64,000 bases of DNA, from the NCBI GenBank assembly GCA_907163375.1, contig CAJQUW010008614.1, positions 1 through 64,000 of the forward strand. The letters are read 5' to 3'. Source of the stretch: Prostheceraeus crozeri. Its lineage: Eukaryota; Platyhelminthes; Polycladida; Euryleptidae. This document shows positions 1 to 64,000 of this stretch, one piece after another (positions within the stretch are counted from its first letter, which is position 1; every line of letters begins with the position of its first letter). Position numbers and translations under genes: made by a program. The notes under the pieces were generated by a model, which was not told the origin of the DNA, searched no databases, and worked only from the letters and a program-made list of their open reading frames with translations.

Positions 1-280
1 TTCCAGAGTTGTTTGTACTTTATCAATTTTGTATTCTGACTTTGCTTGTTGTTTGAAACCAGCCCGAAATGGCTTAGGGCTTCAGCAATTACATTTGTAA
101 TTTACTAGTATCGATTCTGCTGAATTATATGAAGAACAAGGCCTGCAGCTTTGTATTATGAAAGGAAAATCACGTCATGGCATTCACTTAAAGCCTGGAA
201 CAGTCACGTTTTTTCACAACCGCAACCTATCATCTTTAAGTCACTTTTGTTTACCTGAAATCCTTTAATACATGACATAG

Positions 281-460
281 TGGTGGAATCTCAGCAATGC
301 TGATGTGGACATCTACCCCAACATCAGACAGCTCATCCTGGTTGGATGCGTCTCTCCAATTCTCCAAATCTCCTCAGAATCAGAGAGACCGTTTTATGCC
401 GTCAGACATCCGAAGGCGCATCTCTTGTGCACCATCTCCGAGGAATGATTGGTAGACTGA
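281..460 (+). pseudogene. hAT-family transposase C-terminal relic
   Basis: The plus-strand frame starting at 281 reads through a stretch containing YPNIRQLILVGC, then ESERPFYAVRHPKAHL. This resembles the C-terminal dimerisation region of hAT transposases of the THAP12/ZMYM-like type, whose usual pattern is FPNI..LL.IACTLPVTS.E.ERSFSALRRLKTYL. The frame ends in a stop near 455 and nothing upstream in 1-280 extends it convincingly. It is a broken fragment, not a functional gene. The family assignment rests on pattern recall and was not searched. Confidence 0.5.
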
Positions 461-926
461 CAATCGTGGCAAAAAACAGTGGAAGATATGAAGACGTGTG
501 AAATTTGGAAATCAAGGATATCTGTGATCAGCACAAAATATCAATGGTAGCTCCTATCCTTCGAAGTAGAAATCATTCGATGTCTTTGTCGAGTACTGAA
601 ATGGGATCAGGACAAATAAGTTGCTTACAAAGTTTAACATACTAAAATAAGCAAGTTTTGAAATCTTTGAATACCGGTATTACACAGTATTTCATGATGG
701 TCGTTAATTACACAGAAGTGTTCAGTTTTCCAACCGAATTTTTTTACTGAGCGGCTCATGAGGGCAAATCCGAGACGGCTCGTCTGTCAATCGATGTCGC
801 TTGAGTGATATCTGATAGGTTAGACACCATAATCTACAAGCAACATTGTGGAAAAAAGAAAAGGATGCTTGCGGGGAATTTGAATTCAAGAATGGTTTTG
901 CAGTTAGCGTATAATTATTTTCAAGA
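461..926. other. No gene recognised
   Basis: AT-rich sequence between the hAT relic and the foldback repeat. The short open frames here show no domain or motif that I recognise. Confidence 0.5.
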
Positions 927-1675
927 AACTGAAGCTAGCAGTATATCTGGCAGTAGATTTTTAGAAATAATTTTTTCAATCCGGATTTTCCACTTGCCTG
1001 ATGAAAAATGATCTAGGAATTTGTTCATCACATCAGCTTTCAAAAATTCCTCTCGGATCAGGATAAAATTTTAATCAAAAAATTCACTGAGAGATTAACT
1101 GATGCTTTCATGATCATATTCACGATTTTGTTCATACCAAAAAAACGACGGATTCCTTTTCCAAGAGCCATTCGAGAATTTGTTCAACACACTTGGAGTC
1201 CCTCCCAGCCCTACAATACTCGCTACTATAGCATAAACATAAAAGAAACCAACGACATTGTCATTTTTTCACTTATTGCTACTTGTGGTTCGCACCAAAC
1301 AACCACGAATTCCCATTATAAGAATTATTCCAGAATTTGTTCACTATATTTGGACTCCCTCACAGCCCTGCAAGCCCTAGTTACTTCTTGTTCGTAGTCA
1401 GGAAGTGTCAGTAAGCGAAAAATGACAATGTCGTCTTGCAGGGCTGCGAGGTAGTCCCAATGTGATGAACAAATTTTGGAATTGTTCTTAGAATAGGAAT
1501 GCGTGGTTGTTTGGTGTGAACAAAATCGTAAATATGATCAGGAAAGCATCAGTTAATCTCTCCGTGCATTTTTTGATTAAAATTTTATCCTGATCCGAGA
1601 GGAATTTTTGAAAGCTGATGTGATGAACAAATTATTTCTAAAAATCCACTGCCAGATCTAGTGCTAACTTCAGTG
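927..1675. repeat. Foldback / MITE-like inverted repeat
   Basis: The left arm begins ACTGAAGCTAGCAGTATATC near 929. The right arm ends with the diverged complement, finishing GCTAACTTCAGT near 1674. The arms share long complementary blocks: TTTTTAGAAATAA, the CATCAGCTTTCAAAAATTCC block, and the segment around 1110-1140 against 1515-1545. A second inner inverted pair sits at about 1175-1290 and 1420-1460 (GGGCTGCGAGG versus CCTCCCAGCCC). The whole reads as one imperfect palindrome of about 750 bp, typical of a non-autonomous foldback DNA transposon. No target duplication is obvious. Confidence 0.6.
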
Positions 1676-1995
1676 ACTTTTATTTTCACATTTTTGTGTC
1701 AACGTGAGGCATGATGGGAAGGTATTAAAAAAATGAAGTTTTCGAAATGCAATGAAAGTGAAGAAACAATAGACCCAATATCAGGCTTTCTTGACACTTC
1801 ATTTTGATTTTCATATTTTGATGTACTTGTGTAGGGAAGCAACTCACACTCAATGTAGAGATGCGTCGTGACTTACACACGCACATGTACATTGTACATT
1901 GATCGCACTTTTTTATTTTGTCGACCCCTCCGCGCCGAAAAGCTGGATCCGCCTCTGACTAAGATGCGAGTCAATCTTTGACAACATATTTACTG

Positions 1996-3871
1996 CAGGC
2001 CTGTGATTGCTCCTCAAATTCCTCAGATTCCTCAAAAATTTTTTCCACTCAAATCCTCAAAAATTCCTCAAATATAGCTAAACTAAAAGAAATTCTTCAA
2101 ATGTGACACATTTTAGACTAAATGTCGGACAATATCTTGTTTTTTAGCGAATGGTGACTATCTGTAAACTTCCAATCAAGAGGCCAAGATAGAATCATAT
2201 AACATGTATCCTACACCCTGACTGCTAAACATGAATCAATCATGATTAATACTTTGATTTTCTTTCACGTCGTTTTAATTTCTGGAAGCTACAGGGTTGC
2301 AAATGTTTAGGTTCGTCCGAACTTATTTTGTTATGCAGAGTAGGTGTCTGTAGTTATTGTCTGCCGAAACTCCTTAGTGCAGCACTTTCACTTTTTTTAT
2401 GCGTGAAACACTGCGATCAGTATACCGAAATTGTATATTGAACTCTACAAGCAATTTTTTTCTTCAAACTTCATAATTTTGCGTAGAATTCCAACTGTAA
2501 AATGCTTATTCAATTATTTCATTAATTTTCTGAACGGTTTCACCGCCTTCATTATATGTTTCTGCGACTTATATGGCTGCCAAATGCATGCTGTACTTCT
2601 TAAAGAACTTTAGGCTATCGATCCTCTATATCCATTATGTGATAACGTGTAGATATCCCATCCCACTTGGATTTCAGTGCTCTTATCAACTGAAGCTTTT
2701 GTTTCACTCATTCTCTTCCATTTTATTTCCGCTGAACATGAACGCATGCGACGGGGGTTAAAGCGGATGGTCTCCAAATTTAGTGTCTATCTGCCCTGGT
2801 CACTAGCGTGCGGAGGTTGGAAGCTTTATGAGGCTCTGCTATTCCATGAGTCTGTTTGCTGCTACATTTTTCAGGGTCTGACGACCGACATTTATCCTGG
2901 ATGAGTTATCCACTTATAGATCGTTTTCATAATTTGCTGAACACAGCTTGGTGTGAAAGTAATGCACAGATTGTTTATCGTTGTATGCGAACTTGGATTA
3001 ATTAAGACATTCATCAAACCACATAGTACTGGGTTGGCAGATTTTCAACCTGGGTCTACTGCAAGATGTGGTTGTCAATATCTCTGCGGAACTTCATGGG
3101 AATAGAGGTGATAATCTTTCACTCTTTGCTTAGATGAGACCAACCACTCAGCTGGCAAGCCTGTTTCTAGCAGTTTTTTGTGTCGTATGAGAGAATTCAT
3201 GTTCATTTAAATGTAGATCGGAGCGATGTGATCAAAGGGCTAACAGATAAACAAGGGCCACCAAAACTTGTGCAGTATAAAGTAATATTAATAAAATTAG
3301 TGTGAAATGTGGCGTATCCTTCATAATAAATAACTACCGACTTTTTTAACCACAAGCATTCCGTCAACGATTTTAAGCTTTCTATGCTTACGGGTTGCTC
3401 TCCTCCCAAATTTGTCTAAAATCCGTAAAAATTAATCGTCACTAAACCCCAGATGCATGTAGTTGAGGATATTTCCTACATTAAAAAAAATTCAGTATAC
3501 AAATCTGACAAGCATCATTGAATTGGAGACGATAGCGTGAAGCACAACGATGTCAGCAGCTTGATCTGACATCCTCTGTTCGACACATTCTAAGCAGATA
3601 GTACTTGAGGTCACAAATTAATTTCGCAACAAACGCGGAAAGTAATTATGACCAGGCCAATATCCTTTTGTAATACATATAACTTCAAAAAGTGTGGAGA
3701 TGTGGTCAACTCTGGGGTTGCCTTCTTCATGACTTTTTTCATGAAGTTTGGCCCAAAATCCCTGTTAAAATTTGGAGTTTTTCTTGCAATTATTATATTA
3801 GGCTCCGTTTACATTCCTCAAATTTTTCAAAAAAATTCCTCAATTTTTCTAATAAGCTAATCACAGGCCTG
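1996..3871. mobile_element. Possible non-autonomous DNA transposon with CAGGCCTGTGATT ends
   Basis: The interval starts with CAGGCCTGTGATT and ends with its inverted copy AATCACAGGCCTG. It is flanked directly by TTACTG on both sides (1990-1995 and 3872-3877). Both ends also carry ATTCCTCAAA-type direct repeats, near 2015-2070 and 3813-3842. Termini of this style occur in hAT elements, but hAT normally gives 8-bp duplications and only 6 bp match here. The inverted match is just 13 bp and its outer 8 bp is itself a palindrome. No transposase is visible in the 1.88 kb. Confidence 0.4.
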
Positions 3872-3877
3872 TTACTG

Positions 3878-6800
3878 TCATTTTTAGTGTTATTGAAGTC
3901 TCTTTAGCTAGGAAACAAGTTTGCTTCGAACATAATTTCTCCAGCTAATAAATTAAGGAGACGAGGAAAAGGAGAAAGTCCGAGAACATGACCAAGCAAG
4001 ACGAAGCAAGAAAAAGGTGCGTGTCGATACATAGGCCTATTCTAATTCCTGATTCTTGTTACATTGAGTAATTGTTTTTGGAGCTGAAACAGGTGAGCCG
4101 TTGGTAACATGGCCATCAGAAGAAAATTGCATGGGCTCTGTGTTGTAGCAGGATTTAGTGTGTTCTCACCTGAATTATGTTAGTCATCCTGTGTCTAGCT
4201 CTAATTGGTTGAATTCCTTTTCAAATACCTTCATGAGATCGAATAAGTTGCGAATGTCATCTCGGTCAGTCACTTGTCTCTCGGTCAATCTGGATGCTTT
4301 CACAGGAAATGACTTCCAGCCTGCATAGCAGTCGGCTAGTTGCTCGCATTTCCTATTTTCGGGTAAATTCGATGTTGAGTGGGTGTTCCGAATAGCCGGC
4401 GATGGATTATTACTATGTCCAAGATCAATTTGGTGTCGAGATGAAAGCGGCAATGAAATACATGTGAGAGATGCGGCTGAACCTGGAGATTACGGGTATC
4501 TAGAAGAAGTCATTTCATGACATATCTGGAATCTTGTGAAACATTAGCATAGGCCTACTGTCCTGAAATCTATCATTTCAGTTCCCTTCCTTAAAATAGG
4601 CCCTACTACGTAATCTTCTACAGACATGATTTTTCGGGTCAAGTATGTGGCTCCCTTGTTCCGAAAAATCATGCGATAAGTTCGCTGAGATTTTAATCGT
4701 TACTTCGAAAAATTCAGTGTGTATAACTCGGGAAAAATCAGGGAATTTTAAAATTGGGAGCAGTAAAGATTAAATGTATCTATGACTGATGCACAAATAA
4801 ACAAAAATTGCCTACTGTACAACAAGGAAAAAGTAAGAAATTCCATGTTTTTGATATAAGCATCACTTTTTATATCGTTTGAAGATTTGATCAATAAGTG
4901 CAAATTCGCTAGAAATAGTTATGGTCATAGGTCAAGCATTTATAAATTTTAATTTTGAAACATTGTGTAACGTTGCTTCACTAAATTTTCAGCAATTTGT
5001 ATAGACAAGGAGGGCCAGTTTTGATTTTATGTGCTTTTCTTAGTTTGCTGCTGCGCTTTTCTCCAAAGCTTCGACCAGATCAACTCTGATGGGTGGGGAA
5101 AGCTGCTTTGAAAATGTCCAGACGGAATGTGCGTACGCAGCCGAGGAAACGGGAAATCTGGATCCTTGGCATTAGGACGGTATGCTTCGTTTTCTCATCC
5201 GACCCACGCCCATTGATGTGAGCTTGATCAGATTGATCGGCCAATGGGCGAGTGTGCCTCTGGAGATTATCTGCCAGGTTTTCAGGACTCCCACGCCTTG
5301 CGCCGTTCATAGCATAGTACGCTCTTGGGCTCTGATTAGGGACTACTGATGACAGTCTGCTGGAAAATTGAAAATGCTACGCGACAACTCACGTAAAATT
5401 GATCCATCCGACGGATTAACATGGGATGTTCATTGTTCACTGTAAGGCTATTGAACTTGCTAGACAGGGGGGGTACGAGTATGACACAGCATACCTGAAT
5501 TCTTCGACTTTCGTGCCCCCGTCATGCGGTTACTTCTCTGATGCACCACAGAGCTCCTGCAGGGATTGCGTCGATGGCCTGGACCAATCTCCTAGAACTC
5601 CGGCCAGGTCGGTTAATGAGAGATTTTGATGGTCCCAACTGTCGATACGTATCGCTACTTACTCGGTCATGGCATCCACCTGTCCTCCGCCCTACCTAAG
5701 CACCCGCACTTATTGCCTTCTTTTTCCAACCCTTTTCAATTCGCTTTTTGATTGAGTTTTAGTCTACATAGCCTAAGTATCTACGGCTACTTATAATAAC
5801 ACAAAATATTTATCACCTAAAAGTCAAATTCCTACCATCCGCACTAACGCTTTATTGCATTTCCAAACATTATCATCGATGTTCCTTCTTTCATCTGTGA
5901 TTTCATTGACTACATCGCTGACTCATAAGTGCTATTGGGCAGATCATATTCTGGCATTCAGGAGTTTCAGATTCTCCGCTCTCAAAGTGGTTAAAGATGA
6001 GCTGGGGTTGGATAGCTAATGCGCGACCGTTCCTAATATGTGTGCTTATTCATTGATTCTAATGTGTTCAAAGTATAAGTGAGATAATCAAAATACTCGA
6101 AACTAAAGAAAAATCTCATTGTTTGAAATGCTTTTCTGTGGTTTTATCGAATGTAGAAAGTGTTCTTGGTCGGGACTATCATAGCTTCATCACATCATTC
6201 ATCGGAAAATTTAAGTTGAATATTGATTCAAGTGGGAGACATCTGTTATAGCAGGATTGGTAAGTGATGAACAATTTATATAATGCGTCTTAATGAAAGA
6301 GTACATTCAATGAAGGCTGAACTACGTTGCGTGACAGAAACATGCACTGTATGTTTTAATAAAACTACAATTAAGAGTGAACTGTGATGCGTGACAGAAA
6401 ACACTTATCTAATCAATAGCCGTTGATTAAATATTAAGTCGATCTAATCTCAAACGATTTTACGTGTATGTGCCTTTTCTTGCATGAACATATGAAGATC
6501 CGTTCATCCTTTTGCACCGAGATCAACGTTTGTTTACCACCACCCAAAGTTTCGGACATACGTTGAATTGCAAATTTTGCTGTGTTTTGATATAAGTCGT
6601 AGCTGCATGATGAAGCACCAAGAAAAAATCGTAAATTGTTATTTGAAATGATTCGTTGTGGACGTAGCATGCGCAATGTTGTTTAAAGAGTCAATGTTTG
6701 AATGTATCATGTAGGCTAGCTGATTGGAATTGGTGGGCGCGTTGGTGTGAAGAAGCAAAGTTGTAAGGATCTGGATGACCAAATTTCAGAAGACAAGTGA

Positions 6801-7079
6801 TAGTCACAGATTGAAATCTGATCATTCCAGCGAAGAGAAATCGGTTTCAGTATGTTCGCGTCTGTCTAGCAAAAGGCTGGAGATTTGAGTGTTGGTTATC
6901 AAACTGTTGCTTTAGAGCTGCATATCAAACGTCTGAAAGAAGCGGGATTTAAATCCTACAGATGTACGCATACCTCTCAATAGCTTTTTTTGAATTTTAA
7001 TGAATTTATGCGGACATTTTCTAGTCCCGAGGAGTGGTTCGCCGTAGAGGTATGATTTATGAACACTTTCTCAGGTCAC
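3878..7079. other. No gene recognised
   Basis: Open frames exist on the minus strand at 4184-4453 (89 codons) and 5080-5310 (76 codons), but neither shows a domain, a convincing start context or splice signals. The only clear structure is the short hairpin at 4625-4673. Confidence 0.5.
4625..4673. repeat. Perfect 13-bp hairpin
   Basis: CATGATTTTTCGG at 4625-4637 is followed after 23 bases by its exact complement at 4661-4673. It could be the core of a small MITE or chance. No flanking duplication was seen. Confidence 0.5.
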
Positions 7080-8010
7080 ACATCGCGAGGATTAGTCACG
7101 TTTACTTCAACGTATCGAGGATCGATTTTTCCTTCTCGTGATCCGTTCTCTTTGTCAAATTTTTGCATATAGTACATCGAAGACAGTTGCTGAATCAATC
7201 CTCTGATCTTCTGTTCTTTGATTGAAAAACCCTTCGTTATTGCTCTTTTTTGATTACGTGGAGTAGTTCATATGGGAGAGCAAGTCTGATTTTTGGAGAA
7301 GTTTTTCAGATACCAAACGGCTATCCTCTGTCTACATATAATTCAAAGAAAGCTCTTACTGTTCGCTTTGTAAGTGACAGGCAACTTTCTGATCCTAGAG
7401 AAACATCGACCATTTTTCGAATTAGGCTTAGATATCAAGAGGAGCCGTCCATGTTTTGCCCATTCACCTATCTATAGTCATCTGCTGTCTTGCTTTGATT
7501 TTCTTCCAATGCATTTGTTATGCCTTTTGATGCTAACCATCGAATCATTGAAAGCAATTGCGAAAGACAAAAGCGAGTTTTCGACTTCGGAAGGTGTTCT
7601 AGGGACGTCTGCTGTAAATGTCATTCTTTTACGATAGTCTGTAATGTCATCTTTCCACGTCGCAACCAGAAGCAATGGAGCGGAATCGGCATTCTCCATT
7701 CACGGGTCGGATTCGATGTCATGCAGTGACTTGAAGCGTTGGAATCATCCGTCCGTTGTTTGTACTTGAAATTGATCTCACGCCGATTTTTGAAGCAAAT
7801 GTTATGGTTTTCCTCTCGTTGGGTAGATGGGGATACTGCCTGTTATTGGGAATGCTTCTGATCTCTTCTGTCGAAGCAATTGCATATAAGCTTGATTCCA
7901 CGTTAAAAACTCCGCGAAAATGAATTCTTTTGCGATCCTGCGTCCCAAAGTCGATCTTTCAATATGCGCGTTTATCTGATCGACCTCTGTAGGCCATGAG
8001 TGAATGCTTG
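7080..8010 (-). pseudogene. Unidentified decayed coding-like stretch
   Basis: On the minus strand several hydrophilic open stretches follow one another in different frames: about 7990-7830, 7901-7719, 7699-7478 and 7240-7080. They read like ordinary protein, for example IHFRGVFNVESSLYAIASTE and FDKENGSREGKIDPRYVEVN. Successive stretches are separated by stops or frame changes, as in an old inactivated gene or transposon open frame. I do not recognise the family. Confidence 0.25.
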
Positions 8011-11000
8011 TCGTTCTACTCCATATTTCCTTTCAACATCAATTTTCTGCATATCGTTTCTTACAAAAATCTGGAATGATTTCTGCTTTATTACGAATAT
8101 TCACGTGTGAAGATTGTTGTAGTTTCATTGCCTTGAGTAATTTAAACGTGAAATTGCATCGATTGTAATCGTTCTTTGAGTCTTCAAGCAGCAACTTTCC
8201 ATTGTACATTTTCCTATCATGGCTTCAATCCATATACAATGCTCAGATGGTCGACAAAATGTTCACATGACACGCAAAGCCATAGGACTCACCCTCAATA
8301 TTTGAATACCACTCCACCCTCGCTCGCAGCTTCACACTTCTATCGAACGGCATCACAGATATCACAATGGAAACAATGTGACCGGGAAGAGCTATAACTA
8401 GTAATAGCGGAGGAATACAAAAGATCCCATTTACGATTCATTTCTCAGGTGTGCCTACGTATTTTTAAATTTAGTCCTTTGCTCTCATCCTCATTCTATC
8501 TACGTTAGACTCTTTTGAATAACACCTCTTCAGCAGTCACTTGAAAGCTGCATCAGTTTCCTTAGTCGGTTCGGTTTAGTGAAATGTTTGTGGGTAGGGC
8601 GGATCACAATCGCTTCTACGGTGAGTAGTTGTGTCCGCATTATGTAGTGATAGATCATCGTGGCGAATGTCATCATTTGAGAATACGGAGCCAAAGAAAT
8701 TATCTGCACTTTCAACATGTTGTTCAGACTGCACGATTTTTTCAAAAAAGGACTTGTATTGAAATTGTGGCTGATGAATTACTAGTTTAGCGATTGTGCT
8801 AATGATTTGAGATAGGAAGAACTGTCGGGAAATGAAGCAGCCGACTAGTTAAGTACATGTATATGACATAGTTAAAAGTGGCGTTGCTGAAACTTACAAA
8901 ATGGAGAACTGCATTTATTTATGAGCACTTGTATTTGTCTCGTAGTCTAGACCATGATTCAGTGTTAGAGCATCCATTTTCTGATTTAGGTGCTGGTTTG
9001 TCAGCTAAATTTGACAAAAATCAGACTAGCGTTCATTGCATCTTTCGTAATTCCTGGAATAGTGATTCTAAGTTTTTGTTCTGCTTAACTACCGGATGGA
9101 AGGTTCTTGCTTTCTATTTATCCTTGGAACTTACCGTTCATTGACGAGTTTCCTATCTTCTTGTCATCATTTATATCCGCCTGTTTTGCAACCATTCACA
9201 GGTTATTTACGTTCATGCCTTGCATTTCGCAATAGTTCACATCCAACGATGTGTACCTATACTTTGTGGAGATTATAGACGTGATGATGTATTTGATGCG
9301 GTCTGACATGCCCATGTTTTCTAAATCCTTCAGTGGCTCATGCTGAGGGGGCATATATGTCCATGCACAAAGCTTTATATAAATGGAAAAAGCTCAGCGT
9401 CGGTCCCCACCCAATATAGCTCTTTACCTATCCAAATGCGATAAAAAAAAAACAGTCTGCAAAAAATTTTTCATCACTAGCATGTGAATGGAACTATTCC
9501 TTAATCACTAAGTTACGCGTCTTCACGTTCGAAACATTTTATTTCAGTAACGATTTTATTCGCTCATTTTGTATCAGTACGCAAAGAGTTTCAAGGATGT
9601 GGAATATAGTTTTCATCCCAAGAAAAGTAGCCATTGTGTATGGGTCTGTCCAAGTCTAAATTCCACTAAGTGTTGAAATTTTGAATATAAATTCCTGTGG
9701 TAATATGACTAGCTACGGTCATATAGCACATACTTGAAATTATCGTTTTTCTAAAGAAAGCAGTTCATACTCTTAATGGCATCTTAACCAGTTTTTTTTT
9801 ACGGATCATCTCTGTGCAGCAAGCTGTTCATGTAGCTGTCACAGTCGAGTCGGCATTTTCTTTGTATTCGAAACTCCATGCACCGGACATGTGAGGACAG
9901 ACTTGGAAGTCTTTCAACTCCGACACCACAATACTACTACTTATTAATTTGGAAAAGCAACATACAGCATGGAAAATTGGATTAAATTTTAATACATTTG
10001 TTAGATAAGGCCTAGAATGAATGAAATTTATGAATATGAAGTGAATTGAAGTTGAGAGGATTTTAAGTTAATCTAAGTTAAGGCTATTGAATATTGCTTA
10101 AGTATGAATGACTTGTCCTTGCTTTTTGAATAAAAAAAAAAAAATTGCACGAATCTAAAAACTGAAATTTTGAAAGTGTCCCCGCCACTGTGTCCGCGCA
10201 ATACTATATTTTACTCAAATATTGTATACGTAGTAACATGTTGTGCAAAAAGCCCATCTGATCTCAACGAAGGAGTGTGTGTTAAACTGTGGCTTACCGT
10301 ATTACCTTCACCCAAATAAAGAGGAGAACCTGTATGTATTCTGATGAGCTCTGCTAGATGTTTCGCAGCTGTGAGCTGGCATATGATTTCTTAAGTGTAT
10401 AGAGCCCATCTTTTTACTGTTTGTAAGTCCTCCCTTTTCGCCTTGTCAGCCTAATTTGACAAAAAAATACAGTCGAGTAAGTAGAGTTTTCATGGTTTGT
10501 ATCTTTTGGATGTCTTGAACTTCCTTCTTGACCATTTCCATCTTCTGTATAATTTATAACCGCCCTGTTATGCAACATTCTCTGAAATTTTGTCTCTTGA
10601 CTGTCTTCCCATTTAACAACGATGGAACCATGAGGCTTTTGTGGAGATTGTGGAGGGCTGCTTCGATGCCAGCTCAGCTTGCTTTATGCCGCCTTGAAGT
10701 ATATTTCTATGTAGTGTTGGACTTCTTATGACTTCTATGTTGGATTTGCACTAGTAATGCTAATTCATGATTTATTTTTGTTATTTCTATAGGGATCATC
10801 TAAGTGCTTACGTCTAATAAGTTCAAATGTCTAGTTGTTGCTCTTTCGATAGTAGTATGGCTTCTTGACGCCCTCATAATCAGTTTGGTAAGTAATTGGA
10901 ATTGTAATATGTTTTTCTTTGGGGGGGAATTGTAAATAGGTTGGATTCCCTTGCAGATACCGCAACAAATAGTAAAGTTGTTTTCGACACAGTCGCTTCC

Positions 11001-11611
11001 GATTTTCGTTAGGCAGTTTATAGGATTATAACTGATGATAATGACGTTTCAAGTGCCTGGAATTAATAAAATTCTAGGTCGCTTTCAGCAGCACAATCTG
11101 TGTGGTGGTGGCTCATAGCTTCATGTGACTCCAGTTTCAGTTTCAAAGTTTCAGCTAGTTTTTTCATAGTATTGTCAAACAATACAGTAGTGACACAACT
11201 ACGCGAATAGCAGTAGTGATGAACTTCTCATAGGTGTGCATTGTTTGCAAACAGTTTGCTGAAAATTCCCTTGGTGCAATTGCGGTTTGGTTTGACGTAA
11301 AAGCACAAGCAAAAATGGAACCTACTGCACACATATCCTTGTTCGATAATAGTTGCGGAACACAGGCCAAATGAAATATGAATGAAACTGTTCTCAGAGC
11401 ATGGAGACAGATTGCGTCTTAAAACAAAAACTCTTCGGCGGAATTTTGCCCCGCCCAATTAATGTTCGCATTGGCAATTCGGAACACATGTTCCTATCCA
11501 TGTTCGTATCCACTATCAGTGCGTCCGCAATTATAACTACTCGTAGCGATGAAATAAAGCATCGGGACCTTAGGCATAGATAGACTAGTTTCGACGATTC
11601 TTTCACTGTGA
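8011..11611. other. No gene recognised
   Basis: Open frames at 8878-9144 (plus), 10528-10731 (plus) and 11394-11765 (minus) have no recognisable domains. A TATATAAA box lies at about 9376-9383 with nothing identifiable downstream. An A-run after AATAAA at about 10,131-10,144 looks like the tail of an old retroposed transcript on the plus strand, whose body I could not identify. Confidence 0.45.
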
Positions 11612-12546
11612 GTGCCGACCGAACTTGTGATGGCTTACCAGAAGCGCAAACGGGATTATCCTTGGCTGACAGGAGACGACAATGGCGCATATTGTGCCCC
11701 ATGTAAAGCCTTATACGGGGGCAAACCGAATTCTTCCAGTCAAGGTGTATTAGTCTCACGTCCATTCTCTAATTGGAAGAAATCTACCGGCTCAAAACCT
11801 GAAGACAATAAACTTGTAAAACACCAACTATCGCATGCACATCAATCAGCGATTAGTGTTTCTGACCAATCATGCCAACTGCGACAGTCGGGAGTGGGCT
11901 GATGCATCGGCCTACAGTGATGATTACAACAAGTTTTTGGAGAGACTTACCTCTCACAATATCAAGACTATCAACCAACATACGATAAATCTCCATGAAA
12001 CAGTTATCGTTCCGTATCTTGACAAGCTTGTCACCCTTCTGAATCGTCGTCTATCAGGCGACGGCATTGAAAGCATTTCCAAAGCTATGCTTATTTTCGG
12101 GCCAATTTTTAGCATCACACGATCCCCACTATGGTGTGAAGGACATTACTTTGATCGCTGAAACATTCAATTTGTCAACTGTCGAGGCTGTTCATGAATG
12201 GCAAGTGTTTCGAAATTATTTCAAAACGTGCGATCGAAACATCAGCGCCACGGACAACCTCATCAAATTAGCTTCCGGCAAAGATTTGGCATTGGGGTTC
12301 CCGATGCTGTCGGACATCGCAATGAAGGTTATATGTGCGCCTTTAGGAACAGTGTCCGTGGAAAGGAGTTCTTCCACTATGAATCGAGTTACAACTAGCT
12401 TAAGGCAAAGATTGTTGCCGCATCACGTCCGCGATGCAATGCTGGTCAGCATTGAGGGATCCAAGATTGATGATTTCACGTCAATTGTGAAACTCTGGCA
12501 TTCTAGGAAGGCCAGACGACTACAAATTCCAGACAGTAAACAATAA
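11612..12546 (+). pseudogene. hAT transposase-derived pseudogene, internally deleted
   Basis: Three pieces in successive frames belong together. 11612-11902 contains a TTF-type zinc finger: YCAPCKALYGG, then VSRPFSNWKKSTG and a K..H..S..H ending. About 11,890-12,100 is an alpha-helical middle piece. 12067-12546 carries the hAT dimerisation domain, with FPMLSDIAMKVICAPLGTVS, then VERSSSTMNRV and LRQRLLPHHVRDAML. The family (KIAA1586/ZMYM-like hAT proteins) is normally about 600-800 residues. Here the zinc finger runs almost directly into the C-terminal third, so the central catalytic region is missing. Frame changes near 11,880 and 12,070 break what is left. No 8-bp target duplication or terminal repeats were found. 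Confidence 0.75.
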
Positions 12547-13733
12547 CACTCATAATTCTCATCCTTCTTCCTGTTATTTGGAAAATGAATTTTTATAGTA
12601 CAATGGCTATTTTCTACATTATGTAAAAGTACTAAGGAATTCTGGGGCAGTGTACATATATACGTACATGTGAAAGTAATTATTGATGTAATGTAATGAT
12701 AATGATGAATAATTGATGTGAAATGTAGTAGCGATCAAGTAAAAAGCTTTCAGTCATTAAATAATCATTTAATCTGTAGCAAGTGATTAGCTAAAAGTTA
12801 CAATTTGAAACATTTCACCATCTCGAGATTATAGTCCTAAAATATACATGTATAATAGGCATGTTTTGCAGTATTCATGAACAGTGAAATGTCATGTGTA
12901 GAGGGCCACTTATATTTTACATAAGGAGTTGGAATTTCTCATTGCCTGATGTCGGGATACACAAACATTCAGACCCCCCTGATTTCCCCCCCTGAACCAG
13001 TAGGAGTGGATAAAACACTGCATTACGTCATGCCAAACTACACTCAGACAACGAAAGCAAGGTATGGAGGATAAATTGGAAGGAGGATGATGATGAAAAG
13101 ACAAATGTTAAACATGCACATCAGAGCTAAACTGCAAACGATAAACACATAAACGCAAATTCAGATGCAGTTTCGAAGTTTCTCGAAACAAATATTTTAA
13201 TTATAAATTCATATGTACTTCATCAACCAATGGTCTATGCATGAGTGAATTGCATTGACTAATATGCTTAATTTTACAAGAAATTGACAATAATACTTTA
13301 ACAAAAGATGGGCCAAATTTGATCAAATTTGGATTGATTATTTGAAATACGTAGAAACTAAAAGGCATGCAAAATGGAATCCAGCGCTAACTGTTTTTGA
13401 GCAAGATCGACAGATGTTCTCTGGGGGTGTCCCAGAATAAAATAAGCTTGATAAGTCCGGCTACATTAAGTTTGGGGAAGCTCTGGTACCTGTGACAACT
13501 CCTGAGTTTTCATTTTTACAGTGTAGGAAGACCGATATTATTGCAGGTAAAACCTTTGATCTTCTTATTCTGACTAATTTTGAAGCATATTTTGCTAGCA
13601 AAGAATTTCAAAACCATATAATTGAAATTTCTTATCCAATGATATCTACATGCATGTGCTATGTTATGAGATGAAGAGAAACTTAATTTTTATGCTGAAT
13701 AAGTTTCTTGCATGATGTTCTTTTTCATTGCAG
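12547..13733. other. Upstream region of TMX2, no separate gene recognised
   Basis: AT-rich sequence. The last 26 bases form a splice acceptor: a pyrimidine-rich run ending TTTTTCATTGCAG at 13,733. An upstream 5' exon of TMX2 must therefore lie to the left, here or beyond, but I could not locate it. Confidence 0.5.
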
Positions 13734-13743
13734 GTGCTCAGCG

Positions 13744-14556
13744 ATGGGGAATGATTGGAAGAAAGACCTACAAACCCTCATCCATCCTTTTTTCATTGTC
13801 AACATGTTTCTTATTTCCACCTTCTTTTTTACCAAAATGATTCCACCTGTGTGCCAGCTCATGTACGACTCATGTGACATCGATGTGCGTGAATATGAAA
13901 TGTTAACCTTCTTAGGCTGCGTCGTAGCTTTTAAGAAGAAGCGTCAGGTTAATTTTTCAAACTTCATCGCAACTTTCTGTATGTTCGCTAAAATTGTGAA
14001 TGTTCTTATGTTTGGGCGATACAGCTACTTTTACGCCCTCGGCTATCTCCTTGTATGGTTGCTACAAGCTGTATTTCTTCATCAACCAGTTTATCGTGGA
14101 CCCGACAAGATAGTCTACTTCAAAGAGAACACGTTGATTGAAGAGGTTCTTCAAGGCGACCGCAGAATAACGTGGCTGATAGCATTTTATGCTGCATGGT
14201 CACCTGCATGCGTTAACGCAGCTCCTGATTTTTCAGAATTGTCCGAAAATTATGGACTTGATAATCTGCGATTTGGCAAAGTTGATGTCACACGATGCCC
14301 AAATATCGCTGCACAATTCAAAGTAGACACATCGTCGTGGACGAAGCAACTACCTACCATGATTCTTTTTCAAGGTGGAAGGGAGTACGACAGACGTCCT
14401 GGATATCTGAAAGGAAAGATTCAGAGATTTGACTTCGGCTATGAGAATATTGTGAAGGCCTTCGGACTAACTGAGATATACAATGAATGTAAGCGAAACC
14501 CCATCTATAAGAAGAAGAAGAAACAGGCTGGAGACGTGAAAACTAAGGAAGAATAA
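13744..14556 (+). CDS. TMX2: Thioredoxin-related transmembrane protein 2 (TMX2)
   Basis: This 270-codon frame encodes an ER and mitochondria-associated-membrane protein of the TMX family of thioredoxin-like proteins. A hydrophobic segment lies at residues 12-30 and others at about 72-90 and 98-112. They are followed by a thioredoxin-like domain (about 122-245) with WLIAFYAAWSPAC at 144-156, the FGKVDV strand at 177-182 and the cis-proline motif KQLPTMILFQGG at 201-212. The conserved DIDVREYEML at 45-54 and the Lys-rich tail also match TMX2. The active site is SPAC, with only the second cysteine, as in vertebrate SNDC, so classical dithiol oxidoreductase chemistry is unlikely. The start is the first in-frame ATG, ten bases after a splice acceptor (13,733). 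The protein is somewhat shorter at the N-terminus than the 296-residue human one. The whole frame is free of introns, whereas vertebrate TMX2 has several, which could mean intron loss or a retrocopy. Confidence 0.9.
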   Translation: MGNDWKKDLQTLIHPFFIVNMFLISTFFFTKMIPPVCQLMYDSCDIDVREYEMLTFLGCVVAFKKKRQVNFSNFIATFCMFAKIVNVLMFGRYSYFYALGYLLVWLLQAVFLHQPVYRGPDKIVYFKENTLIEEVLQGDRRITWLIAFYAAWSPACVNAAPDFSELSENYGLDNLRFGKVDVTRCPNIAAQFKVDTSSWTKQLPTMILFQGGREYDRRPGYLKGKIQRFDFGYENIVKAFGLTEIYNECKRNPIYKKKKKQAGDVKTKEE

Positions 14557-14697
14557 AAATCAGATGAACTTTAGTTGCTATTCATTTGTTGATGTAAACC
14601 GCCATTTTTGTTACTAGGAAATCGTTCGATATTTGGATTCTGTCTCCAGAAATGATGCTACACCTTCTTATTTATATTTGTAGTATAATTGTAAACA

Positions 14698-14736
14698 AAT
14701 AAACGACACGATAGCAGAGAATGTGTTTTTAATAAA
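14698..14736 (+). promoter_or_regulatory. TMX2 polyadenylation signals
   Basis: AATAAA occurs at 14,698-14,703 and again at 14,731-14,736, 140-180 bases after the TMX2 stop codon. A third copy overlaps the stop itself at 14,552-14,557 and is less likely to be used. Confidence 0.6.
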
Positions 14737-14759
14737 TTCATAACCTTGTCCCATCGGTC

Positions 14760-15589
14760 TGCCAGCAAATAGCCTGCCGTGGGACACCTGTGTGTTTAAT
14801 GAGACGAGACATATAGACGCGATATTTGCAATTGGCAAGTTGCTATTATATTCACATTGTATTGATTTCTGATATTGGATGATGGCAGCTGCTCAGGTCT
14901 GCTCCCATTTTTCAACTGAGGATGTAACTCAATATTTAATTTTTCTATTTAGACGCGATGCTTAGAGCCTATAGATAAATTAGCACATCAAATTGCAGCA
15001 TTCGAACTTTATTAGCCTCTTCTCTTATTGCTTATAAATTGCTACGAATTAATGCTCCCTTTCGTTTCCATTATTTGTGGCCAGTCTACCGTGATCAAAT
15101 TTTTCGTCGGTTTGGATGTATACATTCAGAGATGTAGAGATACCTCTTTGAACAACGATGAGTGAAAAACATTGTATCCTTGGAACAAAATATGTTGAAC
15201 TGAAATTTGTGCAAGAGATATATACGAAACTTTTAAGTGAAGAAGGCGCGACCATTTAGGCCTTACAGTTTTCAAAAGAAAATAGTTGAAAGTCAAGAAA
15301 ACTCAAAGCTTCAAGTTCACGCGAGTGATTCGAGGCATATCAAACTTAAAAAATGAAAATTTTACCGCCGGTGATGTGATCAATATTCTCTAATAATCAG
15401 TTGTGCTGTGACAAGCTGCTGCTGAACATGGTCATCACAGTAATGCGCAGATTATCCTAAATTACACCAATGAAGCGAGTGGTGGGCAGCGATAAATTTT
15501 CCGATGGGTCCGATAACGATAAAGCGATAAATTTTACGCAAAGGTTAAAGCGATAACGATAAATCCTGAAATTGTCTCTACTAACGTCT
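14760..15589. other. No gene recognised; GATAA-rich repeat at right edge
   Basis: No coding signal. At 15,490-15,565 the word GCGATAA and close variants recur about five times, next to a CGAGTGGTGGGC stretch that resembles a hAT end. The piggyBac copy appears to have landed inside this older repeat. Confidence 0.4.
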
Positions 15590-17742
15590 TTAACCCTCTA
15601 ACTACCAGGGATAAAACCATCATTAACTACCATGGGGTCATTTTTTGACCCCAATATTATTTTCATAAGACAATCATCGTTTTTGTAAATTTTGGCATAC
15701 CGATTTGTGTATGGAATACAAAAGTGAATATTAAAACCAATACGAGTTATACATGACAGTAAATTGTATAATTTCAGACAGAACAAGTAGGCCTACACAA
15801 GAAAGAGGAGTGGTTATTGCTAGTTTGTCTTCCTTTTTCTTGGAGTGTATGAAGCAAGAGTTGTATTCGATTGAAATGCAAATTTCGATGATAATTCTTC
15901 TCGACCACACTTCGATGTTATCAATGGAGGTAAAAACCGTTTATTTTGTCGGACTGTATCAACGTAGGTCAGGTTATTTGATAACAGAGCATTGCTGAGA
16001 AAAATGCTAGAGAGAAAGTTATCTCCTGTGACATTGCGTCCGGAATTCTTCAAGTGTTCTGTCATTTGCATGACCACTCTGGCTCCTTGGCCGATTTCAG
16101 CTGAGTGCCCAGTTTTTCCACAGTACACTTCTAAATTTGAGCAGTAGCTTGTCTCACGTCACACATGAGCCAACGCTTGATTCCATATTTCCCCGGTTTG
16201 CTGGGTATATACATCTTGAAACCACACCGTCCCCGAAATAACACCAGCTGCTCGTCCACTGTAACATTCGTCCCCGGTTTAAAATTTGATCGACACTTGG
16301 CAGCAAATAGATCATGATCTAATTGGAGCTAGCTTGTCTCTAGAACGTCGGTCAGTTCTCGTGTTTTCATCATCGAATCTCAGACATCTTGTGAGTTCAC
16401 TGAATCGATTCCTCGACATTGCTTTAGCGAAAACAGGGCGTCCATGATCTCGGTTCCACAGATGTTCAATAGGTTCCAATCTTGCACGATACACACCAGC
16501 CAGTATAAGAAGTCCAATATAAGTTTGCAGCTCTTTTTCGTCAGCGTTTTTCCATCTATCTCCAAGAACTCGATGACCTTCTTCATTGGTATGTGTAATT
16601 ATCATTCTTATCATACTTGGTGTTATGAAGCAATAAAAAGCTCCCAATGGGTCACCCGATCGTTCTGTGGTTGATTTTGTGGGACCTGGTTGCTCACGTA
16701 CAATGTTATGTTACCTTCGACGACCCTGTGACGATGGATGAGGAATCCAGATACTTCCATCTCGTGCATGATAAGACTCAGGTGTTGTTTGAGTTTCTTG
16801 GTTTTCACTACTTTCCGAACTTTCATCCTTCAAGACGTCATCATCGTCGCTCACTTCAGATAATTGATTAGCTGATTCACTGAAGTTTTCTGCTTCTGAG
16901 ACATCATCATCAGTGGACTCTTCTTCTATATTAGTTCCAAACAACGTATTAGTCGCCAGAAGAGCAGCAGCTCGCTGTTTCCTTCGAGACGAAAAGCCTT
17001 CGGCCATAAACACCTCAAATGTAATGTCAATGTTCACAAGCGTCTGCCAGCCACAGAATAAATAAATGTCACTGATACCGCGTCTTTCGACTACCTAGTC
17101 GTGAGTCATTCGATCGAAGTTCGGATGATCTCAGTGCACGTGCAATTCATTAAAACAGATAGATCTTGGTATGAACCGTGCGCTCTCCGCTTTGTATGTA
17201 TGGCGTTAGAAGTCGCTCAGACCGCTTGCTTGCCAGGAACACACGTGTGACGAAAGCTCATCGTCAATATACTTGATATTGATCATGCGATATTCAAAGG
17301 CATATTCTGTTTGTGAATGGATATCATCAAGGCTATATAGGCCTACACAAGATGGATCGAATAATGGAGTAATTCGATCTACTACAGCAACCTATTATTT
17401 CAGACAAAAAGATAAATCAATTAAGTTGGAATCTGACAGCATTGTAAAATTGACACCAGTAAACAAGATAAATTTGTTAACGCATCATAACATTTTTCTG
17501 GTGGATTGAAACTTGGGGTCAAAACATGACCCCCATGGTAATTAGTGATGGAATTTTGATTTTCCAGTGATGCGCCTTTATAAATAACATTATTACATAT
17601 CCAAATACTTAAATATAAGCGCAATATTCATGCAGACAAAGTCACAGAACCATTACATGTTGGAGAGCTTGTGAGAAATTTGCTATGAAAAAGATCATTA
17701 GTGGGGTCAAAAATTGACCCCATGGTAGTTAGAGGGTTTTAA
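15590..17742 (-). mobile_element. piggyBac-like DNA transposon, defective
   Basis: The left end is TTAA (15,590-15,593) followed by CCCTCTAACTACC. The right end is GGTAGTTAGAGGG followed by TT and TTAA (17,739-17,742). The terminal repeats continue inward as a block around GGGGTCA...TGACCCC, with a further internal copy at about 17,514-17,545. TTAA duplication and CCC termini are hallmarks of the piggyBac superfamily. The ends differ by two bases at the junction. The transposase inside is broken. Confidence 0.85.
15820..17037 (-). pseudogene. piggyBac transposase (DDE_Tnp_1_7) pseudogene
   Basis: Reading the minus strand from right to left: an acidic serine-rich N-terminus (17,037-16,711) starting at or near the MAEGFSSRRK methionine, then the conserved front of the domain (16,647-16,312) with ELQTYIGLLILAGVYRARLE, LWNRDHGRPVFAKAMSRNRF and RCLRFDDENTRTD...DKLAPIR, then NVTVDEQLVLFRGRCGFKMY and KPGKYGIKRWLMCDV (about 16,300-16,150), and finally YCGKTG and GRNVTGDNFLSS (16,128-15,820). 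VDEQL and GDNF hold two of the expected catalytic aspartates. The pieces lie in different frames, and the C-terminal third, with the last acidic residue and the cysteine-rich zinc finger, is absent. It is dead and could move only in trans. Confidence 0.85.
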
Positions 17743-17807
17743 TTGTCTCATTTTTTGCTACTAAACCTCTACACTGAATTCACTAAAATAAATACTGTTC
17801 TACATGA

Positions 17808-17945
17808 TGATTTGTTACACGACGGCCATGCACAAGCATGCACTCCTTCGATTCCATGTCTTCTAACAACATCGAGTGCTACAGCTCGAGGACATGAAAT
17901 CGAAGTCGTGCCTGCATGCATATACAAGGCCATGTGTAACAATTG
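17808..17945. repeat. Hairpin element, about 60-bp arms
   Basis: TTGTTACAC, GGCC.TG, GCATGCA and TTCGATT.CATGTC occur in order at 17,811-17,868 and, as complements, in reverse order at 17,892-17,942. The loop is about 25 bases. It is a small MITE. A pre-miRNA-like fold is an alternative but is not supported by anything else. Confidence 0.6.
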
Positions 17946-18086
17946 ATTATGTTGATGCACTCTTCATTGGTCTGGGCCTTTTGGCCTCGATAATATCGTA
18001 CAGAAACCTACAAGTACATGCTTAAAATATAACATAGGCTGGTATTGAATAAATAGGAGCATTGATGAAAGACACGAATTGAGAAC

Positions 18087-18092
18087 TTTATT
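18087..18092 (-). promoter_or_regulatory. Polyadenylation signal of the minus-strand hAT-derived unit
   Basis: AATAAA on the minus strand, about 95 bases beyond the stop codon at 18,188-18,190. Confidence 0.45.
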
Positions 18093-18187
18093 GTTAGAAA
18101 CCATAAAAACAACACATGTATCGGGTACCACGACAAACTTCACCGCACCACAAAGTACAATCAGAGCAGAGAGGAATCATACAAATA

Positions 18188-18790
18188 CTACACATCATCA
18201 TCATCCTCATCGGCCCCTCCTGGCTGCAGCCTCTTGTTGAGGCGGAGGTTTCCCTTCAGAAACACGAGGTGTTCAAAATTGTCATCACTGCCCTCTTCGG
18301 CCTCAGTACGTCTCCAGCCACGCTGAAGAGACGCTCTACTCCTGCAGGGATCCCGGTATTGTACTTTATGAAAAGTGTTATCCAGTGGGCCCTATGCTTC
18401 GCAGGGAAGTGCGACTTCTTCACAGTTGCCTGAAAAAAACACATACATCATTGCAATCTTACATGTACACATTCTGCAATTACACATTGCACCGAATTAT
18501 CACTTGCTTGTACACGGTATGCTCATTGTGCATGAAAGAACATGGCAAGACTTTAAACACATAGGCCTACCTCCTTGCTCCTCCTCCACCCTTGCAGCTC
18601 CTTTTTGAGGTCTTCCTGCAGGTTATTGTCGCGGTTTTCCTCGGTTGCATCCTCACACTCGCAGAGCTCGTGAAAGGGGTCATCGCCGTCCTCCTGATGC
18701 TCCTTCATCGTAACTTGGTTTCCCCCTCTCTCGCCTCCTCCTGTCTGACGAGCGCCGTCATCTCAGGATCCTCATGGATATCTCCTCCTT
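18188..18790 (-). pseudogene. hAT-derived gene 3' end with a spliced intron
   Basis: The minus strand carries an upstream exon (from about 18,790 to 18,571) rich in acidic residues, ending ...KELQGWRRSKE before the donor GTAGGC. A 141-bp intron follows (18,570-18,430) and ends in TTTTTTTCAG. The final exon (18,429-18,188) has HRAHWITLF and then NTGIPAGVERLFSVAGDVL, the hallmark of the hAT dimerisation domain. The two exons join in phase. A frame change near 18,295 separates this from the matching end (EHLVFLKGNLRLNKRL, then a GADEDDDDV tail and stop). Either a decayed intron-bearing hAT transposase or a decayed host gene derived from one. The N-terminal part was not found. Confidence 0.6.
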
Positions 18791-18803
18791 CATTTGGGGA
18801 GCC

Positions 18804-19047
18804 ATCCCTGTGGGAACGAATCTTGCGAAAAACTGGCGAATGTCAGCTGCAGAATATCATGCTGCAGTTCAGTCATATTTGCGGGATATTCGCTGGCGAA
18901 GTTCGCCGGCGACAATTCGCGCTCTATATGGCACCATTTACTTTTGACTTTCTCTCTTATTTTCTTTAGTAATCCGCCTCTACAGCTACATTCTCCCTCA
19001 CCTCCTCACTATCCCCCACATATGGCTAACCTCCCGGTGGTAAAAAT
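18804..19047. repeat. Interspersed repeat segment shared in inverse orientation with 41.3-41.8 kb
   Basis: ATCCCTGTGGGAACGAATC at 18,804-18,822 and CCCGGTGGTAAAAAT at 19,033-19,047 both reappear, complemented, at 41,820-41,842 and 41,284-41,298. Two unlinked words in the same order imply that both loci are copies of one repeat family. Confidence 0.55.
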
Positions 19048-19160
19048 TTCATCGGGCCGATGCATGAAATCTCGTTTCGGCATCGCGGCGTCGATTTCCC
19101 ATAAAATCGATGCCTTGCCGATGCCCGAGAATTCGTCTCGGCATTGCACCTGATATTCCG

Positions 19161-19500
19161 CTCTATTTCCGATATCGGATTTTGGCCGATTAATCGCTAC
19201 ATATGCGGTATCCCACCTGTTTTGTCGCTCTATTACCGATATCGGATTTTGGCCGATTAATCGCTATGCGGTATCCCACCTGTTTTGTCGCTCTATATCC
19301 GATATCGGATTTTGGCCGATTAATCGCTACATATGCGGTATCCCACCTGTTTTGTCGCTCTATTTCCGATATCGGATTTTGGCCGATTAATCGCTACATA
19401 TGCGGTATCCCACCTGTTTTGTCGCTCTATATCCGATATCGGATTTTGGCCGATTAATCGCTACATATGCGGCATCCCAGCTGCTTTGTCGCTCTATATT
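19161..19500. repeat. Minisatellite, 67-bp units, about 5 copies
   Basis: CTCTAT starts units at 19,161, 19,228, 19,291, 19,358, 19,425 and 19,492. One unit is 4 bases short. Each contains a TCCGATATCGGA-type palindrome and GGCCGATTAATCGCTA. The array follows a CCCGGTGGTAAAAAT terminus at 19,033, so it is probably the tandem core of a mobile repeat rather than a free satellite. Confidence 0.8.
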
Positions 19501-19745
19501 CGCTATTGGACTTGAGACGTTAAGCCGATTAATTTACAATCTGAATCACTCGTATAAAAATTATACCGCTAGCTACACACGCTTTTCCTAGTCCTGAACT
19601 ACAACATGTGCTAGGCCAATTAACAATTGTTGAAAACGAAGACAGCATTCATTCAATAACATCATATTACAAAAAATACATGTATGAAATCTAGAAATAG
19701 CGCACTGCACAATCTGTATCAACAATCATCTGGATTTCTATACTA

Positions 19746-20032
19746 AAACTAAAAATGTTCGGATAACAAGTCCAATGTGATTTTAGGCGAAATTGTTCGA
19801 TTCAACTTCTCCTCCAGAACATCTCGTCCTTCCAGTGCAGGCTCTGCGACTCCTAGCTCGTTGTTGTGGCAGGCAATTGCTTCCACCCGCAATGGCTTTG
19901 GCAAAGAGAACTTGTTCGACCCGGACTGTCGCCTCATCCTCCCACTGCCGCGATCAATTGCATCCTTCAACATTTTCTGGATCACCTCTTCAATCGTCTT
20001 CTCATTCCCAATTTTCTCTTCTCTTAGGGAAT
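19746..20032 (-). CDS. Unidentified terminal exon-like open frame
   Basis: On the minus strand a splice acceptor (ATTTTTTCAG) at 20,034-20,033 opens about 95 codons that run to a TAG stop. The translation is hydrophilic and protein-like: SLREEKIGNEKTIEEVIQKM, later LPKPLRVEAIACHNNELGVA. The frame extends upstream to 20,225 with a possible GGTAAGTC donor near 20,210. I do not recognise the family. It may be an upstream part of the hAT-derived unit at 18.2-18.8 kb, or an unrelated gene fragment. Confidence 0.3.
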
Positions 20033-20225
20033 CTGAAAAAATGACGCGAGGAATTAGTAGTGTATGGTAATGAGTAACGAATGTTTGTTTCCAGTGGGAA
20101 ACACAGAAAATACATTTAGATAAGCCTTGCTGCTGAGTGATGTCTTCGACGGGCTGGCTGGTGTTACCCGACCCCGTCCCGCGGATAGGGGCGTCTTCGA
20201 TAGACTTACCGCTGCTTTGTATCAT

Positions 20226-21559
20226 AAAAAGAACTGCATCATAATGCTTGTATCATAATGCTGCATGCGGAAAATTACATGTACTCGTATATGACAGTAA
20301 TGAAAGAAACTTCGTGGTCTACTGTAATGTTTGTTAATTCGTCGCGATGACATGAAGTTCTAAACAAATAGATGAACATGCATTATACTCGTACATACCG
20401 GTACTTATACATATATACTTCAGTTGACTAGTCTGATCGGGAGCGAATTTATGTTTTCAGAAGACATAATGTGCATGCAAACTCCGTTTTATTTTTATGG
20501 TCGATAATTTACAATAGAAGCAATAACCAGTACTTCGGCCTTGAGAGGGCGATGCTACATGGCACGAATGCGTGCACATAAACACTAACATTTAATACAG
20601 ATCAGGAGTGAACAGGACTTAAAAATTTCACTTATGATTGGGCAACTGTCCAGTTCATGACTACTATTTATCGGAGGTTCAATGCATTCTGAAACAGAAA
20701 TATTGTTTGAGTACTATTTTTTTACAACTTGTTTCAGAATGTAAATATCGTAACGAGATTGATCGATCATTTTTCATCAGTTCAAGGCATTGAATATAGA
20801 GCTTAAGCAATTTCATTTTTTTAACTTATTAAATATTTGAGTAAACTTAATTCATATCAAGCCTTATGACATGAAAAGACGTGCCAAGTTTACAAGTTCA
20901 ATGAAATGAAAAATCATTGAATAAGATGAAAATTTAAAGATTTCAATACTCAATCTTTGATGAATGCTATCCTCTGCTATGATGAAGACTGACAAAATCA
21001 ACAGTTCGCATACTTTTAATCGTCTGCATGCGGTTCCAGAGTCCATAAGCTATAACTCTATAGATTCTTAGAGCAAACTTAAACGATTTTACTTATGCTT
21101 CGTAAACATCAATAGGAAATTTGAAAATGTATTCATAAACAATTTTAATGCATTCTATTCAAAAATATTGAGCTATTCATTTTTGCTATAGATCAGACTA
21201 TCTACTATTTACTATGGTCAGGCAAGGAAAAAGAAAATTCCAAAAGATTTTATCACTCCTCCAGTTAATTGACCAATCTGAAAAATGAAGTGTTGTGATT
21301 ATAATAGCCGGCGCTTAGTGCCACTGACACTTCTGTTGGGCTTTGATAAAACATCGCTTCGATGCCCAAGCTTAAATAAGCACTATACCGGCAATAAAAC
21401 TGAGTTCTTTATGAAGTATTCAGACATTTGGGAGCTCGTGTTTTGGCGGTTGCTGCCTGGGCAAAAAACACGAGCTGCCAATTTATGAAAACAATTCGGA
21501 AAATTGTCCACCCCCTGTAGTTCATAAAATTCAATCCTAAATTTCTGACTATTCAGGTA
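20226..21559. other. No gene recognised
   Basis: AT-rich. A stretch of about 50 bp at 20,752-20,805 (containing TTCATCAGTTCAAGGCATTG) recurs at 21,558-21,605, at the left edge of the first reverse transcriptase relic. An older duplicate of that relic may therefore once have stood here. Confidence 0.45.
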
Positions 21560-21599
21560 ACGATATTGATAGATCATTTTCATCAGTTCAAGGCATTGA

Positions 21600-22130
21600 A
21601 TATAAAACAGAAAAGGATTGGAGTAGCACGACTACTGTCCAAGACCACCAGATACATCGATGACTTATGTGTCTTCAATTAGAAGCGCTTGGACAAAATT
21701 ATTCCAAGTATCTATCCAGATAGCTTAGAAGCTAACAGATGCGGACTTGATAATAAAGAAGCAGATTATCTTGACGTTAAGCTGAAAGTTACCAGCACTG
21801 GCCTTAAGACTGCTGTATATCACAAAGTGGACGACTTCAACTTTTCAGTAACACTTTTGACATCTCCTGAGAATGCACCACAAAATTGGAGTTAACGTTT
21901 TCAGCAGTCAGCTCATATGGTCGCATCTGCTCCTCATTAGAAGATTTCGTCATGAAATCGAAGAAAAGTTTCGGATTACTAAGATCAAGAGGATAAAGCA
22001 GCAAGGAATTACTAATATCCGCAGAAAGAGCACTGCATAGACATGACAAGATTTTGAGAAAATTCGGTCTTTATGCCGATAAACGAACTACTGCACGCTT
22101 TTATGATGATCGAAACCTTTAAGCAACGAA
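21600..22130 (+). pseudogene. Penelope-like reverse transcriptase relic 1
   Basis: The polymerase core motif is TRYIDDLCVFN at about 21,640-21,680. It is followed by IPSIYPDSLEANRCGLDNKE, ADYLDVKLKV and YHKVDDFNFSV (21,689-21,895), then FSSQLIWSHLLLIRRFRHEI-like residues after a frame change near 21,895. This matches the animal YIDD-type retroelement pattern (IYPPELELK..., YLDIYLE, YDKRDDFNFPIVNF). Only the rear half of the reverse transcriptase is present and it contains stops. A hammerhead-like motif lies 0.5 kb downstream. Confidence 0.7.
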
Positions 22131-22614
22131 CATATGGCAAGATGCATGATTAAAAATCCTTCAACACAACAAATTTATCGACTTTGACATGAACTACCGA
22201 TTATGACTACATGTATGAAAGATTCCGGATTCCTTGACTCCAGACTTCCGTACACTGTCCTTTTGCCGATTGTGACAAACCTTTCTTGCTTGTAATGCCA
22301 TAACAGTTTCGATTATAATTTTGTAATTATTTACATATTTATTTTCAATTATCTTTTATCATGTCATTTTCCTTTATTCTGATTTTTTTCCGCTATTGGT
22401 TCATTATCATCGCAGTTACTTATTTATTTTCAATTTAATTATTTATTATGTGATTTTTCTTCAGTCTGAATAGTTACCGCTATTTATAATTAATTTTCTT
22501 TCATTTTCATCGTACATTTTATTTACTGTTTCATTTGCATTAGCATTTAGAGTCAGTGTCATTGAGTCTGTACATGATGGATGCGCAGGGCCCCACTCAA
22601 GCAGGTCTGAGCGT

Positions 22615-22648
22615 TCAGGATTTAGGGGCCGAAACGCGAATCCTGGTC
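22615..22648 (+). ncRNA. Degenerate hammerhead-ribozyme-like motif
   Basis: CAGGATT and AATCCTG form a perfect 7-bp outer stem around GGCCGAAACGCG. GAAACGCG is the right half of the very short stem III hammerheads known from Penelope-like elements. The CUGANGA half and the left strand of stem II are missing, so activity is not expected. Confidence 0.35.
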
Positions 22649-22739
22649 GAGTTCCTTCCGAGTTCTTAGACACGTTTTGCTGAACTTTTGAATGATTCTT
22701 AACATCTGTAGAGAACGAACCATGCGTCCTTGTCAGGAT

Positions 22740-23150
22740 TTCATACTCTCTACTTCATCTTACTCTCAAACACGTCTATCTCCCTACTCAATCACAGCAG
22801 GGAGACTTAGTCGGCAGATGACGGATCTGTGCGGTGTCAATTTTCAAATATATGCCATATATTGAATGATAGTAATGATATGCTATAATATTCATTAAAT
22901 CATCGAAATTATCAAATTACATTACATACGTGTACTTATATAACATGATTATAACATATTTTAGTTATTATATTGCATATTATAATTGCTAGTATATCAT
23001 CGTTGCATTATATTTATATCACATCATTTTTGCAAATTATGCAATTATATCACTTAAATTTATAATGTACTGTGTTTTTACTTTGCATTGAATTTTCAGA
23101 CTTTATTATAATTAACAATTAACAATAACAATATTACAAAGCTGATTACA
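22740..23150. other. AT-rich spacer, no gene
   Basis: Extremely AT-rich sequence between the two Penelope-like relics. No motif was recognised. Confidence 0.6.
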
Positions 23151-23154
23151 AGAA

Positions 23155-23750
23155 TGCTACAAGCGGTACATTGATGATATCATCATGGATCCGTTTTACA
23201 AGGATGTGAAAATATTTTCTAACATAATTGAAGTGTTTAACTCGATTGACAAGAACATTCAGTTCACTATAGAAGTCCCTAGGGATAATTATATTAACTT
23301 TCTAGACCCAAGCATATCAGTGAATGGCAACCTTAAATACAAATGGTTTAGTAAGACATGTCATTCAGGCATAACTCTACATAGAGATAGTTGGCTTCCA
23401 AATAAAGTAAAAAATAATTTTCTCAAAAACAGTATAAAATACATTGATGATCGCAGTTCTGATGTATGTGTGTAGCGCCATTGGTCCTAAATACAACTGC
23501 AAAAGCAGATATCTAGTTTATTGTTTATAATTACTTTTGGTGCAATGACCTCCATGTTGGACAAAGTTGTCGACCTTTCAAGTTGCGCTATCAGGAACAC
23601 GAACGTAGTATTCGCAACAGAGATTCTAAAAGTGCTTTGAGCGAGCATCATCTAAAATTTTATGCTGATAGAGAGATGGAAATAACTGACTTTAGTTGTG
23701 AGATCCTTATTCAACAATTTAATGCGATTAATGGCTGAAGCACGCTTCAT
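23155..23750 (+). pseudogene. Penelope-like reverse transcriptase plus GIY-YIG relic 2
   Basis: The catalytic YKRYIDDIIMDPFY starts near 23,156. Up to 23,475 follow NSIDKNIQFTIEVPRDNYIN, FLDPSISVNG and YKWFSKTCHSGITLHRDSWL, the standard order for Penelope-type reverse transcriptases. After a stop, another frame (about 23,535-23,735) reads CNDLHVGQSCRPFKLRYQEH and then SIRNRDSKSALSEHHL, the core of a GIY-YIG endonuclease. Reverse transcriptase followed by GIY-YIG is diagnostic of Penelope-like elements. The copy is truncated at its 5' end and interrupted. Confidence 0.8.
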
Positions 23751-23851
23751 AGCGATGAAAATGCCAAAACTTAATAGACGTCATGAACAAGTTTAATGAG
23801 TTGCCACAACTATGCCTAATCAGTATTTAAGGATCCTTCTACATCTGTACG

Positions 23852-23891
23852 CCACCCTTGAGACTGTCTTCGGACGAAACGCGTCGGGTGC
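23852..23891 (+). ncRNA. Hammerhead-ribozyme-like motif, Penelope type
   Basis: The order is CACCC, TTGAGACT, GTC-TTCG-GAC, GAAAC, GCGTC, GGGTG. The outer stem (CACCC/GGGTG), stem II with a UUCG loop, GAAA and the minimal ACGCGT stem III all fit the short hammerheads of Penelope-like elements. Where CUGAUGA is expected the sequence has TTGAGAC, so this copy is probably inactive. Confidence 0.5.
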
Positions 23892-23899
23892 TTCTTTTT

Positions 23900-25688
23900 A
23901 ACTTATTGGAATAAAAAGTCGTAAATAGAAGGAAGTGACTTCTTTATTTTCAATTATTTGGAAATTACTTATCTTGAATTTATGAATATGATTGAATAAT
24001 TATATTTATAACATAAATAATAGGCCTACATTTATCATTGATCATATAGGCCATCACAGAATCGAGAGTTTCAAATAATATTTCATCTGCACTTTTTATT
24101 ATTTTTGAAATAGCCTCTGGCTTTTACAGAAATTAAAAAAATGCGAGATTTTTGACGCAACCTGTCGAGATTCTTTAGCGAGACTGACAAAGCAACATTT
24201 ACAAAAAAATCAAGATTGTTTAGACCTAATATTGGTAACGAGAATAGACATGCACCGTATACACTGTACATGTGAAAATGCAATATAGAATGTCATAGAA
24301 TATGCACAAGGCCAATCAAAACAACCTAATCTTGGGGAGTAATATGTCACATCACAGTATCAACGTTGAGTCAAAAATTTCGTGTTCTTTATTCTTGTGA
24401 AAGTCATAGGTATTTTTTTAGAAAAATTTGGATTTTCTAGCTACGAATAACTTTTCTTCAAGATATCCTTGAAAATCTCTCATCATGTGAATTATGTGTT
24501 TTATGAATTTTTATTGTGTTTTTTGTGAATTATGTGATAAATGGTGTTGAAACATAAAATACACATTTTTTATGTTTGGATAAATGATGAAACCATCAAA
24601 AAGCCCTATTATTTAAGTCTGAACCCTAGGGCAAATCAAAATGTTTATCACATTATTTCATAATATAAAATGTTATCTAAATGCTGCAATTTCCATTTCG
24701 CAAATAAATGAAGGCATACATCTTTAGTTTTCATTTCTATAGCAGAAATATTAAAAAATACTTCGCAATTACAATTGAAGAGAAAGGAAATTAGGCTATC
24801 TAATTATCAAATCATTTTTCTATTGTATAGTATTTTTATTTAAAATTGGTTTGAGTAAACCTACTACCCATGCAATCACATCCTTCGCATGCCTGAAGTC
24901 AATTTATGTATAGCTTACATATCTTTGGAAAAAATGTAAAATTAATTAATGAAGAATCCAGTAAAAAGAGTGGAGAAAATTTGATTTAATACATGATGTT
25001 TAAGTTAAGAATAATTCACACAATCTAGCCGAAAGTTTTACTTACTTTGCCTGGTTTTCCTAGTCCAGAAACAACCGCCTGCCAAACTCGATGTTCAAGC
25101 ATATTCAGGCACAAGCCTCGAAGATACTCCGCACAAATTGATCAATCTAAAATGGCAACAGCCGGTGGTATGTACTCGTAATTGAATGAGGAATATAAGA
25201 TATTTATTTTCATGTTTTAACATATCATTAATTGTGAATAAATAAAAATGCATGTACATTGTAGGCCTATATAGCAATTAGGTAAGAGTGCATAAAAACT
25301 ATTATTGATATTTGCAAAATAAAAAATTGTCAATCCATTATAATTGGTGAAATTAGTTTCAGTTAAATCGTCAAGAAAATCACAGAGCATATGTGCTAGG
25401 GAACAACATTTGTAATATCACGATGTATGATAGGTTTAACCCTCCGAATTTTGTAGGCCTATGGAATACATGGAAGGAGTCTGTGCTTTTTCAAAAGTTC
25501 TCTTTAATATGTGATTTAGATCGACAACGCATTCAATTAAGCTACTGCAGCACAGCATTTCAAATTAGAAATACATTAGACCATAATTCTTATCTTGATG
25601 ATAACTGAACAAAGAAAGAAATTCACATTACACCTAAATTAATCATTCTAGGTGCATTGACTGCTTTAGTGTTGTTTTGGGAAAAGTC
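23900..25688. other. No gene recognised
   Basis: AT-rich non-coding sequence. The short open frames have no motifs. TAGGCCTA words lie at about 24,021 and 25,261. Confidence 0.5.
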
Positions 25689-25921
25689 AAGTTGATCTAT
25701 TTTACATCAGCTCGATATATTTCAATAGCTCAGCGTTATCTTCAGGAGCAAAGGATTACAAGAATGTTTATGGTAGTGATCCAAAATAATAGTGTTATTC
25801 TATAGGTGTGATTTCTGATTTCTTTGTACATTTTGAATCACTTTTATGAATATTCTTGAAATCCCTTGCTCCTTGCGCTGAGTTACTGAAATATGTTGAG
25901 CTGATGCAAATCATCAACTTT
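25689..25921. repeat. Hairpin MITE
   Basis: GTTGAT...CATCAGCTCGATATATTTCA near 25,690-25,725 pairs with TGAAATATGTTGAGCTGATG...ATCAAC at 25,885-25,920. Further inner blocks pair too (GGAGCAAAGGATTACAAGAAT against ATTCTTGAAATCCCTTGCTCC). The arms are about 90 bp. Confidence 0.7.
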
Positions 25922-26924
25922 ACGAAGATGACAGCAATGATTCTAGGGATTTTCGATTGTAAACATCTGAATGAATTCTTTTGACGATACTCGTACCGGT
26001 ATGCATAAAGTTCCTATTTCATTTAATCACATATTAAAATATGAATTAGCATGCTGATACTTACATGTTGCGACGAAAGTAATCGACACAAGAACATGAG
26101 AAGCATTGAACTCGAAACACTAAGTTGAGAAACCAAACGACATTGACTATGGAGATAACACAGATTGTTCTGCTCTGCTGATTTCTCCCGATTTTCACTT
26201 GATAGATGTATCAATCTCCAATTGAAGCTATCGGATGAAAGGTTGCCTTCTTTCAAGGAATTCTTTACCATGTTGCATAATTTAATCCATGTGTCACTAA
26301 ATTTGATATTGTGCACGATAAAATGGGCAATACTGAGACACGCTGGTCTCTGAAGACAGATGAAGGATAGCAGTGGCGTGCGTAAAGTCCACAACATTAG
26401 TGCCGGATCAGTGCTATATTTGACGCAGCATCATATCATCATGTGCGTTGCTCGCTTGTGTGACTGCAAGTGAGAGTCAGCGTCATCGATCCATCTGTAG
26501 CTGTCGGCAGGCGAACCCGGACAAAGACAAATGCTGCCGAAGCATGGAGAGGGATGGAATTAGTCTGCTAAAGCGAGAAGGGCGGGGAGATTGCGCAACG
26601 GAACCTGTCTGTGTAAAAGCTTTCAAAATCACATCACTTGCGCAGATTTCAGATACGAAGATACTACTGAAAGCATAATGAATATCTTTTATAATTGGTT
26701 ACTTAGGTTGTCATGCAAGGTAATGAAATCATTCGGAAAGGGAAAGCTGCAGAGTTGATAGAAAAACACGCAAGCATACAAAAAGATAATTTATTTCATT
26801 TGAAGACTTAATTGTGAAATGCGAATTTCTTTCTTGTGAGATTAAAGTGACAGTTTGCAATGCAAAAACACACTGTCGTTTTTTTTTTGAGACTACATTT
26901 TTTTACATCGCATCGAATGTATCC
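25922..26924. other. No gene recognised
   Basis: A 124-codon minus-strand frame (26,397-26,023) and a 76-codon plus-strand frame (26,448-26,678) show no known domain. The second lies in a locally GC-richer patch with several cysteines but no ATG start. Confidence 0.4.
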
Positions 26925-27190
26925 AAATGCATAGATGAGAATATAAGAGAGATTAGAGCGAACAAGGGGAAAAGGAGAAAAAAGGAGAAAAAAGGAGAGG
27001 GATATGAACAAGAATAAGTGGAAAATAAAAGAGACACGGAGTGAAAGAAAAGAGAAAAGGGGATCGAGAGGAGAGGATCGTGGAACTGGAGGATAGAGAT
27101 GAAAGAAATTGGGATAGCAGCAGAAGGAATTGGGATGTCTGAGTTGGGATTTATGAAGACAGTGGGAATAGGAAGAGGAGAATAATTGAT
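26925..27190. repeat. Polypurine tract
   Basis: The plus strand is almost entirely A and G for about 260 bases, including several AAAAGGAGA repeats. It is low-complexity and could form triplex structures. Confidence 0.7.
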
Positions 27191-27339
27191 GAGAGAATGA
27201 GTGAATTTTCCGTCATACAAATTAAACCTATGAATTTTGAGTTTGGAAAGAGACCAATCGCATTATCGAGACATTACTAGACATTTATGAATTTAAGTGG
27301 GATAAGATGATAAAATGATGGGCAAATGATATGGGAATT

Positions 27340-27620
27340 CCATGTCAGATCCCATCAAACGCCCATATGGTCTGATGGTGGGATGACGATCGCCCACGCA
27401 ATATCCATGAGCAATAATGGGACCTCACTCCCGGGACGAGCAAACCGAATAATTTTGTTAGAAACTTGCTAACTGTTTGGTAATTTTGTGAAAAATAGAA
27501 ATTTTGATAAATTCCTACTATGTTTGCTAATTTTGTTAGAGGCCTACCAGTTTCTAAGCAAAATAATAAAATTATAAAAAACTTTTTAATTTTGTTAAAT
27601 ATTTATGAAATATTAGTCAA
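27340..27620. repeat. AT-rich interspersed repeat with CCCGGGACGAGCAAACC end
   Basis: CCCGGGACGAGCAAACC at 27,430-27,446 is followed by AT-rich sequence with TTTTGTTA words. The complement of nearly the same end occurs at 40,856-40,872, with similar AT-rich sequence inside. Confidence 0.45.
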
Positions 27621-28289
27621 ATTATCCTAAATGTCAGAACAAAACATTAATTAAATACATGCTTTCAGATAAGATCTGATATGCCATCCAAAACGCAGTG
27701 TGTTGTTAGGAGCATTAAACTTTTGATTGACAAGAATCGATGAGAAATTGTCTCAAAAGGCATTGATTCACTAATATCTCTCATTGAAAACCTGTGATTC
27801 GATGCTTGGTCAAATGAGCTTGAAAATAAGTTTCAGCACGAATGTAGCAATCAGATCTTGTGTTCGAAATTGTATGTTTTACTTCCATATTGCTTGTATG
27901 AATCTTGTGTATTATCTTTGTGAAAACTACTCGATACGTCATGATATGAGCCTTAAATCGAAGAAACAGTTTAAGTCGTGTGAAATTTCACCGACTCTGA
28001 GATCCTATCGAACTGTAGTAATCGCTTCGAACTTGCTCTAATCGTTCTCAGGAAACGATAGGAATTCCCGTGACGAGAATCCTATATTGGGTGCTATATT
28101 TAGAAGTCTGTATAAGGCGCTCAGAGAGTTGCTATCATTTCCCGATGTTTCACGAGTGTGTCACGAGCATGTTGCACGAGTAATCAGTTTTCATGATTAT
28201 TTCTAAAGCATTACTTTATTCTAATGCATCCCAACCTCTGCAATTATCTAATTTATATTTCTGACCTATTCTGAGAGGGGATTATCATG

Positions 28290-28390
28290 TCTTCAAGATG
28301 GCGAGCCTCCCGACTTCGAACATTGCAAAGCATTTCTTCGCCGCGCTCTACGTCTACCAGTCAGTTCACGGATTCCTCATGTAGTGTGTG
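28290..28390 (+). promoter_or_regulatory. YY1-type start site and possible first exon
   Basis: TCAAGATGGCGAGC at 28,294-28,307 matches the YY1 motif that often overlaps the transcription and translation start of housekeeping genes. The ATG inside it has a strong Kozak context and opens 28 codons (MASLPTSNIAKHFFAALYVY...). No good splice donor was found, so a first exon is only possible. Confidence 0.25.
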
Positions 28391-28455
28391 GGTGTGATTC
28401 CGCTCGTCGAAGTGAAGACTGATGGCGCTGTTTTCTCTATTCATTGAAGATAATA

Positions 28456-28617
28456 CCCTAGTCGCCCGTCCATGGATATTTATGGATGATTTCATGCATG
28501 TATCAGAAATCAATCATGCATGGGAATGCATGATTCATGCATGGGAATGCATGATTCATGCATGAGAATGCATGATTCATGCATGAGAATGCATGATTCA
28601 TGCATTCTCATGCATGA
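28456..28617. repeat. 21-bp minisatellite in an ATGCAT-rich repeat
   Basis: GCATGATTCATGCATGAGAAT and a one-base variant repeat about 4 times from 28,530. The block starts with CCCTAGTCGCCCGTCCATGG (28,456), which recurs complemented at 38,424-38,445. Confidence 0.7.
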
Positions 28618-28619
28618 AT

Positions 28620-30328
28620 ATTATCCATGATCCATTAAGTATCAATGATTTATCAATGTGACATTTGATGTTGCTCAAAAAATCATGCATGATTTTACGA
28701 TGCACTTGATGAAGTTGACCATGGTCCCCAGGAAGGTGGAGTGCGCTTTTAAACAGCACGATCGATACAGAATTGAATTCTCCAACTGAGTGTGGAATAG
28801 ACCAGTTCGTGTTAGAAATATGCAATGATTCATTGCACTTGCCGACTGGGGTGCTCGTAATCACAAATGGGTTCTTCACATATATTTCTATTCAATTCAT
28901 TTCTGGATCGATCATGCGGTTCAAAAAATGAATTTCACCAACCTGACGCGCCACTACGTTTTCATCAATTGCATGGCAAATCATATCTGATTTGCATGCT
29001 AGAACTACCTGAAATTCACATATTAAGGAAATAATACATAGCTCATTGTGGTATGAATAGATTTTATCTATAACAAAAAACAATTAATCAGTGTAAACAT
29101 GGAGGCTACAAAACATAACGAAAAAAGTTCACTTCATATAACAAACTTGTTCGCTAGTCTTTCTCTTTACAAACATTGAGATTCTTCTGAAGTTGGATAA
29201 TAAAAGCTAAATTAAGTTGCATAAAAGAAAAACAGAACAAACCTTCAAAAGAGTCAATTCAAAAAATTAAAATTGAATTGTTTTACATACTTTTATCCCA
29301 GGCACAGCTGCAGCAGCCAATTCAAAGTTCTGGGGTTTACTCTAACAAAATTTATAACTTAATTAAAAACAGAATTAAATTCAGTAGCCAACAGAAAAAT
29401 TACATCTAATTCGCCTTTAAGAGACCTGTTAGCTGGCCTCTAGGATTCTATGAACTGGAATAACACACGGAAATGATAGATACGCCAAGACACATGCGTG
29501 TATTATGAAGTTGATATAATCTCACTGTATAATCCATGCTATACTGGGTCTAATATATATGAAATGCAATACATTCATAGACGACAAATTCACGAAGCAT
29601 TCACGATAATCATGGTGACATAACGTTAGGACATTGCAAGACTTGAAAAATGCATATACACGATAGATGTAATGATTATCAGTAAGTCATCGGTATGATT
29701 TGCCATCATAAACAGCCACTGACACTTCAAGGGGCCATATATGTATAGTGATAAAACGATAGCCACGTTTGATGTCGAAGATTCTGACACACAAGTATGA
29801 CATGCATAAACTCAATGGATTCCAAAAACACAAAAGATTATTTCGCAGTATTCATCACATACAATTCGCACGAAATATTGAAAGATCAACCATAATCAAT
29901 CCAATTGCACAGATTGACGCAGTGATCAGCAGCGAGTACCGAAAGTTAATAGAGGACAAAGGAAGTAAAGCATCAAATGTGGAGATCACCACGAGCATTA
30001 ACCACCTGCAACGAAACGAAAATTACAAGTATGTTATTTTAAAACCATTGTAGGGGCTGTCTGCAATTGACGTCAAATAGGAGGGGGAGGGGCTTACTCA
30101 AAATTGGCATTTGATGTTTGACTTTTACTGATTAAGTCACCTTTTATGAATACATGATAGCAACTGTATACCAGATTTTCCAAAAATTCACACTTGTCTC
30201 TTTCAAATTTCGGGACACGCGCGGATCAGTAGACAGATTCTTTATTGATTTAAGATGACCAAATTGTAGTTGAATAGAATATCATTTTCAAATAATCATT
30301 TAATTGTTCCTCATAAACAGCCTATAAA
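28620..30328. other. No gene recognised
   Basis: A 94-codon plus-strand frame at 29,769-30,053 is hydrophilic but unrecognised and has no supporting signals. Confidence 0.4.
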
Positions 30329-30458
30329 AAATCGAAAATAGCCGATGCTGTTTGTGTTGAAAACATTCTCAAATTTTCGTCGTCCCCTGACGCGGTCTGA
30401 GACAGACGAAAGTTTGGGAATATATTTTCAACAGCATCGGCAATTTTCGATTACTTAA
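30329..30458. repeat. Hairpin MITE
   Basis: ATCGAAAATAGCCGATGCTG at 30,331 pairs with CAGCATCGGCAATTTTCGAT ending near 30,451. The pairing continues inward to TTTTCGTC/GACGAAAG, leaving a loop of about 25 bases. Both arms are about 50 bp. Confidence 0.75.
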
Positions 30459-31063
30459 AGTGATCATTTATTTCCATTCTTATTTCTAGTTCATTATGTA
30501 ATCACGTGTTTTATAACTATCAATATTCGATAAACTCCTTTTATATCATCTACATCGTAGGCTACACTAAATGATGAAAGTCATGTAACGACTTAGAATT
30601 TCTGAGCTGCAGAGAAAAGAGAATGACCTAATCCCATTTTCAAACAGCCACAAATTTTGAAAATGATTCCTCTTTTAAAATACATACTTTAATATACAAG
30701 TAAAGAATGAGCTGCCAAACTCAGAAGCACCAATTATGGAAGAAAATTGGAAGAACATGTGTATCCGGGAAAACGACCACCTTCAACGTCAATCCACACA
30801 AAAATGCCTGTTAAATGATCATAATAATTGCAACTTACCAGGAATAACGAGACCACTTTAATTGAGCTGCAGAAAAGCCCGAAACATCCCATGCAATTGA
30901 GAGAATCCGTGTAATGGGAAAACAACCATCTACAAAGAAGGGATTAAGTACAGACTGATCAACATAATAGTTTTACATTTACAGAACAACTATTACACAA
31001 TTAAATCAAAAATTCCAATGAAAAAAATACATGCACTTAAGTTTTTCACTTTTATCTATAGAT

Positions 31064-33761
31064 CAGTGGTCGGGCCAGAGATTTTTCCGTTTTTTTAGCA
31101 GCTCTACAAAATTTTCGCAGGCCTACTAATACCAGCAAATTATAGTATCATATTTCATGATTATGAAGAGTAAACACCGCTCTTATCAAAACTTGACCAA
31201 CGCCCAATATCTGTCGGGACAAACTGATTTTTCAAAATGTCTTGTGCAATCTCCGCAAATAAGTGCTTTCTTGTAATAAGCCAGATTTTTCGAAAGTAAC
31301 TACTTTCCGTCAGTGATGACTCACAAAAGATTTTTCGCAAATATCTGATTTCAGAAACTTGCTACTACTGCCATCTACTCTTTCTTAGGAGCCATTTTGT
31401 TAATACTTAACTACCTAAATTATAAAAAATAAATAGATAAATGAACGTTGTTTATACTCGGAAGCACATTAGGCACGGAGCCTTTCTTCCATGTGGCCGA
31501 GTTGTCATTTACCACTTTCATTCTTTTCCGTGCTGAGTGTTTAGCAAGAATGCAGAGTGTACCTATTTTAAAAGTCTTAGGTTTGACCCGACCAAGATTT
31601 GAACCAAGGTCTCCCGGACGCAGAGCGAACACTCTACCACAAGGCCACAGCGCCGGTTCCTAAAAGATAAAACTGGCATTTTGTTACCGAATCCATCTTA
31701 TCAGCTAGTACATACATGTGCATGTAGCAAATATAGTCAAAAGTCACTAACCTTACAACTAAACCACCAACAAAAATTTTACAACGAAAATTCTTGTTAT
31801 TACATGTCATTTAAGACATGATCCGTTCCAGTTGATAACAGGCGCTGACAGGAAGGTCACAACAAAAGGAGATAAACCAATCAGCAATTGACAGAAAGCA
31901 GAAGTTTTCATCAAAAGAAAACAAGTAATAATTACGGATCGAAAGAGAAAAAGTAGATGATGCAGAAATTCAGCGGTGTGGAAATCTTGACTTGTAAAGA
32001 TGCAACAATCATATACATGAAAACATTGAGCATGATGTCTCTGAGTATGATCAAGTATGATGTTCTCTTTCCATTGACTCCTCCTGCTCCTCACGCTGCT
32101 GTCTTGCTTGGTTTTCCATTAATATTGCACTGGTATTTCCCATCAATTCTCTCTGTCTCGGAATGCATCGAGCTTGAGGGTATAGGTCCACCCCAAATTT
32201 CCAGGCACCTGGAGGAACTGAAGTCGATCAGTGGCGGCGACTGCACAAGCAACAAAATTTTTGCATCTGCTTGCAGGAAATTACAGGAATAATTGGTAGT
32301 CGCATTAATCTGATGATCACATTATTTCTGCAACAGACGAAGGTCTTAGACCGAAAACTTGTGTGCCAATGAATCTAATTCGAGCAGAACAAAATGTGCT
32401 TTCCTGCAGTATTATCAACTCCGGCTCGATAGTTCTACATCATATTAATGTTTTCCATTCCCTCGTGTTTCTTTTTGTCCGATGCCTCTATCTTTTATCT
32501 CTTAGTGCTCTGAAGCATCGAATTTATTGTCACAAAATTATTTTCCTTTTTTTGCTGTAACTGTTTTCCGCTTTTTTTGATGGTGATCTGTCCTCTTGTT
32601 CTTTAAAACAAGCCTTGGAATGCCGCTTGGCCAACGACACTTTTTACGAAGACTGTCTGTGGTTGGCAACGTGTGGCAGAACCATAGAAATTGACAACAA
32701 TAAACAGACAACTAAAAAGATAAAATTGCTAACTTCAGATAAACAGTTTATTTCTATGGGCAGAACTGATTGTCGGCAGCTAGGTCAACGCTCACACACT
32801 GTTGATCAAAAACAGATGTCTCGAGATTCGGACATTTCATTTTTATGGACTTTGCATCATTTAAGAGAAAATTCCAGAACAGTCTATTTTCCAGGGTCAG
32901 CTATGAAATTTTCTGCCTATCTGGTATAAAATGTGGTACATTTTTTGCAGCATCCACGTCTTTAGAATGCGCTTTCAAATTTTCTGAATGGAAGGTAAGA
33001 ACCGTTTGTAAGATGAGAGTACATTCATTTAACATCACTCATCGCTTGATTTGATCTTTTCGGGTGATCTTAAAAACCACCAGCTGTTCGAGGATATTTT
33101 GGACAACTTAATGGCAATGCAACTGATAACACAAGGCTAGACATTGTGCTTTCTGCATCCATCAGAGCCGTTGCATCGTTAGCTGAATATCAAAAATATG
33201 AGTAAATCGTATAGGAAGTGTGGAGCGCTTCAAATGACTCCAGTTGCGTTCAGAATTTCAGGCATCGAGCGAGTGTACAAAATGAATTTCAATGCATATA
33301 TCCGACAACAATACTCATATTAATTTGAATTTTATTTGTTTTGTCTATACATCAATTGAAAAATTATTTGAAATCAAGTCGGTTATCATTCTTCTATAGA
33401 ACTATCGGCAACTTCTTAAACATGGCTTTGACAGCTTCGTATGCGGTTACAACATCCACAGTAACTCAGTAGATGCTCGGAACTACTGCTGCAATTCTTT
33501 TATTTTACTGAATCTGTTACAAGATGTAAGACGCTGTGAATAATATGAAGCTTTAACTAAATGATAACGTAATGAATAACATGCTAATTAGTTGTTATTA
33601 GTTTGCCTTTTCCATCCTGTAGACCAGTGTTTATTCTATAAGACAACATAGGTTCATTTAAATGTAAGAATTACAAGGTTCAATTTTTCGCAGGACCAAG
33701 TCAATTTTTTTTCCCAGCGAGTTCATTTTTTTAAACATTTTCGCAGATGGTCCGACCACTG
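31064..33761. mobile_element. hAT-type element with 8-bp target duplication
   Basis: The left end is CAGTGGTCGGGCCA (31,064) and the right end TGGTCCGACCACTG (ends 33,761), a 14-bp inverted repeat with one mismatch. The flanks are a perfect 8-bp duplication CTATAGAT at 31,056-31,063 and 33,762-33,769. CAGTGG termini and 8-bp duplications define hAT elements. I see no intact transposase in the 2.7 kb. Open frames at 31,957-32,292 and 32,615-32,929 are unrecognised. A SINE is nested at 31,440-31,665. Confidence 0.75.
31440..31665 (-). repeat. tRNA-derived SINE
   Basis: On the minus strand the element starts CCGGCGCTGTGG near 31,657. It has an A-box-like TGTGGCCTTGTGGTAGAGTG (31,649-31,630) and a B box GGTTCAAATCT (31,605-31,595), spaced as in a tRNA. 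A tRNA-unrelated body follows, with an AT-rich tail near 31,430. No cloverleaf anticodon arm suggests a functional tRNA. Confidence 0.8.
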
Positions 33762-33769
33762 CTATAGAT

Positions 33770-36700
33770 CTGCCATTTAATATTACGTGCAATTATATAC
33801 AGATTTAGATACTTCTATATATAACGAAATTATCAACCGACCTTTTGATATGGCATATTTGAATTAGTTAGCATTGCTCAGTTAACCGGACTGTTCAAGG
33901 TCAATGACATACGGTAGTCTAGTCATGTCAAGTTTTGATAATGCCATGAATTTGGAATACATGCACATGTACTCGCTACGCAAATATATTTTGGTTTGAT
34001 CAGTCTGAAATTGACAGGTATTCTCATCTGGTACAGAAAGAAGGCACAAATATAAAAAGAAGAACTAGGCCTACATGTAAATAATATCAGGATTTCTGTT
34101 GAAAACTGTAAAACATACGCGTGTATTTAACGAAAATCAGAAAACAATTAAAAAAATAAATCTACTAGTGCAAAAAGTCTAAACATAGCAACTCCTTAAT
34201 TACATCTCTACACAAATTTGCATCATCTTCTTACTTAATATGGGCCTATAAAAGCAATGAGTAGGCTTTTGAACAAGATGCCAACAAGACGGCCCCAATC
34301 ATTACAACAATCCTTCACTCGTTCACAATCAAGTCAATGTCATCATCTAAAGAGCTAAGTGAACTGTTACAATCTTCACAACACGGGGTGTGAAAGACGG
34401 TTTCTCAGTTTTGTGTGTGTCGGTGCGCATAAGCTGAATACTCGCTCCGTACCAGCACTGGATGGAGGGCAACTGTGGACAGCAGCTGCAAGCTCAGCAA
34501 ATTTTCACTAAGACGTTTTCATCCGCATTTACTTGGACGAACCGCCAAACTTGACGGCTTACATATTTTTGATTTCACTTGAAAAAACAGGTGATATGAA
34601 AGATATGCAAGACAATAAATCAGTTATCGTCCGCTAAGCTCCTTTATCCTTTTACCGACGACAAGCAGATTTAGATGTTACCTGACTTCTGACTGCACCC
34701 TGATAAATAATGGTCTTCAAGAAAGAAACCTTCACCGAGCGCAAACATCACTGATAAACAGGGGCAATGAAAAATTAATTTCAAATAATTGCTAGGGATT
34801 TGCTACAATTAGGTGCAATTAAATAATTTCTCAATTGACGAAATTAAGCTGACAATCCATTTGATTTTTTGGATAAAATTATTGCAATTAATTGGTCGGC
34901 CTACATAAACGTACATTACCTATATATGCGGGGATGAGAACGGGCAGTTAGGGGCTCTGACAAAAAATCAACTTTTGAAGGGCCCTCACGGAATCCTCTA
35001 GAATTCCGTGGGCCCTAAATAGAAATTCATTATAGAAATTCATAATAAAAAAATTCATTACAGCCTTTCAAGGGACACTGACGGAAACGCGTATCCGCTA
35101 AAGATTTTCATCCCTGTTATGCGAAGTTGCATGCTCTCTATCAATATCAATTTTTGAAGGCTGTAGTCATGGTATTTAATTTTAAAATTTAAATTCTACA
35201 ATCATTTGCAAATAAGAATGACCAATAAATTCACTATGACTGAGATACTTCTTAGTTGTCTAAACTAATTTAGAGACGCATATGAAGACCAAAGATCTGT
35301 TATAGTGCCCGCTACTTTTGATAAGTGATCCTTAGATAACTGCGTTATAAATTAGTTCTGAGCTGCCAACGACTGTAAGTCGTCGTGCGAGGATTTCATA
35401 GAAGACTTAATTGGTTGTAGTCAAAGTAAAAGCAATTAAATAGACAATTAAAATGTGTGGTACCAAATAGTCACCACAGAATTCTGTTAAATACTGGTTG
35501 AATATGTGACAGTGAATTCATAGTCTTGGGAGCAAGGGCTGGTTCAACGCGGTATTGAAATCTTATCAATTAAAAATTTTTGAGTGATGAATATGTTTAA
35601 AGTGTTTTCAGCAAAATATTACTGAATTCCAGTTATTGTATTACACATTACTGTATCAAGTTATTGATTATTATTGAATTCTAGCGAGGTGATGATAATC
35701 CAGTCAACCAGTGGCTGTGACTACACTCCTCCCCCAAACTAAGTAGATACCGGTAGTACATGATTGTCATCCATATATTGTGACACAAATGACATGATGA
35801 CTTACATGGCACAATCCACATACTGAGGACTGGTTCAAAATACATTCACTTTGACAATAAGTAGGAAGTATAAAATAGATATTCAACAAATAGAAGCAGA
35901 CATAATTATAATAATGTATTGCATGCAAACACAATTCAAAAAAATATTAAGAATGCAACATAAGTACTTCACAATAGACTCAGTATTATACCCGCGACTG
36001 CCGATCAATATCATTTGCCACAAAATATCCAGGATTACAAAACATTCGGAAGCTCTGACATATCAGTCGTTATGAAAATTAAACGACTTACTTTTATAAC
36101 CAGCTAAATCACAAATGAGGTCCATTTGGTCAACCGTCTAATGTAGCTAGCTTGAGCCCTATTTCTTAATCAGGGGATGGGACCATTTGGATTCATGCAG
36201 CCTCATCTAAAAAAAAGCAAGTATCCACCTACTATTCGTCTCAAACATGCTGTATAAACCGAGTACAGTGGCGCTGCTTTCTGAATTATTTTGAGTCATG
36301 ACCGCAGAATGTGCGCATTAAAATTCGGTTCAGTTGTTGAGAAAATAAGGTTTCATTTCAAGACCTCATGTGTTGGTTCATTTTATAGTATATTATAATA
36401 TTATGTTTTTCAATTTCATTAATTCATGATTTTAGCATGACACTTAAAAAATTGCAGAAATCTTACTAATTTCCAATTTATAATGTTACCCTCTATCAAT
36501 TGGCCTACTTAGTTTCCTTGCCTGATACTACCTGAAACCTTGATGCTGTAAACCTAGTACGCACTACATCTACCGGATGAACAAGGAGTAAAACATAAGC
36601 TGTTTTGAATTCCTACCCAGTCTAAAACAGCCGTGTTACATTCTCCAATATCTATTCCCGAATGAAACCCGGGTCAGAGTGAGAAAAAGAAATGGAACCC

Positions 36701-37994
36701 TCAATTGAAGCACAGTATAAAAATGATCACACTGAAAATGATGCGACGCTTGAACTTTCCTATTGAATTTCAGAAAAATATTCATTGTTTTTAAATCAAA
36801 AACTTTAGCACCGGTAGGTCTAGAAAAAATGTTAAATTTTTATTCAATCTCAAGCACATTATTTCAAAAAGGAGACCATGAAGGTGTACGCTTACAGCTA
36901 AAATACAATTTAACTCACACTTCATGGAATAATAACTTGGCTTGTAGCATGAGTGATCGTCTTACCTTCTTTTACGAGGCCTCCAGCACGTAAACTTGAG
37001 AGAATCGGCAGAAATTGAGTCACACAGGTATTCGATTCACACATCTTCTACCATACTTCCTTTAGTTCGAAGAAGATTCACGAAATCATAGTTTGCCAAT
37101 GTAAAGAATCAGCATGAAAAGTCGTTGGCACATCCAGTGAAAGCTTTACAATTCACAGCCCTTCTGTTCGAGTGAGGAGCGCATATCGAAACGAGCGCAG
37201 CAGTATGGCCAGACAGTATAAGGTCACGCATTGTTAAAAGAAACGCAAAGTAAGTCAATGCGCGCTAAAGACGGCGGGCGAGGACACGCGCACACTATGC
37301 GTGAGTCACTCTATAAAGCAATGATCCTACGTGTAAGGCAAGATTGATGTTGTTCGATTGACGTCACTCGATCGTATTATACAGAAGTCCTCGACTGAAG
37401 GCATGCAAGGAAGAAACAAACGCTCATATTAATGTAGACCTGCAATTATTAATGAAGTATGGGAAATATGGGTGCTGCTATTGTGCTTGTCTGTGAAATC
37501 AAACTGCATGTTCATCGACTTCGCTAGTGCAAGTTACACTGTTCAAGTTCAATTCCATTGTTCACTTGTTTGTCTTGGAGATTCGGTTCCGTTTTGACAC
37601 CAGCTGCTGGCTAGTGATAAAAAGTTGTGACTTTTCAATCATTTGACGTAAACATTGTTATCATGTAGCTAAACAGATGATTTCAGAAGTGCGCTTACTG
37701 CACTGTTTAATGCTAACAATTACATAAGTATGCAGGAATATTTTTGTTACATCGACAAATTAATTCATAAATATTTGTAAAATGTTTCAGATATGAACAT
37801 TTAGGTGATTATGATAATATTTGTCAAATAATAGTCAAAGATGTATCAAAAATTATTAAAAAATATCAAATATGCAGTATTTGATTGTTTTATAAAACAA
37901 TTATCTAATATTTGTAAAATTTGTCACCATTAGTCATATATTAGATAAATTATCTCGGTTTTTTCAACCCGGGAATACTGTAAGAATTGAAAAG
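33770..37994. other. No gene recognised
   Basis: AT-rich. A GC-richer, CpG-containing patch at about 37,160-37,330 includes, on the minus strand, a TTTATAGA box and could be a promoter, but no coding sequence follows. Sequence at 37,740-37,975 is AT-rich repeat ending near CCCGGG. Confidence 0.4.
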
Positions 37995-38382
37995 AATAAT
38001 CTTTATTTTATCAATGCGAATTTATCATGAATGTTCAACCGGGATTTATGCATGAATCATCAATGCAAGTTTTTAAGATATCATAATTGCGTATTTTTGG
38101 TTCAATAATGATAATCGATGTATTTTGACAATGCATATAAGCTTTCCAATCATTAAACATGCTTACCAACAATGATTTTCAATTTTGAATAATCTTTATT
38201 TTATCAATGCGAATTTGTCATCAATGTTCAACCGAGGTTTATGCATGAATCATCAATGCAAGTTTTTAAGATATTGTAATTGCGTATTTTTGGTTCAATA
38301 ATGATAATCGATGTATTTTGACAATGCTTATAAGCTTTCCAATCATTAAACATGCTTAACAACAATGATTTTCAATTTTGAA
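37995..38382. repeat. 193-bp tandem duplication
   Basis: AATAATCTTTATTTTATC begins at 37,995 and 38,188, and the units are nearly identical over their length. The block ends near 38,445 with the complement of the CCCTAGT...CCATGG end seen at 28,456. Confidence 0.8.
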
Positions 38383-38445
38383 TTTTCCATGGATTTATTG
38401 GAATCATCGATCATGGATTCTGTGTCCATGGCTGGGCTACTAGGG

Positions 38446-39865
38446 ATATGCATGTTGCCATCCTTTGTTTAAGATCATTAGCGTCGAGTGTCCAGATGGA
38501 GTGTATATGGTGCGTCACTATTATTCAGACATGTGAGTAGCAAATAAATTGTATTTGTAAATCAGGTGTAAAAACAGATGACTTGAAAAAACATTCTAAG
38601 CCAACCATTCAAATCATAATGTCCTTCAATTACCAAATAAAATGTACATTCAGTCAAAGAATTAATCGTGTGATTCATCATGATCGTTGATAGGAGATGG
38701 AGACTTCGATCCTTGATGATGAGGCATATTTCCCAAAAATAGGGGTGGTAAATTTCCTCCATTTAAAAAAATTGCAAGCGTTCTCCGGATTCTCGAATAG
38801 AATCCGCAGCGTATGCGGCTGCCTTCCAGTGGGTGTTTCATCCGGGAGCTGGTCGGTACGATGATGATAGTGTGGTCCCTCATCAAATCGTATCAAATCA
38901 TAAGAAAGTTAACTTCCTTTGAAATTCATCAGCATCGAGTATAGAGAGAGAATCCATATTCTATGGACAATCCTCACCATGACAGCGCGCACCGCTTAGC
39001 AATGTGCACAGCAGTCGTCCCATGCGTCATTGAATCTACTGAAAATCTATTCTTGAGAGAGAAAGGATACTAAAAAGTAGTCCACCAATGTGGCATTGAA
39101 ACTGTCCAAGATACATGACTGAAGTGAAGTGGTCGTGCTAAACATCAGGATCACAGGCCTTCTTTGGGACCACACTATTATCACTGTACCAGCTGGTCAT
39201 ATGGAAAAAGATTGAATCTTCTTTTAATTTGCTGATTGATACTGTCGATAATGTAGCTTGCGTGCACATCTAAACCGTCGTTTGTCAGGCCTACATGCAG
39301 GGTTGGCATATTTTTTTTAAATACGAATTTTTGTGGTTTTTTAAATAGGTCAAATGCTTCACTGTATAATTTGGATTTGTGCAAGACATTTGAGGGTACG
39401 TTATTGTTACTGATTTCAGTTAATGGGGAAATTATTTGACATCAAATATCAAATCGGATTTTCTGCTTAACCGGCATATGTTTTCCACCGTTGGAAAATG
39501 TGTTATGGATTAATTCGTGCTGTTGTAAATTATTGGGATGATAAAAGATACTAAGATAGTTAAAAATATCACCTGATTGATTCTTATAATAGAAGCTCGA
39601 TCAAAACCTGTGTCATCTTACTATTTTTCAATTATGCTACATTCTGTATGGCCTATTCCTTCTCTTATGTGCGTCAAATACATTCAATACTTTTTGCATC
39701 AAAAACTCTATTGTGCATTTCAGACCGCAATATCATTGTCTATTAAAGAGATATAAATGGGAACTGATTGAAACTGACCAAACCAGCACAATTGATGGTA
39801 GAGGAACAATTACGACAGTTCTGTAGGCTGACATCTGCTGATGAGGTGAGTCTTTAAATTATGTG
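38446..39865. other. No gene recognised
   Basis: Short overlapping minus-strand frames at 38,662-38,896 have no motifs. No other structure was seen. Confidence 0.45.
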
Positions 39866-39869
39866 ATTC

Positions 39870-40235
39870 TTCGCCACTGCCTCCGAATGTTTTGGTTTTA
39901 GCAGCAGTGAGTTTTTCTGCTGTTAATCCTTGGAGCGATTCGTAACAGGATGACTTCGATCAACAGTTATAATGTATAAATATGTAGGGCTATTCTTGTC
40001 ACTGCCTCCGAATGTTTTGGCTTTAGCAGCATTGAGTTTTTCTGCTGTTAATCCTTGGAGCATTTCGTAGCAGGATGACTTCGATCAACAGTTATAATGT
40101 ATAAATATGTAGGGCTATTCTTGTCATTGCCTCCGAATGTTTTGGCTTTAGCAGCATTGAGTTTTTCTGCTGTTAATCCTTGGAGCATTTCGCAGCAGGA
40201 TGACTTCGATCAACAATATATTCAATTAATTTCAA
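39870..40235. repeat. 125-bp tandem repeat, 3 copies
   Basis: CTCCGAATGTTTTGG begins at 39,881, 40,006 and 40,131, so the period is 125 bases. The copies differ by a few substitutions. Confidence 0.85.
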
Positions 40236-40489
40236 CAGTAAATTTCATCAATGTTTTGCTACGGCGTAGGTTAACTGTAATTTTATCAATAGAATGTGAG
40301 CGGTCTGCGAACCCACTTTATGCGTCAAGATCAAACCCACAAGTTTTATGATAAGTAAATTATACATGTTATAATTATAATGCAATATATTTACACATCG
40401 TTAAACTTAGTTTCTATTCATCTTGACTCATTAAGTGGATTCGCAGGATGCTCACATTTTATTGATAAAACTAGAGTTCATCTACGATA

Positions 40490-40875
40490 TATGTTGTGGC
40501 AAAATATTGGAGCATGTCTAGAAAACATTCTAAAAATGTTTTAAGATAACATTTTCATAATATTCTCATGTATTGTCATTTGAACATATAACATTTTTTG
40601 GAATGTTTTTATAGCAAATTCACGACATTTTCTGAACAGTTTTAGAATGTTTTTTTGTTGGGAATTCACGTAAGAGTTGTGTAAGATAATATCAGAGAGA
40701 AATTTGAGACATTTTATTAGAATTTTACCAAATAATTTGCTATTTGCTAAAAATTGGCAAATCATCAGCTATGTTAGATAAATATTTGATAAAATTTTAG
40801 TAGAAGTTTAGTAAAATGTTGTCAAGTATTTGCCAAATATTTAACAAAAGCATCTGGTGTGTTCGTCCCGGGCTG
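40490..40875. repeat. AT-rich interspersed repeat ending in GTTCGTCCCGGG
   Basis: The right end (40,856-40,872) is the complement of the end at 27,430. The interior is dominated by ATTTG/TAAAA words. Confidence 0.4.
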
Positions 40876-40904
40876 TTACCATGTACGTTTTTCACTGTGA
40901 GACT

Positions 40905-41298
40905 TGATATCGATATATCATCGGAAATTTAGCGACAATTCGATATCGGCAAATGAACGACTTATAGACATAATATCGATATGAGAAGCATCGGAAATAG
41001 GGCGACAATTCGATATCGGCAAATGAACGACTTATAGACGTGATATCGATATGAGAAGCATCGGAAATAGGGCGACAATTCGATATCGGCAAATGAACGA
41101 CTTATAGACATAATATCGATATGAGAAGCATCGGAAATAGGGCGACAATTCGATATCGGTCGATGGACTACAAATCGCTCACTTTTCTATTATGAATTGA
41201 TCGGAAATTGCACGATTTCACGATTGAACGATTTCTCGATGCTGAATCGAGAAAACGCTTTGAATCCGAGCATTTTCCGATCAATTTTTACCACCGGG
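40905..41298. repeat. Minisatellite, 70-bp units, with CCCGGTGGTAAAAAT end
   Basis: GCATCGGAAATAGGGCGAC starts at 40,988, 41,058 and 41,128, with a degenerate unit before and a partial one after. Each unit contains TTCGATATCGG and an ATATCGATAT palindrome. The block ends at 41,284-41,298 with ATTTTTACCACCGGG. It is the inverse relative of the array at 19.0-19.5 kb. Confidence 0.8.
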
Positions 41299-41299
41299 C

Positions 41300-42159
41300 T
41301 ATCTAAGAAATAAGTGCAGACTATCATTCTTTGATAATGATAAGAATATAGAGAATCCGCATATATCAATTTTCATAACATCTCTTGACATTCAATAATT
41401 TACAACAATGACAAATATTTGAATAATATCATAGTATTTACTGCGACATTTATGGAAGACAAATACTTTTTTTAGTTTAAGCCTTCGTGAATTAAAAAAA
41501 GATCCCTTTTTATCAGATCAGACTGAGTATACAATATATTTTCATGTGAAGGTAATATACGAACATTACTACTTACCACTAATTAGTTGCTACAATATCC
41601 ACGATTTCGCCGGTTGGCGAAAAATCAGCTCGCATTAGTAAACAAATATCTAGCAACTAATTATAGCAACTTTATCGCCGCCTGTCGTTTTTTAATTTTA
41701 CACATGTTTTTGGATAGATGATGACCATTTTCACATGCGGAGATAGTTTTTACACGAAAATGAACCTTCAAAAAATTATCCACAAAATCGCTACCTCGCC
41801 AGATAATCTGTTGATATTAGCAAGATGCGTTCCCACAGGGATGGAGCCGAACGTCGACATCCCGTAGTTTGGATGAAGGGCAGATGCCATGAGGAGATCC
41901 ATGTTTCTAAACATGGAGCTGAATCTGTAAAGCAAAGTAATTAGAACACGTAGCGGGACATGTGCATGTACTTATTGCCTATACCAGGGATCGGCACGAA
42001 ATTTAGGCCAACAGATAGGCCGTGTCAGGGCCACGGATCAAGAAGGCACACTAGGACAGAGAAAACAGGGAGTAGGCTACAATGCTCCTGTGAGGAAAAT
42101 ATTGATTTACTAACCATCAAAACAAATCAATCGGAAGCATGCTTCTTTGAGACAGAGTC
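41300..42159. other. No gene; repeat-derived flank of the Polinton-like element
   Basis: TAATTAGTTGCTA and its complement TAGCAACTAATTA form a short inverted repeat at about 41,580-41,665. The ATCCCTGTGGGAACG word (complemented, 41,820-41,842) belongs to the repeat family also at 18.8 kb. Confidence 0.5.
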
Positions 42160-42165
42160 AACGTC
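42160..42165. repeat. Left target-site duplication AACGTC
   Basis: AACGTC immediately precedes the element's AGTAGTAAGTAAAAC end and is repeated exactly after the other end at 62,135-62,140. Six bases is the length left by Polinton integrases. Confidence 0.8.
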
Positions 42166-42198
42166 AGTAGTAAGTAAAACTCCACTTCTGGACCGCGC

Positions 42199-42213
42199 AA
42201 GATGGCCGCCATC
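42199..42213. promoter_or_regulatory. Palindromic YY1-like site near left terminus
   Basis: AAGATGGCCGCCATC contains two overlapping YY1-type AAGATGGC/GCCATC half sites facing each other, 33 bases inside the element end. The mirror copy is at 62,094-62,108. Confidence 0.4.
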
Positions 42214-42219
42214 GAAGAA

Positions 42220-43480
42220 TTTTCGCTGACGTCCCCCCCCTCTGGAACGACAGAGGTTGTGGTCTGTCGTGGTGTGCCGGCCAGGTTGGTCCACGTTCAC
42301 AAAATGTTCGCTGACGTCCCCCCCCCCTCGAAAACGACAGAGTGTGAGACTCGGGTGTGTTGGTCTCGTGTGGGTTGACGTGGCCGACCGCCTAGGTTGA
42401 CGTGGCCGACCGCCTAGATTGACGTGGGCGACCGTCTAGGTTGTCGTGGTGGAATGGTGAAACGGACCTGAGATTCGTGATCAGCGTAAAATTCTGCATC
42501 GGTATGGTGAATTTGAAGTCAATCGGCGAGAAAAAATGTTTCTTCAAAATTTTGACAGAGTTAAAATGTTGGACGTTTTGGGCTGTAGCGTCAAAACGAA
42601 GCATCGGATGGGAAAACGGATTTCAGATTTGGAATCAGCATGAAATTCTCCATCAACATGGTGAGTTTCAAGTCAATCGGAGAGAAAAAGTTTCGCTGAC
42701 GCCCCCCCCCCTCGGGAGAGCTAGCTTCGATCTTGGCTTCCAGTGGACGGATTTTGTCGTGCCATACCTCGTTTGAAAGCTAAGAGTGAGACAAATTCAC
42801 TGAAAGAAACGGCTTGTTCATATCGGTCTTCGTTTAGATGTGAGACGCCATTTAAGATTTTGGGACATTGGCGAAAAACGACAGAGTTAGAATTTTGGAC
42901 GTTTTGGGCTGTAGCTTCAAAACGAAGCATCGGATGGGAAAACGGATTTCAGATTTGGAGTCAGCATGAAATTCTCCATCAACATGGTGAGTTTGAAGTC
43001 AATCGGAGAGAAAAAATTTTCAACATTTTTCGAAAAAACGACAGAGTTAGAATTTTGGTCATTTTGGGCTGTAGCGCCAAAACGAACCATCGGATGGGAA
43101 AACGGAGGCCAGATTCGGATTCAGCGTGAAATTCTGCATCGATATGGTGAATTTGAACGCAATCGGAGAGAAAAAGTTTCGCTGACGTCCCCGCCCCTCG
43201 GGAGAGCTAGCTTCGATCTTGGCTTCCAGTGGACGGATTTTGTCGTGCCATAGCTCGTTTGAAAGCTAAGAGTGAGACAAATTCACTGAATTTTTCATCA
43301 CAAAATTTTTTTCGAAAAAACGACAGTTAGAATTTTCGCGATGGCTGTGGGATGTAGAGCAAAAACACAGCATCGGATGGGAAAACGGAGGCCAGATTCG
43401 GATTCAGCGTCAAATTCTACATGGAATTGGTGTATTTCTAGCTCAATCGGACCTCTAGAATCGGCGATAGAAGCGTTTTA
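42220..43480. repeat. Left terminal repeat region
   Basis: Units carry the word CGGATGGGAAAACGGA at 42,605, 42,931, 43,091 and 43,374. The basic unit is about 160 bp and is sometimes extended by a block of about 165 bp that begins CGCTGACGTC and a C-run. The C-runs follow GCTGACG at about 42,230, 42,312, 42,695 and 43,182. The same repeats are open in several frames, so the apparent proteins here are probably not real. The region lies just inside the TIR and could hold replication or transcription control signals. Confidence 0.7.
42374..42448. repeat. 22-bp iterons, 3.4 copies
   Basis: GTTGACGTGGCCGACCGCCT starts at 42,374 and 42,396, with variants at 42,418 and 42,440. The mirror set is at about 61,861-61,935. 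Short direct iterons near a terminus suggest a protein-binding array. Confidence 0.7.
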
Positions 43481-43500
43481 AGTGTTTGGATGATGGATAT

Positions 43501-43560
43501 TACGTCATCAGCTGATCGCCACACACTATATAAGCTGGGAACCGAGAGAGACTTGTCATT
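43501..43560 (+). promoter_or_regulatory. TATA promoter directed inward, left arm
   Basis: TACGTCA (43,501), the E-box CAGCTG (43,510) and TATATAAG (43,527-43,534) are followed 50 bases later by AGAGGTAGGT, a possible splice donor. The mirror copy has CTTATATA at 60,354-60,361. Which transcript it drives is unknown, since the nearest gene on this strand is the polymerase 2 kb away. Confidence 0.45.
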
Positions 43561-43989
43561 AAGACGAGAGCGATTGTCAGAGGTAGGTCGTCTCTCTGAG
43601 CTCCGATGATAGCTTCGGACATTCCAAAATCCGAGTTTCTGTAAGAAACCGACTTAGAAAATTTCATTGCTGATATCAGCTAAGGCGTCAGACTTAGAGG
43701 TTAGCCAGGAGATGGCCTTCGTCTCCAGGCCATAAAAGACTCCAAAACTTTAAAGGCTTGTAACTTTGCTTCTACAAGTCCGTTTGACTTGATTCAAAAA
43801 AGGTTCGGTCGCTATTGACCTGCCCTAAGTGATTAACTACTTATAAAATTTCATAAGTAGTGCTAAAAAGTTGAAAAATTTAAATTCAATGAAAGCATTT
43901 TTAATGATGTCTGAGCCAGTTTTCTCATGGTATTAGCGGCTTTTCACTGAAAGCGAGCAAGACACGGAGAGTTTTGCTGTAATATTCCA

Positions 43990-44730
43990 CTGACAGGGTG
44001 TTCCTTCGGGACGGCGGACGATGCCGTAGTGATAAGTGTGGCAAGGGAGTGTGTCATATTTTAGACCGAAACCGCTGGGACAACTCATGTCTCATGTTGG
44101 GCATTTGACACAGTTCTCCACGTAGCACTTTGAACGCCAATCGTTGAGTCTCAGCTATCTTGTCATGGGTGGCCTCTAAACATCTCCATTGCAAAACGCT
44201 GGTGAATCAAGCTCTCTACGGCTTGCTATCAAGCTGCTCAAAGTCTGTCAACCTCTTACCAACTCTACAGGTTTTCATGCCTGGCGAATACTATCATTAA
44301 GTTGAATCTGCTATCAGTCAACTTGAATGTTGCAAATGAAGTTCGGTGTAATACTTCCTTTCGACGGGCGTTCCTGTAAAGGGCGGCGGTGAAACCCGTA
44401 GCTATGTATACCGCAAGGGACAATCGGCAATGGTCAATCTTGTTAAACCTCTCTGCGTCATGTTTGCAAGTGATTGCCTCTGTCTCAACGTAGTATGCAT
44501 TCGCGCCAGGGCGACATTTAGCCAGCTGTCGAAGGTTGCCTTATAAACTATCCATTGCATACGTTATGAGAACCATGAGTTCTACCTGTCTCTATCAATG
44601 AGACGAATTGATGAATGGAATGAAATGGGAGGACACTCACGCGCCACACGCAACATAACACACTTCTCTCTTCCATAGTCTAACAAGCTCTTTACACATG
44701 GATCGCAGTCGATTGCTATCCCAGAATCAT
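43990..44730. repeat. Diverged ~370-bp tandem units, left arm (2 copies)
   Basis: The pattern GTTCCT..GG.GGCGG...CCGTAG...CAAGGGA occurs at about 43,999-44,047 and 44,369-44,420, and CCATTGCA at 44,186 and 44,552. The period is therefore 366-370. The right arm has three such units, two of them nearly identical. Confidence 0.6.
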
Positions 44731-44922
44731 GTAAGCTATCTTAGTTTTATTTAACACTATTTCCTCTACCATTATCGCCCATATGAAATGTTATAAGATT
44801 TGCAAGTTAAACTAAGTGTGCTACTATTTCCAAATGAAAAAGTATACATGGTTGAATCATCCACTGAAGCCCCATTTAAGTAAGTCAGTATGAAAGCAAA
44901 GATAATACGAAATAAAAATTTA

Positions 44923-45377
44923 TTATGGCATGTATTTCAAAAGGTCTTCATCGTCAATACCGTCCCAGAGTCTGCCTTCACACAGATCACAAAAACAGTT
45001 CACTTGCTTCAATCGTTCTTCTACCGCGAGCCTCACTTTGTCGATGTACTCCCACTCCGCCATAGTTCGTGGCTGGGAGTTAGGGGTGCACCATTCCCAT
45101 AATTGATGGAGGAATTTGGTGCTGGTGATCTCCATCACATCATCAGTATCATACTGCAGATACTTCCATCGTATGCCTGTTAGGTCGGGACACTCCTTCT
45201 CACATACACTCTCCTGTTCGTCATCCGCTGCTAATGACAACTTTCTAATGTTGTCGAGTCGGTATAATTTCTCCACCTTCCCCTTCGTTGGAGCGTTTGG
45301 TGCAACGAGCGCCTTTGGCGATGAGCATGGAGAAGAGAACTTCAATTTGTGTTCGATGTTTTTGGAGGGCTTCTCAT
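44923..45377 (-). pseudogene. Unknown Polinton gene A, left arm copy
   Basis: About 151 codons, divergent from the polymerase. The likely start is the ATG at 45,377-45,375. A run of five A's about 15 bases on puts this ATG one base out of frame with the long downstream frame, identically in both arms. The product is rich in Lys and acidic residues. Recognisable pieces are KLYRLDNIRKLSLAADDEQE, TKFLHQLWEWC, EYIDKVRLAVEERLKQVN and a CxxC pair in CFCDLCEGRLWDG. No signal peptide or membrane segment is seen. I do not recognise the family. It occupies the position of a small regulatory or replication-associated gene. Confidence 0.5.
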
Positions 45378-45433
45378 GTTGACTGTGAATAATGACTTTG
45401 AAATGTTTTCTAATTCTTAAGTATAAACAAGCA

Positions 45434-45482
45434 ACCAATCAGAATGAACAGCCAATGAATGATGAATATGAAAGTATATATG
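45434..45482 (+). promoter_or_regulatory. CCAAT/TATA promoter of the polymerase gene, left arm
   Basis: CCAAT at 45,435 and 45,452 and TATATATG at 45,475-45,482 precede the polymerase start codon (45,666). TATATA is symmetric, so the divergent gene A may use it too. The leader carries about 2.4 copies of a 41-bp repeat (TTTGAGACGTATAAGTGAA..., 45,512-45,610). Confidence 0.55.
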
Positions 45483-45665
45483 CAAAGTGACATTCGTGTC
45501 ATTTTACACTGTCTTTGAGACGTATAAGTGAAGTGTTCTCTAGCGAATTCTATATTTGAGGCGTACAAGTGAACTGCTCTCTCGTGAATTCCAAATTTGA
45601 GACGTATTATTTGAGTAAAGTCTCTATCTTGTTGAAGTATCAACCTTAAACTTGATTTCGTTGAA

Positions 45666-48600
45666 ATGGTAAGTTGAAAATTTCTTCACTCATCTCCCTC
45701 AAACGTGTGGCTAATAGCATCTTCCTCAATTTCAGGCATCAACTTCATCACCAACGCCCTCCCTTCTCGAGGAAAGTTTAGAGTTGTTGAGTGAAGGTAG
45801 GTTGTAACAATACACTGAGACTTGAACAGAGATGATAGAATGATTTCTCTTTCAGGTGATGTGAGTTCCAGCTCAGGACTCTCGCGACAAGGCAACGAGT
45901 GCGAATGTGCCGACTGCGGACATACGTTTACAAGGAAGCACAGTCTCCTTCGACACATCAAACAACGTGTGTGTCAACGCAAAGCGGCATCAATCTCCGA
46001 AGTTGAAGTTGATTCTGACGATGACATCTCCTTTCCTTGCGATTTGTGCCCTCTTTCTTTTGATAGTCACTTTCAGCGATCTTCACACAGACTTCAAGAC
46101 ACGCATGCAAATGATCACTACACCAACGGTACCTCTACCATCTCCCTCATTAATGTTTCACAATAATTTAGTACGCGACTACTGCATGGAGTCCAATACT
46201 CAAATAGTAGATTTTCCTGAGTGGCTCCTTCAAAATTCTAACATTATCGAAGCGCTCTTCAACAATTTAGACAATTTTAGAATGAAGGCGCTCATCTACC
46301 TTAAACTAAAATATATTAAAATAGATTTTCAAACGGGTCAAGTGACGGAGAGAATACAGTTTCATGTTCCTTCCTCTTCCGCAACCGAAGTTGTAGACTG
46401 CGAGTCTTGGCTAAATTTTCACATTCAATGTTTAAAATCAAATGTAGATAAATTCAATGAACGCGACAGCGCTCTCATTTTTGATGGTGTGGACTCAGCC
46501 ATATTCAAAATTTCCGTATTAGAAAGTCATGCAGCTCGAGGCACATTTAAACTACCAAAAACGTTGTATAATAAGAAAGCTGTCATCAATGTCGATTGTA
46601 AATCACAGTGTTTCAAATATGCAGTCCTACCATCCTTCACTATAATGATATCAACGCGCATCGAGATCGCACCTATAGCTATAGACAGTGGGAGGATGAA
46701 CTAGACTTTGAAGGTTGTGATAGTAACAACATGAAAATCAAAGATGTAGAAACGTTCGAAAAACATAATCAGATTAAAATTGTCGTTCACGTGTGGGAGA
46801 AGGGGTTGAAGGGTGCCCGCTATAATTCACGTTCAACTTGTTATGAACGTGTAGTCAACCACTTATTAGTAAAACAAGATGATAGTGAGGAATGGCACTA
46901 CTGTGGTATTCCCAAAATCTCTCGCTTGTACACACACTTAGGGCACTCTAAAAGAGGTGAACATTTTGTATGCGACCGCTGCATCCGCTCCTTTTGGAGT
47001 AAAGATAAATTTGAAACTCACTATGAATGGTGCAAGCGAGGTAAATTACAAATGGAACGCATGCCCAAAGATAAAATATTTTCACATAGGGATAATGGTG
47101 ACGAATTAATTTCCCTGCGTGTCATTTACGCAGACATAGAATGCTACATTGATGATATCATCCACAAGCCAGCAGCCATATCCTGCTATGAAGTATGGCA
47201 TGACCACCTTAGGAATAGACAAAACAAAATGCATACTTGGCAAGGTGAAGATTGTATTTCAAAATTTCTAGAATTTCTCGATAAAGCTGCTAAATTTCAA
47301 CAATCATATGATTCCCAATTGCAGCGTAAGTCACTACATATGTCAGATGAAGACAAACAGAAATTTGAAAGTTGCACATCGTGCCCTAAATGTCATAAAA
47401 CGTTTGATGACGATAAAATTAAGAAAGTGCGTGATCATGATCACATCACTGGTAAATTTAGAAACGCACTCTGCTCCAAATGTAACTTTTCACTTAGGTT
47501 GAGACGTCTTGTACTACCCGTCATTTTTCATAACTTTAAGGGCTATGACAGTCATATGCTCATAAAAGGAGGGTTGAGCCAGATGAAATCGTGTCAGTTT
47601 AATGTAATAGCGCAAACGAGAGAAAATTCATGGCAATGACAGCAAAAGTACCAGTAGATAAAACTAAAGAAAATAAGACAGTCTTCTTCGAAATAAAATT
47701 TTTAGATTCATTCCAATTCATGTCAGCGTCACTAGCTTCTCTCGTTCATAATCTCAAGTTTCTTCCCCATAGTCAAACTTTGAAGAAACACTATCCAAAC
47801 TTAACGGATGAAATAATCACTCGCAAAGGAGTCTTTCCCTATGCGTATTTTAGCTCAATGTCTAAACTAAATGAAACAACCCTTCCTTCCATTGACAAAT
47901 TCCAAAACGATTTGACGGTCAAGATTGTCCAGTAGAGGACTATGAACATGCTCAAGAGGCATGGTTAAAATTTGATTGTAAAACGTTTGGCGATTATATG
48001 ATCGCTTACTTAGAATTAGATGTCATTTTGCTGGCTGATGTCTTTCAGGAATTTCGACGAGTGGCATTAGAAGAAGACAAATTAGATCCTGTCCACTTTG
48101 TCAGTCTACCAGCCATGTCCTTTAAATCAGCCTTTAAAATGACTGGTGAGACCATCCATCTCTTACAAGACCCGGAGATGTATAACATATTTGAGCGCGG
48201 AATACGCGGTGGTCTCACATTTGTGAATAAACATCACATAAAATCCTAAAACAGTAGGTAATGATCATATCCACCTAAAATACTATGACCAAAATAATTT
48301 ATATGGCAGTTCACTGTCTAAACCACTACCTCATTCCGAGTTTAGTTGGTTAAATCAAGATGAGCTTGCGTATTACTCCAACCCTTCAAACATTCTGAAC
48401 ATTCCAGATGAAGGTGATTGGGGATATTATTTTGAAGTGGATTTGATTTATCCAAATAGTATTAAAAATAAAACTGCTGATTTCCCACTCGCACCTGAAT
48501 CTGGTGAAGTGACTGAAGATATGTTTTCACCATTCATGTCACAATTTCATAGTAACTTAATAGAGTGTGGACAGCCAAGGTACAAACCATGCCGCAAACT

Positions 48601-49630
48601 TTTACTCACCCAATATGATAAGAAAAATTATCTCGTACACTTCTGCATACTAAAATTCTATTTAGAAATGGGCATGCTTCTAAAGTCAGTTCACCGCATC
48701 ATCAAATTTAGACAGAAAGCCTTCCTCAAACCATATATTGATAGTAGCAGCCAGAAACGTGCACTCGCCCAAAATAATTTTGAAAAAGATTTTTATAAGT
48801 ATAAGAATAATAGTCTATTTGGTAAGACGATGGAGGATGTTAGAAAACGCATGAACTACAAACTAGTCATTGATGATCAAAAATATCACAAATTGACCTC
48901 ATCACCTCTTTTCATTGATAGAGACATTATCGATGAGGACCTTGTAGGTGTTAAAATGATAAAATCTGAAGTTGAGTTGTGTAAGCCCATCTATATTGGT
49001 CAAGCTGTACTAGATTACTCTAAGCTTGAAATGTACCAACTCTTTTATAAAATACTAAAACCATGTCCTCTCGTAAAAGAGGTTCGTTTGTTGGGTGGTG
49101 ATACAGATAGTTTCTCCTTATGTATTACCACTCAAAAAGATTTAAATTTTAATGAAGTAGCTAAGTCATTAGAAAAATATTTCGACACATCTAACTACAA
49201 TCCCACTCATCATTCCATACAGAATAAAGCCAAACTTGGTTGTTTTAAGGATGAAACAGCAGGAAAGGAAATAGATGAAATGATTCTCCTCCGTCCTAAA
49301 ATGTATTCCATGAAATTAAAAGAATGTGCAGATAGTATTAAGCGTGCTAAAGGTATATCAAAATCCATTGTTCACAAAATGAAACATCGGTCCTATAAGA
49401 AGGCCTATAAAAATAAAACTATAACGTTTGTCAATATGACAATCTTAAAATCTCAAGTTCATACTGTGAAAACGCACACGTTCAAGAAACGAGCGCTTTC
49501 AGCATGGGAGGATAAGAGGTGTTGGATAGGACATAACACATCTCTTCCACATGGACATCCTGACACAAACATACCTCCACCCAAAAGAATAAAACTCACG
49601 CTACCACATTCAGGAGATGTATTGACATAA
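45666..49630 (+). pseudogene. Protein-primed-type DNA polymerase B with zinc fingers, left arm copy
   Basis: Synthesises the element's DNA (DNA_pol_B_2 family). The start ATG (45,666) directly precedes a GTAAGT donor. Introns 45,669-45,735 and 45,797-45,855 have clean GT-AG ends and keep phase. A third possible 43-bp intron (46,129-46,171) also restores phase. N-terminal C2H2 fingers: CADCGHTFTRKHSLLRHIKQ, then CDLCPLSFDSHFQRSSHRLQ. Next come LPKTLYNKKAVINV, a CDRCIRSFWSKDKFETHYEW finger, Exo I YADIEC (about 47,130), the CPKC...RDHDHITGKFRNALCSKC knuckle, Exo II FHNFKGYDSH, Exo III YLELDVILLADVF, Pol A YYDQNNLYG, Pol B NNSLFGKTMEDV (about 48,810) and Pol C GGDTDSF (about 49,095). Single-base frame breaks lie near 46,630, 47,623, 47,917 (this arm only) and 48,240. 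AATAAA is at 49,790. Confidence 0.85.
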
Positions 49631-49810
49631 TCTTAACTTTAACTCAGTATTTTGATGTTGCTTTTTGTAGATATACATGGTTGTTTTATGTATCGCATGA
49701 GATCGTTTCTTCCTTGTGAATATATGCCTACAGTTAGCCCATTTCCCTATATCTGTGAAAAGACTTTTTCATACACATATTTTTATTTCAATAAACATAT
49801 CACAATGACT

Positions 49811-50102
49811 TCACTTTGTTTTCCGAAACACTAAAGTTACGAGGGATTTAGTATCTTTCACATGGATGCACTCTTGTAAACCATTGGTAATTTTGATAGC
49901 AATAGAGGGTATAGCTTGTTTGACGACGGGGTGATAGAAAATAGATTCAAACATCTTCTCGACTATTCCATATGAAGCGTCCTTTTCATGAATGAAATCA
50001 CGTAAAATGTATTCTTTTTTCTCACCAACAGAAATAGGTAGAATCAAATCACTTTGGGTCGATCATATCTTTTTCAAATGACTGTGGAATATTGATTTCC
50101 AT
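49811..50102 (-). pseudogene. Unknown Polinton gene B, left arm copy
   Basis: About 95 codons, convergent with the polymerase, with the 3' ends about 180 bases apart. The ATG is at 50,102-50,100 (MEINIPQSFEKDMID). A C-run after 15 codons shifts the frame by one base, identically in both arms. The remainder (KEYILRDFIHEKDASYGIVE, FYHPVVKQAIPSIAIKI, TLVFRKTK) is open to the stop. It is a small soluble-looking protein that I do not recognise. Confidence 0.45.
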
Positions 50103-50149
50103 GATGAAGATTTAAACAGTTAGATTCGATGACGAACAAGATTTACTAG

Positions 50150-51757
50150 TTTGCAAGTTAAACTAAGCGTTATATTATTTGTAAATGAAAGATATAGTTT
50201 CAACAGTTTACAGATTACAAAATAAAGTTTCAATAGTGTTTATGTTAAAAATAAAGTTTAAGCTGTTTGTGTGTTAGAAATAGAATAAAGTTTCAACAGT
50301 TTGTCGATTAAAAATAAAGTTTCAACAGTGTGTACGTTAGAAATAAAGTTTTATCTGTTTGTAAAATGAGATTGTAGGATTTACTAGTTTGCAAGTTAGA
50401 CTAAGCGTTCTACTATTTGTAAACGAAAGATATAGTTTCAACAGTTTACAGATTAAAAATAAAGTTTCAACAGTGTGTACGTTAGAAATAAAGTTTTAGT
50501 CGTTTGTGCGTTAGAAATAAAGTTTCAACCGTTTACAAGTTAAAAATAAAGTGTCAATAGTGTGTATGTTAAGAATAAAGTTCTATCTGTTTATATGTTA
50601 GAAATAAAAATGAAGGTTCACCAGTTTACAAGTTAAGAATATAGTGTCATCTGCTTGTATGTCAGAAATGAAATAAAGTTTCACCAGTTTAAAAGTTGAA
50701 AATAAAGTTTCAATAATGTGTACGTTAGAAACAAAGTTTCAACCGTTTACAAGTTAAAATTAAAGTTTCAATAGTTTACAAGTTAAGAATAAAGTTCTAT
50801 CTGTTTATATGTTAGAAATAAAAATGAAGGTTCAATAGTTTACAAGTTAAGAATAAAGTTTCATCCGCTTGTATGTCAGAAATGAAATAAAGTTTCACCA
50901 GTTTACAAGTTAAAAATAAAGTTTCAATAATGTGTACGTTAGAAACAAAGTTTCAACCGTTTACAAGTTAAAATTAAAGTTTCAATAGTTTACAAGTTAA
51001 GAATAAAGTTTCAATAGTGTGTATGTTAAGAATAAAGTTCTATCTGTTTATATGTTAGAAATAAAAATGAAGTTTCAACCGTTTACAGGTTAAGAATAAA
51101 TTTTATCTGCTTCTATGTTAGAAATGAAATAAAGTTTCACCAGTTTACAAGTTAAAAATAAAGTTTCAATAGTGTGTACGTTAGAAATAAAGTTTCAATA
51201 GTGTGTATGTTAAGAATAAAGTTTTATCTGTTTGTATGTTAGAAATAAAATGAAGCTTCACCAGTTTACAAGTTAAGAATAAAGTTTTATCAGCTTGTAT
51301 GTTAGAAATAAAATGAAGTTTCACCAGTTCACAAATTAAAAATAAAGTTTCAATAGTGTGTACGTTAGGAATAAAGTTTCAACCGTTTACAAGTTAAAAA
51401 TAAAGTTTCAACAGTGTCTACGTTAGAAATAAAGTTTTATCTGTTTGTAAAGTACGATCGTAGGATTTACTAGTTTGCAAGTTAGACTCAACATTCTACT
51501 AGTTGTAAATGAAAAATATCGTTTCAACAGTTTACAGATTAAAATAAAGTTTCCATAGTGTGTATGATGGAAATAAAGTTTAAGCGCTTTGTGAGTTAGA
51601 AATAAAGTTTCAGCCGTTTACAAGTTAAAAATAAAGTTTCAACAGTGTGTACGTTAGAAATAAAGTTTTAGCTGTTTATATGTTAGAAACAAAATACAGT
51701 TTCAACCGTTTACAAGTTGAAAAATAAAGTTTCAACAGTGTGTACGTTAGAAATAAA
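50150..51757 (+). repeat. AATAAAG minisatellite, about 29-bp units
   Basis: Roughly fifty degenerate units alternate between AATAAAGTTTCAACCGTTTA and AATAAAGTTTCAACAGTGTG types, each ending in a TTAGAA or TTAAAA tail. Nearly every unit contains an AATAAA hexamer on the plus strand. The first 480 bases belong to the left arm and the rest is the unpaired loop of the palindrome. Confidence 0.85.
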
Positions 51758-51867
51758 TGAAAGTAAGAACTTCATCGTATGAGTGTTCAAAGCATGTTTT
51801 GTAAATCAAATGTGTGTAGTACTGACATGATAGAATCAAATGAACTTGACAAACGCGTTCTTTACTT
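50630..51867. other. Loop (spacer) of the 20-kb palindrome
   Basis: It is mostly the AATAAAG minisatellite. The last 110 bases (51,758-51,867) are unique and contain no recognised gene. The right arm begins at 51,868 with the complement of 50,629. Confidence 0.7.
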
Positions 51868-52345
51868 GTAAACTGGTGAACCTTCATTTTTATTTCTAAC
51901 ATATAAACAGATAGAACTTTATTCTTAACATACACACTATTGACACTTTATTTTTAACTTGTAAACGGTTGAAACTTTATTTCTAACGCACAAACGACTA
52001 AAACTTTATTTCTAACGTACACACTGTTGAAACTTTATTTTTAACTTGTAAACGGTTGAAACTATATCTTTCGTTTACAAATAGTAGAACGCTTAGTCTA
52101 ACTTGCAAACTAGTAAATCCTACAATCTCATTTTACAAACAGATAAAACTTTATTTCTAACGTACACACTGTTGAAACTTTATTTTTAATCGACAAACTG
52201 TTGAAACTTTATTCTATTTCTAACACACAAACAGCTTAAACTTTATTTTTAACATAAACACTATTGAAACTTTATTTTGTAATCTGTAAACTGTTGAAAC
52301 TATATCTTTCATTTACAAATAATATAACGCTTAGTTTAACTTGCA
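51868..52345 (-). repeat. AATAAAG minisatellite, right arm copy
   Basis: Inverted copy of 50,150-50,629, so AATAAA now lies on the minus strand, downstream of the right-arm polymerase. Confidence 0.85.
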
Positions 52346-52394
52346 AACTAGTAAATCTTGTTCGTCATCGAATCTAACTGTTTAAATCTTCATC

Positions 52395-52686
52395 ATGGAA
52401 ATCAATATTCCACAGTCATTTGAAAAAGATATGATCGACCCAAAGTGATTTGATTCTACCTATTTCTGTTGGTGAGAAAAAAGAATACATTTTACGTGAT
52501 TTCATTCATGAAAAGGACGCTTCATATGGAATAGTCGAGAAGATGTTTGAATCTATTTTCTATCACCCCGTCGTCAAACAAGCTATACCCTCTATTGCTA
52601 TCAAAATTACCAATGGTTTACAAGAGTGCATCCATGTGAAAGATACTAAATCCCTCGTAACTTTAGTGTTTCGGAAAACAAAGTGA
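52395..52686 (+). pseudogene. Unknown Polinton gene B, right arm copy
   Basis: Mirror of the left copy, with the same ATG (52,395), the same one-base shift in the C-run at 52,439-52,441 and an identical translation over the 78-codon remainder. AATAAA follows at 52,710. No function can be assigned. Confidence 0.45.
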
Positions 52687-55604
52687 AGTCATAGTGATAT
52701 GTTTATTGAAATAAAAATATGTGTATGAAAAAGTCTTTTCACAGATATAGGGAAATGGGCTAACTGTAGGCATATATTCACAAGGAAGAAACGATCTCAT
52801 GCGATACATAAAACAACCATGTATATCTACAAAAAGCAACATCAAAATACTGAGTTAAAGTTAAGATTATGTCAATACATCTCCTGAATGTGGTAGCGTG
52901 AGTTTTATTCTTTTGGGTGGAGGTATGTTTGTGTCAGGATGTCCATGTGGAAGAGATGTGTTATGTCCTATCCAACACCTCTTATCCTCCCATGCTGAAA
53001 GCGCTCGTTTCTTGAACGTGTGCGTTTTCACAGTATGAACTTGAGATTTTAAGATTGTCATATTGACAAACGTTATAGTTTTATTTTTATAGGCCTTCTT
53101 ATAGGACCGATGTTTCATTTTGTGAACAATGGATTTTGATATACCTTTAGCACGCTTAATACTATCTGCACATTCTTTTAATTTCATGGAATACATTTTA
53201 GGACGGAGGAGAATCATTTCATCTATTTCCTTTCCTGCTGTTTCATCCTTAAAACAACCAAGTTTGGCTTTATTCTGTATGGAATGATGAGTGGGATTGT
53301 AGTTAGATGTGTCGAAATATTTTTCTAATGACTTAGCTACTTCATTAAAATTTAAATCTTTTTGAGTGGTAATACATAAGGAGAAACTATCTGTATCACC
53401 ACCCAACAAACGAACCTCTTTTACGAGAGGACATGGTTTTAGTATTTTATAAAAGAGTTGGTACATTTCAAGCTTAGAGTAATCTAGTACAGCTTGACCA
53501 ATATAGATGGGCTTACACAACTCAACTTCAGATTTTATCATTTTAACACCTACAAGGTCCTCATCGATAATGTCTCTATCAATGAAAAGAGGTGATGAGG
53601 TCAATTTGTGATATTTTTGATCATCAATGACTAGTTTGTAGTTCATGCGTTTTCTAACATCCTCCATCGTCTTACCAAATAGACTATTATTCTTATACTT
53701 ATAAAAATCTTTTTCAAAATTATTTTGGGCGAGTGCACGTTTCTGGCTGTTACTATCAATATATGGTTTGAGGAAGGCTTTCTGTCTAAATTTGATGATG
53801 CGGTGAACTGACTTTAGAAGCATGCCCATTTCTAAATAGAATTTTAGTATGCAGAAGTGTACGAGATAATTTTTCTTATCATATTGGGTGAGTAAAAGTT
53901 TGCGGCATGGTTTGTACCTTGGCTGTCCACACTCTATTAAGTTACTATGAAATTGTGACATGAATGGTGAAAACATATCTTCAGTCACTTCACCAGATTC
54001 AGGTGCGAGTGGGAAATCAGCAGTTTTATTTTTAATACTATTTGGATAAATCAAATCCACTTCAAAATAATATCCCCAATCACCTTCATCTGGAATGTTC
54101 AGAATGTTTGAAGGGTTGGAGTAATACGCAAGCTCATCTTGATTTAACCAACTAAACTCGGAATGAGGTAGTGGTTTAGACAGTGAACTGCCATATAAAT
54201 TATTTTGGTCATAGTATTTTAGGTGGATATGATCACTACCTACTGTTTTAGGATTTTATGTGATGTTTATTCACAAATGTGAGACCACCGCGTATTCCGC
54301 GCTCAAATATGTTATACATCTCCGGGTCTTGTAAGAGATGGATGGTCTCACCAGTCATTTTAAAGGCTGATTTAAAGGACATGGCTGGTAGACTGACAAA
54401 GTGGACAGGATCTAATTTGTCTTCTTCTAATGCCACTCGTCGAAATTCCTGAAAGACATCAGCCAACAAAATGACATCTAATTCTAAGTAAGCGATCATA
54501 TAATCGCCAAACGTTTTACAATCAAATTTTAACCATGCCTCTTGAGCATGTTCATAGTCCTCTACTGGACAATCTTGACCCGTCAAATCGTTTTGGAATT
54601 TGTCAATGGAAGGAAGGGTTGTTTCATTTAGTTTAGACATTGAGCTAAAATACGCATAGGGAAAGACTCCTTTGCGAGTGATTATTTCATCCGTTAAGTT
54701 TGGATAGTGTTTCTTCAAAGTTTGACTATGGGGAAGAAACTTGAGATTATGAACGAGAGAAGCTAGTGACGCTGACATGAATTGGAATGAATCTAAAAAT
54801 TTTATTTCGAAGAAGACTGTCTTATTTTCTTTAGTTTTATCTACTGGTACTTTTGCTGTCATTGCCATGAATTTTCTCTCGTTTGCGCTATTACATTAAA
54901 CTGACACGATTTCATCTGGCTCAACCCTCCTTTTATGAGCATATGACTGTCATAGCCCTTAAAGTTATGAAAAATGACGGGTAGTACAAGACGTCTCAAC
55001 CTAAGTGAAAAGTTACATTTGGAGCAGAGTGCGTTTCTAAATTTACCAGTGATGTGATCATGATCACGCACTTTCTTAATTTTATCGTCATCAAACGTTT
55101 TATGACATTTAGGGCACGATGTGCAACTTTCAAATTTCTGTTTGTCTTCATCTGACATATGTAGTGACTTACGCTGCAATTGGGAATCATATGATTGTTG
55201 AAATTTAGCAGCTTTATCGAGAAATTCTAGAAATTTTGAAATACAATCTTCACCTTGCCAAGTATGCATTTTGTTTTGTCTATTCCTAAAGTGGTCATGC
55301 CATACTTCATAGCAGGATATGGCTGCTGGCTTGTGGATGATATCATCAATGTAGCATTCTATGTCTGCGTAAATGACACGCAGGGAAATTAATTCGTCAC
55401 CATTATCCCTATGTGAAAATATTTTATCTTTGGGCATGCGTTCCATTTGTAATTTACCTCGCTTGCACCATTCATAGTGAGTTTCAAATTTATCTTTACT
55501 CCAAAAGGAGCGGATGCAGCGGTCGCATACAAAATGTTCACCTCTTTTAGAGTGCCCTAAGTGTGTGTACAAGCGAGAGATTTTGGGAATACCACAGTAG
55601 TGCC

Positions 55605-56570
55605 CAGTGGCGGCTCTATGGATTTCTGTTAGGTCATGCTCATCAATTTTTACTGGCTGACGAAATGGGGATGGTCAAACACAGTTTCAAAAGTTTTACA
55701 ACTTCGGGCAAGCTCTTTTGTAAATCCTCAGAGAAAATGAATTTTAATAAGTCTTTCAATGGTTTCTTGAAGTCATCATCGTGATAATAAATTTTAATTC
55801 ATTTTGGAGACGACTTATATCAAAAAAATCTTCATATGCAGATTTTAGAGATCGGAGTAGATGGTGAGGGAAATCCCATTGATAAGAAGAAAAGAAATTC
55901 ATGTCCAGGAGGCTCAGAAATTCAAAATCTTTGTGATCACGAAAGCGTGCTTCCATACCTTCAGAAATTGTGTCAATAATTTTGAACATAAGGGGACACA
56001 ATTCTGATGCAATTCGTTCTTCCGTCTTATGATTGGGGAGCATCTCAAAAACCTTTGCTGTCAAATCATGATACTCATCATCAGAGTCGTAAACAACTGA
56101 GACTCGAGACATCTCATGATTTCACTACACCGATAAAATCAGCAGATTGCCGTCCAATCAGCTACCGTTAGTTGGTTGAAACGAGCTATACGTATCATTT
56201 GTGCTTCCCGTCCACGGCATGAGATGGAGTATGTAAATCGTCATCCGCAGATTTTGCTATTGTTCTCCCGTCAGATGATCCGGCCAATAACAAATGAGGT
56301 ATGCTCGAATTGACTTGCGTTCCCCTGAATTTTTTAGAACAAGTTAGCTACTTGATAAATCTTAATTGAGTATGACCTTAATGTCACAGCAACATGATCT
56401 GACATAGTAATCAAATGTTGTCAAAGCTTGAAAATGATGTTGGAAGTTTTTTTGTTGATTCAAAACTTTCCATTTCTTGTGGTTGGCATCGTTGATTTGT
56501 GTGGAGGAAAATTAGACAAAATACTTCGTCATGCTGAGCATGAAGGGCATGATCGCTAAAGCCGCCACTG
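55605..56570 (-). mobile_element. hAT element nested in the right-arm polymerase
   Basis: The ends are CAGTGGCGGCTCTA and TAAAGCCGCCACTG, flanked by a perfect 8-bp duplication GTAGTGCC (55,597-55,604 and 56,571-56,578). The left arm has the empty site, with one GTAGTGCC (complement GGCACTAC, about 46,894-46,901). The 966-bp length plus the duplication exactly explains the 974-base offset between the arms. Confidence 0.9.
55756..56112 (-). pseudogene. hAT transposase fragment
   Basis: 118 codons starting MSRVSVVYDSDDEYHDLTAK, with EGMEARFRDHKDFEFLSLLD and LKSAYEDFFDISRLQNELKF. The ARFRDH..F.FL.LLD stretch resembles the region ahead of the dimerisation domain in THAP12/ZMYM-like hAT proteins. 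No DNA-binding, catalytic or dimerisation domain is present, so the element is non-autonomous. Confidence 0.6.
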
Positions 56571-57990
56571 GTAGTGCCATTCCTCGCTATCATCTTGTTT
56601 TACTAATAAGAGGTTGACTACACGTTCATAACAAGTTGAACGTGAATTATAGCGGGCACCCTTCAACCCCTTCTCCCACACGTGAACGACAATTTTAATC
56701 TGATTATGTTTTTCGAACGTTTCTACATCTTTGATTTTCATGTTGTTACTATCACAACCTTCAAAGTCTAGTTCATCCTCCCACTGTCTATAGCTATAGG
56801 TGCGATCTCGATGCGCGTTGATATCATTATAGTGAAGGATGGTAGGACTGCATATTTGAAACACTGTGATTTACAATCGACATTGATGACAGCTTTCTTA
56901 TTATACAACGTTTTTGGTAGTTTAAATGTGCCTCGAGCTGCATGACTTTCTAATACGGAAATTTTGAATATGGCTGAGTCCACACCATCAAAAATGAGAG
57001 CGCTGTCGCGTTCATTGAATTTATCTACATTTGATTTTAAACATTGAATGTGAAAATTTAGCCAAGACTCGCAGTCTACAACTTCGGTTGCGGAAGAGGA
57101 AGGAACATGAAACTGTATTCTCTCCGTCACTTGACCCGTTTGAAAATCTATTTTAATATATTTTAGTTTAAGGTAGATGAGCGCCTTCATTCTAAAATTG
57201 TCTAAATTGTTGAAGAGCGCTTCGATAATGTTAGAATTTTGAAGGAGCCACTCAGGAAAATCTACTATTTGAGTATTGGACTCCATGCAGTAGTCGCGTA
57301 CTAAATTATTGTGAAACATTAATGAGGGAGATGGTAGAGGTACCGTTGGTGTAGTGATCATTTGCATGCGTGTCTTGAAGTCTGTGTGAAGATCGCTGAA
57401 AGTGACTATCAAAAGAAAGAGGGCACAAATCGCAAGGAAAGGAGATGTCATCGTCAGAATCAACTTCAACTTCGGAGATTGATGCCGCTTTGCGTTGACA
57501 CACACGTTGTTTGATGTGTCGAAGGAGACTGTGCTTCCTTGTAAACATATGTCCGCAGTCGGCACATTCGCACTCGTTGCCTTGTCGCGAGAGTCCTGAG
57601 CTGGAACTCACATCACCTGAAAGAGAAATCATTCTATCATCTCTGTTCAAGTCTCAGTGTATTGTTACAACCTACCTTCACTCAACAACTCTAAACTTTC
57701 CTCGAGAAGGGAGGGCGTTGGTGATGAAGTTGATGCCTGAAATTGAGGAAGATGCTATTAGCCACACGTTTGAGGGAGATGAGTGAAGAAATTTTCAACT
57801 TACCATTTCAACGAAATCAAGTTTAAGGTTGATACTTCAACAAGATAGAGACTTTACTCAAATAATACGTCTCAAATTTGGAATTCACGAGAGAGCAGTT
57901 CACTTGTACGCCTCAAATATAGAATTCGCTAGAGAACACTTCACTTATACGTCTCAAAGACAGTGTAAAATGACACGAATGTCACTTTGC

Positions 57991-58038
57991 ATATATACTT
58001 TCATATTCATCATTCATTGGCTGTTCATTCTGATTGGT
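57991..58038. promoter_or_regulatory. CCAAT/TATA promoter, right arm copy
   Basis: Mirror of 45,434-45,482: CATATATAC at 57,989-57,997 and two ATTGG words at 58,016-58,038. It serves the right-arm polymerase (minus strand) and possibly gene A (plus strand). Confidence 0.5.
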
Positions 58039-58094
58039 TGCTTGTTTATACTTAAGAATTAGAAAACATTTCAAAGTCATTATTCACAGTCAAC

Positions 58095-58549
58095 ATGAGA
58101 AGCCCTCCAAAAACATCGAACACAAATTGAAGTTCTCTTCTCCATGCTCATCGCCAAAGGCGCTCGTTGCACCAAACGCTCCAACGAAGGGGAAGGTGGA
58201 GAAATTATACCGACTCGACAACATTAGAAAGTTGTCATTAGCAGCGGATGACGAACAGGAGAGTGTATGTGAGAAGGAGTGTCCCGACCTAACAGGCATA
58301 CGATGGAAGTATCTGCAGTATGATACTGATGATGTGATGGAGATCACCAGCACCAAATTCCTCCATCAATTATGGGAATGGTGCACCCCTAACTCCCAGC
58401 CACGAACTATGGCGGAGTGGGAGTACATCGACAAAGTGAGGCTCGCGGTAGAAGAACGATTGAAGCAAGTGAACTGTTTTTGTGATCTGTGTGAAGGCAG
58501 ACTCTGGGACGGTATTGACGATGAAGACCTTTTGAAATACATGCCATAA
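58095..58549 (+). pseudogene. Unknown Polinton gene A, right arm copy
   Basis: Mirror of the left copy, translation-identical over the long frame. The ATG is at 58,095 and the A-run with the one-base frame offset at 58,109-58,113. The stop is at 58,547-58,549, overlapped by AATAAA at 58,548-58,553. Identity of protein sequence between the arms may reflect youth or gene conversion rather than selection. Confidence 0.5.
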
Positions 58550-59192
58550 TAAATTTTTATTTCGTATTATCTTTGCTTTCATACTGACTTACTTGAATGG
58601 GGCTTCAGTGGATGATTCAACCATGTATACTTTTTCATTTGGAAATAGTAGCACACTTAGTTTAACTTGCAAATCTTATAACATTTCATATGGGCGATAA
58701 TGGTGGAGGAAATAGTGTTAAATAAAACTAAGATAGCTTACATGATTCTGGGATAGCAATCGACTGCGATCCATGTGTAAAGAGCTTGTTAGACTACGGA
58801 AGAGAGAAGTGTGTTATGTTGCGTGTGGCGCGTGAGTGTCCTCCCATTTCATTCCATTCATCAATTCGTCTCATTGATAGAGACAGGTAGAACTCATGGT
58901 TCTCATAACGTATGCAATGGATAGTTTATAATTCAACCTTCGACAGCTGGCTAAATGTCGCCCTGGCGTGAATGCATACTACGTTGAGACAGAGGCAATC
59001 ACTTGCAAACATGACGCAGAGAGGTTTAACAAGATTGACCATTGCCGAATGTCCCTTGCGGTATACATAGCTACGGGTTTCACCGCCGCCCTTTACAGGA
59101 ACGCCCGTCGAAAGGAAGTATTACACCGAACTTCATTTGCAACATTCAAGTTGACTGATAGCAGATTCAACTTAATGATAGTATTCGCCAGG

Positions 59193-59934
59193 CATGAAAA
59201 CCTGTAGAGTTGGTAAGAGGTTGACAGACTTTGAGCAGCTTGATAGCAAGCCGTAGAGAGCTTGATTCACCAGCGTTTTGCAATGGAGATGTTTAGAGGC
59301 CACCCATGACAAGATAGCTAAGACTCAACCGATTGGCGTTCAAAGTGCTACGTTGAGAACTGTGTCAAATGCCCAACATGAGACATGAGTTGTCCCAGCG
59401 GTTTCGGTTTAAAATATGACACACTCCCTTGCCACACTTATCACTACGGCATCGTCCGCCGTCCCGAAGGAACACCCTGTCAGTGGAATATTACAGCAAA
59501 ACTCTCCGTGTCTTGCTCACTTTCAGTGAAAAGCCGCTAATACCATGAGAAAACTGGCTCAGACATGAAAACCTGTAGAGTTGGTAAGAGGTTGACAGAC
59601 TTTGAGCAGCTTGATAGCAAGCCGTAGAGAGCTTGATTCACCAGCGTTTTGCAATGGAGATGTTTAGAGGCCACCCATGACAAGATAGCTAAGACTCAAC
59701 CGATTGGCGTTCAAAGTGCTACGTTGAGAACTGTGTCAAATGCCCAACATGAGACATGAGTTGTCCCAGCGGTTTCGGTCTAAAATATGACACATTCCCT
59801 TGCCACACTTATCACTACGGCATCGTCCGCCGTCCCGAAGGAACACCCTGTCAGTGGAATATTACAGCAAAACTCTCCGTGTCTTGCTCGCTTTCAGTGA
59901 AAAGCCGCTTATAGCATGAGAAGACTGGCTCATA
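59193..59934. repeat. 371-bp exact-type tandem duplication, right arm
   Basis: CATGAAAACCTGTAGAGTTG starts at 59,193 and again at 59,564. The copies are nearly identical. Together with the older unit nearer gene A, this makes three ~370-bp units, against two in the left arm. Confidence 0.9.
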
Positions 59935-60353
59935 CATCATTAAAAATGCTTTCATTGACTTCAGCAGGGTCGAAGACCCCAGAAAACCTCCAAAACTAGT
60001 GAATTTAAATTTTTCAGCTTTTTAGCACTACTTATGAAATTTTATAAGTAGTTAATCACTTAGGGCAGGTCAATAGCGACCGAACCTTTTTTGAATCAAG
60101 TCAAACGGACTTGTAGAAGCAAAGTTACAAGCCTTTAAAGTTTTGGAGTCTTTTATGGCCTGGAGGCGAAGGCCATCTCCTGGCTAACCTCTAAGTCTGA
60201 CGCCTTAGCTGATATCAGCAATGAAATTTTCTAAGTCGGTTTCTTACAGAAACCCGGATTTTGGAATGTTCGAAGCTATCATCGGAGCTCAGAGAGACGA
60301 CCTACCTCTGACAATCGCTCTCGTCTTAATGACAAGTCTCTCTCGGTTCCCAG

Positions 60354-60361
60354 CTTATATA
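60354..60361 (-). promoter_or_regulatory. TATA promoter directed inward, right arm
   Basis: CTTATATA is the complement of TATATAAG at 43,527, with the same E-box and TGACGTA neighbours. Confidence 0.4.
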
Positions 60362-60399
60362 GTGTGTGGCGATCAGCTGATGACGTAATATCCATCATC

Positions 60400-62080
60400 C
60401 AAACACTTAAAACGCTTCTATCGCCGATTCTAGTGCTCCGATTGAGCTGGAAATACACCATTTCCATGTAGAATTTGACGCTGAATCCGAATCTGGCCTC
60501 CGTTTTCCCATCCGATGCTTTGTTTTGGCTCTACAGCCCACAGCCATCGCGAAAATTCTAACTCTGTCGTTTTTTCGAAAAAATTTTGCGAAGAAAAATT
60601 TTTTTCTCTTCGATTGACTTTTTTTTCGCCAATGTCCCAAAATCTTAAATGGCGTCTCACATCTAAACGAAGACAGGTATGAACAAGCCGTTTCTTTCAG
60701 TGAATTTGTGTCACTCTTAGCTTTCAAACGAGCTATGGCACGACAAAATCCGTCCACTGGAAGCCAAGATCGAAGCTAGCTCTCCCGAGGGAGGGGGGTC
60801 AGCGAAACTTTTTCTCTCCGATTGACTTGAAACTCACCATGTTGATAGAGAATTTCATGCTGATTCCAAATCTGATATCCGTTTTCCCATCCGATGCTTC
60901 GTTTTGACGCTAGAGCCCAAAACGTCCAAAATTCTAACTCTGTCGTTTTTCGCCAATGTCCCAAAATCTTAAATGGTGTCTCACATCTAAACGAAGACAG
61001 GTATTAACAAGCCGTTTCTTTCAGTGAATTTGTCTCACTCTTAGCTTTCAAACGAGCTATGGCACGACAAAATCCGTCCACTGGAAGCCAAGATCGAAGC
61101 TAGCTCTCCCGAGGGGGGGGGACGTCAGCGAAACTTTTTCTCTCCGATTGCGTTCAAATTCACCATACCGATGCAGAATTTCACGCTGAATCCGAATCTG
61201 GCCTCCGTTTTCCCATCCGATGGTTCGTTTTGGCGCAACAGCCCAAAACGACCAAAATTCTAACTCTGTCGTTTTTTCGAAAAATGTTGAAAATTTTTTC
61301 TCTCCGATTGACTTCAAACTCACCATGTTGATAGAGAATTTCATGCTGACTCCAAATCTGAAATCCGTTTTCCCATCCGATGCTTCGTTTTGAAGCTACA
61401 GCCCAAAACGTCCAAAATTCTAACTCTGTCGTTTTTCGCCAATGTCCCAAAATCTTAAATGGCGTCTCACATCTAAACGAAGACCGATATGAACAAGCCG
61501 TTTCTTTCAGTGAATTTGTCTCACTCTTAGCTTTCAAACAAGCTATTGCACGACAAAATCCGTCCACTGGAAGCCAAGATCGAAGCTAGCTCTCCCGAGG
61601 GGGGGGGCGTCAGCGAAACTTTTTCTCTCCGATTGACTTGAAACTCACCATGTTGATAGAGAATTTCATGCTGATTCCAAATCTGAAATCCGTTTTCCCA
61701 TCCGATGCTTCGTTTTGACGCTACAGCCCAAAACGTCCAACATTTTAACTCTGTCAAAATTTTGAAGAAACATTTTTTCTCGCCGATTGACTTCAAATTC
61801 ACCATACCGATGCAGAATTTTACGCTGATCACGAATCTAAGGTCCGTTTCACCATTCCACCACGACAACCTAGACGGTCGCCCACGTCAATCTAGGCGGT
61901 CGGCCACGTCAACCTAGGCGGTCGGCCACGTCAACCCACACGAGACCAACACACCCGAGTCTCACACTCTGTCGTTTTCGAGGGGGGGGACGTCAGCGAA
62001 CATTTTGTGAACGTGGACCAACCTGGCCGGCACACCACGACAGACCACAACCTCTGTCGTTCCAGAGGGGGGGGACGTCA
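60400..62080. repeat. Right terminal repeat region
   Basis: TCCGTTTTCCCATCCG words lie at about 60,498, 60,878, 61,206, 61,366 and 61,688, five against four on the left, so one unit was gained. The G-runs before ACGTCAGCG and the 22-bp iterons are mirrored. Confidence 0.7.
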
Positions 62081-62093
62081 GCGAAAATTCTTC

Positions 62094-62108
62094 GATGGCG
62101 GCCATCTT
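62094..62108. promoter_or_regulatory. Palindromic YY1-like site near right terminus
   Basis: GATGGCGGCCATCTT, mirror of 42,199-42,213. Confidence 0.4.
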
Positions 62109-62134
62109 GCGCGGTCCAGAAGTGGAGTTTTACT

Positions 62135-62140
62135 AACGTC
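62135..62140. repeat. Right target-site duplication AACGTC
   Basis: It directly follows the TTTTACT end and is identical to 42,160-42,165. Confidence 0.8.
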
Positions 62141-64000
62141 CATTGATGATAAATTTGGCTTCTAAATTTGCGAGCACCTGTATAGTAAAGAAAGGAACAA
62201 AACTACACAGCACAAGAAATATACGTACATTTAAAGCTAACATTATTAGCACTAGCTAGGCCTGACAGGCTAGCACTTAACAAAGTCGAACTGGAACACT
62301 GAATAGGCCATTTATGCCAGAGTTTGCGCGACCCCTGGCTTTATAGAAAAAGGTAAGCACCGCAAACATTAAACAGAGAATGTACCTCTTTATGTTACAG
62401 AATATAGGTGAACTTGTTGAATTTGTAGGCCTACCTGTTGTCAAATCCTCCTTTGTTGCCCTCTTGTCGGAGGAGGGGGGGCACCAAGGGCTCTGCGTAG
62501 ATGAAGGCCTGGTCCCTTTTGCGATTCCTCCATGCGCTCCAGCGCCACTTTCATGAGAGTGAGGTTGGGAAGGCCTATTTAGCTTCGATAATTTTGCCAG
62601 CCTAATCTATAATCATATCAATAGACTAAACAACAATTGTTCTTCTTGTTCTGCGTCCTTGGCTGATGAAGTTCTAGCGGCGTCGCTCTTAGAAATACCA
62701 ATTAGCCCTACCGGTAATTATTAAATTGCACCCTAACTATGCTACGGTATGCCTACATTGCACGTAAGTACATGCGTAAGATGAAATAAAAATTTAATAA
62801 TGTATTTGCAACGTAAACAATAGATATCAATTGGGCTATTCCGTCAACCCCATCCAGTGGGTACGTCGATTTATCGACAAGCTAATGCGGTATACTGCAG
62901 CATAATAGAGCATGTAGTGTTCATGAAAGTTGCTAAAATATTGAAAAAAAATTAATGTAGTGGCGTAGCGTGAGTTTCTTGCGCCCGGATGCGAGATACT
63001 CATTTGGCGCCCTCAGCCTCCGTGTTAACCATCTTTGAATCCTCCCAAATTTGAGCAGGGGTTCGTTCCCCTATCAGGGAGACCAATTCCCTGGCGTTCA
63101 TCTCATTAGAAATGAGAATGGTCAATCAGAATTGCTAAAATAAAACAATCATCTCATTGGAAATGAGAATGGTCATTGGTCAATCCAAATTGATAATCAT
63201 TAACAAGAGATTTAAAAAATTGTGCGACTAGTTGTCCTAGCTGTTTACCACAGAGTATGGGCCTGGCCTACACATAAGTTAAATATAGGAACTATATTTT
63301 CCTTTTTTATGCATATTCGACGTATTTTTCTACTCTTATAGACGATGAGGATTTAAAAACACTACTCGACTACTTGCAGTCTAAAAAGGTACGATTTTGG
63401 AAAACACTGTGTTAAATGAATGTGGGTAGTTTCTCATGAATATGCGCATACATAGTATGATTAATAGATTATAAAAACGTTGCATGATGAGCTGATTGAA
63501 CGTTCGATGGTAGAAGACAAATGCACTTTATCACTTGATGAGCAATATAGACACCGACTGCCGTCTAGACGCGAAGAAAAAATGATTCTCATTGAAACGT
63601 TCAAATACGGCTGTCAGGGGCCAATCCTCTTTAAATCTTATTCGACAACTTACCTGAGTGAGGTCAACGTCATACTTGCTGTCCATGGATGACGACTATT
63701 TCGAAGCTAATCGATGCGAAAGGCTTTGTGCGAATGCACGCACACACACGCAGGATCAGAAGTCGAGGCACATACTGCGATGAGTGAAAATGAAACAATC
63801 TCATGCTTTTATTAACGAGTACTAATTCAGTAGAAATGTACCAACTCGCTGTTCAACTTACCTTCATCTAACCCTTTAAATCGTAGATGACCTCAACGAG
63901 GAATCGGAACGGGATCACGCATTGATATTCTACATGCAAGAGTTGTGAACTATCAAGCACTGTGTAGTGTCAAGGTGTGATCCCCTTAATAGAGCTTAGT
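62141..64000. other. Flanking DNA, no gene recognised
   Basis: GTAGTGGCGTAGCGTGAG at about 62,959 resembles a hAT end without a partner. At 63,098-63,185 a CATCTCATT.GAAATGAGAA hairpin word is tandemly duplicated (two copies about 50 bases apart). A 70-codon frame at 63,480-63,692 is unrecognised. Confidence 0.45.

What the first reader, a model, noticed from the sequence alone, without database searches (positions are those of the whole stretch)
42160..62140. A 20-kb palindrome inserted as one unit: snap-back Polinton
The inverted arms plus loop are together bracketed by a 6-bp direct repeat AACGTC, and both outer ends are AGTA/TACT. The palindrome therefore existed before or at integration and did not arise later by inverted duplication of a resident element. 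Polintons (known: protein-primed polymerase B, AG ends, 6-bp duplications) usually carry TIRs of hundreds of bases. Here the TIRs are 8-10 kb and contain the polymerase gene, while integrase, protease, ATPase and capsid genes are absent. The inference is a defective genome like the symmetric copy-back molecules of other terminally primed genomes, mobilised by integrase supplied in trans.
Basis: partly seen in the sequence, partly recalled or inferred. Interest (0 to 1): 0.92.

Follow-up and report, generated by a model that had tools for sequence, protein, structure and literature searches.

The report
A mobile DNA family of palindromes
This 20-kb stretch is one copy of a mobile DNA element whose whole length is a palindrome, with the same polymerase gene on both arms; the genome it sits in holds hundreds of matches to the same palindrome centre, so the mirror-image form seems to be inherited and to spread rather than being an accident at one site.

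Summary
The palindrome is real: arms 42166-50639 and 51858-62134 between AACGTC duplications. It is one copy of a family. All 11 other elements that I read in the same 2.05-Gb assembly (one is the window's own allele) are the same palindrome with polB on both arms. Both tips were found in 7 of 12 elements; all 7 have a perfect 6-bp duplication, each different. The 'loop' is a later one-sided deletion: the original centre is a dyad, AACGCGTT, with a 4-nt asymmetry. A pattern for it matches 547 places, symmetric versions 26. So the palindrome most likely formed once and is copied through its centre. polB evolved under purifying selection between distant copies (dN/dS 0.14-0.23, three pairs) and near-neutrally between arms (0.76). 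Arms are homogenised after insertion. I found no integrase, ATPase or capsid gene in the unit; Polinton-type integrases lie elsewhere, one 6.7 kb from the same tip. Best reading: a palindromic, polymerase-bearing Polinton derivative, probably integrated in trans.

The parts
42160..42165 (.). target-site duplication AACGTC, left
   Evidence: identical to 62135-62140
42166..42183 (+). left terminal tip AGTAGTAAGTAAAACTCC, (AGT)2-type end
   Evidence: exact tip found 1903 + 1814 times in the assembly, control 0 + 1
42166..50639 (+). left arm of the palindrome
42173..44877 (+). outer, mostly non-coding zone of the left arm, more diverged from its partner (about 1.2%)
44923..45438 (-). ORF of 171 codons, unknown function; relatives P0121 (92%) and P0122 (69%)
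45819..49630 (+). polB gene in frame-shifted pieces: C2H2 zinc finger, endonuclease-VII-like domain, DNA_pol_B_2 match, GGDTDS motif (motif read by eye)
49811..50062 (-). small ORF fragment (83 codons) downstream of polB, unknown
50188..51757 (+). 29-bp tandem array, left half of the central region
51758..51857 (+). 100-bp centre segment reaching into the central dyad AACGCGTT (51852-51859)
51858..62134 (-). right arm of the palindrome; its centre-proximal part is missing
52867..57653 (-). second polB copy, frame-shifted and interrupted by a hAT-like insertion
52435..52686 (+). second copy of the 83-codon ORF
55605..56570 (.). 966-bp hAT-like insertion (ends CAGTGGCGG/CCGCCACTG) with 8-bp duplication GTAGTGCC; right arm only
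58034..58549 (+). second copy of the 171-codon ORF
59189..59937 (.). 371-bp tandem duplication in the right arm
62124..62134 (-). right terminal tip, lacking the outer 7 nt
62135..62140 (.). target-site duplication AACGTC, right

Best explanation
The region is one decaying copy of a multi-copy mobile element, derived from Polintons, whose genome is a 20-kb palindrome: tip, non-coding zone, a small gene, polB, a second small gene, tandem array, centre, and the same again reversed. SHOWN for the elements read: the same palindrome at other loci; insertion as a unit with 6-bp duplications; a shared, slightly asymmetric centre, which as a pattern matches 547 places; purifying selection on polB between distant copies; arms of one copy closest to each other in a tree. 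INFERRED: it arose once, when a nascent strand of a terminally primed parent folded back near GACAAACGCGTTTGTC and copied itself outward, so that both ends became the polB end. It replicates from its two identical AGT-repeat tips with its own polB, end to end through the centre, which preserves the asymmetry. Integration is done by integrase from full Polintons with the same tips. After insertion the arms exchange sequence by gene conversion, which spreads disabling mutations to both arms while the copy decays. In this copy the right half of the centre was later lost, giving the 1.2-kb 'loop', and a hAT element landed in the right arm.
For: Same palindrome with polB in both arms at 10 of 10 fetched loci (one, C9562, is the window's own allele) and at C9201. 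Perfect and different 6-bp duplications in 7 of 7 elements with both tips, of 12 examined. Of the 40 scored polB matches, 30 fall in 15 same-contig pairs, all facing inward. Centre: 270 + 277 asymmetric matches against 15 + 11 symmetric places (read-backwards controls 0). dN/dS: median 0.19 in 27 element pairs with dS >= 0.05, 0.76 between arms; Fisher p 3e-5, 2e-7 and 2e-4 for three pairs sharing no element. Arms are sisters in 12 of 12 elements. For an insertion present on two contigs (C5280, C3223; left flank 99.0% over 2041 bp), 36 sites in two segments agree between arms of one allele but differ between alleles, none is arm-specific across alleles. Integrase in trans: 129 Polinton-type integrase matches listed, none at the 12 elements; one lies 6.7 kb from an exact tip; one retrieved integrase has rve plus chromodomain.
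Against: No free replicating form was seen, and protein priming was not tested. The integrase donor is inferred: one locus shares the tip, but its TIR is otherwise mostly different. No single-arm parent with this polB was identified, and 12 of 40 arm matches and 10 of 40 polB matches are unpaired in their capped lists. By raw identity in one polB segment 2 of 12 elements (C9562, C3971) have an arm closer to another element than to its partner. Closely related pairs have dN/dS near 1 (1.00 and 1.09; median 0.56 for 10 pairs), and the pairs share branches; selection could in part predate the palindrome. In the more diverged outer zone I also found no arm-specific site shared with the allele C9562, so the step at 44877 is not firmly explained. 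Centre counts are pattern matches, not read palindromes, and are not freed of allelic contigs. Read support could not be checked.
Confidence: 0.85

Rival explanations
1. The palindrome formed at this site after integration: a normal Polinton sat here, and repair primed in its right TIR copied the left interior inward, leaving the duplication intact.
For: The arms are less alike outside 44877 than inside, frame breaks are shared by both arms, and an inward copy event would keep AACGTC. This was my own working model until.
Against: The same palindrome and centre are at other loci with different duplications, and the asymmetric centre matches 547 places. Shared breaks are explained by arm-to-arm conversion, supported independently by two alleles.
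Confidence: 0.03
2. A defective copy-back genome, repeatedly made anew from a full Polinton and mobilised wholly in trans, polymerase included.
For: Anatomy equals that of copy-back molecules (recalled), and no integrase or capsid gene was found. Many copies have broken polB.
Against: Repeated formation would give many different or symmetric centres; 547 of 573 counted centre matches share one asymmetry, though other, unsearched centres would not be in this count. polB was under purifying selection between distant copies, and long open polB frames exist in some copies.
Confidence: 0.1
3. Assembly artefact: long-read foldback or polishing errors make false palindromes or falsely identical arms.
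For: Read data were not available; cross-mapping during polishing could make arms look alike.
Against: Different flanks with matching 6-bp duplications, a hAT insertion in one arm only, private arm differences, one conserved centre at hundreds of places.
Confidence: 0.03
4. The palindrome is the integrated form of a 10-kb linear replicon with one hairpin-closed end, the centre being a telomere junction.
For: A near-perfect dyad with a small asymmetric bulge at the centre is what a duplex copy of an imperfect hairpin end looks like (recalled from poxvirus and parvovirus ends).
Against: No resolvase gene was recognised; symmetric centres, expected if hairpins are often repaired, are rare (26 of 573). 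The fold is expected of any palindrome.
Confidence: 0.12

Closest known systems
Polintons / Mavericks
   Same: Family-B polymerase with DNA_pol_B_2, (AGT)2-type ends, 6-bp target duplications, inverted termini. Vertebrate Mavericks have AGT-repeat end motifs and 6-bp duplications (PMC8097293, passages seen).
   Different: Arms of 8.5-10 kb instead of TIRs of 46-1447 bp (mean 402; PMC8097293, passages seen); polB is inside the arms and present twice; no integrase, ATPase or capsid gene recognised in the unit.
Copy-back (snap-back) molecules and palindromic deletion forms of linear plasmids (recalled, e.g. yeast pGKL derivatives; the listing, 8 of 9 papers, showed no title on them)
   Same: One end of a terminally primed genome joined to its own mirror copy at a short dyad.
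   Different: Those are recalled as defective by-products; this looks like an inherited lineage integrated at many chromosomal sites, with its polymerase under selection.
Teratorn (PMC6431247, passages seen)
   Different: piggyBac-like transposase and herpesvirus genes with a unique region; not a Polinton.
Chromosomal palindromes with arm-to-arm gene conversion (recalled, e.g. Y-chromosome palindromes)
   Same: Arms of one palindrome stay alike by conversion.
   Different: Here the palindrome is a mobile element with many independent insertions.

Membership tests
Polinton/Maverick (autonomous) | family-B DNA polymerase of the Polinton type | tested here: met
   DNA_pol_B_2 and endonuclease-VII matches; the related contig L001 (polB 41% identical) has an rve integrase beside polB and a Pox_A32 ATPase
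Polinton/Maverick (autonomous) | 6-bp target-site duplication | tested here: met
   7 of 7 elements with both tips; 5 of the 12 examined lack one or both tips
Polinton/Maverick (autonomous) | AG/AGT-repeat termini | tested here: met
   AGTAGTA tip; end motif as in PMC8097293
Polinton/Maverick (autonomous) | retroviral-type integrase in the element | tested here: not met
   no rve match among the element's ORFs scanned by Pfam (11 of the 46 ORFs, plus right-arm ORFs); no ORF of 90 codons or more that I did not recognise by eye as polB in 8 centre loci; none of 129 listed integrase matches lies at the 12 elements
Polinton/Maverick (autonomous) | capsid proteins, protease and packaging ATPase | tested here: not met
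   no such Pfam match in the ORFs scanned; 35 of the 46 ORFs of 50 codons or more were not scanned, and diverged small proteins could be missed
Polinton/Maverick (autonomous) | protein-primed replication | not testable with these tools
   inferred from polB family and AGT-repeat ends; no solved polymerase matched by sequence
Polinton-derived non-autonomous element | shares ends with integrase-bearing Polintons of the same genome | tested here: inconclusive
   one integrase 6.7 kb from an exact tip; terminal 49 bp 94% alike, TIR otherwise mostly different
Copy-back / snap-back genome | two mirror copies of one genome end joined at a short dyad | tested here: met
   centre ACAAACGCGTTTGT or close variants with a 4-nt asymmetry nearby
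Copy-back / snap-back genome | depends on a helper for replication proteins | tested here: inconclusive
   own polB under purifying selection argues against dependence for polymerase; the terminal protein is unknown

The most novel reading that the evidence does not exclude
A distinct class of mobile element: a stably inherited palindromic genome made of one Polinton half and its mirror image. It supplies its own polymerase, borrows an integrase, and has outgrown ordinary virus-like life to reach hundreds of chromosomal copies. Its free form may be a hairpin that needs only one replication origin and has one double-stranded end.
Probability: 0.35. Interest if true: 0.9.

Novelty: new variant of a known kind. 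Interest (0 to 1): 0.82.

Why it matters
Copy-back genomes of terminally primed replicons are usually pictured as short-lived by-products (recalled). Here one seems to have become a lineage: a palindrome copied faithfully through its centre, spread to hundreds of chromosomal places, and selected to keep its polymerase. It makes three open questions testable in one genome: whether Polinton DNA replicates as long duplexes or as fold-back strands; whether Polinton integrases work in trans on shared tips; and how fast 8-10-kb inverted arms convert in a chromosome. It also warns that TIR-length cut-offs and repeat masking may miss or mis-assemble such elements.

Tried and rejected
Post-insertion inward copying from the right TIR: my working model after (step in arm divergence; shared frameshifts). 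Rejected after searches showed the same palindrome at other loci with different duplications.

Shared lesions as evidence of a dead polymerase before duplication: rejected, because frame breaks differ between elements while at least one break is shared by both arms in 9 of 12 elements by my reading (in 3 the breaks were not shared), and two alleles show the same effect. A frameshift that I first suspected in the 171-codon ORF is in two other copies too, so I do not count it as a lesion of this copy.

Purifying selection on the inner arms as the cause of the step: unlikely, since arm-to-arm changes run near neutral (1.25 in one polB segment; 0.76 over three). But the outer zone did not show the arm-specific sites shared between alleles that an old divergence would predict, so the step stays open.

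Searches that led nowhere: phage records; three of four viral-contig scans; structure of the small protein (mean pLDDT 37); solved structures. Papers: listings (13 papers; 11; 2; 3; 25 of 41) show no title on a palindromic Polinton; one found none; 39, 113 (8 of 9) and 114 (10 of 68) gave nothing that I used. L002-L009 come from prokaryote MAG contigs and I take them as eukaryotic contamination.

Not done: polB copy number by pattern and a genome search with the C83 terminus; host species not determined.
Full report
What is in the window. The two arms and the flanking AACGTC are there. Each arm reads from its tip: a 2.7-kb mostly non-coding zone with repeats, a 171-codon ORF pointing outward, polB pointing inward, an 83-codon ORF fragment, and a 29-bp tandem array. 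polB pieces match a C2H2 finger, an endonuclease-VII-like domain and DNA_pol_B_2. The gene is broken by frameshifts in both arms of this copy. The closest relatives of its largest piece (75-77% identity) are proteins on short public contigs of 1.0-3.6 kb. One 17.4-kb viral contig (13.5 kb held as L001) has a related polB (41%) next to an rve integrase, with a Pox_A32 ATPase on the same contig, which ties this polymerase family to Polintons.

One accident or a family? A search of the window's own 2.05-Gb assembly with a 1.2-kb piece of the arm scored 40 matches; 28 lie in 14 pairs on the same contig, all facing inward, and 12 are unpaired within that capped list. I fetched the central parts of 10 of the 13 pairs other than the window: 10 of 10 have polB sequence on both sides of the central array, inverted. 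The other three (C62, C1221, C3385), with larger gaps, could not be fetched. A further element, C9201, is the same palindrome along its length. C9562 is the window's own locus on another contig (flank 99.0% over 1787 bp), and C5280 and C3223 share a left flank (99.0% over 2041 bp), so the 12 elements represent at most 10 insertions. With polB as query, 30 of 40 scored matches form 15 inward-facing pairs; 10 are unpaired in that list or far apart.

Insertion as a unit. Tips were sought in all 12 elements. Both were found in 7, and all 7 have an identical 6-mer on both sides: AACGTC, TTGTTC, TTTGAT, CCCATG, CCCCTC, CATATA, CGCGGA; the window's right tip is 7 nt short. The other five lack one or both tips (lost, mutated, or beyond the contig end). 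The exact 18-base tip occurs 1903 + 1814 times in the assembly against 0 + 1 for the control; that count includes at least one integrase-bearing relative and is not freed of allelic contigs.

The centre. The 100 bp beyond the array in the window are found in 10 of the other 11 elements (not in C5812). In C3971, C2047, C5375, C3507 and C12643 both halves are present and meet at ACAAACGCGTTTGT or a one-base variant; one side reads CAAATGAACTTG, the other CAAGCTTG, a 4-nt asymmetry. C5280 and C3223 carry it in the opposite orientation. The window and its allele C9562 lack the right half, with the same junction but for one base. Genome-wide, with up to 2 mismatches and no gaps, the asymmetric centre matches 270 + 277 times, long/long 15 places and short/short 11 places, controls 0. 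These are pattern matches; two of the listed places (C2047, C3971) are among the palindromes that I read. A palindrome remade by fold-back each generation would be symmetric. I conclude, as the likeliest reading, a single origin and replication through the centre.

Selection. Ten of the 12 elements, one arm each, were compared over three polB segments (the allelic C9562 and C3223 left out): 45 pairs, not independent. The 27 pairs with dS of 0.05 or more have a median dN/dS of 0.19 (range 0.10-0.28); the 10 with dS under 0.03 have 0.56 (0.40-0.94); 8 lie between. The arms of one element, pooled over 12, have 0.76 (26 synonymous, 80 non-synonymous). Three pairs sharing no element differ from the arm pattern at p = 3e-5, 2e-7 and 2e-4. 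In a single segment the pooled values were 0.13 between elements and 1.25 between arms, with two close pairs at 1.00 and 1.09. Frame breaks differ between elements; by my reading at least one break is shared by both arms in 9 of 12 elements and none in 3; long open frames exist in some copies.

Arm conversion. Arms of one element are sisters in 12 of 12 elements (support 0.92-1.0). By raw identity in one 1.4-kb segment, 10 of 12 elements have arms closer to each other than to any other element; C9562 (closer to its allele) and C3971 do not. For the insertion on both C5280 and C3223, 20 and 16 sites in two segments agree between arms of one allele and differ between alleles; 0 are arm-specific across alleles; a third, badly aligned TIR segment gave 5 and 0, with 211 single differences. 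The recount on mapped columns gave 31 and 0, and window against C9562 3 and 0, with 11 single differences; two outer segments of that pair gave 3 and 2 against 0. So conversion after insertion is well supported; why the window's arms differ more outside 44877 is not settled.

Helpers. A Polinton integrase query listed 129 matches in the genome, none at the 12 elements. From four retrieved loci seven ORFs were scanned: L074 (rve; a neighbour matching Pox_A32 below the cut-off; one without a useful match), L075 (a P-loop ATPase neighbour), L076 (none), L077 (rve plus Chromo; one ORF without match). One integrase, on C83, is 6.7 kb from an exact tip; that terminus shares 49 bp at 94% with ours, the rest of its TIR is mostly different. 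The tip listing shows only the first 100 places, so I could not count how many integrases have such tips.

Literature. Vertebrate Mavericks: 12.7-24.6 kb, TIRs 46-1447 bp, mean 402, AGT-type end motifs, 6-bp duplications (PMC8097293, passages). Searches for Polinton with palindrome, head-to-head or non-autonomous terms listed no title on a palindromic Polinton; I saw listings, and passages of PMC6431247, PMC8097293 and PMC12721341 only. One search listed 25 of 41 papers, and most subscription papers are not in the library.

Verdict. A palindromic, polymerase-bearing Polinton derivative without a recognisable integrase that spreads as a palindrome. Unit insertion, the shared centre in the copies read and the many pattern matches are shown; the fold-back origin, end-to-end replication and integrase in trans are inferred.

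Noticed in passing
window 13699-14556 (+): Uninterrupted 285-codon ORF with a thioredoxin domain, by eye like the transmembrane protein TMX2.
   Followed up: no
window 12043-12546 (+) and 16312-16710 (-): hAT dimerisation domain fragment and a piggyBac-like fragment (by eye), other transposon remains.
   Followed up: no
window 55605-56570: 966-bp hAT-like insertion with 8-bp duplication in the right arm only. Not found in three pieces of the allele C9562, but that allele's matching arm lacks part of the region, so its age is open.
   Followed up: partly
window 19159-19497, 37994-38383, 39866-40215, 40919-41159: Tandem arrays with periods of 67, 193, 125 and 70 bp.
   Followed up: no
L002-L009: Contigs filed under bacterial or archaeal MAGs encode relatives of this polB, probably eukaryotic contamination.
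   Followed up: no
genome contig C83:73200-77300 (L078): A Polinton-like terminus with the same tip, an integrase match 6.7 kb inward and two ORFs of 179 and 254 codons without Pfam match.
   Followed up: partly
genome contigs C62, C1221, C3385: Facing arm pairs with gaps of 27.5, 22.1 and 18.3 kb instead of about 12 kb: nested insertions or larger relatives.
   Followed up: no
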